Shown in pieces: positions 1-64,000 of a stretch of 64,000 bases of DNA. The notes beneath the pieces were generated by a model. That model was not told where the DNA came from, made no database searches, and saw nothing but the letters and a program-made list of their open reading frames with translations. A program made the position numbers and the translations under genes. The stretch is from Ischnura elegans (lineage: Eukaryota; Arthropoda; Insecta; Odonata; Coenagrionidae): assembly GCF_921293095.1 (NCBI RefSeq), contig NC_060246.1, positions 89,215,030-89,279,029 of the forward strand, written 5' to 3'. Every line of letters starts with the position of its first letter. The first letter of the stretch is position 1.

Positions 1-1700
1 GCAGGCATACGCGTCCAAGTCATACTCATTATTCAGGTCCTCATTATTGCTATTGCGTCACGAGTTGAGTTCCCTTTTCTAAAACAAAACTGATCTTCGT
101 TGGCTTCTTTATCCTTCTCCTGTCAACATAGCCAATTGACTTCTCTGACCCTTTGATCATTCCGTTTTAATATTATCCTATCCTTCCTCTACAGTCTGTG
201 CAATTCCAATCTCCTGTATACTATTGTCCACCAGATCCTGATATTCTCTCTCCATAGTCCCCTTCAGCGCTCCAACACTCCGTTTCCTCACCATCCTTAT
301 TTTCATAAGTCTTTTGAATCTTACGTTGCATTTCATAACCACTAGGTTGTGGTCTGAATCCGCATCCGCTGCAGGGAGCTGCGCGAGTTTTTCACGTTAT
401 TCCTAAACTTACGTCTTACCATAATGTAGTCTATCTGATATTTCACCAAATCCCCTGGAATTTTCCATGTGTACTTTCACCTTTAATGATGATCGAACTT
501 CGTGTTTGTGATTAATTTCTTTCTCCTGCAGGATTGTGCTGCTTTCTCTCCCCTGTCGTTCCGAATTCCTAGTCCAAAATCTCCTATTTCGTGCCCATCC
601 CTCCCTTCCCCGACTGAGGCGTTCCAGTCCTCCACCACTACCAGATTTTTCTTACCCGGGGTGTCTCTAATTATTTCCTCGAGCTGTTCGTACATCTCTT
701 TTACTTCTTCCTCCCTGTGATTACTAGTGGGCATGTAAACTGGAACCACCACGAGGTTGGTGGGTCTCGCCTCAATTCGCTTACCTGGTCTATACCTACC
801 AGACGCTTACCCATCTTCCCGTTTAGTACTAAAGCTACCCCTCCCTGACTTTCCTCCTCACCACTATGCATAACCATATACCCATCTCTCCAATAGTCCG
901 CACAATCCTTCCACCTCACTTCGTATACTTACGTGGCAAATATTCCAACTGAAAATTATTGCCGAATTTTGAAAGACTGCGTTGATGATAGATATAGAAG
1001 TTGCCAACTATACCTATATTTTGCAATGGTTTTCTCATGGGCCACAGGCCCACGAAATAAACGAATTTATTATTATATTATTATTATTATTATATTTTAA
1101 AATTTGCTCCAACAAAACAAGGGAAAAATTAGGAATTGACCTCCCATGTATAATATAATATTATCTTATCTATCCTACCTTCATTCATTTCCCTTTTGAT
1201 ATTTTCTAACTTCCCCGCCCTCATCATTGTCCTCACATTCCACGTCCCTACATTTGTAACTGACTTTTTCTTCTCCTACTGCATGGTCTTCTTTTCTTCT
1301 TTCTTTATTGCTGCTGATGATGGCGATAAGTCTCGCTTGTATTTCGCACGTTGACGACCCCGAGGAGCTTGCCACCTGTTTGCCGTGAACGACACCCGCC
1401 CTTTGTGAACGGGTCCTGTTCGATGAGAATCCGAGGCTCATTTGGTTGTACTCCATGTTTACAGAGACGATACAGCTGATAGGGTTTCCCACTTCCATTT
1501 TAGCAGTGTTTTTTATGTGACACCTTCACGTGGACTACTTTTCGTCTGACTCCTATCCTTCGACCTATTTGGCATGGGTGGCCCTACCGGGAATAATTTA
1601 GGATTCATCCCGCCAGAGTAACTAAAGTAGTCATAGGAACTCGCAAGCCCTTCCAACGCGATAAGAATGTAGCCTAGGGGTGAGGAGACATGCATATAAT
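1..1700 (-). mobile_element. APE-type non-LTR retrotransposon (LINE), 5' part, degraded
   Basis: Read on the minus strand, this is the 5' region and endonuclease part of a LINE. The 5' end lies near 1690, and its leader resembles the leaders at 33267, 35520, 20936 and 50226. The endonuclease/exonuclease/phosphatase (EEP) start, with a GTWNVRTM-type motif, sits near 1180-1260 in a frame broken by stops. Pieces at 701-919 (RWKD..DYW.DGY) and 483-752 ([13 protein letters not shown], then GKKNLVVVEDWN) follow in different frames, so the ORF is frameshifted. The 930-1180 segment interrupts the EEP region and holds an (ATT)n tract. The reverse transcriptase part would lie left of the window. The clade is not settled; it belongs to the same family as 50226-53545. 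Confidence 0.8.
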
Positions 1701-2229
1701 CATTATAAATATTTTACAGACGCAATGATCTCCAAAATATAGATAGATCAATCAATGAATTCTTTCTTTATTCTTGTCAACTTTCGCACATATTTGTGCG
1801 TTTGAAAGCAAGGCCTTCTCACGAAAGAATATTTTTTTATCTTGAGGCCACATGGCTGTGTGGACTGAAATCAATCGGCCATTTAAACTCATTGGGAAAA
1901 TTATCTACGTGATCAAAGAGTGATGCCCATTGTGGTAGTGGTTTATGCTAGTGATTGAATAATGCGGTCTACGAGTAACCTCTTCATTTTCAACTTCTAA
2001 TTGCTATGTTCCGGAACAGACTCTGCAATAGCTTTTGCTTAGCATTTACATAATGGCCCTTTTTATAATCTCCTTCCAATTCATCAAACCACTAATTTCT
2101 AAAGTTGTTAATGCAATTCACTTCCTCGTTACCTGACAGCTGTGACAATATCTCTCTAATGTGGTATGCAAATGTTGAACTGCTGTGCCCACTCAGCTTT
2201 ATCTCAAAACAAATAATATTTTTTTGCAG
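1701..2229 (+). other. 5' flank / 5'-UTR intron of APN gene 1
   Basis: No coding sequence is seen. The segment aligns closely with 35521-36102 upstream of gene 2, so it belongs to the duplicated unit. It ends in a polypyrimidine tract and a TTTTTTGCAG acceptor at 2229, 25 bases before the gene 1 ATG. The transcript therefore probably has at least one upstream non-coding exon outside this segment. No convincing TATA box or initiator was identified. Confidence 0.55.
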
Positions 2230-2254
2230 GTAAAAGCAATTACGAGTTCTGAAT

Positions 2255-2772
2255 ATGGATAAGATCTTCCTGGCTGTGGCAGTGTACATAGCATGGGGGG
2301 CATTAGGGCTGAGTTTAGCGGATAAGATGTTTGAGGACCCTCGAACGGCATTAGAGGGAACCAGCGGATCAGGTGAAGACAGGGGTCCAGATTACTACAG
2401 ACTCCCGAAAGGGGTCACTCCGTTGACTTATGAGCTGCGAATGATTCCTTTCCTCGATGAAGACAACCAAACGTTCAAAGGAGACGTCACGATCAAGCTG
2501 CTGATCAACTCTGCCACGAGGAACATAACGTTGCACTCTTGGGCGTTGAACGTATCTGATATTCGGATTTTTGAATTCGACCCACCAAATGTTGAGATCC
2601 CCGTTCAGAACTTCCGCCTGGAGCGAGACAGGGACTTTTTGGTGGTGGAATCACAAATGACTCTTGTAGAGAACAAAATGTACCTTCTTCGTTTGAAATT
2701 CGAAGGCGAACTCGATGACAGCAACGTTGGGTTTTTCAAAAGCTCCTACGAAGACAGTATGGGGAGACGGCA
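2255..2772 (+). CDS. APN gene 1, coding exon 1
   Basis: The exon begins at 2230 after a 5'-UTR acceptor; coding starts at ATG 2255. It encodes the signal peptide ([19 protein letters not shown]) and the start of the M1 N-terminal domain ([18 protein letters not shown]). The donor is CA|GTAAGT at 2773, leaving two bases of a Gln codon. Confidence 0.93.
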
Positions 2773-5700
2773 GTAAGTAAATGCAAAATTAAAAAATTAT
2801 CCATACATGAAAAAAATATCTATGCTATTTCACCATTATAAATTAGTACTTAATACCTACTAGATAATTACATCATCTAATATAAATAATTTGTAGAATC
2901 AAGAGAGGGTCTTCATTTGACTAGCGCGTAAAGATATGATATGACGTATATATATCATTAATTTCTTTATAGTATGAGGTGTTTTTTTTATTTAATTCCA
3001 ATTGTACGGGAAAAGAGACTAACTTCGATTCAGTGTACCGTATTTTTTTATATTTGCTGTAACTGGAGATCACCTGCAGTGCTTCAATATTAATGTTTAC
3101 TGTCACATGGTTTTAAAGGCGAGTCTAATTAATCCTAATTACCCGTTATTTTACCAATAAACCTACTCACTTACTTTAATATCACATTTCTTGTCGCAGA
3201 TGGCTGGCTGCAACTCAGTTTCAGGGAGCATTTGCCAGAACGGCATTTCCTTGTTTTGATGAACCACACCTTAGAGCCAATTTCTCCATAAGCGTTGCAA
3301 GGCCACGCAATATGAATACATTGAGCAACATGAATCTGAAACGGTTACCAGTTGCTGAGTGAGTAATAAAAATAAATTATGTAAGTGAATCTTTTTAACG
3401 GAAATTAGACTTAAGAAGTATAATATAAAGTTTCCAGTTAAAACCACTATTCTTAATTCCACATATGGTTTAACATATATCACATTTAAAATCGAATTTA
3501 CTAATTAAAATTTGTAATAGACTTTTCTGTAAAATATTTGGTCTTTAATGCATTCAAGGTAAAGCTCATATAGGCACATGGTTTTATATGAATTTTTAAT
3601 TCCGCTGCTGATAGCATTTTTGTATGACCCATTTCTTGCTTTTAGAAATTTTATTCTCTGCCTTTTTTTGTTTCCAAGCATCAATGTTCTTTCTATTTCT
3701 TAGTGGTAAATTCTTGTAGTCATTGAAAAGAGGTAAGTTTTATCACATCCAGTTTTTTTCTTTTTCCATGGCTGGAATTATTAAGGTTATTTTGGGACAA
3801 AGGTTATTTTATCGTTGACCTAGCGTAATTCCATTATTTTACGAAAAAAATATCAAGAAGCAACAATGACAAAGGATATGATATTTGAAAGAATTTTAAT
3901 TCTCTGTTGTATTTTATCATTTAAGCCCAAAGCTTCCTGATAATTATATTTGGGATCACTTTGAGGAGACGCCAAAAATGCCCACTTATTTAGTGGCTTT
4001 TGTCGTCTCCAACTTCACGTATATGAAGGCAGAAGGCCATGAGTTCCGGGTTTGGACCAGAAGAGAGTATATTAATGATGTCGCATATAGCTTGAGAATT
4101 GGCCCAACACTTTTAGAGGTCATGAAGAATATTACTGGGATCGCATATTCTCTACCGAAGATGGATATTGTTGCACTGCCAGGTTTCAGAGGAGCCATGG
4201 AGAACTGGGGACTAGTTACTCAGAAGTAAGTGTGCGAGGTTTGCGGAGTTTAAGATTTATGCTGGGAAAATGTCGCATATATTAAAATGGTACCTCATGT
4301 AGATCATTTAACCTTATATATGCGAACTTACTTATTAAACCGTGAGTATTAATTAAAACCTGCGTCATGGACAGTTGTGTGTGCTTCACAAATGATTAAT
4401 TTTTTCCTCAATATTTAAAGTCGTGAGTAGAAAGATTTTTCGAAATATTAACCGAAATGTTAAGTATACACGGCCAGTTTTTATATTTTTTCTCTTCAAT
4501 CTTGGTTTGAAGTAGCTGCTTTTCCGCGCTAATTCTGGTGGATGATAATCTTTGCATATTTTACGGCCTACCGTATTACAGTGTGGCCTTTATTTCGGCG
4601 AAAACGGTAGCATCAGGTAGTTGGGTGGTCATTTACCACCTGTTGACCTTTCAGAAAATGCTCGTATTTGGCTAAACTCGCAATGTCACCCGCATTCGCG
4701 CTTAAATTCCATTGTAGCACACCTGACGTGGTTTGTAATATTTCATTTACTTTACATGACCAGGGGTATGATTCTGGTTTTTTCTGGATAAAGCCAACGC
4801 GATTTGTCACAAATATGCCAACGGCGAATGAATTTGTATTCTCGTTTTCATTCGCTAGCTATTTCGCCAGAAAAACTTTGCTTCATCCCTCTGGAGACGA
4901 AAAAGTTAATCTCGTTCTTTCCGGCGAGCATATAGCAAATGTAAAAATTCGCCATGAGCGAGTTTCGCTAGCGGCGACGGTGAATCCGCTCTAGCGACTA
5001 GGCTAAAGAATTGATGATAGAACAACTCTTGATTTGATTACAGCTATATACCATCATTATGTTATATTTTTGATCCCAAATAGTTTAACTGTTATGCAAA
5101 TGCTTTGAATGCAACCTGTGTGTTGTTTTACTCGTCTTGTCGTTCTACGTAATTCAATAGATGGGATTAAAAGTGGGTTTGCATTTGAATGAGCCGCGAA
5201 GCTTTTGTCTGGCAAGCGTATTGTTTTATCGTAGGAGTGCTGTTACTCTGATCATATAAATGTTTGGATTGCCTGAGAATACTGTTGTTTCGGCTCTTAT
5301 GCTCGTGAGCGCTTCATCGGAAATAATAAGAAAGAGACTGACCGGATTATTCTCATATAATAGCGTACCCTCTCTAATAAATGGAGTAGTGGTGTAGTGG
5401 AAAGCGTGGCTTTCTCCCAATCTCAATTATAATCATTTAATCAATTATAAGGTCGATTCATGTCGTAGTAACTTTTTTTTCTCCACCACAAGAAAAAGGT
5501 TTGCATACTATGGTTTTCATCTTCAGAAGCAAGTCACTTGAAGTTGTCAAAATATTTTCTATGCCCAGGAAAATTTATCATCAGTTGTTCAGCTCTTATA
5601 AATACTCACTTACTGTCACTATTAGGCTTTACATTTATTTCCAACAGAGCTCTATGCAGCATAGAATGTGTAGTACGCAGTTATGCCGACTTTGGTGTTC

Positions 5701-8700
5701 ATCCAATATCAACAAATTATGTTTATAAAGGAATATTTGTATTCTTTGACTATTGTGACGTTACGTCGTAAAATCTGGTTGATTTATCACGTAGGCCCAG
5801 ACAAGGGAAATACTCCAACCGTCGGTCTCAAGCTGGATCAGGGAAAGACTCCACAAACAAGAAAAACAGCTCACAAGAAAAAGGTAGCCAAAAATAATTT
5901 ACGAGTTATTACCGTTCGATATCTATTCAAAGTAGAGTATTCAAAAAATCAGAAGTATTACAGAAAACAATGATAGTAATTCATGATTCCAAAGGAAACA
6001 TTACCAGCTAAAAACCAGCAGAATAATTGCACTAAATTTGGCATGTCTCACTAGACATGTGTCAACGACGACTCCACGAGCACAAGAGAGCTTGCCTATG
6101 CAGGATTAGGCAGGATGTGAGGGGAGGGATTCTTCCAGGGAGTGGAGGGGTAGCCAGGCGAATTCAACTACTGCGCCACTGATGCGTCACTGCCCCTGCA
6201 GAAACGGCCGCTCCGCAAAACACCATTCCCTGGTTTTGAGACAACAGCATACCAGCCAGAATTTTTCCCTCAACTTCTGGGTTGGAGACATCAGTTGAAT
6301 CAGAGGGATATTCATTGGAACACATGGAGGGGAAGGAGATACTGGGGTGAGGTGTTGGAGGGAGAGAGAGTTGTGATAGGACAATGGTAAAACTTCTCAC
6401 TCCAAGTGCAATACTAAAGCCTTAGTACCGATTTCCCCTTGCTTGCCAAGGAGTAAGTATTTCTCCGCAGTAGTCCTATATAAGTCTTGCATTGCAGGTA
6501 GTTTGGTTCGGGGTTGTTTCGGGGCTGTTTCAGAGGCTGATTCCAGAGGCTGAGTTTCCAGAGGCAGGATTTTCAGAGACAGGATTTTGCTACAGGCCTT
6601 TTGGAACTTTTCGCGCTAAGTTCTGCGGATAAGTTCGGAGGAAGTTCGAGGAAGTTCGAGGAATTTCTGGGGGGGGGAGGGGTACCAGAAATTTTTGGGG
6701 GGGGAACACTAAAAAATGCCACACTATTCTTCTCCAAAATCTTATCCTTGCCTTACATAAGTACCTTAGCGTACGAAAAAAGGCTTATCATTTTCTTCCG
6801 TAAGTAAACCATAAGAAACAGATGTCTCTCTTATTTAATGCCATTTAGGTTAGGCTAAAATTGAAAATAATTACCCATAAGTTTCAACGAAGTGACTTTT
6901 GGACTCGTTGTTTACATCCAAGAAAAAGATGAAAAACAAAGAGATCGGTTGTATGTTCAACTAAGGAAAACGAATAACGAATAAGCAATACTGTACAACA
7001 ATACTTAATGTAGCAATTTGATAGTATCACGCAAAAAATAAAACAATGCATAATATAGGTTCGAAGATTTTCGCGGCGTTGATTAGAATATATTTCCATT
7101 CTATTCGGGTTTTCACCGCGTTTGTTGTTTTTTATGACAACGGTTTCGCTGGCGTTACAGTCAGCGTCTTCAGGTCGAAGGTGTGTGAAAAATTGGAAAA
7201 TTTTTCCGCCTTTTATAGGCATAAAATTTTCCGCCTTATATGGGCGGTGGCGGCTGCTGATCCGCTGCTGCTCTCTCATTGGCCGGTTGTCCATCTCTCA
7301 TTGTTGGTGGTCGGAGAATCCTCTTCCATGGAAAAAAAAATTTCCAATTTTTCACACACCTTCGACCTGAAGACGCTCACTGTAACGCCAGCGAAACCGT
7401 TGTCATTAAAAACAATAAACGCGGTGAAAAGCCGAATAGAATGAAAGATCATCTAATGCATAATATATTTTAGAAATATGATTTGAACTTACCAACGTGC
7501 TTCGCGCTCTTCAATTGTTTCGGACTGCGGAGGCAGTGTGTTTATCGCTGCTATTATCTCGTGCCCAGCCCCATGACACTTCCTATCCCACTCCATTGGG
7601 AACCCATGGTCTTTTATTGAAGTCGTTTCCTCAACCTGCCGCACGTTTGCCGGGGCGGCGCCACGTATTCTGGAGGGCAAGAATTAGCGGGTAAGTTAAT
7701 TTCCGTATTGTTGAGCGCATACTACAGGTGAGTGGAAATAGTCATTTTTGTAATTGATTAAGATTTACTTTTCATTTATTTTCGAATGTTAGTCTTCTGC
7801 ATTATTTCCTTATTGTTCTACATTAATATTTCGTGGATATATATCGCGGATTTACTGAAAAAAGGAAAATGCCGTGGACGTGTGTGGTACCGCGTTGCAC
7901 CACTGGTTATGGCCACAAGACTTCGGGGATTTCGCTTTTTAGAGTCCCCAAGGACCCTGAGAAGCGATGAAATAGCTGTACGATTCCTTTTTTTGGTGTG
8001 CTAAAGCTCCAAAATTTATACATATTTTAAATTACAGGTTCTGCTGTTCCAGTGGTCAATGTCATTCACAGTGGAGGAATGAAGTAACACTGAGAAAATG
8101 CAAGATGTGCGACGGCTTTCATCAATTATTCATCATTCTCTCCTACTAAATTGAATCTCTTAGAATGATTGGTAATTAGAAATAGAAATTAGTAATAGAA
8201 AGAATTAATAGAAATGTTAAATTGTGAGTACTTAAAATTAATTTTTCATGACATTACCTTGCATTGATTGTATAAATAATCTCAGTTTCAATAGCATTGT
8301 GTAATCATTCTGGAAATGTAGATTTGATGTGTGTGTACATTATATAAGTTGGAAAAATGTGAATCGTTTTCATTCTTAATACCTCTTTCGATGATTTCTT
8401 TTAATGCAGCTGTTATCGATGGTGCGTGCAACTCTCATGAAAAGTACATTTACCGCGTATTAGCAGTATTAGCCTGTGGTTTCTGTCGTACAGTGGCGCC
8501 AACTCCATGGGGCCTGAGGGGGCCCGAGCCCCCCCAAAAATTCGTAACAGACGTGAGGAAAAAATGTGTCAGGCTAGTCAATTTTCCCCGGAGTATCCAG
8601 ATATCGAGATTCGAGTGATCAGGGTTCTAATGTTGATCATATGGCTCTTCTAAAATGCTTAAAAAACTTAAATTTCACAACTTATAAAATTTACCGGGGC

Positions 8701-11700
8701 AAGGTCCTCGGTTTGGGCCCCCCCCAATATTTTTTGTAAGTCGGCACCCCTGCTGTCGTACTACTCATCTTATTTTTGGGCGAGGGATAATATTTCAGAT
8801 TTTCCAGCACCTGAAAGTGATCAGACATCCGCGAATCCCTCGGATTATATCCATTGCACTGTTTTCGTGGAAGTTTATTCGGAAATTATTTGCAAAATCT
8901 CTTTCGTTCTTATCTTTCATATGGTATTTTACTTCTTTAAATCTCAAATTATTCCTTTGGTGAGTAGGCAAGCATCGTTATAAAATAGCCTTTAACGGTA
9001 ATAATGGTACTTCCGGAAATTATTCACCCCGTTCAAGGATTAAATATGCCTATTCTATACCCGCAAAACGTCCCTAGGATAGAATCATTTTTTAGGTTTG
9101 CTGTGCCCTGCCATTATTATTATCACTTGATCGAGACTCAGGAGATTAAAAACATTAACACACGTCACTTCATAAGAAGTATTTCACTTCGGCCTTGGTA
9201 AGAAGCCGTTTGCGTTTCTGATATTATATTTGTTAATAGTGTTTGAAAGCAAGGAATAACATCTATATTCTTATAAGGCCGTGGAAACATGCCGATGGGC
9301 TCAGAGGCAATGGTGCGTACGTAGCTTCTATGACAACTTATATTAACGTTTACCACAAGATAGCTATAAATAATTATTTCCTTAAATATACCTTTCCTCA
9401 CTACAAAAGGTTTTAACTGCTGACAATCTTTCGTTATGGCTGTAACTGATTTTACAAAGGTATGGAAGCAGACGAAGCTGAAATCCAACGCCTTCCATTT
9501 GATTAATACTCACGTATGAGAACAATTTATAGGTATTTTTCGCTATAAGATGTTAAGTGCATATGAAATTGTTAACTTATAACCACTGTCGATGTGTTTA
9601 TATTCATTTTTGCCATAAATTAGTTCATAATTACTGAAGTATCGTATACAGATACGTAGGAAACTTGCCCTTCAGGATAGGTGGCGCCCCTACCGGCCTC
9701 AACGGGAAACGGCTTCATTAAATGACCATGCCTGAACGGAGAGTGTCCAGACCTTCTCATATTCTAAGACCGTGCTCGTGCCCATTGAATTATGGGTATC
9801 GTCATGGCATACGACGCAGTATTTCGCCAAGAGAACGAAGTTACCCAAACTGAAGCGTTAAGCGGGGCGAAAAGGACGAGAATAATCGCGGAGAAAATTT
9901 TCGCTTCGCTTCGAGTTGCCATAGTGAAGCGAAGACTCGGGTGAAAGGAGAACGAGAATCACCGCCCAGGATTTTATTCGTTACAGAACCTCCATTTTGT
10001 TGTCCATCCACCTTTTCTTCGGTCTTCCTCTTGATAATCCTCCCTCTGGGGCCATATAATTTGCTAATTTAATAAATATCTTTCGTTCTTAATCCGATTA
10101 TGGCAAACCATAACGAAATGCAGGGAGAATTAGTGACTTGTTAGGTCTTATTTTAAGTTATTGCCACACATTTCGGGAGTTTCAAATACCTTCAGATCAT
10201 GGTATACCTTGTTTGTAACTAAAGTCCTTACTTTCATTTCTACTTAATTTTACTGTTTTACCTGTAGTCTCTGGATATTTAAAATCGTTAACTCTGTAAT
10301 AGGTAATAATGAGTGGTAAGTTTCACACGAATAATCCGTCGCCATAAAATACTAGGAGGTATGGAAGTATGTGATCCGTGAATGAGCGAATTAAGAGAAG
10401 TAAAATGCGTAGATGCAGCAAGGGAAAGGAACGGAAGGACAGAGAGGACACAAAAGCAGAATAGCCATCTTGCATTTATAAATTGAATTCCGAGAGGTAA
10501 TGGACACTTTTAGATTATTTTCTGAGAATGTATCATGTGTTTGGCATGCAATAAACGCAAGGCCGATGTGTGGGGGGGTGGCAACAAGGACCAGACAGCC
10601 AACGGTCTTCTCATATTTGAGATTAAAAACAACGTTAAACAATTGATGCACGAAATTATTCTCTTTATTTTAATGTGAAAGTCATTCATATGGCATTAAA
10701 TGATTGAGGCTCAACAATACACAAAACAATACAAACGTAATCGCAACCGTATTAAAAAATATTGTCTATTTTTAACCGTGTTGGGGAAGGGGATCACTTG
10801 TCCCCGTGCTCCCCCCTAAATCCACCAGTGATCAAACGGTTAAGAACAATAACTGAACTGAAAGTAGACGTAATCATCAATTCACATAAATTTTGCGATC
10901 AAAACTTTAATTTGATAGTATATATACATAAATTAGTGTGAAAAGGCTAAGTTATGGAACAGATAGGGTGGACAAGCCAATGATTATATTTTTAATGTAA
11001 TAGTGCACTTGAACATATTCATGCACGTAAGCTAAAGCATTTTTTTAGTGCGAAATGAATGAACTTTCGTTACCTCTTATCGATCAAAATATGGCAAGAT
11101 GGCATGCCTGTGAACCCTTTTCAACGCGGTTCATATATGATTGATTTCCAAACAAGGTATAATATAATCAGTCCACTAGAATAATTCCTAATCTTTATAG
11201 CAAAAATATTTTCTAAAGCTAAAAGCATTAACACCTTAATAGGAAATAGATAGAGATTCCGATTTTTTTAGTGCAATTTCCTGAATATATAATAGAAATC
11301 GATAATTTTGTAGTAAGCCAATGCTTTAGGAATAGCAAAGCATATATTGTCTTTTGTCAAAATGAAACCATTTCGTTTTTTGATTCAGCTCTCACTAACC
11401 GCGTGTAGATAAATTCTGTTTCTCATACTTTCAGGGAGTCAATGTTACTATTAAACGACGAGGAGTCTTCGGCAGAAAAAAAGCAGCATATTTCAAATGT
11501 CTTGGCGCATGAGTTGGCACATCAGTGGTTTGGAAACCTGGTTAGTCCAGAGTGGTGGACCTGGACTTGGTTGAGCGAAGGGTTCGCCACGTACTACGAA
11601 AAGCTCGCAGTGGAAAGAGTAAGGATATTATTTATACACAATTGTGTGCAAGCCCATTAAGATTACGTATCACTTCGCCTGATCTGGTCGTATTTTTCAT

Positions 11701-14700
11701 ATGATTTCTCGATGTACCCAGCCCTTAATGTTGAAAATATTGCGGTTAATATACGCTGACCTTTTTTGGCAAATCAAAATGACTCCGTTACCTTTAAACA
11801 ATTATGTAATCGCCACATGCAGTGAAAATGTTTTGAATAAGGGTAACATTTTGATTCTGGACAGTTGATTTCGGGATGTCGTGTGGTATTTCGAAGATGA
11901 TTTAGAGCTCATTGTGCTGATGCCAACGTTGAAAGGCAAGCGAGCTCAATTAACGACTGAAGAATCGAATCGATCCTGATTCATGACTAAACGATGGGAT
12001 GTGGAGGCTGACCATGGCAATATCAAGAAAAAATATTAGATGCAAGATGATAAGTTGGACAATTAAATATTAATCAAAATGGGAACATAATGCAGAATAG
12101 TATCTTTTCTCTATTATAGATTTGGGAAACGGCTTGATTGTGATGTTGAAATCAGTGAAGAAGGTGTAATTGCAATAAAAGCTTGTGAATGTTGTGAAAT
12201 TACTTAGAGAGTATGGGGTGAAAACAATAGTTGGGAACGGAGGAAAAGAGAGTTTAAAGAGATGACAGTTACAGACATATTTAACTAGCCAAAATTGACT
12301 TTACCTGACTTGATAGTATTTTTTTTACAAGGAAGTACCAGCTCAGGCAGAGCCTATTATGAGATATGAAGTGAAACACTATGCACTTTCAAGGTCAAGG
12401 ATCGGTTAATGACCTTCCTAAGCTAATGGGGAAAAAAACCCTTCGAGCACCTGAAAATACTCCCAACCCTTCTTTCCACCCCACCTCCCACATTTTCAAA
12501 TGTTTGCGCGTGTGTATTTTTCTATGTACATATTGGTATGGTTAATTTCTTGGTTTAGTCTTGATAATGCTGCAGTGCAGCGAAATATGTCGACTGTAGT
12601 TTAATAATTTTTTATGTGGAAAGTGCAAAGTGTTTCACTTCAGATCTCACAATGTATTTCCACAAAGTATCTTCCTCATCCATCCAATTCAGAGTCTAAT
12701 ACGTCTAGCTGAAATTTAGGGCGAAAATAATAAGCTGGGTGTTAGTTATTGCAAAGAGAATGATATAATATATGAGTTTCAGTTCCTTCTGTGCATAAAA
12801 AAGGACGAAGTACTATCGCTTTATAGAATACACAGCGTATGAGGCAGTATGTCGAGATATCGCTGCCATTGTGGAAGCAGAAATCGAAGAATAAGGTATT
12901 GCACTCATATAGCAGCAATAATTTATTAATAATGCAATGGGCGGAGCCACGAAAAAATTGCAACTCTGGTCGAAATTTTATCCAGAATTTTTTTTATTAA
13001 GAATTTAATAAATATTTTAAATCGTCAAGTTTATTTTTTCGCTACGTTCTACCTCCTAAAACTTTTTACCAATGCACTTGCCGAAATTTATTCAAATGCG
13101 TTCTCGGAAAATATTTTTTCTTTGTTGCCCCCTTGAAAATATTTATGATAACATGTCTTAGAAACTTTCAAATCCACACCATTTCTCTTTGTCACACAGA
13201 AAGTTTTTGATAACAATCGGGCATCTTCTTCAATAAAAAACTTACAAATGCCGTATGACGCATATAAAATATATATTCTAGTACGAGATATAAAAATAAC
13301 AGTGAAAATCGAATTTTCGAGCCCTGGTGAATCACTAGCGCACTGGAAGTGTGAGGAGGTTAGTCCTATTTGATCCCAAATCGTACACCTTAAGTACGGG
13401 AAAAATCGCGGAGGGGGGCCTCTTCACCCTATTATCCAGCGGTATTATAAATTAGAGGAAATCTAAAGGTCCGTGCTCAGGAAATGTTTTTACTATGTCA
13501 ATGAATTTGAACTTCAGCGCATCTCACGCGGCAGGTCTGAAGTAAACCACATTAAAAATGAAATTATATCTTTTAACCAAGTGAACTGCAGAGAGTAGGC
13601 CCGATTTCATCCCATAGTAACATCATTTCTGTTGCCCCTTCGGTCGTATTTTAATCGGTTTTCAAAAAAGTCCGCGGCACGGTGATGAGTGCCATGCGAT
13701 ACACTTATTTCCAATATCTTGCAGAAAAATTTTTGTGATTGCAATGATTTGTATTTATAATTTATGGATTTGATAGATCGCGTCAAAATGTGCACAAATT
13801 AGGGTTGATATCACTAAGTGTATCTTATTTCCCCGTGAAACTCGGATCAAGTTGTCCATCAGCGACGCATGTGGCGATTTACGTAAACCCATTTAAAAGC
13901 GTGGTGAGTCACTACACATGTAGAGGTTGACTTGAGGATTCTCTTTTGTGATATTCGTGCTCTTCAACAATTGGTACGTCAGGAAATCAAAGCAAATTAC
14001 GAACGGTCAGGTGGTAGCGATGCGACCTCCTGTTAACCAGCTTCACACGTGGGCACGCTCTGTTGCAGATTGAACCCTCATGGAGAATGATTGAACAATT
14101 TGTTGTTGAAGACATGCAGCCCGCATTGTTATCCGACTCATTTTATGATCGACCAATGAACCACAGGATCGAAGATCTGCATGATGTGGAGAATGTTTTT
14201 GATGAAATTTCTTACGAAAAAGGTTAGCGGGTCAAAGCACAGAACCTACGACACATTATTTTCTTTCTATCTCATTTGTAAATTGAAAAGGAAAATAGTT
14301 CATGGTATATTCTATTCGAAAAAATGGCTCTTCTGTGAGGTGAATTTTTTTCATACTAAAACATTGAATGTATCAAGTAATTTTCTATGAACGAATTTAA
14401 AAAAAAAATACTGTATTTATATTCTTATGCTTACAGGAGAAATGCATAAATTTCTGAATAAAAATCTGTTTTCCATGTCATGCATTGTAAAAACATTTAA
14501 ATTTTCGGCATCAGTCCTATTTTGGAGTATGAAATACAATTTAGGCATTCTTATTTTAATCACTCTTCATTTTTTAAATTTCTTATGTGAATTAACTGCC
14601 ACATTTTTCTGTATATTATGGTGTGAATATTTTAAATATTGAATCATGTTAAACATTAATTAATAGAAGATAATTTTTTCTCGTGCTCATATAAATGTCT

Positions 14701-17700
14701 TTACATCTTTGTTTCTGAAGTAAAAACCTTTATTTATAGCTGGGTCTGTGATCAGGATGATGTCAGACTTTCTGTCCGAATCAACTTTTTCTCGAGGCGT
14801 TGCAACATATCTAAATCAAAGGTGAGTCTATGAAAGAACAACTTCATTCAAATTTACAATATTCAATGCTCAACTATATTCAGCAGAATAACTTTATTCA
14901 ATTTAATGATATCTTCTTCAAAACTCTCAATCTAACTTATTTCAAAACTTTCGATCTTACTTTGTTGTAGAATTGATTTTGAAGATAGCTGTTAATTATT
15001 TTTCCCGATTGAATGTTGATCTGTTGAAAAGTAATTTTAATTCTTTCACACATGTAACATAGATTATAAATATGAAATGCATCATTTATCTCACTACTCC
15101 GTAAGAATTCATTAACATCAGATATAATTAGAGTTTACGTGTTCATACACTAAATTTTGGGCGTTGATGAATACTACTTATTATGACTGCTTTATCCCCG
15201 AACCCACTTCTTAATATATAAACTGTATAATTCACCATGTTTTCAATATTGTAATCGATTGTTTTTAATGGACGAAAACTATCTAATCTCAATTTTACCT
15301 CACTGATCGCTGATGCGCATCTTTTCTCGCCTCCAGGAAATATAATTCAGCCACAGATACGCACCTTTTTGAGGCAATGGACACTCAGGCATTGATTGAT
15401 CAGGTTCTACCAGCAAATTTCTCGGTCAAGACAATCATGAGTTCATGGTCAACTCAAGCTGGACACCCGGTCATTACCGTGAAGAGAGATTATCTCAGCG
15501 GCAGAGTAACCTTGAAGCAGGTAATGGCAATGTATGTCGTTGCAAGTATTATCCATCATCATGCAATGGTCAACGTTAGTTTGGAAAGTTTCGAGCACCT
15601 TAACCGTCACTGTTTTGTAATATTATAGTCCTCTTTTTTCATCGCCCACATCTTTCTGTGATCCCGTCAGCTGCTCCAACGATAACATAATTACAAAGTC
15701 ATTCCTTCGAAATTGAATGCCCTATCCAATTTTCTTTCGTCTTCTCAGTCACGTTTATATAAGTTCTATTAAAACACCAAGAAAATTTCTACGTTCGGCA
15801 CCAGTGCGGCGTTTGCATCCGTCGTGCACTAAAATGGATTGACTACAGTCGTCACTCGTGACTCTGACGATTAGAATTTCACGAGAGATTAAACTTATAT
15901 GAGGTCAATAAAGATTCGATATTCTCCCAAAGAACTGATTGGATTAGGTAATCATTCTCAGGCTTCTGATTGCACCAAGGGTAGTTTCCTTCATCAAAGA
16001 AAACGATAGGCATTGATAGCGATTCGTTACCCACCATTAGTGTATTCATAATATACAAATTATTTGGTTTTAGAAATACCGGTTTAGACGAATGGCAAGG
16101 GTCAAATTTTATCCTCATTTTAAAAAGGCCAGATTGGCGCCCATGCAATTCCACACCACATGACGTCACAGGGACCTAGTTTCTACACGAGAGAATAGGA
16201 GTTATACATTAGAATACGTCATTGCGAATTAATACGTTAAGAAGAAGTATTTCTTTGTCCCGCGAATAAATTGAGAACCGTACCAGGTTGGAGGGAATAG
16301 AAAGATTCTTCGCAGAATAACGTTTAATTAACATATTTTCAATGCAATTTAGCCAGTGTCCAAGTACTGTGTTGTAAATTTAGACAGTACGTGGGTCTCC
16401 TGGCGCTCGTCGACGTGCTGCAAAAATGTTTGGAAACTGACCTTTAAGAGGAAGAAAATAGCCTCTTCGTGAATTAATGATTCCGCTACGTAACACACTT
16501 CGAAAAATATTTTTAACGCCGCATCGTGGCGAGGACATCGCCTCTTAAACGGAATAAGCCTTCCAATAACCCTCACAATACACTCATTACTTTGCGTGGA
16601 CGGCAGCTCAATGTTGACACAGCTGACCACATGCTTCACGCAGCCAGTAGCATGCCCGAATACCGACGCCATCGAATTTTTAGTGCCAGCCCAAGGGGAC
16701 CGCATAGAGGAGGCCCAATTTCATCCCATAGTAATATGATTTCTGTGGCCACTTCGGCCCTGTTTTGTAATCAGTTTTCCAAAATTTCGGCGGCGCGTTG
16801 AAGAGTGCAAAGCGATCGTCTTTTTTCCAGTATTTTGCAGAACAATGTTTGTATTTGCGCTGAATTGTATTTAAAATTTATGAATTTGATAGATCACGTC
16901 AAAATGAACATCGCAACCGACGAATCGGTGCCGCACCGATCGGTTTGGAGTTATAGAATACGGCCCCTGTTTTGAAATCGATTTTCCAAAATGTCCCCCC
17001 GCGTTGATGAGTGAAAAGCGATCGTCTTTTTTCCAATATTTTGCAGACAAAGTTTGTTTCTGTGCTGAATTGTATTTCAAATTTATGAATTTGATAGATC
17101 ACGTCAAAATGTGCACAAATTTGGGTTAATAACCCTAAGTGTAACTTATTTCCCCGTGAAACTCGGATCAATTTGTCCGTCAGCGACGCATGTGGTGACT
17201 TTCGTAAACCTATTTAAAAGCGCGGTGAGTTACAACACATTTAGAGGCCGATTTGAGGATCCTCTTTTGTGACATTCTTGGTCGAAACACTCGGATTTTT
17301 TTCCATTGCTTATTATTGACTTAATCTGAACATTATTCTATCAATCTACCGCCAGAATGCTCCCAAAGTATCTATATGTTCTTAACTCCTTGAATCTTCC
17401 ACGATTTGTTGTACATATTTTTTACAATCCACAAAAAAGTTGGCATCGTTGCATATGTTCTTTGGCCGTAGAGTGAGGTATGAAGACTCCAAAAAATCCA
17501 AAATAAATCTCATATTTTTAGTGTAATTTTTTTGTTGATATTTTTATTGAATTAATATTAAATTAGAAAATGATATTGCTAATGCATTGAAGGTTGCGAA
17601 TCCCACTAAATCAATTCACTGCCAAACGCTACACTTATCAAGGTGTTTTCATCATTGAAAAAAGGTTTCTAAGCATACAATAAGCACCCGAATAATCTAA

Positions 17701-20700
17701 ATATGATGCCTCATACGTTACAACTGAAGATGGTATAGTTTCTTTCATTCAAGAAGGGCGGGTTCCAGCCTTCTCACCTGATAATTCTATTTGCAAAACC
17801 ATAATTTTGTAGATTTGTTTTCATTTTCATGTTGTTTTTGAGAGAAGACTATTAATAATTTCTTGCCGGCTAGAAATTTATAGAAATTGCTTAGTCTTAG
17901 TACATGCAACCAATTGTTTCAGGGTTAATAAACCCTTTCCTCCTTAAATTAATTAATTTTTTGTATCGTGGTTTTCACGATTTAGGAGAAATTTTCTTAC
18001 AATCGGTCGGACAGTGAGACTACACCAGAATTATGGTGGGTTCCGATCAAATATACGTCGCAGAATGCTGGGAAATTCAATGAAACCAAGGTTATGCACT
18101 GGATGAAAGACCGCTCCGATTCCATTATGCTGGAAAGCCTTCCTGCTGCTGATGAATGGATTCTCTTCAACCTTAATCAGATAGGTCAGTACTTCATTTC
18201 ATTTCACTAGGTCATAATGAATAGTTCATCGAAACATTCGAAACCTAATTTAGCTTTTTTAACACATTTTATCTCTTTAACCCCAAATTATTAATGACCC
18301 ACAGGAAATATACATGGTGTCTTTGCAGAAGTATTTTTCGTAAAGACTGTGAACTTTCTTGATCCTACGCAGATGTTTCATCCACTAAATAGCGTAAAAA
18401 TGTTGCTTATATTAATCATTTTTATTTTCTGTAGGTATATTCACCTCCTTAATTCAAATTATCTTACTTTATTAGACCTTTCACAAGCTCTTAAGTGGAA
18501 GTCGTGATTTTCAGCCATGGAAAGAATTTGATGTTGTCTAAAAATGTATTAATTGTTTAATCTTTGGTGTACTCAGCCCTAATAATAAAATGAGCCTTCT
18601 AGTGTGACATCAGTCTTTTGTTTGCGTCATTTATTTCGAAGCTATTGGTGTGGTCACATGTAAACTCGTGATACATACGTCTTCTTCAAGAGGGTCATGC
18701 AATCCATTCTTTTATATTTACCTATTCTTTCATTGTTTGCATATGCCTGATTGATGAAAAATATTTTCTTTTAGGATTCTACCGGGTCAACTACGACGAT
18801 CGCAACTGGATGCTCCTGAGCGATTACTTGAATTCAAATGAATACCGCAATATTCCGCCCGTTGAGCGTGCAATGCTGATCGACGATGCTTTCAATTTGG
18901 CTAGGGCTGGTTACATAAACTACAGTGTAGTCCTGAATTTAACGTCTTATTTGCATCGAGAATCAGACTACATTCCTTTATATGCTGCTCACCGAGGTTT
19001 CAATTTCTTGGAATCGGTACTATCGGAATCCAATGAGCTGACTAACTTAAAGGTAAATCAACTTTATCGTAAATATTTACTCATGAACACGCAAAATCTC
19101 TTTTACCGAAAGAGAGGGTGCAGAGATGACGGTAATTTCGGTGGGGCGAGATTTAAACCAGTTATGCAGAACTTGAACTCACCCGTACTGCAACTTCTTT
19201 CATTCCTTTAATAAATTAACAATACATTAAATATTGTATTAAGCATAACCTTGTTTTAAAAAATTGGAAGGATATATTTTAAGAAGCAATAATGAGGACA
19301 TCACTGTCTTCGGTATCTTTTACCTTTCAATTTTGAAAATACTCGGGAGATTATTTTTATTCTGTTCATCGTTAAACTACATGTTTAAGGTTTAATTATA
19401 AAATGCATCCCATTAAAATTATATCTGCTAATAGCTTCTTGGGTTTTAAGTTAATTCCAGAAAAGCATTATCTTGATCGAGATCCTTAAACCTAAAAACC
19501 TAAAAATTTCAATTATTTCTTCATAAAAACATGAAAATAATTCAAAAATCTCTAATTGAATACATATTGGATTAAAAAATGTATTAAATGCCTTAAATTT
19601 GTCTCTTAATTTAGGTACACATGAGGAAAATAATGACAAGTTTTTTCGGTACGCGAATATTCGAAGTGACGCCTGTGGATGACCATGTGATGAAACTTAG
19701 TCGAACTTCGCTGTTACCCTGGGCATGCAAATATAATAAAGACCATTGCGTATCCAAGGCCATCAAATTACTCAGAGAGTGGAGAGAAAACAGCACAAAG
19801 AGGTAAGAATTGAACTCTAAACTATCCCTGTATTAAATGCAAGAGAGAATCCTTACCATAATTTTTATATTAATTTTTACAATTTAAAAACGTACTATTC
19901 TAGTGATAAGGTTTTGGGAAGAAACATTTAAACCAGAGCTCTTAAAAATTGGCCTAAATTTGAAAAGGCTAAAAAATAAAATTATCAATAGCTATTCAAG
20001 TTTTTCGTAGAATTCAACTACGACGACTAAATTCATTCCTTCTCTAATCTGTCTACTCAGTATTCCTTTCGAATTAAAGAGGGTGGTTTATTGCTTCGGA
20101 ATACAAGGAGGCACTGAAGACTGGGACTATGTTTGGAATGCTTACCAAAACTCATCGGTCGCAACTGAAAGAGATGACTTGCTACTACGATTTGGGTGCA
20201 GTAGGAATGAAACCGAAATACTCGGGTAAGTAATTTTCTCTAACGAGTTTCAGATATTATGCTGTAAGAAAAAGTAAGCATTGGATAATAACTAGTCAGA
20301 TATCTTCGGTTCGCAAAACAAATCCCTGTGTTAAATACACCAAGGATGAAGTTCGCCATGTAAAAATATTTGGCTTAACCGGTATCCGAACCCAGATCTC
20401 CCGATTGCCAGTCATGTGTGTTAGCCAGTCACACCACTAAGCTCAGTCATCTAAGAGCGAACTGCTGGAGGGGTTTTACCAAACAAAATGTTGACGTCAA
20501 AAACCACTGCTGATAAATTTACATTTGTTATGATTTGATCGACCAAATTCATTGTGTTTTTAACAGTATTTCTAAAGATTTTATATATTAACTGGTAAAT
20601 ATTTGGAATAAATGGATTTTTCTGTTCTTATCGCCGCGCTGAGTACATTTTCTGGTGATATATTTTATGTATTCCCAGAACTTTAACAGAGGGATCTCCA

Positions 20701-23700
20701 AACTATGGCCCGTGGGTATCATCCGGCCTTCCAAAGAAATTCCTCATAATTGGCCCATGTAATATGAAACCTGATTTTAGTGAAATTTTGAAGTCAAAAC
20801 GGCAGGACCATTCGTCAACCTTAATTTGGTTTCGTTAGATGAAAGGCAGGAATCTATTCAGTTCACCCTGATTTTTTTGGAACAGGATGTTTTTTAATTT
20901 TTCCTTGTATATTTGTACTTTGCATTTTTTCCTTGGGCTACAACCTTGTCGCAGTGGACAGGCTTGCGCGCTAGATCAAGATATACCAAGTAAGCGATAT
21001 GATTCTTAGAGTAGGTATTGTGGTATATATTCAAGTTTACATGCCCACAAGCAATCATAGGGAAGAAGAAGTAGATTAGGTGAATGAGCAGCTCGAGGAT
21101 CTAATTAGAGAAACTCCGGGAAAGAAAAATCTGGTGGTGATGGGGGTCTGGAACGCTTAAGTCGGGGAAGGGAAGGATTGAAACGAAATAGGAGAATTTG
21201 GACTAGGAATTCAGAAAGACAGGGGTGAGAAAGCAGCAGAATTTTGCAGGATAAATAAGTTATTCATTACAAACACGTTCTTAAATCATCACAAAGGGCA
21301 AAGGCACCCATGGAAAAGTCCAGGGTATGTTGGGAGATATCAAATAGATTACATCGTGGTAAGGCACAGGCATAAATACTGTACAATAGAAATATAAACT
21401 CTATGTGCAGAGATTTGGGAATAGTGCGAAAAAGTCGCGCAGCTTCCCTGGAGCGAATGCGGATTCAGACTCCAACCTAGTACTTATGAAATGCAACGTC
21501 ATATGCAAAAGACTTATGAAAGTTAGGAAAGCAAAGAAATAGAATGTAAAAGAAACGAAGGGGAGAGAATATCAGGAACTTGTTTAAAGCAGCTCCCGGG
21601 AGATTGAAAGTATAAAGACTGTTGAAGGAAGATGGGATAATATTACAGCCGGAATAGTCAGAACGGCTGAGATGTCCATTGGAAACATTGACATTAGAAA
21701 TAGTAGGTAAAGAAGCCGTGGATAACGGAGAACATGATAAGGGAAATGGAAGAACTTAGGGAAAAAGAATGTATTGACAAATAAATAATCGATTACGGCG
21801 TGAAACTAAGAGAGCAAGGAAGAGTTGGTGGAGAATACAGTGTGAAGAAATGGAAAAGCTTCAGAAGGAAGAAGCGGTAGGCGCTTTATTTGCCAAAGTT
21901 AAGTCGCTATCGGGCGGCTAAAGGTGGGCAAGCCATGCCTAAAATTAAGACTAAAGATGGAAGGATGCTAACCGAGCGAGAACAGGTACAGAGTAGATGG
22001 AAGAAATACGTGTAGGATCTATATGAAGAGAGGCACAGGCCGGAGTGATTGACTTCAGAGGAGAAATGTGAAGAAGAGGAGGATAATCTTGGGCAGGAGA
22101 TCTTAGATGCGAAATAGAGAGAGCACTTCGTGATATGAAAGCTGCGAAAGCAGTGGATGTGGACAATATCCCGTGTGAGCTGCTGAAAATCTAGGGAGGG
22201 GTAGTAAGAAAAGGTTTTTCGCACTAGTTCGCAGGATCTATGAGGAGGGGTGTTGGCCGGAAGATTTCGTGATTACGGTTCTAATTCCGATACCGTTAAA
22301 GAAGAATGATGCTGAATGCGGAGATTATAGCACTATTAGCCTGTTGGAAATGGTGGGTGAGGAGAGGCAGCTTTTAGATAAGATGCGGAGGAAACAGAAG
22401 GTATGCATTGAGCGAGTACTTAGCGGGGAGGGGATGTTGAAAACAGAGTTAGAGGAAAGAATGTAAGGTAAACGAGGGAGAGGAAGGAAAAGAATAGGAT
22501 TTTTAGATAGAACGAAGGGTAGTTGGTGTTAATTTGAATTTAAAAGGGAAGCGCATGATGAAAGGGGTGGCTCACGGAATTCTTCTTAAGCATTCCATGG
22601 AAACCTACCTTTATCGGTAGAATACTTTAATAATAATAATACTCTATTTTTTTAAGGAAATTTAATTACTGGCAATGTTTCTTATACTTCTTCGGCCCGC
22701 ACAAATGTTCGTAACATATAATGTGGCCCCAATATTGAACATTTTGGAGACCCCTCCTTTAAAACATTACCGGCTAGCTACCACCTGGCTGCTAGCACTT
22801 GAACCCTGTGGAAGTGATTCAAACCGCTTGCCCAAGGTTTACCAGACAGCTTAATCATTGTCGGGGTGCACCACTGCGGTCGAAAGCTTTGCAGTAGATA
22901 CAGACATTCTGGTCCAATGTCACGCCAAGGCGAATGATGTCCCCATCAGGTATTTACGCCACGCAAAAATATCTGCCATTGTTCCTAACTCCATAGTAAA
23001 ATATTCCATTCCTACGAAACCGATTAGGCTCTTCTTTTTTCTCTATTTATCACGTCACTATCGAGACAATCCTTAATTTTATCCTTCCTACATAGAGGAA
23101 TAAAAGAGTGGAACGACCTACCTGAAGTTAGTTTTAAGATCTTCGCCGCAAATACGAAATTTTTAGGAATAAGTGTTCATCATTTATTGATTAATTACAT
23201 AGTGGTTTATGAGGGAGTATTTGAAATTGGGTTATTAGGTCTATGATAAATTTTTAGTTGTATGATATTAGAATTAATGCATTGTTTTTCACCATTGGTG
23301 TCTTCTCTTTCTGATTTTGTCATTACACAGGTAGATTTGTTATTCAATTGTGTAAATCTAAGGCTGCCACAAAGAAAAACCCTCCTGCAGCAATATGTAA
23401 TAATAAAAAAAGACAAATGATAGATATCAATCACATGGCTTTATTATAATGAATCAAGATCGTAATGAATCGAGAAATCGTTTGAGAACTGAATTGTAAT
23501 GTAGTAGTAAAAAATAGTCATGCCTACCACCGCCAATAAAAATGTAATCAATTTTGAATTCTCCGACGAATGTAACCAATCATGTGAAACCTTCATTCTC
23601 CATCATTGGATATCCAAGTCATAAAAGTTTTTCAACATAGGTAGGTACATTCTTTATTGAAATTTCATTTTAATAGAATTTTCGCGGGAGTTTACTTCCC

Positions 23701-25185
23701 TTTTTGTTGAAGATTTTTTTTTCTTTATCAGACAATGGTTGTAACCATCCATGGTTGTAATGGTTGTATCAATAATGGTTGAAATGGTTGTTCACATGGT
23801 TTATACAAATAATCCAATTAAATTATGATTGTTCTTTGCATCCCTTGCTTTTCTTTGTATCATAAATTTTACTATACTTTGGATGACATGCCTTCACCGC
23901 CTTATAGTTTGCAAATTGAAAACATTTACTTGAAATTATAAGAGGAAGGGGGCGAAATAACTTCCCTTGGCTATCCCTTCGGTGTGCTCAAACTTACTGA
24001 GCACGTGTGAAATAAATAAGCAAACCTTTGAATTATTTTCTTCTTTAGTTATTTATTTTTTGCTGCATTATTGTTATAATTATTTGCGAATTATTAAGCT
24101 TAATTTCTTGTTTCTGACCATACCAATTGATTTTATTCCAGCATGGATCCTGCAGAACTACAAAATGAAACTACTACTACTACTGCTAGTCATATAGCTT
24201 CCGAAAGTCCGGCAGAGGTAAATACCTATAAACAGTTCATGCACCAATAAGCACATTCATGCACTTTTTGAAATGATTAGCAGCAAGTAATCTATTTTTT
24301 AATGGTGAGGTGCGGTGTTTTTTCTTTCCGATTTTATCGGCGGTTCTCCGTTCCATTGGTTGATTTGATAGTGTCGTTGGGTTCACGATTCTTATTGACT
24401 CCTTGACAATGAAAGGGGTAAATTTTAATTAGTAGATTTTTATACTAATTATCATGAAATTTGGAAACGTTTGTTAAAATGGAACGTCTTCGGTTAATTC
24501 CTTCGACTCTTGTGTAATAATTTTATCATATATTTTGAAAAATGAAATAGAGAGTCAAACTGCTGTGCATAACGTATCTTTTTTAAACAACCATAGGATT
24601 TGAACTTATATTTAGAATATCCCAGAATACCCACCATTTATTTATATTTTTTGAAAAAATATAATATATCAATCTTGTGCATTGCGTGCTTTCGGCAAAT
24701 AATGGATGTGTACATGCCGGTATCATCCTAAAATTTAGTCAGAACTCATCGGCTACACCAAAACATTTTCATGAGCTGCAGAACGATTTACTAGCAAGCA
24801 CAAGTATCACTGGCTATGTAGGAATTTAAAAATAGTTTACTGATAAGGATAAATACGTCAAATTCAAAAGTTATACGACATAGTTGGTTTTGAAAACGTT
24901 TTTTTTATTGCATTGAGTTAACATTGAGTGACCCTGTGCGTAAATGAACTAATCTCTTCATTTTTGTCGTAGGTGGATCCGAGCGGGGTCGAAGAGGGTC
25001 CATTTGGTGAAGTTCCTGATTCATTGTCGGAAAATCTTCGCAGACAAGTGGAATTGATGGATAAATTTAGACCCGAAATCGAGTCGTGGCTGAGTAATAT
25101 GTATAGGGCATTTTCAGGATCCTTTCAACTTACGTGCAACGCAATTACAATTTTAATAGTTCTAATCCATTTTCTCATTTGCTAA
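2255..25185 (+). CDS. Aminopeptidase N gene 1 (M1 metallopeptidase), 13 coding exons
   Basis: Zinc exopeptidase that removes N-terminal residues from peptides; in insects such proteins are mostly GPI-anchored on midgut brush border. Thirteen exons (listed separately) join in consistent phase to 2700 nt, about 899 residues. Visible features: signal peptide (residues 1-22), N-terminal M1 beta domain with FPCFDEP, GAMEN (315-319), HELAH (351-355) with third zinc ligand E374, catalytic tyrosine Y436 in ISYEK, ERAP1-like C-terminal helices from WILFN onward, a threonine-rich stalk, and a hydrophobic C-terminus preceded by SGS that fits a GPI signal. Family members are usually about 950-1000 residues. 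The shortfall lies between exon 11 ([10 protein letters not shown]) and exon 12, where the rest of the ERAP1-like domain is expected but no exon was found. The start was chosen at the first ATG after the 2229 acceptor, which opens the signal peptide. APN identity is certain; the exact exon set near the 3' end is less so. Confidence 0.92.
3200..3358 (+). CDS. APN gene 1, coding exon 2
   Basis: The acceptor is TTGTCGCAG at 3199 and the donor is GTGAGT at 3359. The exon encodes [20 protein letters not shown] followed by EP, the M1 signature before the catalytic domain, then the linker ending in LPVAE/D. Confidence 0.93.
3926..4225 (+). CDS. APN gene 1, coding exon 3 (GAMEN motif)
   Basis: The acceptor is TTTAAG at 3925 (a short polypyrimidine tract) and the donor is GTAAGT at 4226. 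The exon encodes the [11 protein letters not shown] strand and ends with the exopeptidase motif [11 protein letters not shown], which binds the substrate N-terminus in M1 enzymes. Confidence 0.93.
6490..6720 (+). repeat. Low-complexity purine-rich tract
   Basis: Short imperfect iterations of GTTTCGGGG, CAGAGGCTGA and GGAAGTTCGA are followed by two long G runs near 6669 and 6700. No coding signature is visible. Confidence 0.5.
7045..7467. mobile_element. Foldback (inverted-repeat) element
   Basis: Two arms of roughly 105-110 bases, 7096-7207 and 7339-7443, are near-perfect inverted repeats (core CAGCGTCTTCAGGTCGAAGG and its complement). The loop is GC-richer and carries CTGCTGATCCGCTGCTGC. 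A direct repeat AATGCATAATATA at 7045-7057 and 7455-7467 flanks the structure and could be a target duplication. No transposase is visible. It could be a MITE with long inverted termini. Confidence 0.65.
7493..7680 (-). other. Exon-like open frame of unknown product
   Basis: On the minus strand an ATG at 7680-7678 opens a GC-richer frame of about 62 codons, starting [15 protein letters not shown] and including [16 protein letters not shown]. It ends at a consensus donor, TTG|GTAAGT, at 7492-7487. The composition and donor look like a first coding exon, but I do not recognise the family. It is head-to-head with the THAP fragment at 7869, and its intron would run into the foldback element. It may be a captured gene fragment or chance. 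Confidence 0.3.
7869..8002 (+). pseudogene. THAP zinc-finger domain fragment, broken
   Basis: ATG 7869 opens [14 protein letters not shown], then [14 protein letters not shown], which matches the start of a THAP C2CH DNA-binding domain (first two cysteines, LFRVPKD.E). A TGA follows at 7971-7973 exactly where the domain's conserved tryptophan codon is expected; the frame then continues NSCTIP, resembling the family's WNSAIP. THAP domains occur in P-element-type transposases and domesticated host factors. The C-terminal CH pair and AVPTIP box are not seen. A single base change explains the stop, but the rest of any gene is missing. Confidence 0.55.
8491..8752. mobile_element. hAT-like MITE with 8-bp target duplication
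   Basis: The 262-base element begins CAGTGGCGCCAACT and ends AGTCGGCACCCCTG (inverted termini CAG.GG.GCC.ACT). It is flanked on both sides by the direct repeat CTGTCGTA (8483-8490 and 8753-8760). An 8-bp duplication and CAG termini are typical of hAT elements. G/C runs lie just inside each end. It has no coding capacity. Confidence 0.85.
10558..10830. mobile_element. Possible decayed hAT-like MITE
   Basis: The right end CCCCCCTAAATCCACCAGTG resembles a common hAT MITE terminus. A G-rich left end begins near 10558, and the flanks AATAAACG and ATCAAACG match at 6 of 8 positions. The inverted termini are poor, so the boundaries are tentative. Confidence 0.3.
11435..11618 (+). CDS. APN gene 1, coding exon 4 (zinc site)
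   Basis: The acceptor is ACTTTCAG at 11434 and the donor is GTAAGG at 11619. The exon encodes [17 protein letters not shown] and [11 protein letters not shown], giving both histidines and the downstream glutamate of HEXXH-X18-E. The preceding intron is about 7.2 kb here but only about 0.5 kb in gene 2. Confidence 0.95.
13600..13960. repeat. Dispersed repeat family R, copy in gene 1 intron 4
   Basis: Contains ATGAGTGCCATGCGATACA, TTTGATAGATCGCGTCAAAA and TCCCCGTGAAACTCGGATCA blocks that recur at 16700-17290 and 42490-42860. The 42490 copy is the gene 2 counterpart. No coding frame is conserved across copies. Confidence 0.65.
14069..14222 (+). CDS. APN gene 1, coding exon 5 (catalytic tyrosine)
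   Basis: The acceptor is CTGTTGCAG at 14068. The exon encodes [18 protein letters not shown] and ends in FDEISYEK, whose tyrosine is the transition-state-stabilising residue of M1 enzymes. The donor is GTTAGC at 14223, weaker than the GTAAGC of the gene 2 equivalent. Confidence 0.9.
14740..14821 (+). CDS. APN gene 1, coding exon 6
   Basis: This is an 82-base exon between a TTTATAG acceptor and a GTGAGT donor at 14822. It encodes [20 protein letters not shown] and then VATYLNQ, continuing the KGxxVIRM helix of M1 enzymes. Confidence 0.9.
15337..15520 (+). CDS. APN gene 1, coding exon 7
   Basis: The acceptor is CGCCTCCAG at 15336 and the donor is GTAATG at 15521. The exon encodes [18 protein letters not shown] through [20 protein letters not shown], the end of the catalytic domain (the family's W..Q.G.P...V pattern). 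Confidence 0.93.
15980..16185 (-). repeat. Dispersed repeat with GACGTCA/GGCGCC motifs, copy 1
   Basis: The reverse complement aligns over about 200 bases with 32565-32770. Shared blocks include CTAGGTCCCTGTGACGTCA, GGGCGCCAATCTGGCCT, TTGCCATTCGTCTAAAC and TTTCGTTTTCTTTGAT-like sequence. It sits in gene 1 intron 7, in sequence lacking from gene 2. Class unknown. Confidence 0.6.
16700..17290. repeat. Dispersed repeat family R, internally duplicated copy in intron 7
   Basis: This is a second gene 1 copy of the family at 13600. Its centre (ATCGTCTTTTTTCCA, then TTTGATAGATCACGTCAAAA) occurs twice, near 16815-16915 and 17023-17110, so the copy carries a partial tandem duplication of roughly 200 bases. 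Gene 2 lacks it: its intron 7 is about 1.1 kb against about 2.5 kb here. Confidence 0.6.
17986..18184 (+). CDS. APN gene 1, coding exon 8
   Basis: The acceptor is GATTTAG at 17985 and the donor is GTCAGT at 18185. The exon encodes EKFSYN..., [11 protein letters not shown] and [10 protein letters not shown], covering the beta-sandwich domain III and the start of the ERAP1-like C-terminal domain. Confidence 0.93.
18775..19052 (+). CDS. APN gene 1, coding exon 9
   Basis: The acceptor is TTCTTTTAG at 18774 and the donor is GTAAAT at 19053. The exon begins [11 protein letters not shown] and continues through [19 protein letters not shown] and [15 protein letters not shown], the first helices of the ERAP1-like domain. 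Confidence 0.94.
19615..19802 (+). CDS. APN gene 1, coding exon 10
   Basis: The acceptor is TAATTTAG at 19614 and the donor is GTAAGA at 19803. The exon encodes [20 protein letters not shown], with the paired cysteines typical of this part of APN, then EWRENSTKR. Confidence 0.92.
20061..20225 (+). CDS. APN gene 1, coding exon 11
   Basis: The acceptor is TGTCTACTCAG at 20060 and the donor is GTAAGT at 20226. The exon encodes [28 protein letters not shown] and [16 protein letters not shown]. The next family block (about 80-90 residues, usually starting near a RYL sequence) is not found downstream. Confidence 0.9.
20286..20460 (-). mobile_element. tRNA-derived SINE, decayed
   Basis: The reverse complement has an A-box-like TTAGTGGTGTGACTGG and a B-box-like GGGTTCGGATACC at tRNA-like spacing, followed by an AT-rich body with ATTTTTACATGGCGAA. 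The gene 2 counterpart is at about 49530-49700, so the insertion predates the duplication. No intact cloverleaf forms. Confidence 0.5.
20689..22756. mobile_element. Non-autonomous hAT-like element split by a LINE (unit 1)
   Basis: The left end GAGGGATCTCCAAACTATGG and right end TTTTGGAGACCCCTC are inverted termini with subterminal GGCCCG motifs. The flanks CTTTAACA (20681-20688) and CTTTAAAA (22757-22764) match at 7 of 8 positions. A LINE occupies 20936-22640 inside it. The same nested arrangement stands at 49988-53661 in unit 2. Confidence 0.7.
20936..22640 (+). mobile_element. APE-type LINE, internally deleted (unit 1 copy)
   Basis: Leader GGGCTACAACCTTGTCGCAG starts near 20936. A decayed EEP region follows at about 21010-21400 and is full of stops. 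The frame at 22269 (GDYSTISLL) joins directly to [15 protein letters not shown], so about 1.07 kb carrying the reverse transcriptase is deleted compared with 51985-53057 in unit 2. The 3' end has a (TAA)n tail near 22630. It lies in gene 1 intron 11 on the sense strand. Confidence 0.8.
22757..24141 (+). other. Rest of gene 1 intron 11, no exon found
   Basis: This stretch aligns along most of its length with 53662-54909 in unit 2 at intron-like identity. I looked here for the missing ERAP1-domain block and saw no conserved open frame with splice sites. A fragment at about 23085-23145 reads [12 protein letters not shown], resembling a LINE C-terminus; it is absent from unit 2. Confidence 0.5.
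24142..24217 (+). CDS. APN gene 1, coding exon 12 (Thr-rich stalk)
   Basis: A 76-base exon lies between a TTATTCCAG acceptor at 24141 and a GTAAAT donor at 24218. Phases match exons 11 and 13 exactly (GG|C ATG GAT CCT). It encodes [20 protein letters not shown]. The threonine run comes from a short (ACT)n microsatellite missing from gene 2. Serine/threonine-rich stalks before the anchor are common in insect APNs and are usually O-glycosylated. Confidence 0.7.
24973..25185 (+). CDS. APN gene 1, terminal exon 13 (GPI signal)
   Basis: The acceptor is TTTTGTCGTAG at 24972; the stop TAA is at 25183-25185. It encodes [17 protein letters not shown], a helix [10 protein letters not shown] resembling the last ERAP1-domain helix, a small-residue cluster FSGS, and the hydrophobic tail [14 protein letters not shown]. 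This matches the layout of a GPI-anchor signal with the attachment site near SGS. Confidence 0.85.
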   Translation: MDPSGVEEGPFGEVPDSLSENLRRQVELMDKFRPEIESWLSNMYRAFSGSFQLTCNAITILIVLIHFLIC

Positions 25186-26734
25186 ATTTTGGAGGTTTTG
25201 TGAATTTTCTAACAGTGTTCCTTCAATTTTTTTGAGTGAAAGATAGAGTGGGTGAACGAAAAAACATTTTTCAGAGAGGACTGATTGTGAAAATAGAAAA
25301 TGTATTTTTTTAAATTACCAACATCTTTCGTGCTACTCTAAAGTAGCCTCAAGTGCTAAAGGTACTGATAATGATAATGAGGTTTGTAATAATAGGTTTC
25401 TTATAATGATAATGATCGTATCAAATCTGTTTTCATCGATGCTTACATGTAAATTTATAGAAAATTATAATTTGTCTTGTATTATTTACTGCTTTCAAAA
25501 TGTAAGTAATTTTAAATATGTATGATATATTTTATATCAATATCTCGACCACGTATTTAATACTTCCTAGCTGCAAGCCTTCCTTTCACCGTAAATAACA
25601 GTCTTAAGCCTGAATTACGTGATTTATTTTCCGTCCCTCAAAGTGATTGCTGCAGCGATAGTTTTACGCTGACCAAAAATGATCGCTCGACTCATCATTT
25701 TCTGAATGAACGTTTATTATGCCGCCCATTATTCCATCGCTTTTTTCATCACTTTCTGTATTTACATCTGTCAATCCAATAAAATTCAAACGCGACGTCT
25801 CAATTTCTGTTAGTGGCCGTGCGTTATGATTGGCTGAAAGATTATGACAGCGATGGAAAAAAAATGGACTTGCCGAGTGATGGAAAAAGTGATTGAACTT
25901 AATATCCCTGGAGCCATCACGATCACATGAAAGGATCATTTTACCGCCTTCTATGTAATGATCACTATCGGTCTTAAGAGATGTAAAAAAAAGAGCGGGT
26001 GATTCTAGCTTTATTATTCAATGTACTAATTGAAATTATTTTACGAAGCAAATAAGCTCTATTGTGAATCAAATCTCTCCTGCATAAATTATGCAAAGTT
26101 TTGGTAAATATTTTAACAAACGGTAGCGTTTGGAATACTATCACCTTCGGGCTACTGTTCATGGGTGGTCCAGCCGGGTCGGCTAGTGGACGATGGCCGA
26201 GGGCCCCGAGCTCAGGGGGCCCACACTACGCTCGCGTCTATCGTAAAGCTTATACGAACGGTGAAGTAAAAAAGACTCATATTACTTGAAAAAAATATGC
26301 AACTTTGAATTCTAAATTTTCATTAACTTTCTTTATTTATAGCATGCTCAGTGTAAAAAAGCAAAATAAATACCTTAACCATATTCTCTTTTGAAAGGGT
26401 TATTCGAAAAAACAAAATTTAGAGTTTTTTTGTTTGTATATTATTGAATTAAATAAGCTGTGAAATTCTCACTTTTGCAACATTTTTCCGGAAAAATTGG
26501 CATTTTTATTAACTTTTATCTAGTTTTTAAGATCCAGAAATGCGTCCATTACCATTTCTGGGCATGCGATAGGCTAAGTTTTTCCGTAGTAACCCCAGCG
26601 GAGGGCCCCCATCAACCCATGCAACCCATAATACTGTTTCGACTTTCTCCGCTGGCTATGAATATCGTCATACTTATTTATGTATGTATTTGAGATAAAT
26701 GAGATAGAAAACATAAAGAATTCAACAAATAGAA

Positions 26735-27229
26735 GTGTTTGTCCTTAGCAAACTGCCAATATCAAAAATTTTATCCATCAGAACCGAAGTTAGAATTTAT
26801 AAAATCGTAATAAGACCTATCCATGTATATGGTGCTGAATCATGGGTTCTCGACAAAAGAACGGAAAAGAAGTTGATTGCCTTAGAAAATAAAGTGTTAA
26901 GGAAAGTTTTTGGACCAGCAAGAGAAAATGGTCCCTGGATAATGAAACACGACAGGAAAATCAGGGACCTTTTCAACTCGCCAGACGTAGTAGTTGAAGC
27001 TAAGAGCCGCATTTTGCGATGGGCAGGGCACATAATACGAAGATAGCATGAGGCCCTAGAAAAACAAGTCTGGGCAGAAAACCATGATGGAGGACGACCT
27101 ACAGGAAGATCGAGAAAAAGGTGGAAGGATGAGGTGCTGATTGACTTGGGAAAAATGGGAGTCAGCGAGGCGGATGCAGAAGTTAGAAAGAGTTGGAAGC
27201 AGACAGTGGCGAGGCTAAATAACGTTTAG
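26735..27229 (+). mobile_element. LINE 3' ORF fragment (unit 1)
   Basis: Encodes the C-terminal region typical of APE-type LINE polyproteins: IRPIHVYGAESWVLDKRTEK, ENKVLRKVFGPARENG, RILRWAGHIIRR. A TAG at 27045-27047 interrupts it where unit 2 has Gly. It then continues GGRPTGRSRKRWKDEVL to a stop near 27229. No reverse transcriptase core is seen. The counterpart is 58057-58605. Confidence 0.8.
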
Positions 27230-27231
27230 GG

Positions 27232-27515
27232 CTGTGGCGGAACTATAGAAGACTCATGAGAGGATAGATCCCCCCCTCTAAAGCCTTGGAGAATTAAAAA
27301 AATATGTAAAACTATTATTTAGCTATGACATATAATAAGTAACTGCATCTCCTTAAATTTAAAACTTTTGAGTCAAAATGATGTGAGAGGTATTTCCAGT
27401 TTTCATTTGTCAAAAATTATCCCTGACCCCTCGTTGCCAAGGGGGGGGGGATGGGGTTTTCGCCACTCCAGGCCATCTCATCCCTCTCCAAAGCATATTC
27501 CTAGTTACGCCACTG
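27232..27515. mobile_element. hAT-like MITE, decayed (unit 1)
   Basis: Begins CTGTGGCGGAACTA and ends TAGTTACGCCACTG, the degraded equivalent of 58615-58893, whose 8-bp target duplication is intact. It sits directly after the LINE fragment in both units, so it predates the duplication. Confidence 0.7.
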
Positions 27516-27638
27516 ATTTAAAGTATAAATGGCCATGGGAGTGAGTGAGTCAACGAACATTAAATAATAGGGAAAAATGATTATAAGTCACGGATTTTTC
27601 CACGAAGGTGAGACAATGAGCTAGTATTTGAATTTCCC

Positions 27639-28490
27639 GAGGTAATATCCGCTACAGGTTATATGTATAGCTATAGTGGGGGCGCCGTTTTGTCCTTGAC
27701 GGAGCTGGGGTAGATATGGCGCGCCGGACGACCCCTGGCCGTCGCGGCGGTGATGGGTCGGATGTTCCTCGACGAGTTGAATAGTCCCAGTTGGAGTTAC
27801 GTTTACCCGCTTTGGCAATAGGCTCGAAGTTCGGCATTCCGTCTTGTGCTCCCTTTCCACTCCTACCTTCCTACTCCTTCACGCAGTGCACGAGTTGGTG
27901 TTCACTAGTCCTCTGTGCGGGGTTGTGGCGTTATCATGGTCAGAGCGCGATGATACTGATCGAAGTCACCCGAATTTATTTCCCGGTTGAAGCCTTTGGA
28001 GGCTGCCTCGCAGAAATTTTGTGAGATGCATATTGAAAGGAAAATGGCTCTCATTTTCCTGACCTGTGATATTAACTCACCCGTGGCTTAGTACGGGGTG
28101 AGCTCTACCCTCATCACTACAGATCTAACTTCCGGTTTAATCATTGAATGAATGAGTGAGCGAACAAGCCTGAGGGGCGCTCAAGGGTTACAAAACTCCT
28201 AAAGTTTTTGGTGTAAACGGTTTTACAATCATGAGTCACGGGACCACCTGCACTTGATTTTTGTGGCTTAGTCTGAGGTGAGCTTTACCCTCACCTATCC
28301 AAATTAACCCCATTATTGAATCCCTGAGTGAGAGTATGAGTGTTTGAGTGTTCTCTGTGCATGCCGCCAAGGCAGACGCCGGACGACCCATGGCCGCGAC
28401 GGCCATAGGTCGTCCGGCGCGTCATATCTACCCAGCTCCGTCTAGGACAAAACGGCGTCCCCACTTTACCTATACCTATAACCTGTAGCG
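27639..28490. repeat. Inverted repeat pair with perfect-stem palindrome
   Basis: About 107 bases at 27639-27745 (GGTAATATCCGCTACAGGTT ... GCGCCGGACGACC) recur inverted at 28381-28490. The junction itself contains a palindrome at 28377-28419: two 19-base arms, CGCCGGACGACCCATGGCC and its near-complement, around GCGAC. Block C has only the left arm. The right arm therefore arose by inverted duplication in unit 1. Confidence 0.75.
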
Positions 28491-28499
28491 GATATTACT

Positions 28500-30750
28500 C
28501 ATAGTGAAAAAACAATTTTCAGCAATAACTAATGGTGAAAATTGATAAAGGTATTTTTTTTTATTTACATTCATCATTCATGCTACTTTAAGGTAGCCTC
28601 AAGTGCAAATAATGATAACGGACGTATCAAATCTTTTGTCATCGATGCTTACATGCAAATTTATAGAAAATTAGAATTTGTCTTGTATTATTTACTGCTC
28701 TCAAAATTTTAGTTATTGTAAATATACATGAAATATTTTGTATCAATATATAGATAATGTATTGAAAACTTGTGACATTCAAATTTGCATTTTAAACTGA
28801 GTATCAGTCATAAGTCTGAATCACACTATAGGCATCCCCCGAGTTACGTATGTCTCGACTTACGTAAATCCGTACTTACGTAAGCGATAACCGTATTTCA
28901 AATGATTACGTTAATTTTCGAATGCGAGCGCGAAGAAGTATATATTCGCTTGTACAACCTATGGTAGAAAAAATATCGAATAGTTATAGAGTTTTTTACG
29001 TGCTAAAAATAACAAAGTGACCCATTTTTGTCATTCCTTGAAGGAAATTTCATTAATTTCTGTAGTAAAATCGCTTATAAATCCCAAGTCAATAATCAAC
29101 GTGAAAATTTGCAGTTCTAGCGATGGATGTGGTGGCGTATGTGGTTGCGCTCATTCCTGTACGATACAACTTGTTATACAGCTATTTCTGAAGCGCCAAT
29201 GCAAAGGTTCGACTTACGTAAATTTCGACTTACGCATAGTCTGCCGGAACGCATCTCTTACGTAACTCGGGGGATGCCTGTATTATTTTTCCGTGTCTCA
29301 GAGGGATAGTTCCAGGGATAGCTTTCAAGGAACCTAAAAAGACGTTATTTGTCTCATTATTTTCTCTGTCACAAAGGGTCATACTACTGTCCCTTTTTCC
29401 ATTGCTTCTTCCGACTCTTTCTGTATTTACAACGGCCTTTCCATTATAAGCCAATCATTGCGTCGTAATCACTGTTAGTGGCCGTGCCTTCCGATTGGCC
29501 GAGAGGCGGTGTCAGAGGTGGCTTTATTCTACCCATAAAGGTAGGTTTCCTTGGAGTACTTCAGAAGCATTCTGGGAGTCTCCCCTTCCTGCAGTAATTT
29601 CCCTCTTCAAATTACAACAAGGCTTACCCCACTTCATTTGATCTAAAAACCCTATCCTTTTCCTTCCTCTCCCTAGTTCAACTTACATTCTACCCTTTAA
29701 CACTGTTTTCAACATATTTTGGGATGTAATTAAATTTACGCAGGTAAGATTGTGGAATACTATCACCAGCGGGATAATGTTCACGCCTTACTCTGCTTGC
29801 TCTCTCCCTCGTCATATTCCTTGAATGAATTTGAATTTCCCCGAATAATAGTATCAACACGTTATAGGGTGGCGTCTTTCCTACCTAGACGGAGCTGGCG
29901 CAGAGAAGGCGGGGGAGGGTCGGATATCTGCTCTGTGCTCCGCGACGAGTCGAATGGTCAACTCGTGGTTAAAATTATCCTTTTTGGCAATAGGCGCGAA
30001 GAGTTGAGCATTGCGTCTTACTCTCCCATCCCCTCCGTTGCATTTATTACCCCTACTTCACGCAGTGCATGAACTAGGATTCAGTTGTCCTCTGTTCGCG
30101 GTGTGGTGGTGTATTTGGCATAGCACTAGCCTACTGACCCAAATTTCCCGATTTTATATCCAGATTGAAGCCTACGGTGGCTCCCACTCAGAAATGTTGC
30201 AAGATGCATATTGAGACGAGATGGCTTTCACTTCCCTAACGTGTTATATCAACTCGCCCGTGGCTTAGTGAGGGGTGAGCACTACACTCAACTATACAGA
30301 TCTATCTGCGGATTGAATCACCAAGTGAATAAGTGGCTCAAGGGTACAAACCCTCCTAAAGTTTTTGGTGTTGACCGTTTTACAATCAGGATTTTTGAAA
30401 TTACTTGCACTTAATATTTGTGGCTTAGTCGGGGTTGATCTCTATCCTCCAAATTAACCCTAATGAAGAATCTCTGAGTGAGTGAGTGTTCTCTGTGTTT
30501 GCCACCAAGACAGAAGGTTATATTAGCTCGATAGGAAGGCTTGTAAGGAGAAGTATGGGGCAGCAACGCAATGATTGAGTGTCCCTCAGCGTCGATCGTC
30601 TGGTACTCGGTAAGTCCTGTTTTTTTTTCAATATTCTCCCAGTACACAACACTTCACACTTTATCGCCGTCCTCGCATGATGTATGTATTTCCTCAGAAT
30701 GGCCTTAGGAAATTCATGCAACATCGCTTATCGGCTTTTACACAAAGATG
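28500..30750. other. Downstream block B: orphan APN 3' flank
   Basis: From 28508 the sequence matches the gene 1 3'-UTR starting about 70 bases past the stop (GAAAAAACA.TTTTCAG; CTACTTTAAGGTAGCCTCAAG), then the more distal parts of block A, but without the LINE fragment. No APN exon precedes it. It ends in sequence shared with block C up to about 30748. Confidence 0.65.
28829..29280. mobile_element. MITE with TA target duplication (Tc1/mariner-like)
   Basis: The 452-base element has 20-base inverted termini AGGCATCCCCCGAGTTACGT and TA on each side. Subterminal GACTTACGTAAAT motifs recur. Blocks A and C lack the insertion, giving empty sites. No coding capacity was seen. Confidence 0.75.
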
Positions 30751-32270
30751 ATAAGTTTAAACTGGCAGAAACCAATATCACAACATGGATATCCATAAAA
30801 TGAACACAGTGAACACAATACTTATGTGCGATTCATTAGTCCACTCGTATTCACCATAAGCAGCCAATTTCTAATCCGTTCAAACTGATGCTTCTCATTC
30901 ATGTTGTGCAACCCCGATATATTTATAATAGTCCCAACCCCTAGTTACAGAGAAGCACTGTGCACCATAAAGCCCCCAGGTACCCATAGGCTCCAGAGGT
31001 TATCCTTCTATGCAGTGGGGCACCCGTAACCTATGTTCTCTTTATTTATCTGGGAATGGTGCTTTGAAGGTATATATTTTGATTCAATTTGTCGAAATCA
31101 CTTAAAAGTTCTGGCAATAAGTGACAAAAATAAGGACACTTATTGGATATTTCATTTCTGACTGCTTATTGCCATCACTCTTACCAACTAAAATAAATGT
31201 TCATATTCCCTCAGAATTTAGTACCAGCTACGCTATATTCAAGTGACTTCCAAATTTATTTTTTCCACCTCAGCAGGTACCTCATTGCTTTCAAAGACAC
31301 TTCGCACTACGTAATAACCTCAAAACAACGAATTTTTTGGGACCGGATAAATCATGACCTCGAATTTCGATTATTGTCATTAAATACTGTGGCTATCACC
31401 GCATGATTTTCATTCTGAGAGTTTTCAATTGAAATTATTGTTTTACTAGTCCAATAAGCTCTAAGCCTCATCGCATTGTTTAGTTACGGTCTGAAATCGA
31501 ATGAACGCAAAAATAATGCTTGTGGATCACGTATTTTTAAAGTGCTTCATAATTTTCCTAAGCATGTTATCGATATTATCCTTGGGAAGAAATAATTTAA
31601 GCCTATTTCAATTGCCGTTTCATGGCTGACATTTTTCTTTATAGAGTGCATATTACCTTTTAGACTTCCGAAATATAACCAATTGTTGGAATCCCATTGA
31701 AATAGGTACCAGTAAATATCTATGTTTGATGTATACTTGATATATCGATAAACTACTATGAAAGTTAGATGAGGCGAATTATTTAGTACGAGTATTAACG
31801 TGGCAATCGGTAATGCGTTGATGTCACAATTGTTTTCTCTTGATAATGCATCCATAATGCCTTCTTAAATGGACACGGTCGGTATTCTCTTGGCACATCC
31901 GTTCCTCTTTGCCAAAACGCAGTATAACTCAAGAGAGCGCCAGGTAATTTTTTAATAGGGTGGTTTCCTATTATTTTTTTATTGCCTAAATCGAAAGATC
32001 GTTGCTCCTGGAGTGCGCATTTCACGCTTTTAGATTTTTAAATGACGATATCTATTTTGGCGATTAAATGTAAGGAGAAAATTTTCAATCGCGATGGCTA
32101 AGTATGAATGCTGGGAAAAGCCCGTGTCACCTCATTCTGGTTCCCGCTGCCGCCGTTGGAGGTGACCTAGGGGCGGCAATATGTGCGTTGCTGCGATGCA
32201 TGTTGCTAGCAGGTAGCAGAGTACCCTGCTAGCAGGTATCGCTTGGCTTAAATGAGGATTATTAATACCC

Positions 32271-32376
32271 TGCTGGTGGTGGTTCTCGGGTATTGCTGAT
32301 TGGGTAACATTTTCACTCAAAAAAAAAAGAGTGAAAATGTTACTAACGCAGCAATACCCGAGAGCCACCACCAGCA
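32271..32376. repeat. Long hairpin around an A10 loop
   Basis: Arms of about 48 bases (TGCTGGTGGTGG.TCTCGGG start; ATTTTCACTC at the tip) are complementary except at about 5 positions and face each other across a run of A. A smaller palindrome, GCTAGCAGG...CCCTGCTAGC, lies just upstream near 32203-32242. It is probably a foldback MITE. Confidence 0.7.
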
Positions 32377-32564
32377 TTGATAAAAGAAGCTGTGAAAATC
32401 TTCATACGAAAATCATTAATACCCTATGAAACGAAGGAAACTTTCCGACCGTAGGCAGTTTTAATAGGTGATTATTAAGACATGTTTCCCTGAGCTATGT
32501 GCCTCATGCATGCATTGGTATTCTCTGACGATGTAAAGCTCCTGTCTACCCGTTTACAAACTAG

Positions 32565-32770
32565 GTCCCTGTGACGTCACGTGGAGTGGCATCGAATGGG
32601 CGCCAATCTGGCCTATTTCAAATGACGTTAAAATTGACCATTGCCATTCGTCTAAACTGGGATTTATAAAATCAAATAATCAGTATATTATGAATAGGTA
32701 CACTAGTGGTGTGTATCGAATCGCAATCAATGCGTTTCGTTTTCTTTGATAAAGGAAACTATCCTATACA
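32565..32770 (+). repeat. Dispersed repeat with GACGTCA/GGCGCC motifs, copy 2
   Basis: Direct match to the reverse complement of 15980-16185, including CTAGGTCCCTGTGACGTCA at the start. Two copies in opposite orientation within one window indicate an unclassified mobile element. Confidence 0.6.
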
Positions 32771-33266
32771 CACCTTGCCGCAGTTAATCCTGTAATTTAC
32801 CCCTCGTAATAGAAGAAAATTTTATCTAGATTTGCGATATTTCAGTCCTAGGAAGATGCCTATCATTTTAAAATGTAAGCCGTCTAAAACTATTATACTG
32901 AAGGAAGAAGTGCCTAAAGTCCATGAGTTGAATGTCTTAAGTAAACAATAAAGAGAATTAAAACGCGTGAAATAATCTGATCGCACTCCTTTTCACGTCT
33001 TTTGCGACACTAGAAGAACCTTTGCCTTAGCCAAGGGGAGTGAAATTAGAGCATATACGATGATGATATTAGCTATGCTCGCACACTCTTCGAAATATAT
33101 ACCTTCGAGAGTTATTCACTTAATAAAGTAGCCGTCATCAACGAATGTTATTTATCACCATATTTTTTAGATTTTCAATTTTTCAGACTTTCTTGAGGCA
33201 CTTTCGACACGCAAACTTATAAATCACGAAATGTTTCAATTTTAAGGTATAAAAAATATATCCTTT

Positions 33267-33870
33267 CCCCTGGGCTACAACCTTGTTGCGGTGGAAAAAG
33301 GCTTGCGAGTGCCTATGACTTCTAAAGCTGCACTGGCGGGATGAATCCTAAATTATTCCCAGTTGGGCCTCCCATGCCAGGTAGATGGAAGGGTAGGAGC
33401 CAGACGAAAAGTATTCCACGTGATGGCGTCACTTAAAAACACTTTTGGAATGGAAGTGGGAAACCCTGCCAACTATCTTTCCTAAAAACATGGAGTACAA
33501 CCAAAAGAGCCTCGGACTCTCGTCGAACGGGATTTGCAGAGACTTAGCAACATCATCATCAGCAGCAGCAATGAATAAAGAAGACCAAAAAGTTGGAGAA
33601 GAAGAAGTCGGCTATAAATGTAGGGACGTGGAATGTGCGGACAATGATGAGGGCGGGGAAGTTAGAAAATATCAAAAGGGAAATTGATTAAGGGAAGATA
33701 GATAACTTAATATAATGTTATACATGGGAAGTTAATTCCTAATTTTCCCTTTTTTTGTTGAAGAAATTTTTAAAATCCCGGCATTTTTCACAAATGGCAT
33801 GTCTATCATCAACGCAATCTTTCCAAATTTGGCAATAATTTTCAGTTGTAATATTTTCCACGTAAGTCTC
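33267..33870 (+). mobile_element. LINE 5' end fragment
   Basis: Leader GGGCTACAACCTTGTTGCGG is followed by the EEP start (GTWNVRTMMRAGKLENIKRE) near 33620-33685, after which the ORF stops. The next segment to about 33870 matches the reverse complement of 930-1180, so this copy carries the same interruption as the LINE at the left edge. Confidence 0.7.
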
Positions 33871-34258
33871 GTAATTTGCAGAATGAATTTAGTCCTTACT
33901 TTTTCCAGCAACAGTGATCAATGAATTTACAGCAAAACCTCCGCACAGCGACCCCAAATGCAGCGAAATTTCATTAAACCTACTCATTGTCGGCCCGGTC
34001 CCGGGCCCTTGCAGAGGACAATGCACACGAAATAGCCTCCCGCAGCGAACCTCTGTCACACCTCCCTAAAGGAAAGTCAGTGCTTTGGCCCAAAACGTAA
34101 AAAGTGACCCTCTGAAACGAATTAAAAAGATATGAACATTTTTCATTGACAGGTATTTTTTCTTTCGATATTCACACAATAAGCACGAAGTAGAATTGCA
34201 ACGGAATTTAGGTACCGTGTCTTCAACGTTCCATTCCGAGATTTGCAAAGGTTCACAT

Positions 34259-34922
34259 CAGGTATGGATGGCAATCGAAACTAAACGAGAGTCAAAACCA
34301 GTAGAATTTCAATAGCTTCGTCCCCTGGAGCCCAATGTAGAAACAAAACAAAAAAGAAATAAACCTGTGGAGCTAAACACAGGGTCGAAACGAAATTGGA
34401 CTCAGAACTACTTCGGGTCGAAAAAAAACTGAACCTCTGGTACGAAACGAAAAACAGATTATGTTTCTCATCGGAGGGACCACGTCCTTCACCTTCGAAC
34501 AGTTTAGCTTCGACCCACACACCGAGTACGAAGTATGGTTAAATGAAGTAGATGTTCGGCCTACCGCCGTAAGATGCATGGGGCGCTCATATTTTTCCAT
34601 TAAGAGGAGAACGGTGAACGCCAACTGGCCATTCGATTTTTAAGTCATGTTTTATCCTCTCCATATTCTGTCATGAAATAGGTCCAGAATATCCCCTCTC
34701 ATCCCCCTCTAGTCAACCTATGGTATAGAAACTTAACTATGTGCCGTGGGGTTTCGTTTAAATTAATTTCGTTCCTGGGAGTAAAGTTTCGTCGCTGGTC
34801 GAAAGTAAACTCCTTGGTGATTTAAATTTCGTGCGTGAACGAAAATAAACCTAAACCTCATATTTTCGTTTCCCTCCGGGTCGAAACGAAACAATTTCGT
34901 TTCGTTTCATTTTCTATCCCTG
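34259..34922. mobile_element. Repeat rich in GAAACGAAA motifs with inverted ends
   Basis: The left end, reading GGATGGCAATCGAAACTAAA, and right end, reading TTTCGTTTCATTTTCTATCC, are imperfect inverted repeats. Between them CGAAACGAAA occurs many times in forward orientation on the left and reverse orientation on the right. No 8-bp duplication was found. Possibly a decayed MITE. Confidence 0.45.
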
Positions 34923-34935
34923 GCGAAGGCCGTTT

Positions 34936-35520
34936 TCAACTCCGATGGTTTTCCCATAAAAAATGTGCAAAGGATGCCAAATATCCGCTCCGTATATTGC
35001 TCCGCTCTAACCTTCGCGCCGCTCTTAGAAGGGCCACTGTGCAAACGAACCATATCGACTTGTGGAAATCATCCCTCTGGAAATTTTCCATTTCCTCACA
35101 CTGCCTTTTCCACCAAGCCTCCCTTGCCCTGTTACTTTCACTTTCGGTGATGATGATAAGTCTCTGTAAGGCTTTCGCATGTTGACGACCCCGAGGACCT
35201 TGCCGACCTCGCTGCGTGACTGACAACCGCTCTTTGCGGGAGGGTCCCGGTCGATGAGATTCCGAGACTCATTTGGTTGTACTCCATGTTTTCAGGGAAA
35301 AGATAGCTGGCGGGGTTTCCTAATTCCATTCCAACAATGTTTTTTACATAACACCATCACGTGGACTACTTTTCGTCTGGCTCCTACCCTTCGACCTATC
35401 TGACATGGGTGGCCCTACCGGGAATAATTCATAATTAATCCCGCATGTACAAATGTAGGGGTCATAGGAACTCGCAAGCCTTTTCAACGCGAAAAATTTG
35501 TAGCCGAGGGGAAAGGAGAC
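34936..35520 (-). mobile_element. LINE 5' end with internal deletion
   Basis: On the minus strand the LINE leader (35520 to about 35180) runs directly into the linker downstream of the EEP domain ([17 protein letters not shown] at about 35080-35150), so the endonuclease is deleted. It stands at the same distance upstream of gene 2 as the 1-1700 LINE does from gene 1. Confidence 0.7.
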
Positions 35521-36102
35521 ATGCATATAATCATTATAAATATATTAAAGACGGGAAGATCTCTAAAATATACATTGATCAGTCAATACATTCATTCATT
35601 ATTCTTTTCAAATTTCGCACTATTTGTGGATCTGAAAGCAAGGCCTCCTCATAAAAGAATATTTTTAGATCTTGAGGCCACATAGCTGAGTAGACTGAAA
35701 TCAATCGGCCATTTAAACTCACAGGGAAAATTATCTACATGATAAAATAGTGTTGCCTATTGTGGTAGTTGATAACGCTAGTGATCGAATAATGCGGTCT
35801 ATGAGTAACGTCTTCATTTTCAACTTCTTACAATTACATTCCAGAAAAGACTCTGCACTAGCTTTTGCTGAACACTTACATAATGGTCCTCTTCATCATC
35901 TCCTTCCAATTCATCAAACCATAATTTCTAAAGTTGCTAATGCAATTCTCATCCTCATTACTCATACTCAGTACTCATAATTCTCTCCCTCATTTCCTTG
36001 CAGCTGTGACAATATATCTGTAATGTCTTATGATGTCCTATGCAAACGTTGAACTGTTGTGACCTCTCAGCTTTATCTTATAATAAAAAAAATATTTTGC
36101 AG
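35521..36102 (+). other. 5' flank / 5'-UTR intron of APN gene 2
   Basis: Counterpart of 1701-2229. It ends in an ATATTTTGCAG acceptor at 36102, with the ATG 26 bases further on. No coding sequence is seen. Confidence 0.55.
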
Positions 36103-36127
36103 GTAAAAGCAATTGCGAGGCGTGAAT

Positions 36128-36645
36128 ATGGATAAGATCTTCCTGGCTGTGGCAGTGTTCATAGCATGGGGGGCATTTGGGCCGAGTTTGGCGGAAAAGG
36201 TGTTTGAGGACCCTGTATCGGAATTAGAGGGAAACAGTGAATTCTATGTAGATAGGGATCCAGATTATTACAGACTCCCGAAAGGGGTCACTCCGCTGAC
36301 TTACGAGCTACGAATGATTCCTTTCCTCGATGAAGACAACCAAACGTTCAAAGGAGACGTCACGATCAAGCTGCTGATCAACTCTGCCACGAGGAACATA
36401 ACGTTGCACTCTAGAGAGTTGAACGTATCTGATATTCGGATTTTTGAATTCAACCCACCGAATGTTGAGATCCCCGTTCAGAACATCCGCCTGAAGCCAG
36501 ACAGGGACTTTTTGGTGGTGGAATCACAAATGACTCTTGTAGAGAACAAAATGTACATTCTTCGTTTAAAATTCGAAGGTGAACTCGGTGACAACAACGT
36601 TGGGTTTTTCAAAAGATCCTACGAAGACAGTATGGGGAGACGGCA
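36128..36645 (+). CDS. APN gene 2, coding exon 1
   Basis: The exon opens at 36103 after a TTTTGCAG acceptor; the ATG is at 36128 and the donor GTAAGT at 36646. It encodes the signal peptide ([20 protein letters not shown]) and [18 protein letters not shown]. An upstream in-frame TTG at 36113 is not needed. Confidence 0.92.
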
Positions 36646-39600
36646 GTAAGTAAATGCAAATTGAAATGTAAGAAAAAAATATCAATGCTCATTTTATCAT
36701 TATAAATTAGTACATAGTACTAGATAATTAAGTCATCTAGTATAAATAATTTGTAGAATCTAGGGAGGATTTTCATTTGACCATCAATTAAAAACATTAT
36801 ACAATTGTGAGTTACCAGCAAAGATGGGGAATGATTGGTATCTGCTTTTCGGTATGTCTCCTTTGGATGGCATCGGAATATAACATATCGGCTGGATACT
36901 TATTACCAACAATAATTAAAAACGAAAGAAGAAGTGGAATTCCATAGTTCTATATTCCAAATTCAATAGCTCTATAATTATATTTATGGACTAAGAGCCT
37001 TGTCTCAATGTTGAATAGCATTAAAATCATTAATTTCTTTAAATATATGGAGTTTTTTTTTCCAATTTTGCGGGAAAAGAGACTAACTTCGAGTCAGAGT
37101 GCCGTATTTTTTAATATTTGCTTTAACGGTGGAGATCTACTGTAGCGCTTCAGTATTGTTTACTGTCACATTGTTTTAAAGGCGAGTCTAATGAATCCTA
37201 ATTACCCGTTATTGTACCAATAAACCTACTCAATTACTTTAATATCACATTTCTTATCGCAGATGGCTGGCTGCAACACATTTTGAGGGATTATATGCCA
37301 GAATGGCATTTCCATGTTTTGATGAACCACACCTCAAAGCCAATTTCTCCATAAGCGTTGCAAGGCCACGCAATATGAATACATTGAGCAACATGAAGCT
37401 GAAACGATTACCAGTTGCTGAGTGAGTAATAAAAATAAATTATGATAGTGAATCTATTTAACGGAAAATAAACTTAAAATGTAAAATATAGGTTAAGTAT
37501 CCACTTATTAGTACTATTCTTAAAATGGCACATGGTGTAACATATATCACATTTAAAATCGAATGTAATAATAAAAATTTTTAACCTATGTGTGGAGTTT
37601 TCTGTAAAATATTTGTCCGGTAAGGCATTGAAGGTAAAGCTCGTTGAAGCCTATGGTTTTATATTAATTTTAAATTCCGCTAATGATAGCATTTTTTCAT
37701 GTCCTATTTCTTACTTATAGAAATTTTATTCTCTGCCATTTTTGTTTCCAAGCATCAATATTCTTACACTGTCCTAGTAGTGAATTCTCGTAGTCATTGA
37801 AAAGAGGTAAGATTTATCCTATTCAGTCTTTTTTTCAATGGCTGGACTTATTAAGGTTATTTTAGGACTGGTTATTTTCAACGTTGACCTAGCGTATTTC
37901 CATTATTTTAGAATAAAAATATCAAGAAACAGTAATGACATAGGGTACGATATTTAAAATAATTATAATTTTCTGTTTTATTTTATCATGTAAGCCCAAC
38001 ACTACCTGATAATTATATGTGGGATCACTTTGAGGAGACGCCGAAAATGTCAACTTATTTGGTGGCTTTTATCGTCTCCAACCTCTCATATATGAAGGCA
38101 GAAGGTCATGAATTCCGGGTTTGGACCAGAAGAGAGTATATTAATGATGTGGAATACAGCGTGAGAATTGGACCAAAAATTTTAGAGGTCATGAAGAATA
38201 TTACTGGGATTGAATATTCTTTACCGAAGATGGATATGGTTACCGTGCCAGATTACAGAAAATCCATGGAGAACTGGGGACTAGTAATCCATGGGTAAGT
38301 GGGCAAGTTTTAGCGGATTTTAAGATTTATACTTGAAAAACTTTCGCATTTATTAAAATTGTACCCCATGTAGGTCATTTAACCTTCTATGTTCGAACAT
38401 ACTTACTAAACCCTGAATATTAAGGCACTAAAACCCGCGCCAGTGGCAGTTATGTGGACCCTATTCACCGCGGTTCATATATGATTGTTTGCCAAACAAG
38501 GTAAAACATTATTTCTGTCATTTATACGTTTCACGCCACTAGAAAAAAGCATTAACACCTTAATAGGAAATAGATAGAGATTCTGATTTTTACCAGTGCA
38601 ATTTCCTGAAAATAATTCATGGAAATCGATTATTTTGTCGTAAGCCAATACATAACGGTTTTTAAAGCATATATTGTTTTTTTTTTAATGAAACCATTTC
38701 GCTTTTTGATTCAGCTCTCACTAACCAATGGAAATCTCTCACTGCTCTCACCAAAAAAAATCCTGTTTCTCATACTTTCAGAGAGTCAAAGTTACTATTT
38801 AATGACGAGGAGTCATCGGAAGCAAGAAAGCAGCGTGTTTCATATATCGTGGCGCATGAGTTGGCTCATCAGTGGTTCGGAAACCTGGTTAGCCCAGAGT
38901 GGTGGACCTGGATTTGGTTGAACGAAGGGTTCGCCACGTACTACGGCAAGCTCGCGATGGAAAGAGTAAGGAAATTATTCATACACAATTGTGTGCATGC
39001 CCATTAAGATGACGTATCACTTCGGCTCATCCGGTCGTATTTTGCATACGAATTCTTGATGTACCCAGCCTTTAATGTCAAAAATATTGCGGTTAATATG
39101 CACGGACCTTTTTTGGAAAATCAAAATGACTCCATTAATTTAAAACACTCATGCAATCGCCACATCCAGTGAAAAGATTTTGAAAACAGGTATCACTTTT
39201 ATTCTGGATAGATGATTTCGGGATGTCGTGTGGTATATAGAAGATGATTTAGGGTTCAGCGTGCTAATGCCAACGTCGAAAGGCAAGCGAGCTCATTTTA
39301 CGACGGAAGAATCGAATCGATCCTGATTCATGACTAAATGATGGGATGTGGAGCCTGACCATGGCAATATTAAGAAAAAAAATCAGTTGCAAGATGACAA
39401 GTTGGACAATTAAATGTTACCCAAAATGGGAACATAATGCAGAATAGTTTCTTTTCTCTATAATATATTTGGAAAACGGCTTGGTTGTGATGTTGAAATC
39501 AGTGAATATTTTGTAAATGCAATGAATGCTAGAGAATGTTGTGAAATTACTTTGAGAGCTTGGGGTGATAACAATATTGGAAACGTAGGAAAAGAGATTT

Positions 39601-42600
39601 TAAAGAGATAACAGTTACAGACATTTTAAACTGGCCAAAATAACTCTACCTGACTTGATAATATTTTTTACTATGAGGCACCAGCTCAAGCCACCCCAGC
39701 CAATCAAGTCTAGCTGAAATTTTGGATGAAAATAATAAACTGGCAGTTGGGATGATATGGTAGTATGCGTTTCTATGCCATCTGGGCACCAATAAGGACG
39801 AAATATTATTGTTACATGTATAGTATACTCGCTTTGCTCGTTGGGGGGGCTCTTCCCCCCCGCCCCCCCCCCCACCCAGACCCACCGGAAAAGGCCTGAG
39901 GCCTGCTATGGTCACTGTGGAAGGTTTTACACTTTTTGTTTGCCACTTGTTACTTAAGGATCGTTTACTTTTAAGTTGGCTAGCTTGGGTATAAGCAATA
40001 TATCCACTTTCACGTAAAACGAGCGCATGGTATGTAGGCTACAATATGAACATAAATATTTATAGAAGAGAAACGTTTTTTTTTGCGGGGTTAAAAAATG
40101 TAAAATAAATTTATACGAGTCTGACAGCGTCTCTAAATTATTCAATTCAAATACAAAAAACGTTGAGACCATGTTCCACTGTAATACCCAATTCATACGT
40201 AATATCATAACAAAGCGGCTTTACATATTACAATGAAAAACACGTTTATTAATTATTTTTCACATAACTCAGCCAAATTCTCGATATATGAAAAAGATGT
40301 GACAGATGTTTCCCTTGGAGCTTTGGAGGGAGATGGTACACACAATAGAATTACGTAGGAACTGAATATCAATATCTAGTGAAAATGCGCCAGATGGAGT
40401 TCCTTAGCATGAATTGGGGCTAGAATGACGAATTTTATCGGAATATTATTTATCACGATCGCGAATGATTTCACTTCATAAATACCTTTATATAAATATT
40501 TAATGGATCGGGATACACAAATATCCCAGCTACAAAATATACAGCTTTTATATCAAAAGCAATTCGCAATAAATCTGGTGAGCAGTAGATGACAGCCTTT
40601 GGTGAACAATACATTGTGAATGTCAATATTTTGATAATGCTTGCAGTTGAATAACTTAGTCAATGAAGGAAACGTGGTTTTGGCAAGACAAATAATTGAA
40701 TAAGAAATACCGTTAATTGCATTTATCCTACATATTTTATTATTCATATTGCCTTTGATGCACCAGCTCTTGGATAATATTGCACATTAAGAAGGACATT
40801 AACGGAAAAAGAACGTAAACAAAAATAAAAAAAAATATCGCCTTTACAAAAAATTGAAAATTAAATCATTTTTACCTACCTATATTTTATGGAAGTCTTG
40901 TTTAGAAGTCTTTCTACTACTATCGTATATCGCCAACAAGGCACGAACTACAGTCAACTGCATGAATCATCTTTTTAAAAGGGCATTATGTGCACTCGTT
41001 AACTATGAAATTAATAATAACCAAACTTTCGATGTAATATACCAAAACAATAAGTAATTTCCTACCTTATAATTCTCCACTTTTCATTTGAATACGCTTT
41101 GATGTAAACAAATGTTGGTTCATGTGGAAAGAAGACGTAAAGAAATAGACATTTCAAGAATTACTTTCTAAATTTCCTACCTTATCTTTATCAGTTTTTC
41201 GTTTTAATTCATTTATCTTCTTTTCCAATTTAGATTCCCTTTCTTGCATAAACGAAATTGTTACTATGATTATTTGTTCCTATGATCGCCGTGCCGCCAT
41301 TGTATTTTGGTGGCCATTTTTTCAACTAATCCCCATACTCAATTTTAATTGAATAGACGGATAATAATTGGAAATTTATCGTTTTCATAATTTTTCCTGG
41401 GGTTTCAGACAATTTTAGAGCAGGTCTTCATAAGACTTATAGATATACAGCGTATGGGATCGTATGAGGCAGTTTTTTGAGATTTCGCTGCCATTGTGGT
41501 AACAGAAGTCGAAGAATAGGGTGTTGCGCTCATTTCGCAGCAATAATTTATTAATTATCCAATATGCGATACCAAGAAAAAATTTCAGTATCGGCGGAGA
41601 TTTTATCTAGAATTTTTTCAAGGGACAATTTAGTAACATGCATCAATGAAGATTCAGAGGACGTCGAATAACCTTTCATAGATCCATTTTCATTGGTATT
41701 AACCTATGATGAAGTCCCAAGGGTTTGGCATAGGTGGGGGATTGTCGAAATGAATTTCTCGATTAGGAATATGTGACAAGGAGGTCATCGAGGGCACAGA
41801 ATAAATTCACGTAGTACGTCTCCCATTAATTTCTATTCTAAGGTTATAAGGACTGGCGGATGGGGGTTGGGAGACAGGTAAACATTTTTTTCGACCTAAA
41901 ATTCCTTACTCGGGGACTTACCGTTTTCAAACACCCGAAAGCCATTTTCGGCACCAGGTGGTGGGAATTACAATCAGTATAAGCGCAGGCGTGCGTCAGA
42001 GGCGTTCGTTTGAAAAAAATTATGAAATCACGTCTTAGAAATTTTCTAATCGACACCATTTCCTCTTGTTACACAAAAAATTCTTGAAAACAATTGGCCA
42101 TCTGCTCCAATAAAAAAACATTACAAAATGCCTCATTCGGCAATTAAAAATATGCATTCTAGTCCGAGATATAAAAAAAGCAGTGAAAATCGAATTTTTG
42201 AGCTAGCTGGCCTTGGTGGGTCTCCAGCGGACTGGAAGTGTGAGGAGGTTAGTCCTATTTGATCCCAATTCTTATGCCATAAGCACGGAAAAAATCGCGA
42301 AGGGGGAACTTTTCACCCTATTATCAAGTTATGCCCTTTGCGGTATTATAAATTAGAGGAAATTCAAAGGTCCGTGATCAGGAGATTTTTTACCATGGCA
42401 ATGAATATGAACTTCAGCGCCTTTCACGCGGCAGGCCTAAAATAAACCAAATTAAAAATGAAATTGTATTAAGAGGACTGCAAAGAGGAGGTCAAAATCC
42501 ATCGCACAGTAATATGATTTCTGTTACCGCTTCGGTCGTATTTTAATCGGTGTTCAAAAAGGTCTGCGGCACGGTGATGAGTGCAATGCGATACCCTTAT

Positions 42601-45600
42601 TTCCATTGTTTTTCGGAACAATGTTTATAATTGCGATGAATGGTATTTAAGATTTATGAATTTGATAGATCGCGTCAAAATGTGCACAAATGAGGTTTAA
42701 TACCCCTAAGTGTATCTTATTTCCCCGTGAAACTCGGATCAAGTTGTCCGTCAGCGACGCATGTGGCGATTTACGTAAACCCATTTATAAGCGTGGTGAG
42801 TTACAACACATTTAGAGGCCGACTTGAGGATCCTCTTTTGTGATATTGGTGCTCTTAACCAATTGGTACGTCAGGAAATCAAAGCAAATTACGAACGGTC
42901 AGGTGGAAGCGTTGCAACCTCCTGTTAACCAGCTGTTTGGCACGCTCTATTGCAGATTGAACCCTCATGGAGAATGATGGAACAATTTGTTGTTGAAGAC
43001 ATGCAGCCCGTATTGGCATACGACTCATCTTTCAATCTCTTTCAACCAATGAACCACATGATCAAACATCAATATGATGTGGATTATGCTTTTGATGACA
43101 TTTCTTACGAAAAAGGTAAGCGGACCAAAGTACAGAGCCTATCACATATTGATTTCTTTTGATTCATTTGTAAATTGAAAACGAAAATAGTTCATGGTAT
43201 ATAGTATTCGACAAAATGACTCTTCCGTGAGGCATAGTTTTTCAAGCTAAAACAATGAATGTATCAAGTAATTTTCTATGAATGAATTTTTTTAATAACA
43301 TACTGCATTAATATTCTTATTCTAACAGGAGCAATGAATAAATTTGTTAAAGTTAATGTCAGGGGCGGATCCAGGATTTTTTTCTGGGAGGGGCACAAGC
43401 AAGGCCGTATCCAGGATTTTGTTCAGGGGGGGGGCACAAGGATACCTCGTTATACAAAACGAACGAAATGATGATGGGACCGTATTAAAAATCTCCTCCA
43501 TGCTATCAATGCTAATTATATGCCCCCCCCCCCCCTGGATCCGCCTATGGTTAATGTGTTCTCCTGCATGCATTGTAAAATCATTTTAATTTTCGGCATC
43601 AGTCCCATTTTAAAGTTTTAAATGCATTTTAGGCAGTCCATTTTAATCTCTCTTGATACTTTAAGTTTCTGCCATTTTTTCTGTATTTTATGGTGTGAAT
43701 ATTTTAACTATTGAATCATGCTAATCATTTATTAAAAGAAGATAATTTTTGCTCGTGCTCATATAAATGTCTTTACAGCTTTGTTTCTAAAGTAAAAACC
43801 TTTACTTACAGCTGCGTCTGTAATCAGGATGATGTCAGACTTTCTGTCCGAATCAACTTTTTCTCGAGGCCTAGAAACATATCTAAATCAAAGGTGAGCC
43901 TATCAAAGAATAACTTTATTCAATTTGTTGATATCTTCTTCAAAACTCTCAATCGTACTTATTTCAAAACTTTCGATCTAACTTTGTTGTCGAATGGATT
44001 TTGAAGATAGCTGTTAATTGTTTTTCCCGATTGAATATTGATCTGTTGGAAAGTTATTTTCAACAAATCAACATTCAACATTTTCTTTCACACATGTACC
44101 ATAAATAATAAATGAAAAGTCCGTCATTTAGCTCACAACTCCGTGAGAAATCATTAACATCAGATATAATTAGAGTTTACGTGTTCATACTTCTAAATTT
44201 GCGCGTTGATGAATATTACTAATTATGACTGCTTTATCCCCAAACCCACTATTTAATATATAAACTGAATAATTCACCATGTCTTCAATATTGTAATTGT
44301 TTGTTTTTAATGAAGGTAAACTATCTATAGTAAAGTTTCTTCAAGATCGCTGAGAGAAACCATTAACATCAGCCATCTTTAGAGCTTTCGTTTTCACACT
44401 TTTAATTGCGCGTATTATTTAATATAATTTTATAAATGTGTGAAAGAGTGACTTACGTCCACATATATATTGATTATGTGTATCCTTATCACATTATCTG
44501 TTTACGTATAATGGGGTACATGCACGAAATTTGTTCATCATGCATGTAAAACTTATTGAATGGAAAATTTTCTCACGAGTACAAATATATAAGCCAAAAC
44601 TCTCCTGGCACTACACAAACGTCATTAAATGCTTATTAAAAGTGATAGAATATCGCTTGATGTCACGTAACCTGAAACACCCTCTGACGTCATCGCACGG
44701 TACACCATTCACTTCGCTTAGAGAGTAGAAGGGCAGACTCTTGTTTGCAATATATCGAAGTAAAAATCATCAACGAGCTATGTAGTAGTTTCTAAAGTTG
44801 ACTTAATAGGGATTTAAGAAAGCACAATACGACAGTTTACTTTTGGTCGACTTCCATATGGCGGCTGATTATCTGAAAAATAGCGTTTTCTTCCATATCT
44901 TACCAAACAATTCCCTTCATTTGTTTCAATATCTCCTTGGCAATCCAACACATTCTGCTGTTTGACGCTAAAGCAGCAATTATTTTCGCCATATTTGCGT
45001 TTGAGCCCCTTCATAGACCGATTTTTTATCCACTTTCTCAGTCTGTCATCAGTGGATTCCGTGCCGTGACGTCACGCTCCGATGACGTCGTGTTTTTCAA
45101 GCAGCCGATGAAGATTAATTTTCAAAGACTCATAACTCAGCTAAAAAACATTATTCATCCGCGAAATTTTCGGTGAGTACATTTGAGATAGGGACCTTTT
45201 TAATCTAGTACTTTGAAAAAATTGTGCATGTTCCCCATTGAGGCAGGGAAACACAAAATAACTGTTTCACGTGTGTATTCCACCCGCGAAAGTTTCAATG
45301 CTCGTATTATAAATACTTAATCCTCTTATCCACTTCTTAATGGATAAATCTGAATGTTTCAATATGACTTTAAAACTGTTATCAACTGTATTAATATTGT
45401 AAAATATAAAAGCCAGGTTTTTCTGGGTGATCCATGATGTGTATCTTTTATCGCCTCCAGGAAATATAATTCAGCCACAGATACGCACCTTTTTGAGGCA
45501 ATGGACACTCAGGCACTGATTGATCAAGTTCTACCAGCAAATTTCTCGGTCAAGACAATCATGAGTTCATGGACAACTCAAATTGGGCACCCGGTCGTTA

Positions 45601-48600
45601 CCGTGAAGAGAGATTATCTCACCGGTAGAGTAACGTTGAAACAGGTAATGGCAATGTATGCCTTTGCAAGTATTATCCATCATCATGAAATAGTCCACCT
45701 TTGTTTGGAAATTTTCGAACACCTTAACCGTCACTGTTTTGTACTTTACTATGCCTCTTCTTTTATCACCCACATCTTGCGGTCATTCCGTGAGCTGCTC
45801 CAACGATAACTGGATTAAAATGTCATTCCTACGAAATAAAATACCCTATTCAATTTTATTTCGTCTTCTTAGTCACGTTCTAATATTCTATTCTATTCTA
45901 TATACAAATTTCTATAAAATTCCCAAGAAAACTCTACGTTCGGCACTAAATGCGTTTGCGTGCGCCGTGCACTAAAATGGGTTAATTATAGTCGTCACTC
46001 GTAACGCTGGCGATTATAATTGCACGGGGAAATAAACTTATATGAAGTCAATAACGATTTGATATTCTCCCGGTGGAATGAAGTGATTAGTTAATCCTTC
46101 TCGGATTTCTGATTGCACCAGGCTCTCCAATTGTGCAAACATGTCGATGGAATATTATTCTATCCTCCTGAGTCCCCCATAAGTTCTTTGGCCATAAAGT
46201 GAGGCAATGAATATAAAAACTCCAAAAAATGCAAAATAAGCTTCATATTATTTAAGTGTAATATTTTTTGTTGATTTTTTATTGAATTAATATTAAATTA
46301 TAAAATGATATTGCTAATGCATGGAACGTTACGAATCTTACTCAATAAATTCACTGCCAAATGCTACCCTTATGAAAGTGTTTTCATCATTGAGAAAAGG
46401 TTGTTAAGCATAGAATAAGTACCCGAATATTATAAATATGATGCCTTATACGTGACACCTGAAGATGGTATAATTTCTTCCATTCAAGATGGACGGGTTC
46501 CACCCTTCTCACCGGTTAACTCTGTTTGCAGAACGATAATTTTGTTAAATTGTTCTCATTTTCATGTTGTTTTTGAAAGAAGACCTTGAATAATTTCTTG
46601 CCGGCTTGAAATTTATAGAAATTGCTTAGTCTTAGTACATGCAACCAATTGTTTCAGGGTTAATAAACCCTTTCCTTGTTAAATTAATTAATTTTTTGTA
46701 TCGTGGTTTTCATGATTTAGGAGAAATTTTCTTACTTTCGGTGGACCAGAGGCGCTAAAAAAGAATTATGGTGGGTTCCGATCAAATATACGTCGCAGAA
46801 TGCTGGGAAATTCAATGAAACCAAGGTTATGCACTGGATGAAAGACCGCTCCGATTCTATTTTGCTGGGAAGCCCTCCTGCTGCTGATGAATGGATTCTT
46901 TTCAACGTTAATCAGATAGGTCAGTAATTCATTTCATTTCACTAGTACATAATTAGTAGTTCATTCAAACATTCAATAGTTTATTTAGCTTTTTTAACAC
47001 ATTTTATTGCCGTTACCTCAAATGTTTAATGACCTACAGAAATATTTTTCGTAAACACTGTAAACTTTCTTGATCCTACGCAGAGGTTTGATCGAGTAAA
47101 CAGCGTAAAAATTTGCCTATACTAATCATTTTCATTTTCTGAAAGAGTAATTTAAAGAATGACTTTTTTGTGATGCATAGGTATATTAACGTCCTTAATT
47201 CAAATTATCTTACTTCATTAGACCTTTCACTAGCTCTTAAGTAGATTTCGTGATTCTCAGCCATGGAAGGAATTTGATGTTGTCTAAAAATATATAAATT
47301 GTTTAATCTTTGATTCACTCACCTCTAATAATGCTAGATGCCTTCTAGTGTCATATCAGTCATTTGTTTGCATCATTTATTTCGAAGCTGTTGGTGTGGT
47401 CACATGTAAACTCGTAACGCATACGTCTTCCTCAACAGGGTCATGCAAGCCATTCTTTTACATTTGCTTTGCGATTTATTGTCGACATATGCCTGATTGA
47501 TGGAAATATTTTCTTTTAGGATTCTACCGGGTCAACTACGACGATCGCAACTGGAGTCTCCTGAGCAATTACTTGAATTCTAATGAATACCGCAATATTC
47601 CGCCCGTTGAGCGTGCAATGCTGATCGACGATGCTCTCAATTTGGCCATGGGTGGTTACATAAACTATAGTGTAGCCCTAAATTTAACGTCTTATTTGCA
47701 TCGAGAATCAGACTTCATTCCCTTATATGCCGCTTACAGAGGATTCAGTATCTTGGAATGGGTGCTATTGCAATACCATTCCAATGAGCTGAGTAACTTC
47801 AAGGTAAATCTACTTTATCCTAAAGAATTACTCATGAACACACAAAATTTCTTTTGCCGGAAGAGAGGGTGCAGAGATGACGGCAATATCGGTGAAGGAA
47901 GAGTCAAACCAGTCAGTGGCGGATCCAGGATTGTTTTCTTGGAGGGGCACATGCAAGGCCGTATCCAAGATTTTGTTCTGGGTGGGGCACAAGGATACCT
48001 CGTAATAACAAATGAACACAGTGATAATGGGACCGTATTAAAAAACTTGCATATTTTTGAGGGTCTGGGGGGGCACGTGCCCCCGTGCCCCCCCCCCCCC
48101 CTGGATCCGCCTATGAAACCAGTCATGCAGAACTTGAACTCAACCGCACTGCAACTGCTACGATTCCTTGAATAAATTACCAATATATTAAGTATTGTAT
48201 AAAGAATAATGTTCTTCAAAAAATTGGGAAGAATATATTTTAAGAGACAAAAAAAAGGGCATAACTATTTTCGGTAACTTTTATCTTTCAATCATGAAAC
48301 TCGTCATCAGTTTATCGTTTAACTACAGTTTTAAGGTTTAAAAAGAAAACGCATCCCATTAAAATTATATCTACTAATATTTTGTCGGGTTTTAAGTAAA
48401 TACCAGGAAATCATTTATCTTGATCAAGTTCCTTAAATAGTTTCAATACTTTTTTTATTTTCTATATTTATATTTCTTTATCATTTCAATAATTTCTTCA
48501 TAAAAACATAAAAGTGAGTTATGAAATCACTAATGAATACTCATTGGATTTAAAAATTGTATTATACGCCTTAAAATTTTCACCTAATTTAGGAACACAT

Positions 48601-51600
48601 GAGGAAATTACTGACAAGTTATTTCGGTACGCGAACATTCGAAGTGACGCCTGTGGATGACCATGTGATGAAACTTAGTCGAAATTTGCTGTTACCCTGG
48701 GCATGCAAATATAATTACGACCACTGCAAATCCAAGGCCATCAAATTATTCAGAGAGTGGAGAGAAAACAGCACAAAGAGGTATAAATGGAATTTTTCAT
48801 AATTTTTCATCCATGATTCTAACTCATATCTCCCGATATCCACTTGTATCGAATGCAGGAAAGAATCCTTACTATAATATTTATAAGACGTTTTAAAACG
48901 TACTAATTTAGTGATAAAGTTTTAGGAGGAGTTATTGTTGGGGCATTTGGAGGATTTAATCAAACTTCAATTCGAAAGATTACAGCTTATTCATCAATTA
49001 GTCATATTGGATGAATAATCATAGCAATACTTATAAGATTAAATTATTGATAAATATACTTTATATTTTATAGATTACCCAGAATTACTGTTGTATTATT
49101 AATGAATAATAACTCGTTATTTTATTTATCACAAATATTTTCTCTTAAAATAAACAAAAGATTAAAATTCACATCCTCTCTTCAAAATTGACCCTAATTT
49201 GAAAAGGCTTACAAATAAATTATTTTTTTACCTGTTCAATTGTTTCGTGGAATTCTACAATGACGACTACATTCATTCCTTCTGTAATCTGTCTACTCAG
49301 CATTCCTTCCGACCTAAAGAGGGTGGTTTATTGCTTCGGAATCAAAGAGGGAGGCAATGAAGACTGGGATTATGTTTGGAATGCTTACCGAAAATCTTCG
49401 GTCGCAACTGAAAAAGATGCCTTACTACTATCATTGGGGTGCAGTAGGAATGACACCAAAATCCTCGGGTAAGTAATTTTCTCTAATGAGTTTTAGATAT
49501 TATGCTGTAAGAAAAAGTAAGCATCGGATAATAACTAGTCAGATATCTTCGGTCCGCCAAACAAATCCCTGTGCTAAATACACCAAAGAATGAAGTTCGC
49601 CATGTAAAAATATTTGGCTTATCCGGGATTCTAACTCACATCTCCCGATTTCCAGTTGTGTGTGGCAGCCAGTCACACCACCAAACCATTTTCTCAGATC
49701 GAACTTCGGGATGAATTTTACCGAATAAGATATTGACGTCACTAGTCACCGCTGTTAAATTTATATTCGTGATGATTTGTTCGACCAAACTCATTGTGTT
49801 TTGTATGGTATTCCTCACGATTTTAAATATCATATGGTAAATATTGGAAATAAATAAATTTTTCTTTTCTTATTGTCGCGCTGAGAACATTTTTTGGCAA
49901 GCGATTGAAATGAAACAAATGTTTCCACAAATAGCCTGGGTCAAGGTGACTGACTGATATCTTTAATGTATTCCCAGAACGTTAACACAGTGATCTCCAA
50001 ACTATGGCCCCTGAGTCACATCCGGCCCGCTGCAGAAATTCCTGATAATTGGCCCATGTAATATGGAACCTGATTTTAGTGAAATTTTGAAGTCAAAACG
50101 GAAGGACCATTCGCCAACCTTAATTTGGTAGCGTAAAACCACAGGCAGGAATCTATTTAGTTCACCCTGATTTTTTCCAACAAGATATTTTTTAAATTTT
50201 CCATGTATATAAGTACTTTCCTTTTTTCCTTGGGCTACAACCTTATCACGGTGGACAGACTTGCGCGTTCCTATGACCCCTAGAGCTGCGCTGGCGGGAT
50301 AAATTCGCAATTATCCCCGGTAGGGCCACCTACGCCAGGTAGGTCGAAGGGTAGGAGCCAGACAAAAGGTAGTTTACGAGATGGCGTCGCGTAAAAAACA
50401 CAGTTTGAGGGCGGGTGAACTAGAAATTATGAAAAGGGAAATGCAGAAAGGGAGGATTGATATCTTGGGTCTATCCGAAGTTAGGTGGAAGGACAGTGGG
50501 GACTACTGGAGTGACGGGTACAGGGTTATACATAGTGGTGGGGTGGAAAGTCAACGAGGGGTAGCTTTAGTACTAAACAGGAAGATGGCTAACCGTGTGG
50601 TTGGTATAGATAAAGTAAGCGATTGGATTTTTGTGGTAGGTCTTGTGGTATATATTGAAGTTTACATGCCCACACGCATTTATAGGGAAGAAGAAGTAGA
50701 TGAGGTGTATGAACAGCTCGATGATATAATTAGAGAAACTCCGGGAAAGAAAAATGTGGTTGTGATGGGGACTGGAACGCCTCAGTCGGGGAATGGCATG
50801 AACACCTAGATACTCATGACCTGAGTATGTAGGCGGTCATGGGAACGAAGGGATTAAACAAAGTATGAGAATTTGGATTAGGAATTCGGAACGACAGGGG
50901 TGAGAAAGCAGTAGAATTTTGCAGGAGAAACAAGTTATTCATTACAAATACGTGGTTAAATCTTCACAAAGTGCGAAGATACACATGAAAATGTACAAGG
51001 GACATGGGGAGATATCAGATAGACTACATCGTGGTAAGGCAGAGGTTTAGGAATAGTGTGAAAAACTCGCGCAGCTTCCCTACAGTGGATGCGGATTCAG
51101 ACCACAACATAGTAGGTACTTATGAAATGCAACGTCAGCCTCAAAAGACTCATAAAAGTAAGGAAGGTGATTAAATGGAATGTAGAAGCTCTGAAAGGGA
51201 TTCTGGAGAGAATATAAGAAACTTGTTGAAAGTAGCACCCAGGAGATTGAAAGTACAAATAATTTTGAGGGAATATGGAATTATATTAAAACTGAAAAAG
51301 TCAAAGCGGCTGAGAAGTCAGTTGGTTACGTTGAAGCAGAAGGATAAAGAAGTCCTGGGTTACGGAGGCGATAGTAAAAGAAATAAAGTAAAGAAGAGAG
51401 CAAAGAAGGAAGTGGAAGAACGTGGACACAGAAAATAGACAAATTAATAATCGATTACGGCGTGAAACTAAGAGAGCATGGGAGGCTTGGTGGAAAAGAC
51501 AGTGTGAAGAAATGGAAAATTTCCAGAAGGTAGGAGAGGTAGGCGCGTTATATGCCAAAGTTAAGTCGCTATCGGGCGGCTAAAGGGGGAAAGTCATAAT

Positions 51601-54600
51601 TAAAATTAAGGCTAAAGAGGGAAGGATGCTAACCGAACGAGAAGGGGTACAGAGTAGATGGAAGAAATACGTGGAGGTTGTGTATGAAGAACAGGCCGGA
51701 GAGATTGACTTTAGAGGAGGAATGTGAAAGGGAGGAGGATAATCTTGGGCCGGGGATCTTGGATGCGGAAAGCGAAAGAGCTCTCCGTGATATGAAGGCT
51801 AGGAAAACCTTGGGTGTGGGAATATCCCGTGTGAGCTGCTGAAGAATATAGGGAGGGATAGTAAGAAAAGGTTTTTCGCGCTACTTCACAGGATCTATGA
51901 GGAGGGCTGCTGGTAGGAAGATTTCGTGAAGACGGTTCCGCTGCCGAAAAAGAAGAATGCTGTTGAATGCGGAGAATATAGCACTATTAGCATATTATCG
52001 CACGCGGCGAAAGTTGTACTGAAGATATTGAACAGACGAATGGAGGAGAGGGCAAACGAGTATTTGGGTGAGGATCAGCTTGGTTTTAGAGAAGGGAAGT
52101 CAGCTCGTGACGCAATAACAATAATGAGGTCCCTCGTGGAGAGGAACCTAAAATATCACCCAGACGTGTATGCCTGTTTCGTGGATTTTGAAAAGGCATT
52201 TGATAGGGTAAATTGGGTAAAGATAATGGATATACCAAGTAGAATAGGTGTAGATTGGAGGGATAGGCGACTGATTCGTAATTTATATATGGCCCAGACT
52301 GCGCAAGTGAGGGTAGGGGACGAAGAATATGGGTAGGCAAGCATTGGCCGGGGAATGTGGCAATGTTGTACTTAATCGCCCCTGCTTTTTAACGTATACG
52401 CTGAGGAGATGGTAAGAGAATCGTGGGATGAGTTAGAAGCTAGAGTAAAATTGGGAGGGGTAATGTTCAAATCAGTGAGATTCGAGGATGATCAGGCGCT
52501 GAGGAGAAGATGGAGTGAAAGTGGGAGGAATGATATTAAAGTCATTAAGGTTCGCGGATGATCAAGCGCTCATTAGCCAGTCAGCGAGGGGGCTTCAGGA
52601 TCTAGTGGATGCGTCATCCGTGCGTTGCGATGAATGTGGGATGAGGATTAACCATAAGAAGACCAAGGTTATGCGGTTTCGTAAATCATCACGAGCGAGA
52701 AATGTGAGACTTAAGATAAAGGTGGGTGGTGAAAAACTTGAGTAGGTTGAGCAGTTTAACTATTATTAAGGCAGTACGTTAGAGGAAAACAGATGTAGTA
52801 GCAAGGACATCAAGGAGAGAATTGATTTGCAAATGAGGTGTTCATGAACAGGAAGGAGTTTATGAGAGATTAGCTATGTAAGAATTTAAAGAAAAGGTTA
52901 GTGAAGAGTCTGATCTGGAGGGTAGCGCTTTACGGTACGGAAACGTGGACACTGAGGAAGGAGGACGAGAGAAGATTGGAGGTATTCGAGATGTGGGCGT
53001 GGCGAAGAATGGAGAAGGTGAAGTTGTCAGAGAGGAGGAGGAACGACGAAGTGCTGGGTATGGTGGGTGAGGAGAGGCAGCTTTTAGATTTATTGTCGTC
53101 TTTATTTCACAAGTGAATTTAGGATTGGATAGTCCTCTCTTACAATTAACTTGTTTGACAATCACATACATCCATGCCCTGGATGGTGGCCAAACCACCC
53201 AGGCGGGATTCGAACCCGCGACCCCTAGGTTAGCAGTCGGAGACTTTACCCCGGCGCCACCGAGGCCGGCATGGGATACGGAGATGGGATACGGAGGAAA
53301 AGAAGATATGGATTGAGCGAGTACTTAGCGGGGAGGGGATGTTGAAAACAGAGTTAGAGGAAAGAATGTAAGGTAAACGAGGGAGAGGAAGGAAAAGAAT
53401 AGGATTTTTAGATAGAATGAAAGGTAGTTGGTCTTTTTGCGAATTGAAGAGGGAAGCGCATGATGAAAGGGGAGGCTCACGGAATTCTTCTTAAGCATTC
53501 CATGGAAACCTACCTTAATCGGTAGAATACTTTAATAATAATAATACTCTAATTTTTTAAGGAAATTTAATTACTGGCAATGTTTCTTTTACTTCTTCGG
53601 CCCGCATAAATGTTCGTAACGTATAATGTGGCCCCAATATTGAAAATTTTGGAGACCCCTCATCTAGAACATTACCCGCTAGCACTCGAACCCTGTGGAA
53701 GGGGTTCAAGTGCTTGCCCAAGGATTATCAGACAGCTTAATCACAGTAGGGGTGCACCTCTTCGGCCGAAAGCTTTGCAGTAGACGCAGGCATCCTGGTT
53801 CAATGTGACGTAAAGGCGAATGATGTCCCCATAAGGTAATTAATCCATACAAAAATACCTGCCATTGTACCTACCTTACTCTAATAAAATAATCCATTCC
53901 TTCGCAACCGATTAGGTTTTTCTAAGATCTAAGATTTTTAAGATCTTCCCCGCAAATGCGAAAATCTTTAGGAAAAAGTGTTCATCATTTATTGTTTAAT
54001 TACATATTGGTTTGTTGGGGAGTATTTGAAATTTGATTATTTGGTCCCTGTTCAATTTTTAGTGGTATGATATTAGAATTGGTGCATTATTTTTACAAAT
54101 ATAGGTGTCATTTCTGTTTTTTACTTTGCTATTTGATAGGTAGATTTGTTATTTATGTTTGTAAATCTAATGCTACCTTCAGGCAATAGCCCACTTGCAG
54201 CAATATGTAATAATAAAAAAAGACAAGTGATAGATATCAATCACATTGCATCATTGGGATGAATCGAGATTGAAATGAATCGAGCAATCGGTTGGAGAAA
54301 TGAATTGTAACTAAGAAGTAAAAAATAGTTATGCCTACCACTTCCAATAAAAATGTAATCAATTTTGAATTCTCCGACAAATGCAACTAATTATGTGAAA
54401 CCTTCATTCTCCGCCATTGGATGTCCTAGCCATTAAAAATTTTCAACATAGGTACAATCTTTTTTGAAATTTCAGTATTAATAGAATTTTCGTGGGAGTT
54501 ATTCTTCCCTTTTTGTTGAAGTATTTTTTTTTCTTTATCAGACAATGGCTACAACAGGGTTTGGACAAATAGTCTAATTAAATTAAGCTTGTTATTTGCA

Positions 54601-56557
54601 TCCCTTGCCTTACTTTGTATTATGAAGTTTACTTTGCTTTGGATGACACAAGCCTTCACAGGTGGTTTCACCGTTTATCGATTGCGCATTGAAAAAATTA
54701 ACTTAAAATTATAAGAGGCAGGATGCGTAATGATTTCCTTTGGCTATCCATTCAATATGCTCAAATTTACTCTGCACGTGTGAAATATATAAGCAAGCCT
54801 TAGAATTATTTTGTTTAATTATTTATTTTGATGCATTATTGTTGTTATTATTTGCGAATTATTAAGCTTAATTTCTTGTTTCTGACCATACCATTTGATT
54901 TTATTCCAGTATGGATCCTGCAGAACTACAAAAATTAATTAAAATTGCTACGAAGCAAAAGGCATCCGAAATTCTGTCAGAGAAGGTAAATACCCATAAA
55001 CAGTTGCTTATTACATTTCCTTAAGAGGTGTCTGGACGCATTCATGCACTTCTTGTTATGATTAAGATCAAGTTATCTGTGTAATATTCCAAATATGAGA
55101 GGCGGTGAAATATACAAGAATTGCCACGAGAAAAAATTCTCCTGGACCGGGAATCGAACCACGGACCTTTGGCTTTCCGTTGACACCTAGTACCATCAGC
55201 CTCGGTATAATTGCCATGGGAATTAAAGAACCTGGATAGCGTAGTGGTATGCGCAGTGGCCCGGAAAGCCAAAGGTCCTTTAAAAATGCTTTAAAAAATC
55301 TGTGCTGAGGTAGAAATGGACGTATGAGCAGGTCCCATACGAAGGGTTGGCCTCTGTGCCGAGGATCGGACGTTCGTTACCGAGCCCCGCCGGTCATTTT
55401 TACCTATGCTTTTTTTTTGGAAAATTTGATAAAAGAATAATAATCTGTTGTTTATGTTCTTTGCTTATGTTTACCTCCAAAATTTTATTTGAATGAAAAT
55501 GTCTAAGACACGCATAGAAAAGCATATATAAATGATTGAGATCAAAATTTTTAATGTTTATAATGTTGTACTTTTATATACTTGTATGTGATACTAATAC
55601 GTTTGAAATTGTTCCCACTAGATGTATTATATATCTGTTTTGTATCAAAAATTAAGCAATAAAAGCTTATTTAATCGAAAGCCAAAGGTCCGTGGTTCGA
55701 TTCCCGGTCCAGGGGAATTTTTTCTCATGGCAATTCCTGTATATCAAGTTATCTATTGTTTAACGGTGAAGTGCGGAGATTTTTCTTTCCGACTGCTATT
55801 ATCGGCGGTTCTCCGTTCCATTGGTTGATTTGATAGTGTCGTTGGATTCACGCTTCATATTTACTCCTTGACAATGAAAGGGATAAATTGTAATTTGTAG
55901 ATTTTTACAATAATTATTGTGAAAGGTGGAAAGCTTGTTAAAAAGGAACGTCTTCGATTAATTCCTTCGACTCTTGTGTAATAATTTTATCAAATATTTT
56001 GAAATATGAAATAGAGAGTCAAACTGCTGTGCATAATGTATTTTTTTAACCAGCATAGGCTTTGAACTTATATTTCAATTCTTGTGCGTTGCATGTTTTC
56101 GGTAAATAATAGATCTGTGCATGGCGGTATCATCCTAAAATTTAGTCAGAACTTATCGACTTCACCTAAACATTTTCATGAGCTGCGGAACGATTTACTA
56201 GCGGGCACACGTATCAGTGGCCATGAGGATTTTAAAAATAGTTAACTTATAAGGATGAATAAATATGTCAAATTCGAAAGCTATCCGACATAGCTGGCTT
56301 TGAAAACTTTTTTTATTGCATTCAGTTAGCATTGAATGACCCTGTACGTAAATGAACTAACCTCTTCATTTTTGTCGCAGATGAATCTGAGCGACATCGA
56401 AGAGGGTCCATTTGGTGAAGATGTTGATTATATTTGGGGATTTATTCCCTTAACCCAGGAATGGATGGATAAATTTGGACCCAATATCGAGTCGTGGCTG
56501 AGATGGGCGCATCTTCAAGATCCTTTCAACTTACGTGCAACGCAATTAGAATTTTAA
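36128..56557 (+). CDS. Aminopeptidase N gene 2 (M1 family), 13 coding exons, no GPI tail
   Basis: Tandem duplicate of gene 1 with the same 13 exons and phases; the joined length is 2679 nt, about 892 residues. Signal peptide at 1-22. [12 protein letters not shown] (351-355), E374 and the catalytic Y438 are kept. Differences: the GAMEN motif reads KSMEN (315-319), changing the residues around the substrate amino-terminus pocket. A net 7-base loss in the last exon shifts the frame after ESWLR and ends the protein at LRATQLEF, so the hydrophobic GPI signal is lost and the product should be secreted. The ERAP1-like domain is short in the same place as gene 1. All splice sites keep GT/AG, so it is probably expressed; whether it is still an active aminopeptidase is open. 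Confidence 0.9.
37263..37421 (+). CDS. APN gene 2, coding exon 2
   Basis: The acceptor is TTATCGCAG at 37262 and the donor GTGAGT at 37422. It encodes [20 protein letters not shown] followed by EP. Confidence 0.92.
37995..38294 (+). CDS. APN gene 2, coding exon 3 (KSMEN)
   Basis: The acceptor is TGTAAG at 37994 and the donor GTAAGT at 38295. It encodes [20 protein letters not shown] and ends [14 protein letters not shown]; the family motif here is GAMEN. Confidence 0.92.
38782..38965 (+). CDS. APN gene 2, coding exon 4 (zinc site)
   Basis: The acceptor is CTTTCAG at 38781 and the donor GTAAGG at 38966. It encodes [17 protein letters not shown] and [11 protein letters not shown], so all three zinc ligands are kept. 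Confidence 0.94.
39822..41447. other. Copy-2-specific 1.6-kb insert in intron 4
   Basis: Flanking sequence aligns with gene 1 intron 4 (AAGGACGAA.TA.TAT...; ACAGCGTATG), but the middle does not. The insert starts TATACTCGCTTTGCTCG and then long G/C runs, with AT-rich sequence after. No coding motif and no clear terminal inverted repeats were found. It is probably a transposon of unknown class. Confidence 0.5.
42490..42860. repeat. Dispersed repeat family R, copy in gene 2 intron 4
   Basis: Counterpart of 13600-13960, with the same GATGAGTGCAATGCGATACC and TTTGATAGATCGCGTCAAAA blocks. Being in both units, it predates the duplication. Confidence 0.6.
42956..43115 (+). CDS. APN gene 2, coding exon 5 (catalytic tyrosine)
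   Basis: The acceptor is CTATTGCAG at 42955 and the donor GTAAGC at 43116. It encodes [18 protein letters not shown] and ends FDDISYEK. It is two codons longer than in gene 1. Confidence 0.9.
43360..43549. mobile_element. hAT-like MITE (CAGGGGCGGATCCAGG family), 190 bp
   Basis: Ends CAGGGGCGGATCCAGG and CCTGGATCCGCCTATG are inverted repeats. An exact 8-bp duplication, GTTAATGT, flanks it (43352-43359 and 43550-43557). The corresponding gene 1 intron (about 14440-14490) lacks it. It lies between exons 5 and 6. Confidence 0.92.
43812..43893 (+). CDS. APN gene 2, coding exon 6
   Basis: An 82-base exon between a CTTACAG acceptor and a GTGAGC donor at 43894. It encodes [20 protein letters not shown] and then ETYLNQ. 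Confidence 0.9.
45461..45644 (+). CDS. APN gene 2, coding exon 7
   Basis: The acceptor is GCCTCCAG at 45460 and the donor GTAATG at 45645. It encodes [18 protein letters not shown] through [20 protein letters not shown]. Confidence 0.93.
46721..46919 (+). CDS. APN gene 2, coding exon 8
   Basis: The acceptor is GATTTAG at 46720 and the donor GTCAGT at 46920. It encodes [20 protein letters not shown] and [10 protein letters not shown]. Residues 6-14 differ strongly from gene 1 in an otherwise near-identical exon. Confidence 0.92.
47520..47803 (+). CDS. APN gene 2, coding exon 9
   Basis: The acceptor is CTTTTAG at 47519 and the donor GTAAAT at 47804. It encodes [11 protein letters not shown] and [19 protein letters not shown]. 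It is two codons longer than in gene 1 ([14 protein letters not shown]). Confidence 0.93.
47914..48115. mobile_element. hAT-like MITE (same family), 202 bp
   Basis: Ends CAGTGGCGGATCCAGG and CCTGGATCCGCCTATG with exact 8-bp duplication AAACCAGT (47906-47913 and 48116-48123). Gene 1 has a single AAACCAGT at the equivalent place (about 19155), which is the empty site. It lies in gene 2 intron 9. Confidence 0.95.
48593..48780 (+). CDS. APN gene 2, coding exon 10
   Basis: The acceptor is AATTTAG at 48592; the donor GTATAA at 48781 is weaker than the GTAAGA of gene 1. It encodes [20 protein letters not shown] and EWRENSTKR. Confidence 0.9.
48922..49170 (+). pseudogene. nad2: NUMT: nuclear copy of mitochondrial nad2 fragment
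   Basis: Under the invertebrate mitochondrial code the segment reads [18 protein letters not shown], then [10 protein letters not shown], then further hydrophobic sequence with TGA as Trp and ATA as Met. This is the conserved GG.NQTS.RK..AYSSI.H.GW core of insect NADH dehydrogenase subunit 2. One TAA near 49033 breaks the frame. It is flanked by nuclear intron 10 of gene 2. The gene 1 intron lacks it, aligning directly across (GTGATAAGGTTTTG ... CTCTTAAAAATTGG). Insertion therefore followed the tandem duplication. Confidence 0.88.
49301..49468 (+). CDS. APN gene 2, coding exon 11
   Basis: The acceptor is CTACTCAG at 49300 and the donor GTAAGT at 49469. It encodes [28 protein letters not shown] and [16 protein letters not shown]. 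The following ERAP1-domain block is not found. Confidence 0.9.
49530..49700 (-). mobile_element. tRNA-derived SINE, decayed (unit 2)
   Basis: Counterpart of the SINE at 20286-20460: reverse-strand GGTTTGGTGGTGTGACTGG as A-box region and GAGTTAGAATCCCGG as a degenerate B box. A related half-copy lies at about 48810-48850. Confidence 0.5.
50226..53545 (+). mobile_element. APE-type LINE, nearly full length but inactivated (unit 2)
   Basis: Leader GGGCTACAACCTTATCACGG at 50231. EEP endonuclease at 50381-50809: [40 protein letters not shown]. Reverse transcriptase at 51926-52336 ([41 protein letters not shown]) and 52515-52745 ([10 protein letters not shown] in place of the usual YADD). The C-terminal part is at 52901-53400 ([19 protein letters not shown]; later a KRGRGRKR stretch). 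Multiple frameshifts and stops separate these, so it cannot encode a complete protein. Residue patterns recall RTE-type LINEs, but the clade is not proven. A SINE interrupts it at 53089-53275. (TAA)n tail near 53535. Confidence 0.88.
53089..53275 (-). mobile_element. tRNA-Ser-like SINE inserted in the LINE
   Basis: The reverse complement begins GGCCTCGGTGGCGCCGGGGT, has an anticodon-arm-like CCGACTGCTAACCTAGG (GCT anticodon position) and an exact B box GGTTCGAATCC. A unique body follows, and it ends in an AAATAAAG/AATAAAT tail. The LINE copy in unit 1 reads straight through this point (GCTTTTAGATAAGATGCGG), giving an empty site. The acceptor-stem pairing of a working tRNA is lacking, so it is a SINE and not a tRNA gene. 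Confidence 0.8.
54910..54985 (+). CDS. APN gene 2, coding exon 12 (stalk)
   Basis: The acceptor is TTATTCCAG at 54909 and the donor GTAAAT at 54986. The length and phase equal gene 1 exon 12. It encodes [20 protein letters not shown]; the threonine run is absent and the segment is lysine-rich instead. Confidence 0.68.
55105..55737. mobile_element. Inverted / split tRNA-derived SINE ends
   Basis: A B-box unit on the minus strand (55140-55178, complement of GGTTCGATTCCCGGTCCAGG) and one on the plus strand (55680-55717) face each other. Between them at 55230-55278 is the matching A-box half (TAGCGTAGTGGTATGCGCAG ... AAAGCCAAAGGTCC), cut off from its B box; AAAGCCAAAGGTCC is repeated at 55679. 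The gene 1 intron 12 lacks the whole segment. Confidence 0.65.
56381..56557 (+). CDS. APN gene 2, terminal exon 13 (frameshifted, no GPI signal)
   Basis: The acceptor is TTTGTCGCAG at 56380. It encodes [17 protein letters not shown] and [10 protein letters not shown], then diverges in frame ([17 protein letters not shown]) to TAA at 56555-56557. Between CTGAG and GATCC there are 16 bases here against 23 in gene 1. The DNA for the hydrophobic tail is still present beyond the stop but out of frame. Confidence 0.8.
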   Translation: MNLSDIEEGPFGEDVDYIWGFIPLTQEWMDKFGPNIESWLRWAHLQDPFNLRATQLEF

Positions 56558-58056
56558 TAGCTCTAATCCATTTTCTCATTCGTTAAACTTTGTAAGTTAT
56601 TGTGAATTTACTAACAGTGCTTCTTCAACTTATTTTGAGTGACATATACAGTGGGTGAGTGAAAAAACATTTTTCAGAAAGAAGTGATTGTGAAAATAGG
56701 AAAATGTATTTTTTAAAATTACATTCATATTTCATGCTACTTTAAGGTAGCCTCAAGTGCGAATAATGATAATGAACGAATCAAATCTGCTTTCATCAAT
56801 GATTACATGTAAATTTATAGAAAATTATAATTTGTCTTGGATTGTTTACTGCTCACAAAATGTTAGTAATTGTACATGTATATGATTTATTTTATATCAA
56901 TATCTCGACCATGTATATAATACTTCCTAGCTGCAAGCCTTCCTTTCACCGCGAATATCAGTCTTAAGCCTGAATTACGTGATTTATTTTTCCGTCCCTC
57001 AAAGTGATTGCTGCAGCGATAGTTTTACGCTGACCAAAAAATGATCGCTCGACTCATCATTTGCTGAATGAACGTTCATTCTTCCGCCCCTTTTACCATC
57101 GCTTTTTTCAAAACTTGCAGTATATACATCATTCAATCCAATAAAATCCAAACGTGACGTCACAATTTCTTTTAGTGGCCGTGCGTTATGATTGGCTGAA
57201 AGGCTATGACAGCGATGGTTTCAGCGATGGAAAAAAATAAACCTTCCGAGTGCTGGAAAAAGGGATCGAGCTTAACATCCCTGGAGCCTTCACGATCATA
57301 TGAAAGGATCATTTTTCCGCCATCTATGTAATGATCACTATCGATCTTTAGAGACACACATAAAGAGCGGGTCATACTAGCTTTATTATTCAATGTACTA
57401 ATTGAAATTATTTTACGAAGCAAATAAGCTGTATTGTGAATCAATTCTCTCCTGCATAAATTATGCAAACTTTTGGCATATATTTTAACAAAACTTAGCG
57501 TTTGGAATAATATCACATTCGGGCTGCTGTTCAGGGGTGGTCTAGCCGGGTCGGCTGGCCGACGATGGCCGAGGGCCCCGAGCTCAGGGCGCCCACACAA
57601 CGCTCGCGTCTATCGTGAAGCTTATTCGAAAGGTGTGGTAAAAGAATACTCATATTACTTGAACCAAAGTTTTTGTGCAACTATAAAATTCTAGGTTTTC
57701 ATTAATTTTCTTTATTTATAAAATACTCAGTGTAAACAAAGCCATATAAAAATATTAAACTTTTCTCTTTTGAAAGGGTTATTCGCAAAGCTTATTTTAG
57801 ACTTTTTTTGTTTTTATATTATTGAATTTTATAAGCTGTGAAATTCTCACTTTTGCAACATTTTTTCCGGAAAAATTGGCATTTTTATTAACTTTTATCT
57901 AGTTTTTAAGATCCAGAAATGCGTCGATTACCATTTCTGGGCATCCGATAGCCTAAAATTTTCCATAGTATCCCCAGCCGAGGGCCCCCATCAACCTATA
58001 CAACCCATACTACTGTTCACGACTTTCTCCGCTTGCTATGAATTTCGTCATACTTA

Positions 58057-58605
58057 TTGATGTATGTATTTGAGATAAATGAGATAGAAAACATAACGAA
58101 TTCAGCAAATAGAAGTATGTTTGCCCTTAGCAAACTGCCAATATCAAAAAGTTTATCCATCAGAACCGAAGTTAGAATTTATAAAATCATAATAAGACCT
58201 ATCCTTATATATGGCGCTGAATCATGGGTTCTCGACAAAAGAACGGAAAAGAAGTTGATTGCCTTAGAAAATAAAGTGTTAATGAAAGTTTTTGGACCAG
58301 CAAGAGAAAATGGTCCCTGGATAATGAAACACAACAGGAAAATCAGGGACCTTTTCAACTCGCCAGACGTAGTAGTTGAAGCTAAGAGCCGCATTTTGCG
58401 ATGGGCAGGGTACATAATACGAAGAGGACATGAGGCCCTTGAAAAACAAGTCTGGGCAAAAAACCATGATGGAGGACGACCTACAGGAAGATCGAGAAAA
58501 AGGCGGAAGGATGAGGTGCTGATTGACATGGGGAAAATGGGAGTCAGTGAGGCGGATGCAGAAGTTAGAAAGAGTTGGAAGCAGACAGTTGGCGAGGCTG
58601 AATAA
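58057..58605 (+). mobile_element. LINE 3' ORF fragment, uninterrupted (unit 2)
   Basis: Open for 182 codons: VRIYKIIIRPILIYGAESWV, KVFGPARENGPWIMKH, RILRWAGYIIRRGHEALEK, GGRPTGRSRKRRKDEVL, ending KQTVGEAE. This is the region after the reverse transcriptase in APE-type LINEs. It is 5'-truncated with no reverse transcriptase core. It is the intact counterpart of 26735-27229. Confidence 0.82.
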
Positions 58606-58614
58606 CATTTAGGG

Positions 58615-58893
58615 CAGTGGCGTAACTAAAGGAGACTGATGAGGGGATAGGTCCCCCCCTCTAAAGCCTTGGAGAATTAAAAAAATATGTAAAACTATTA
58701 TTTAGTTATGACATATAATAACTGCATCTCTTTAAATTTAAATCTTTTGAGCCAAAATGATGTGAGAGGTATTTCCAGGTTTCATTTGTCAAAAATTATC
58801 CCTGACCCCTCGTTGCCAAGGGGGGGATGGGGTTGTCGCCACTCCAGGCCATTCCATCTCCCCCCTTAAGCTTTTTTACTAATTACGCCACTG
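58615..58893. mobile_element. hAT-like MITE (CAGTGGCGTAACTA family)
   Basis: 279 bases with ends CAGTGGCGTAACTA and TAATTACGCCACTG; exact 8-bp duplication ATTTAGGG at 58607-58614 and 58894-58901. It lies immediately after the LINE fragment. Confidence 0.93.
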
Positions 58894-59937
58894 ATTTAGG
58901 GTGTAAATGGCCATGGGAGTGAATGAGTCAACGAACATGACATAATAAGGAAAATTGTTTATAAGTAACGGATTTTTGCATGAAGGTAAGTTAATGAGCA
59001 TGTATTTGAATTTCCCCAGGTAATATTCGCTACAGGTTATGTGCATAGGTATAGTTGAGGCACCGTTTTGTCCTTGACGGAGCTGGGGTAGATACGGAGT
59101 GCCGGCCGACCCATGGCCGCCGCGGCGGTGATCGGTCGGATGCTCCTCGACGAGTTGAATGGCCCCAGTTGGAGTTACGTTTACCCGCTTTGGCAATAGG
59201 CTCGAATTTCGGCTTTCCGTCTTGTACTCCCTCTCCACTCCGAACTTCCTTCTCCTTCACGTAGTGCATGAGTTGGTGTTCAATAGCCCTCTTTGCGGTG
59301 TTGTGGGGTATTATGGTCAGAGGGCGAGGCTACTGATCTAAGTCACCCGTATTTATATCCCGGTTGAAGCCTTCGGAGGTTGCCTCGCAGGAATTTTGGA
59401 ATATGGCTCTCCTCATTTCCCTAACGTGTTATATTAACTCACCCGTTGATTAGTACGTTGTGAGCTCTACCCTCACCTTTACAGATCTAACTTCCGGTTT
59501 AATCATTGAGTGAAAGAGTGGGCCAGCAAGCCTGATGGGCGCTCATGGGTTGCAAAACTCCTAAAGTTTTTGGTGCACACGGTTTTACAATCATGACTCA
59601 TGGGACCACTTGTGTTTGATTTTTGTGACTTAGTCTGAGGTGAGCTTTACCCTCACCTATCCAAATCAACCCCATTATTGAATCCCTGAGTGAGTGGGTG
59701 TTCTTTGTGCATGCCGCCAAGGCAGAAGGTTGAATAGGCATGCAAGAAAGGCTGAGAGGGAGGTGAAGCATTCGGTAGAGCATGGGGAAGCAATGAATTG
59801 GTGGTGTGTCCCTCAGTGTGGATTGTCTGGTGTTGGGTGAGTTGTGTTTTTTTTTCAATCTTCTCCTATTACACACTTCACACTTTCTCCCCATACTCAC
59901 ATTTGCTGTGCTGAAGCCACAAAGGAAATACATACAA

Positions 59938-59983
59938 CATCTCTCATTGGCTTTTGCACAAAGATGCAAAAGCCAATGAGATG
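59938..59983. repeat. Short hairpin
   Basis: CATCTCTCATTGGCTTTTGC and TGCAAAAGCCAATGAGATG pair across a 6-base loop with a two-base bulge. Block B has only the left half, so the right arm is a local inverted copy. Confidence 0.6.
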
Positions 59984-59999
59984 TGCAATGAGAGATTTT

Positions 60000-62048
60000 T
60001 GCAAAATTAAAATGGCATAAACCTAGACCAGGATATTATGGGTGTGATTGGATGACTACAACAGTAGCCTTTGTTTTCAAGCCCTTTACTTCCTTTGTAA
60101 TAATAATTTCCATTGATTATTAACGAAAGAGAAGTATCAGGATTTATTTAGTCTTTTTGTTAGTGTATACTCTTTTTTCCTTTTCTATTTACATGTAAAA
60201 CAGAATTTCGTAGAATCAATGTTGGCCTTTGGTTTTTTGCATAGCCATCATGCATATATTTCCTCTGAATTTGAAGCTTTGATTTGAGCACATGTATAAT
60301 TTCAAGCTCTTGGCTAGGAGAAGTCGCATTACCAGAGTTGACTCATGAGGGGAAATGATCCCCATAGTCAACCACTCCAAGATATAACTCCCTTCATAAA
60401 AATATTTCTCATAATATTGATATAATAGTACCTAGGTATATATATAATGCAGTAATACTCCAGCTTCAAATTAACAAGTGCTCTGAATGCAGTGCTTAAT
60501 TTCAGCTGGAATGTACGAGAATGGCATTCTACTACCTATCAGGGCAAGGGCGTTCCCAGGATCAAAACTAGGGGGAAGGGAAGCCATGGTTGTTCAATGT
60601 TGTAACGTTGTTGTAGGTAAGATTTAAGCATGGAAAAGGCAAATGAAATCAACATTTTAAGGAAACTCTAACAGTTCTTTATTAAATTTTAAAATTATTT
60701 GATCGAAAAATTATTATTTTCCTTAAAGACATTTGCAATTTTTGCTTCAAGGAGGGGGGGCAGCTGTGGGTACGCCCAGGTATAAGGGAAAATTGAGTTG
60801 ATCCAAAGTAGTCGTCATTTTTTTATACTTTGTAAAACATGATTCCTACTTGTAAATTCAATAACAAGTTTAAGAAATCGGCAATTTTAGGGGGGGTGTT
60901 GGCTTTCATTTGAAAATTGTGTGTGGATTAAATGTGTGCATATGCATTCCAGTACCTTGAATTGATTCTGCAGTCCCTCAAAAAATCAAAATCTTTCAAT
61001 TTTCCAAATAATTACTTTAATATATTTTTATTTCTCCTGAGCATCGAGAGGGTTTACATCCCAAATAACCCCTCTTCATTACACCCATGGCTATCAGGGC
61101 CAGGCCCTGGTGCTGCCCAGGCCCTGTGTTCCTGGCCACTACGGGTGTTGCAAGGAATTAAGTCTAGGGTTTTTTTTAGGCACAACCAATACTGGGGGTG
61201 TGGTATACCACCAGGGTAAATGGGAGGTGCGGGGGCCCTCCACCAGAAATTTTTAAGATAAAAGGTTCAAAATGGTGATTTTTACGGCTCTCTGAGGTAG
61301 TTACAATGTTTGCACCATTAATATTTCCCATCATCAATCTTCTCATTTCATGTCATTACTGATACCTTATTACCTATAAATTAGTACCCTTCTGGAAATA
61401 TACCAATGTTTTAGTATGCAGCTGCAGTCTATTCTTTCCAGGGTAGATAAGAGCGTTTAGAAACTGTGTTACAGTGAAGCATAGCAGAGGTGGGGGGGGG
61501 GGGACCAGGTTATGTGCCTGCCCCCCCCCCAGGTACTTACAGAATAGACAAAATTTTTAAAACTGCTATCACTACGTTTGTTTTGTGTATTACAGAGCCT
61601 CTATCATATAATTTCACATAAACAATTTGCATATTAAAATAAATAGAATATTAAATACAGTAATTGTTGTATCTTTTTTTGAAATCTCAAGTATGAGAAG
61701 CTTGTTTGCTCGTCACGCCTTTGTGCCCCCACACCACCAGGAAAAAATCCTTTATCCACCCTAGATACATACGTAGTGTATTAAGGAGGTAGCAAATGTT
61801 TAAGCACTATATTATGCAATAAAATACTGATTGTATGATCAAAACATTTCTATTTTAGTGTTGAATACCTAGATATATGGAATTGGAACCGACTCAAGGA
61901 AAACTGCTTGAGTAATAATTGTTAGGAAAATATATTTTCACCGCTAAAATGTTCTCCCCAAATTTTAAACAGACCACAGATAATTTTGGGAAAATTTCCA
62001 CAGAAGAAAAACAATATGGAGAGTCTTATTCTAACACTCTTCTCTTTT
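60000..62048. other. Spacer between block C and APN gene 3
   Basis: AT-rich with several G/C runs (60750, 61490, 61520) typical of MITE subterminal regions. Apart from the MITE at 60545-60780, nothing is recognised. No protein motif is seen in the short open frames. Confidence 0.5.
60545..60780. mobile_element. hAT-like MITE (GGGCGTNCCCAGG family)
   Basis: Ends CAAGGGCGTTCCCAGG and TGGGTACGCCCAGG are imperfect inverted repeats. The flanks TATCAGGG (60537-60544) and TATAAGGG (60781-60788) match at 7 of 8 positions. Confidence 0.7.
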
Positions 62049-62267
62049 TCAATAAAACTGATGGATGAGGATGCTCAGCAAAGCAATCACTATAACACTA
62101 GCTTGGTGGGTAGTTGACGCACTGACATGATACTTTTCTTTCAGCCAGTCTTCAACCGTTTGCCCATAAGTTGTCACCCATTTTAGATTGCTTTCGATAT
62201 TCTTTTTAGACTTGCTGATGGTAGATTGATCTATTTGTTGCAGGTTATTTCCAAAAAAGATAGACAT
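62049..62267 (-). CDS. Aminopeptidase N gene 3, terminal exon (partial gene)
   Basis: On the minus strand a TTTTTCTTTGCAG acceptor (62268-62270) precedes 72 codons to TGA at 62049-62051. The product contains KSKKNIESNLKWVTTYGQTV and EDWLKEKY, the NI.W....Q.V.DWL helix that closes the ERAP1-like domain of APNs. A short Ser/Thr linker (SASTTHQ) and the hydrophobic tail ASVIVIALLSILIHQFY follow, fitting a GPI signal. It is clearly diverged from genes 1 and 2. Earlier exons must lie to the right of the window. The gene is tail-to-tail with gene 2. Confidence 0.85.
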   Translation of the reverse strand: MSIFFGNNLQQIDQSTISKSKKNIESNLKWVTTYGQTVEDWLKEKYHVSASTTHQASVIVIALLSILIHQFY

Positions 62268-62984
62268 CTGCAAAGAAAAAAGCACTTATATAATACAGGC
62301 ATGCACAGAAAGTAATCTTTAGTGGCAATTAATTGCTCTTCTGAATATCAAAAACCATTTATTCAATAAATGTGTTCTATGATATAGGTACTCATGAGGT
62401 CATTTACCGTTTTTCTCTGCATATAGAGCCCCCCTAATTTTGAAGCTTCAACTTTAGGAAAAAATTTAATATGTACATGGTTAGGAATATAGTCCCCATT
62501 ACTTTAACCATGGGCATTTTTGAAAAAAAGTGGGTGGCAAAAAAAAAAATGCTGTGTGTACTTCAAACCTGCATTTTGAATGATGGTGAATCCATTACTT
62601 ACCAAGTAAAAAAACTTCTCCTGGAATGTGGATAAACCCATAAATAATATAGTGGTAGCCTGTTTTGCCTGGTATGCTAAAGAATACAGGCCTTTATTTT
62701 GCAAAATTGCAGGTTTGCAATTAAAAATTTATAAAAAATCCTAATATGCATTTTCAGAAACATCATTTTTTTTTGTTTGCTCTCAATACTCAGAGACTTT
62801 CAACATGGCCACTGGTAGCCTGATGCATCCATCTTTCGCTCGTCTGTCTTTCAGTGCTTTTTTTTGTTGCATCACTACTGTGGTTCAATATTTCTGTGCA
62901 AGTTTGTGCTCTTTCGTGTCATGATCACTCCCTTGTTGTATTTCCTCAAGATCCTCTAGTGATATTCAGTTATCGGAGATATCT
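62268..62984 (-). other. Last intron of APN gene 3, left part
   Basis: AT-rich sequence between the terminal exon and a LINE. No further APN exon was recognised. A 66-codon open frame at 62504-62704 (-) has no known motif. Confidence 0.45.
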
Positions 62985-64000
62985 CTTTTTCCGCCTTCTC
63001 ATCATGTGGTTTCTCCCGATGTGGCCTTCCTAGCCCGAGAGGTTCACGGTCCGGGTTCCGGTGAGAGCCTGAGCCCTTCGGAGTAAAACTCCCGCGCTAC
63101 CCTCACGCTGGAATGGTCATACTCCTCATTGTGTTACTCTCAGGGGATGTCAGTCTTAACCCTGGCCCTTCTCGTATCCCTCAAGTACACCTTTATTATC
63201 AAAATGTGAGAAGCATCAAGACCAAACTTGACGACTGTGACACAGACGCCCATGAGCTCTCCCAATTTGATATATGTAATTGCCCTTTCTGAAACCTGGC
63301 TAAAGCCCTCAGTCGCTGATGCTGAATTATCCTTTGTGAACTCCCACAATATCTATCGCCGAGATTGACCGTCAAGAGGAGGAGGAGTGCTCCTTGCTGT
63401 CGACAATCTCTATCCATCAAAATGCCGCCTGGACCTGGAAACGGACTGTGAGATTATATGGATTGAGGTGTCACTAGTCTCAGGTGAACACTCTAAGGCA
63501 TGTAAAATCTATGTTGGTTGCTTTTACCATCCCCCTAACAGTGACATTACTATTCTGGAACATTGTCTAGATTCTGTGTTCAGAGCTATAAACCTAGGTC
63601 CTGTAATTCTGGTTGGTGATTTTAATCTTTCAATTCGATGGAACAATCCAACAAGCGGCTGTCCAACCAATGCTCATGACGACTTCTTTCTACAACATTT
63701 TGTAAATGCTCGTGGCCTTCCTCAATACTGCCTACACGGAACTCGAAATGCAGCAACGCTGGACTTACTTCTTGCGACCATTGCTCCTGCGGCAGTCACC
63801 CCCGGGCAAAATATTTTCGACTCCGATCACGAGTCCCTCGATGCAGTTTTCCTCGTCCAACGTTCCAAGAAGCACCCCACCCCGCCCCCTAAGCCTTTCC
63901 CTGCTTGGTTGAAGGCATGTTGGGACGACATAAATCGCTGCCTCGACCTCATACCCTGGGGTATCCTTACTTCTATGTCTCCGGAAGAAGGTGTGGACTT
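62985..64000 (+). mobile_element. CR1/L2-like LINE, 5' part with 2A-like motif and EEP domain
   Basis: From ATG 63113 the frame reads MVILLIVLLSGDVSLNPGP, then VHLYYQNVRSIKTKLDD, the start of an EEP endonuclease. A one-base frameshift near 63270 moves to VIALSETWLKPSVADAELS; a TGA at 63366-63368 interrupts RRD..PSRGGGVLLAV. Later motifs are ILVGDFNL, AATLDLLLAT and IFDSDHESL. The element runs off the window before the reverse transcriptase. The SGDVSLNPGP block resembles 2A-like peptides reported at the N-terminus of some CR1/L2-group LINEs, with the usual Glu replaced by Ser. Confidence 0.85.

Follow-up and report, generated by a model that had tools for sequence, protein, structure and literature searches.

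Tandem aminopeptidase N genes in Ischnura elegans and an apparent out-of-frame GPI signal in the second copy

Insect aminopeptidases N (APNs) are digestive enzymes and binding proteins for insecticidal toxins. The portion of the literature considered here states GAMENWG, HEXXHX18E, a signal peptide and a GPI signal as features of these proteins (PMC11554492). According to the same portion, no GPI site is predicted for AgAPN5, AgAPN10 and AgAPN11 of Anticarsia gemmatalis; the entire GAMENWG is missing from AgAPN5, AgAPN6 and AgAPN10 (PMC11554492). For gene duplicates more generally, the abstract of a second source gives a frame change near the C-terminus after duplication in 55 of 88 cases (PMC8872073).

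Two tandem APN genes

We analyzed a 64-kb stretch of the Ischnura elegans genome (contig NC_060246.1, forward strand; below, the window, whose first letter is position 1). It carries two tandem plus-strand genes that resemble each other over exons, introns and flanks, with mostly 80–90% identity between matching pieces. Each was spliced by hand into 11 coding exons with GT-AG sites and compatible phases. Exons 1–11 are without internal stops in both genes, and their length differences are multiples of three. The parts of the two gene models are as follows.

2255–20225, plus strand: gene 1 exons 1–11 (coding part), M1 aminopeptidase with GAMENWG and HELAH-x18-E, GT-AG model without stops, Pfam M1_N, M1 and ERAP1_C to position 215
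24142–24217, plus strand: probable additional exon 12 of gene 1, 76 nt, entered in phase 2 and left in phase 0, acceptor, donor and length as in gene 2
24973–25185, plus strand: last exon of gene 1, with a GPI-type tail at its end
36128–49468, plus strand: gene 2 exons 1–11 (coding part), M1 aminopeptidase with KSMENWG replacing GAMENWG
54910–54985, plus strand: gene 2 probable extra exon 12, 76 nt
56381–56557, plus strand: gene 2 last exon as read, without GPI signal

The predicted proteins have 899 and 892 residues, respectively. Both give Pfam matches to Peptidase_M1_N, Peptidase_M1 and ERAP1_C far above the curated cut-offs, e.g., 206.9 and 206.7 bits for Peptidase_M1 compared with a cut-off of 27.7. 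Among proteins of solved structure, Anopheles gambiae AGAP004809 (PDB 4wz9, also called APN1) is the best relative found for the gene 1 protein (E 6.5e-142, with a query containing one extra Gly at a junction). The N-termini of both predicted proteins are hydrophobic and look like signal peptides, as judged by eye only. The 3′ part is the least certain portion of the gene models, because the terminal exons are more diverged and no exons for ERAP1_C positions 217–318 were found.

In alignment with the mosquito APN, the HExxH-x18-E zinc site is present in both genes (HELAH...EGFA). The GAMEN exopeptidase motif occurs in gene 1 (GAMENWG) and is replaced in gene 2 by KSMENWG (38260–38280), i.e., the exopeptidase motif is changed in the copy that is also without an anchor signal. 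Since KSMEN replaces GAMEN and the remainder of ERAP1_C is unrecognised, the gene 2 product is not necessarily an active enzyme.

Over exons 1–11, dN is 0.087 and dS 0.142 (dN/dS about 0.61, Fisher p 0.001); as dN is below dS, selection has held one or both proteins. In 60-codon pieces the ratio ranges from 0.24 to 1.20, and the overall value is not assignable to gene 2 alone. At 121 differing sites aligned to the mosquito APN, gene 1 matched at 23 and gene 2 at 25, and gene 2 hence appears not to be the faster copy. This comparable rate argues against a plain pseudogene, while being no proof that gene 2 is used.

In intron 10 of gene 2, the plus-strand stretch 48928–49116 gives a Pfam match to NADH:quinone oxidoreductase (38 bits) and, under the invertebrate mitochondrial code, an ND2-like protein (ND2 judged by eye); it is probably a nuclear copy of mitochondrial DNA. 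The gene 1 counterpart of this intron is about half as long, with no ND2-like stretch seen by eye. Between exon 11 and the last exon, reverse-transcriptase sequence (RVT_1) lies at about 50300–52700. Related DNA is found at the matching place of gene 1 (20988–22340 versus 50613–51991), so part of the element may predate the duplication; an RVT_1 match was not found there.

The frame change in the last exon of gene 2

The initial annotation of this DNA had counted 23 bases between CTGAG and GATCC in the last exon of gene 1 and 16 in that of gene 2, and we confirm both numbers. In gene 1, CTGAG (25090–25094) is followed by 23 nt and then by GATCC (25118–25122). In gene 2, CTGAG lies at 56498–56502 and GATCC at 56519–56523, with 16 nt in between (56503–56518). 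Two features follow from this comparison.

56503–56518, plus strand: frame-changing 16-nt stretch (23 nt in gene 1)
56518–56586, plus strand: GPI-tail remnant in the abandoned frame

The frame change is directly observed. Both genes share a reading frame through ...ESWL, after which gene 2 continues with 18 new residues to the TAA at 56555–56557. Gene 1 continues with a small-residue site, a spacer and a hydrophobic end, as in GPI signals. The stop before the hydrophobic tail and the persistence of the tail DNA, both claimed earlier, are thus borne out, the latter at 56518–56586 in another frame. Only 6 mismatches in 72 nt separate this DNA from gene 1, hence the resemblance exceeds chance. 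The further claim that a net loss of 7 bases shifts the frame holds for the shift and not for a bare 7-base deletion: the 16-base and 23-base stretches are mismatched at numerous positions, and the same exon contains a divergent block at 56418–56457. "Net loss of 7" understates this more complex replacement.

Several ways of joining the last exon to the rest of the gene were compared. We rejected a model in which exon 11 is joined straight to 56381, as the phases clash (2 to 0); it would lead to an immediate stop in gene 2 and, in gene 1, to a stop after 28 out-of-frame codons. The frame of the last exon is the same whether splicing uses an acceptor at 56392, 11 nt inside the exon, or includes the probable 76-nt exon, so the result does not depend on the choice between these two.

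We ran a GPI-signal prediction on both proteins with a simple, self-made rule, i.e., small residues at ω and ω+2, a spacer of 5–12 residues and an uncharged hydrophobic end. Gene 1 and a probable third gene (see below) pass, and gene 2 fails in both frames. Across the window, 7 of 439 stop-to-stop ORFs of at least 50 aa pass. For the gene model, the proposed loss of the GPI-anchor signal in gene 2 is hence supported. The unused gene 2 frame fails only through arginines, and a looser version of the rule without the charge bar yields candidates. All four codons changed before the stop of the abandoned tail alter the residue (G to R, T to R, V to A and C to R). Over the 72 nt we counted one synonymous and five non-synonymous differences, one of the latter past the stop, although these numbers are tiny. 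The changes are few, and of the kind expected under disuse.

A one-base sequencing or assembly error within 56503–56518 would suffice to create a false frameshift. We regard this as very improbable, given that the stretch has no runs longer than three and is far more than one base apart from gene 1, and that the tail behind it has changed in the direction expected of disuse. Alternative splicing might also restore the anchor if exon 12, which ends in phase 0, were joined to an acceptor inside the last exon (CTGAG/ATGGGCGC, 56503). This site exists (CTGAG/ATG), its phase fits and the tail frame would be restored. However, its pyrimidine content is 0.44 compared with 0.88 at the main acceptor, the rest of the last exon would go missing, and the restored tail carries the gained arginines and fails the GPI rule. 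Such a transcript thus appears highly improbable.

The direction of the change can be considered with the help of a third exon near the end of the window.

62049–62267, minus strand: probable terminal exon of a convergent third APN gene, with a GPI-type tail, acceptor TTTTTTCTTTGCAG, containing ...NLKWVTTYGQTVEDWLKE..., passing the GPI rule

Here, a minus-strand ORF downstream of a good acceptor reads MSIFFGNNLQQIDQSTISKSKKNIESNLKWVTTYGQTVEDWLKEKYHVSASTTHQASVIVIALLSILIHQFY*. From its features and their order, we consider it probable that this is the last exon of a third APN gene, the rest of which would lie mostly beyond the window. A tblastn match to a composite consensus was not significant (E 0.42, chance level), with two other stretches scoring equally, and Pfam gave no match for this exon or for the last exons of genes 1 and 2. 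Because gene 1 and the probable gene 3 both have GPI-type tails, loss of the anchor in gene 2 seems the likelier direction than gain in gene 1. On the side where the remainder of the third gene would be, an open plus-strand frame (63369–63998) leaves the window; its matches are of the endonuclease/reverse-transcriptase type and under the curated cut-offs.

We therefore consider the following explanation with moderate confidence. Gene 2 would be a tandem copy of a GPI-anchored, insect-type APN gene whose last exon was rewritten across short stretches after the duplication. The net length change would have put the GPI signal out of frame and left a new 18-residue tail after ...ESWL. With a hydrophobic N-terminus resembling a signal peptide and without an anchor, the gene 2 product would be secreted. 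From the sequence, we infer that the last exon is probably spliced as modelled and that the product would be made, would be soluble and secreted, and would have a biological role. The soluble, secreted enzyme proposed in the initial annotation is thus partly supported.

Divergence and incompleteness of the 3′ part

In the last exon, block 56418–56457 has 20 mismatches in 40 ungapped nt. The 719-column alignment has 127 differing columns, counting gaps; shuffling these reached 20 per 40 in 3 of 5000 trials. We also profiled 15 aligned intron or flank segments. The mismatch fraction was 0.09–0.185 in 13 of them and higher in two, i.e., 0.20, and 0.33 in the poorly aligned intron 10. Blocks over the threshold were found in these two segments and in the probable 76-nt exon. 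The last exon of gene 2 and the probable exon at 54910 thus exceed most introns in divergence. Over 40 aligned codons of the last exon, dN is 0.37 and dS 0.086, compared with dN of 0.25 and 0.33 and dS of 0.37 and 0.34 in the other two frames of the same stretch.

A second divergent block (54926–54962) lies within the 76-nt stretch, which is bounded by an acceptor and a donor common to both genes (TTTTATTCCAG / GTAAAT). The stretch is open in both genes and has the phase required to link exon 11 with the last exon; it is a probable exon. It is one of 6 among 123 candidates that came through a loose filter, 4 of these 6 ending in the needed phase, and may thus be a chance find. Over 25 ungapped codons its dN is 0.77 and its dS 0.62. 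With dS nearly equal to dN, the divergence resembles the replacement of a block more than plain diversifying selection. A further reading is weakened by this result. In that reading the copies diverge by selection at exons coding for a C-terminal stalk, and gene 2 would encode a secreted, catalytically altered homologue that is no brush-border enzyme and instead serves in the gut lumen as a soluble decoy or binder; we hold it to be improbable. A short BLAST within the window for a template of the divergent blocks gave no second copy and just 9–13-nt matches.

The stretch 55110–55744, in the last intron of gene 2, has no counterpart in gene 1. Inverted repeats of 68 nt (95.6% alike) lie on either side of it, and both carry a B-box-like GGTTCGATTCC motif; a motif resembling an A box occurs at 55237. 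These are perhaps paired tRNA-derived SINEs. ARAGORN found no tRNA gene in 54900–55900.

Neither gene has a complete ERAP1_C C-terminal domain. In exons 1–11, the match to the 318-position profile stops at 215 in gene 1 and at 216 in gene 2, and the mosquito APN could be aligned with the gene 1 protein no further than its chain residue 796 of 957. Exons for positions 217–318 were not found between exon 11 and the last exon of either gene. A Pfam read-through of the three plus-strand frames gave no ERAP1_C past position 216. Canonical exons after exon 11 contain IRKQD... and YFG... regions; the motif search for such exons returned short [FL].LG matches and one YFG directly before a stop. Composite consensus searches by tblastn gave nothing convincing for them, and the best local alignments scored 41 and 38 in gene 2, both within or close to the retroelement, and 28 in gene 1, compared with 35 in a control region. 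The read-through scan is incomplete, as it found 5 matched stretches upstream where 7 exons are modelled, so absent exons could be diverged and not lost. The ERAP1_C exons were thus either lost in a common ancestor, perhaps with mobile-element insertions, or are too changed to recognise.

These observations bear on a rival explanation in which the 3′ part of both genes has decayed or been rebuilt, with domain IV exons missing, perhaps through mobile-element insertions. The last exon of gene 2 would then be unconstrained, and the loss of the anchor a by-product with little functional meaning. The truncated ERAP1_C and mosquito alignments in both copies, the failure of the Pfam read-through, motif and composite searches to give a convincing remainder, the reverse-transcriptase sequence in the gene 2 intron that follows exon 11, and the excess of dN over dS in the last exon are all in its favor. 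However, exons 1–11 are open, with selection holding at least one copy, and the probable 76-nt exon and the last exon are open and in phase in both genes despite their high divergence. Moreover, gene 1 has kept its GPI-type tail, and the incomplete scan leaves room for missing exons that diverged instead of being lost. We consider decay rather unlikely and retain the rewritten last exon with its out-of-frame GPI signal as the preferred explanation.

Comparison with known systems

If true, the locus would be a readable case of a small post-duplication frame change that relocates a protein and leaves the old anchor signal in the DNA beside an anchored sister gene. As APNs act in digestion and bind insecticidal toxins, an unanchored copy could be expected to act differently. 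Both halves of this idea are already published, i.e., APNs without a predicted GPI signal and C-terminal frameshifts in duplicates. A narrow literature search found neither this gene pair nor an APN whose GPI signal was lost through a frameshift.

Compared with the insect APN AGAP004809, the genes described here are alike in M1_N, M1, ERAP1_C, HExxH-x18-E, a putative signal peptide and the GPI-type tail of gene 1. In contrast, their ERAP1_C ends at 215–216 in both copies, and gene 2 has KSMEN and no GPI signal. The lepidopteran AgAPN5, AgAPN10 and AgAPN11 resemble gene 2 in having no predicted GPI signal, AgAPN5 and AgAPN10 also being without the full GAMENWG (PMC11554492); the portion of that paper considered here gives no cause, whereas in gene 2 the former tail can still be read in the DNA, next to a tandem copy with an anchor signal. 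With the duplicates that carry C-terminal frameshifts, gene 2 shares a frame change near the C-terminus after duplication; the text of the paper on these does not contain GPI, anchor, secreted, soluble, peptidase or transmembrane (PMC8872073). The change in gene 2 is of an ordinary kind in a well-known family, made attractive by its legible remnant and its anchored sister gene.
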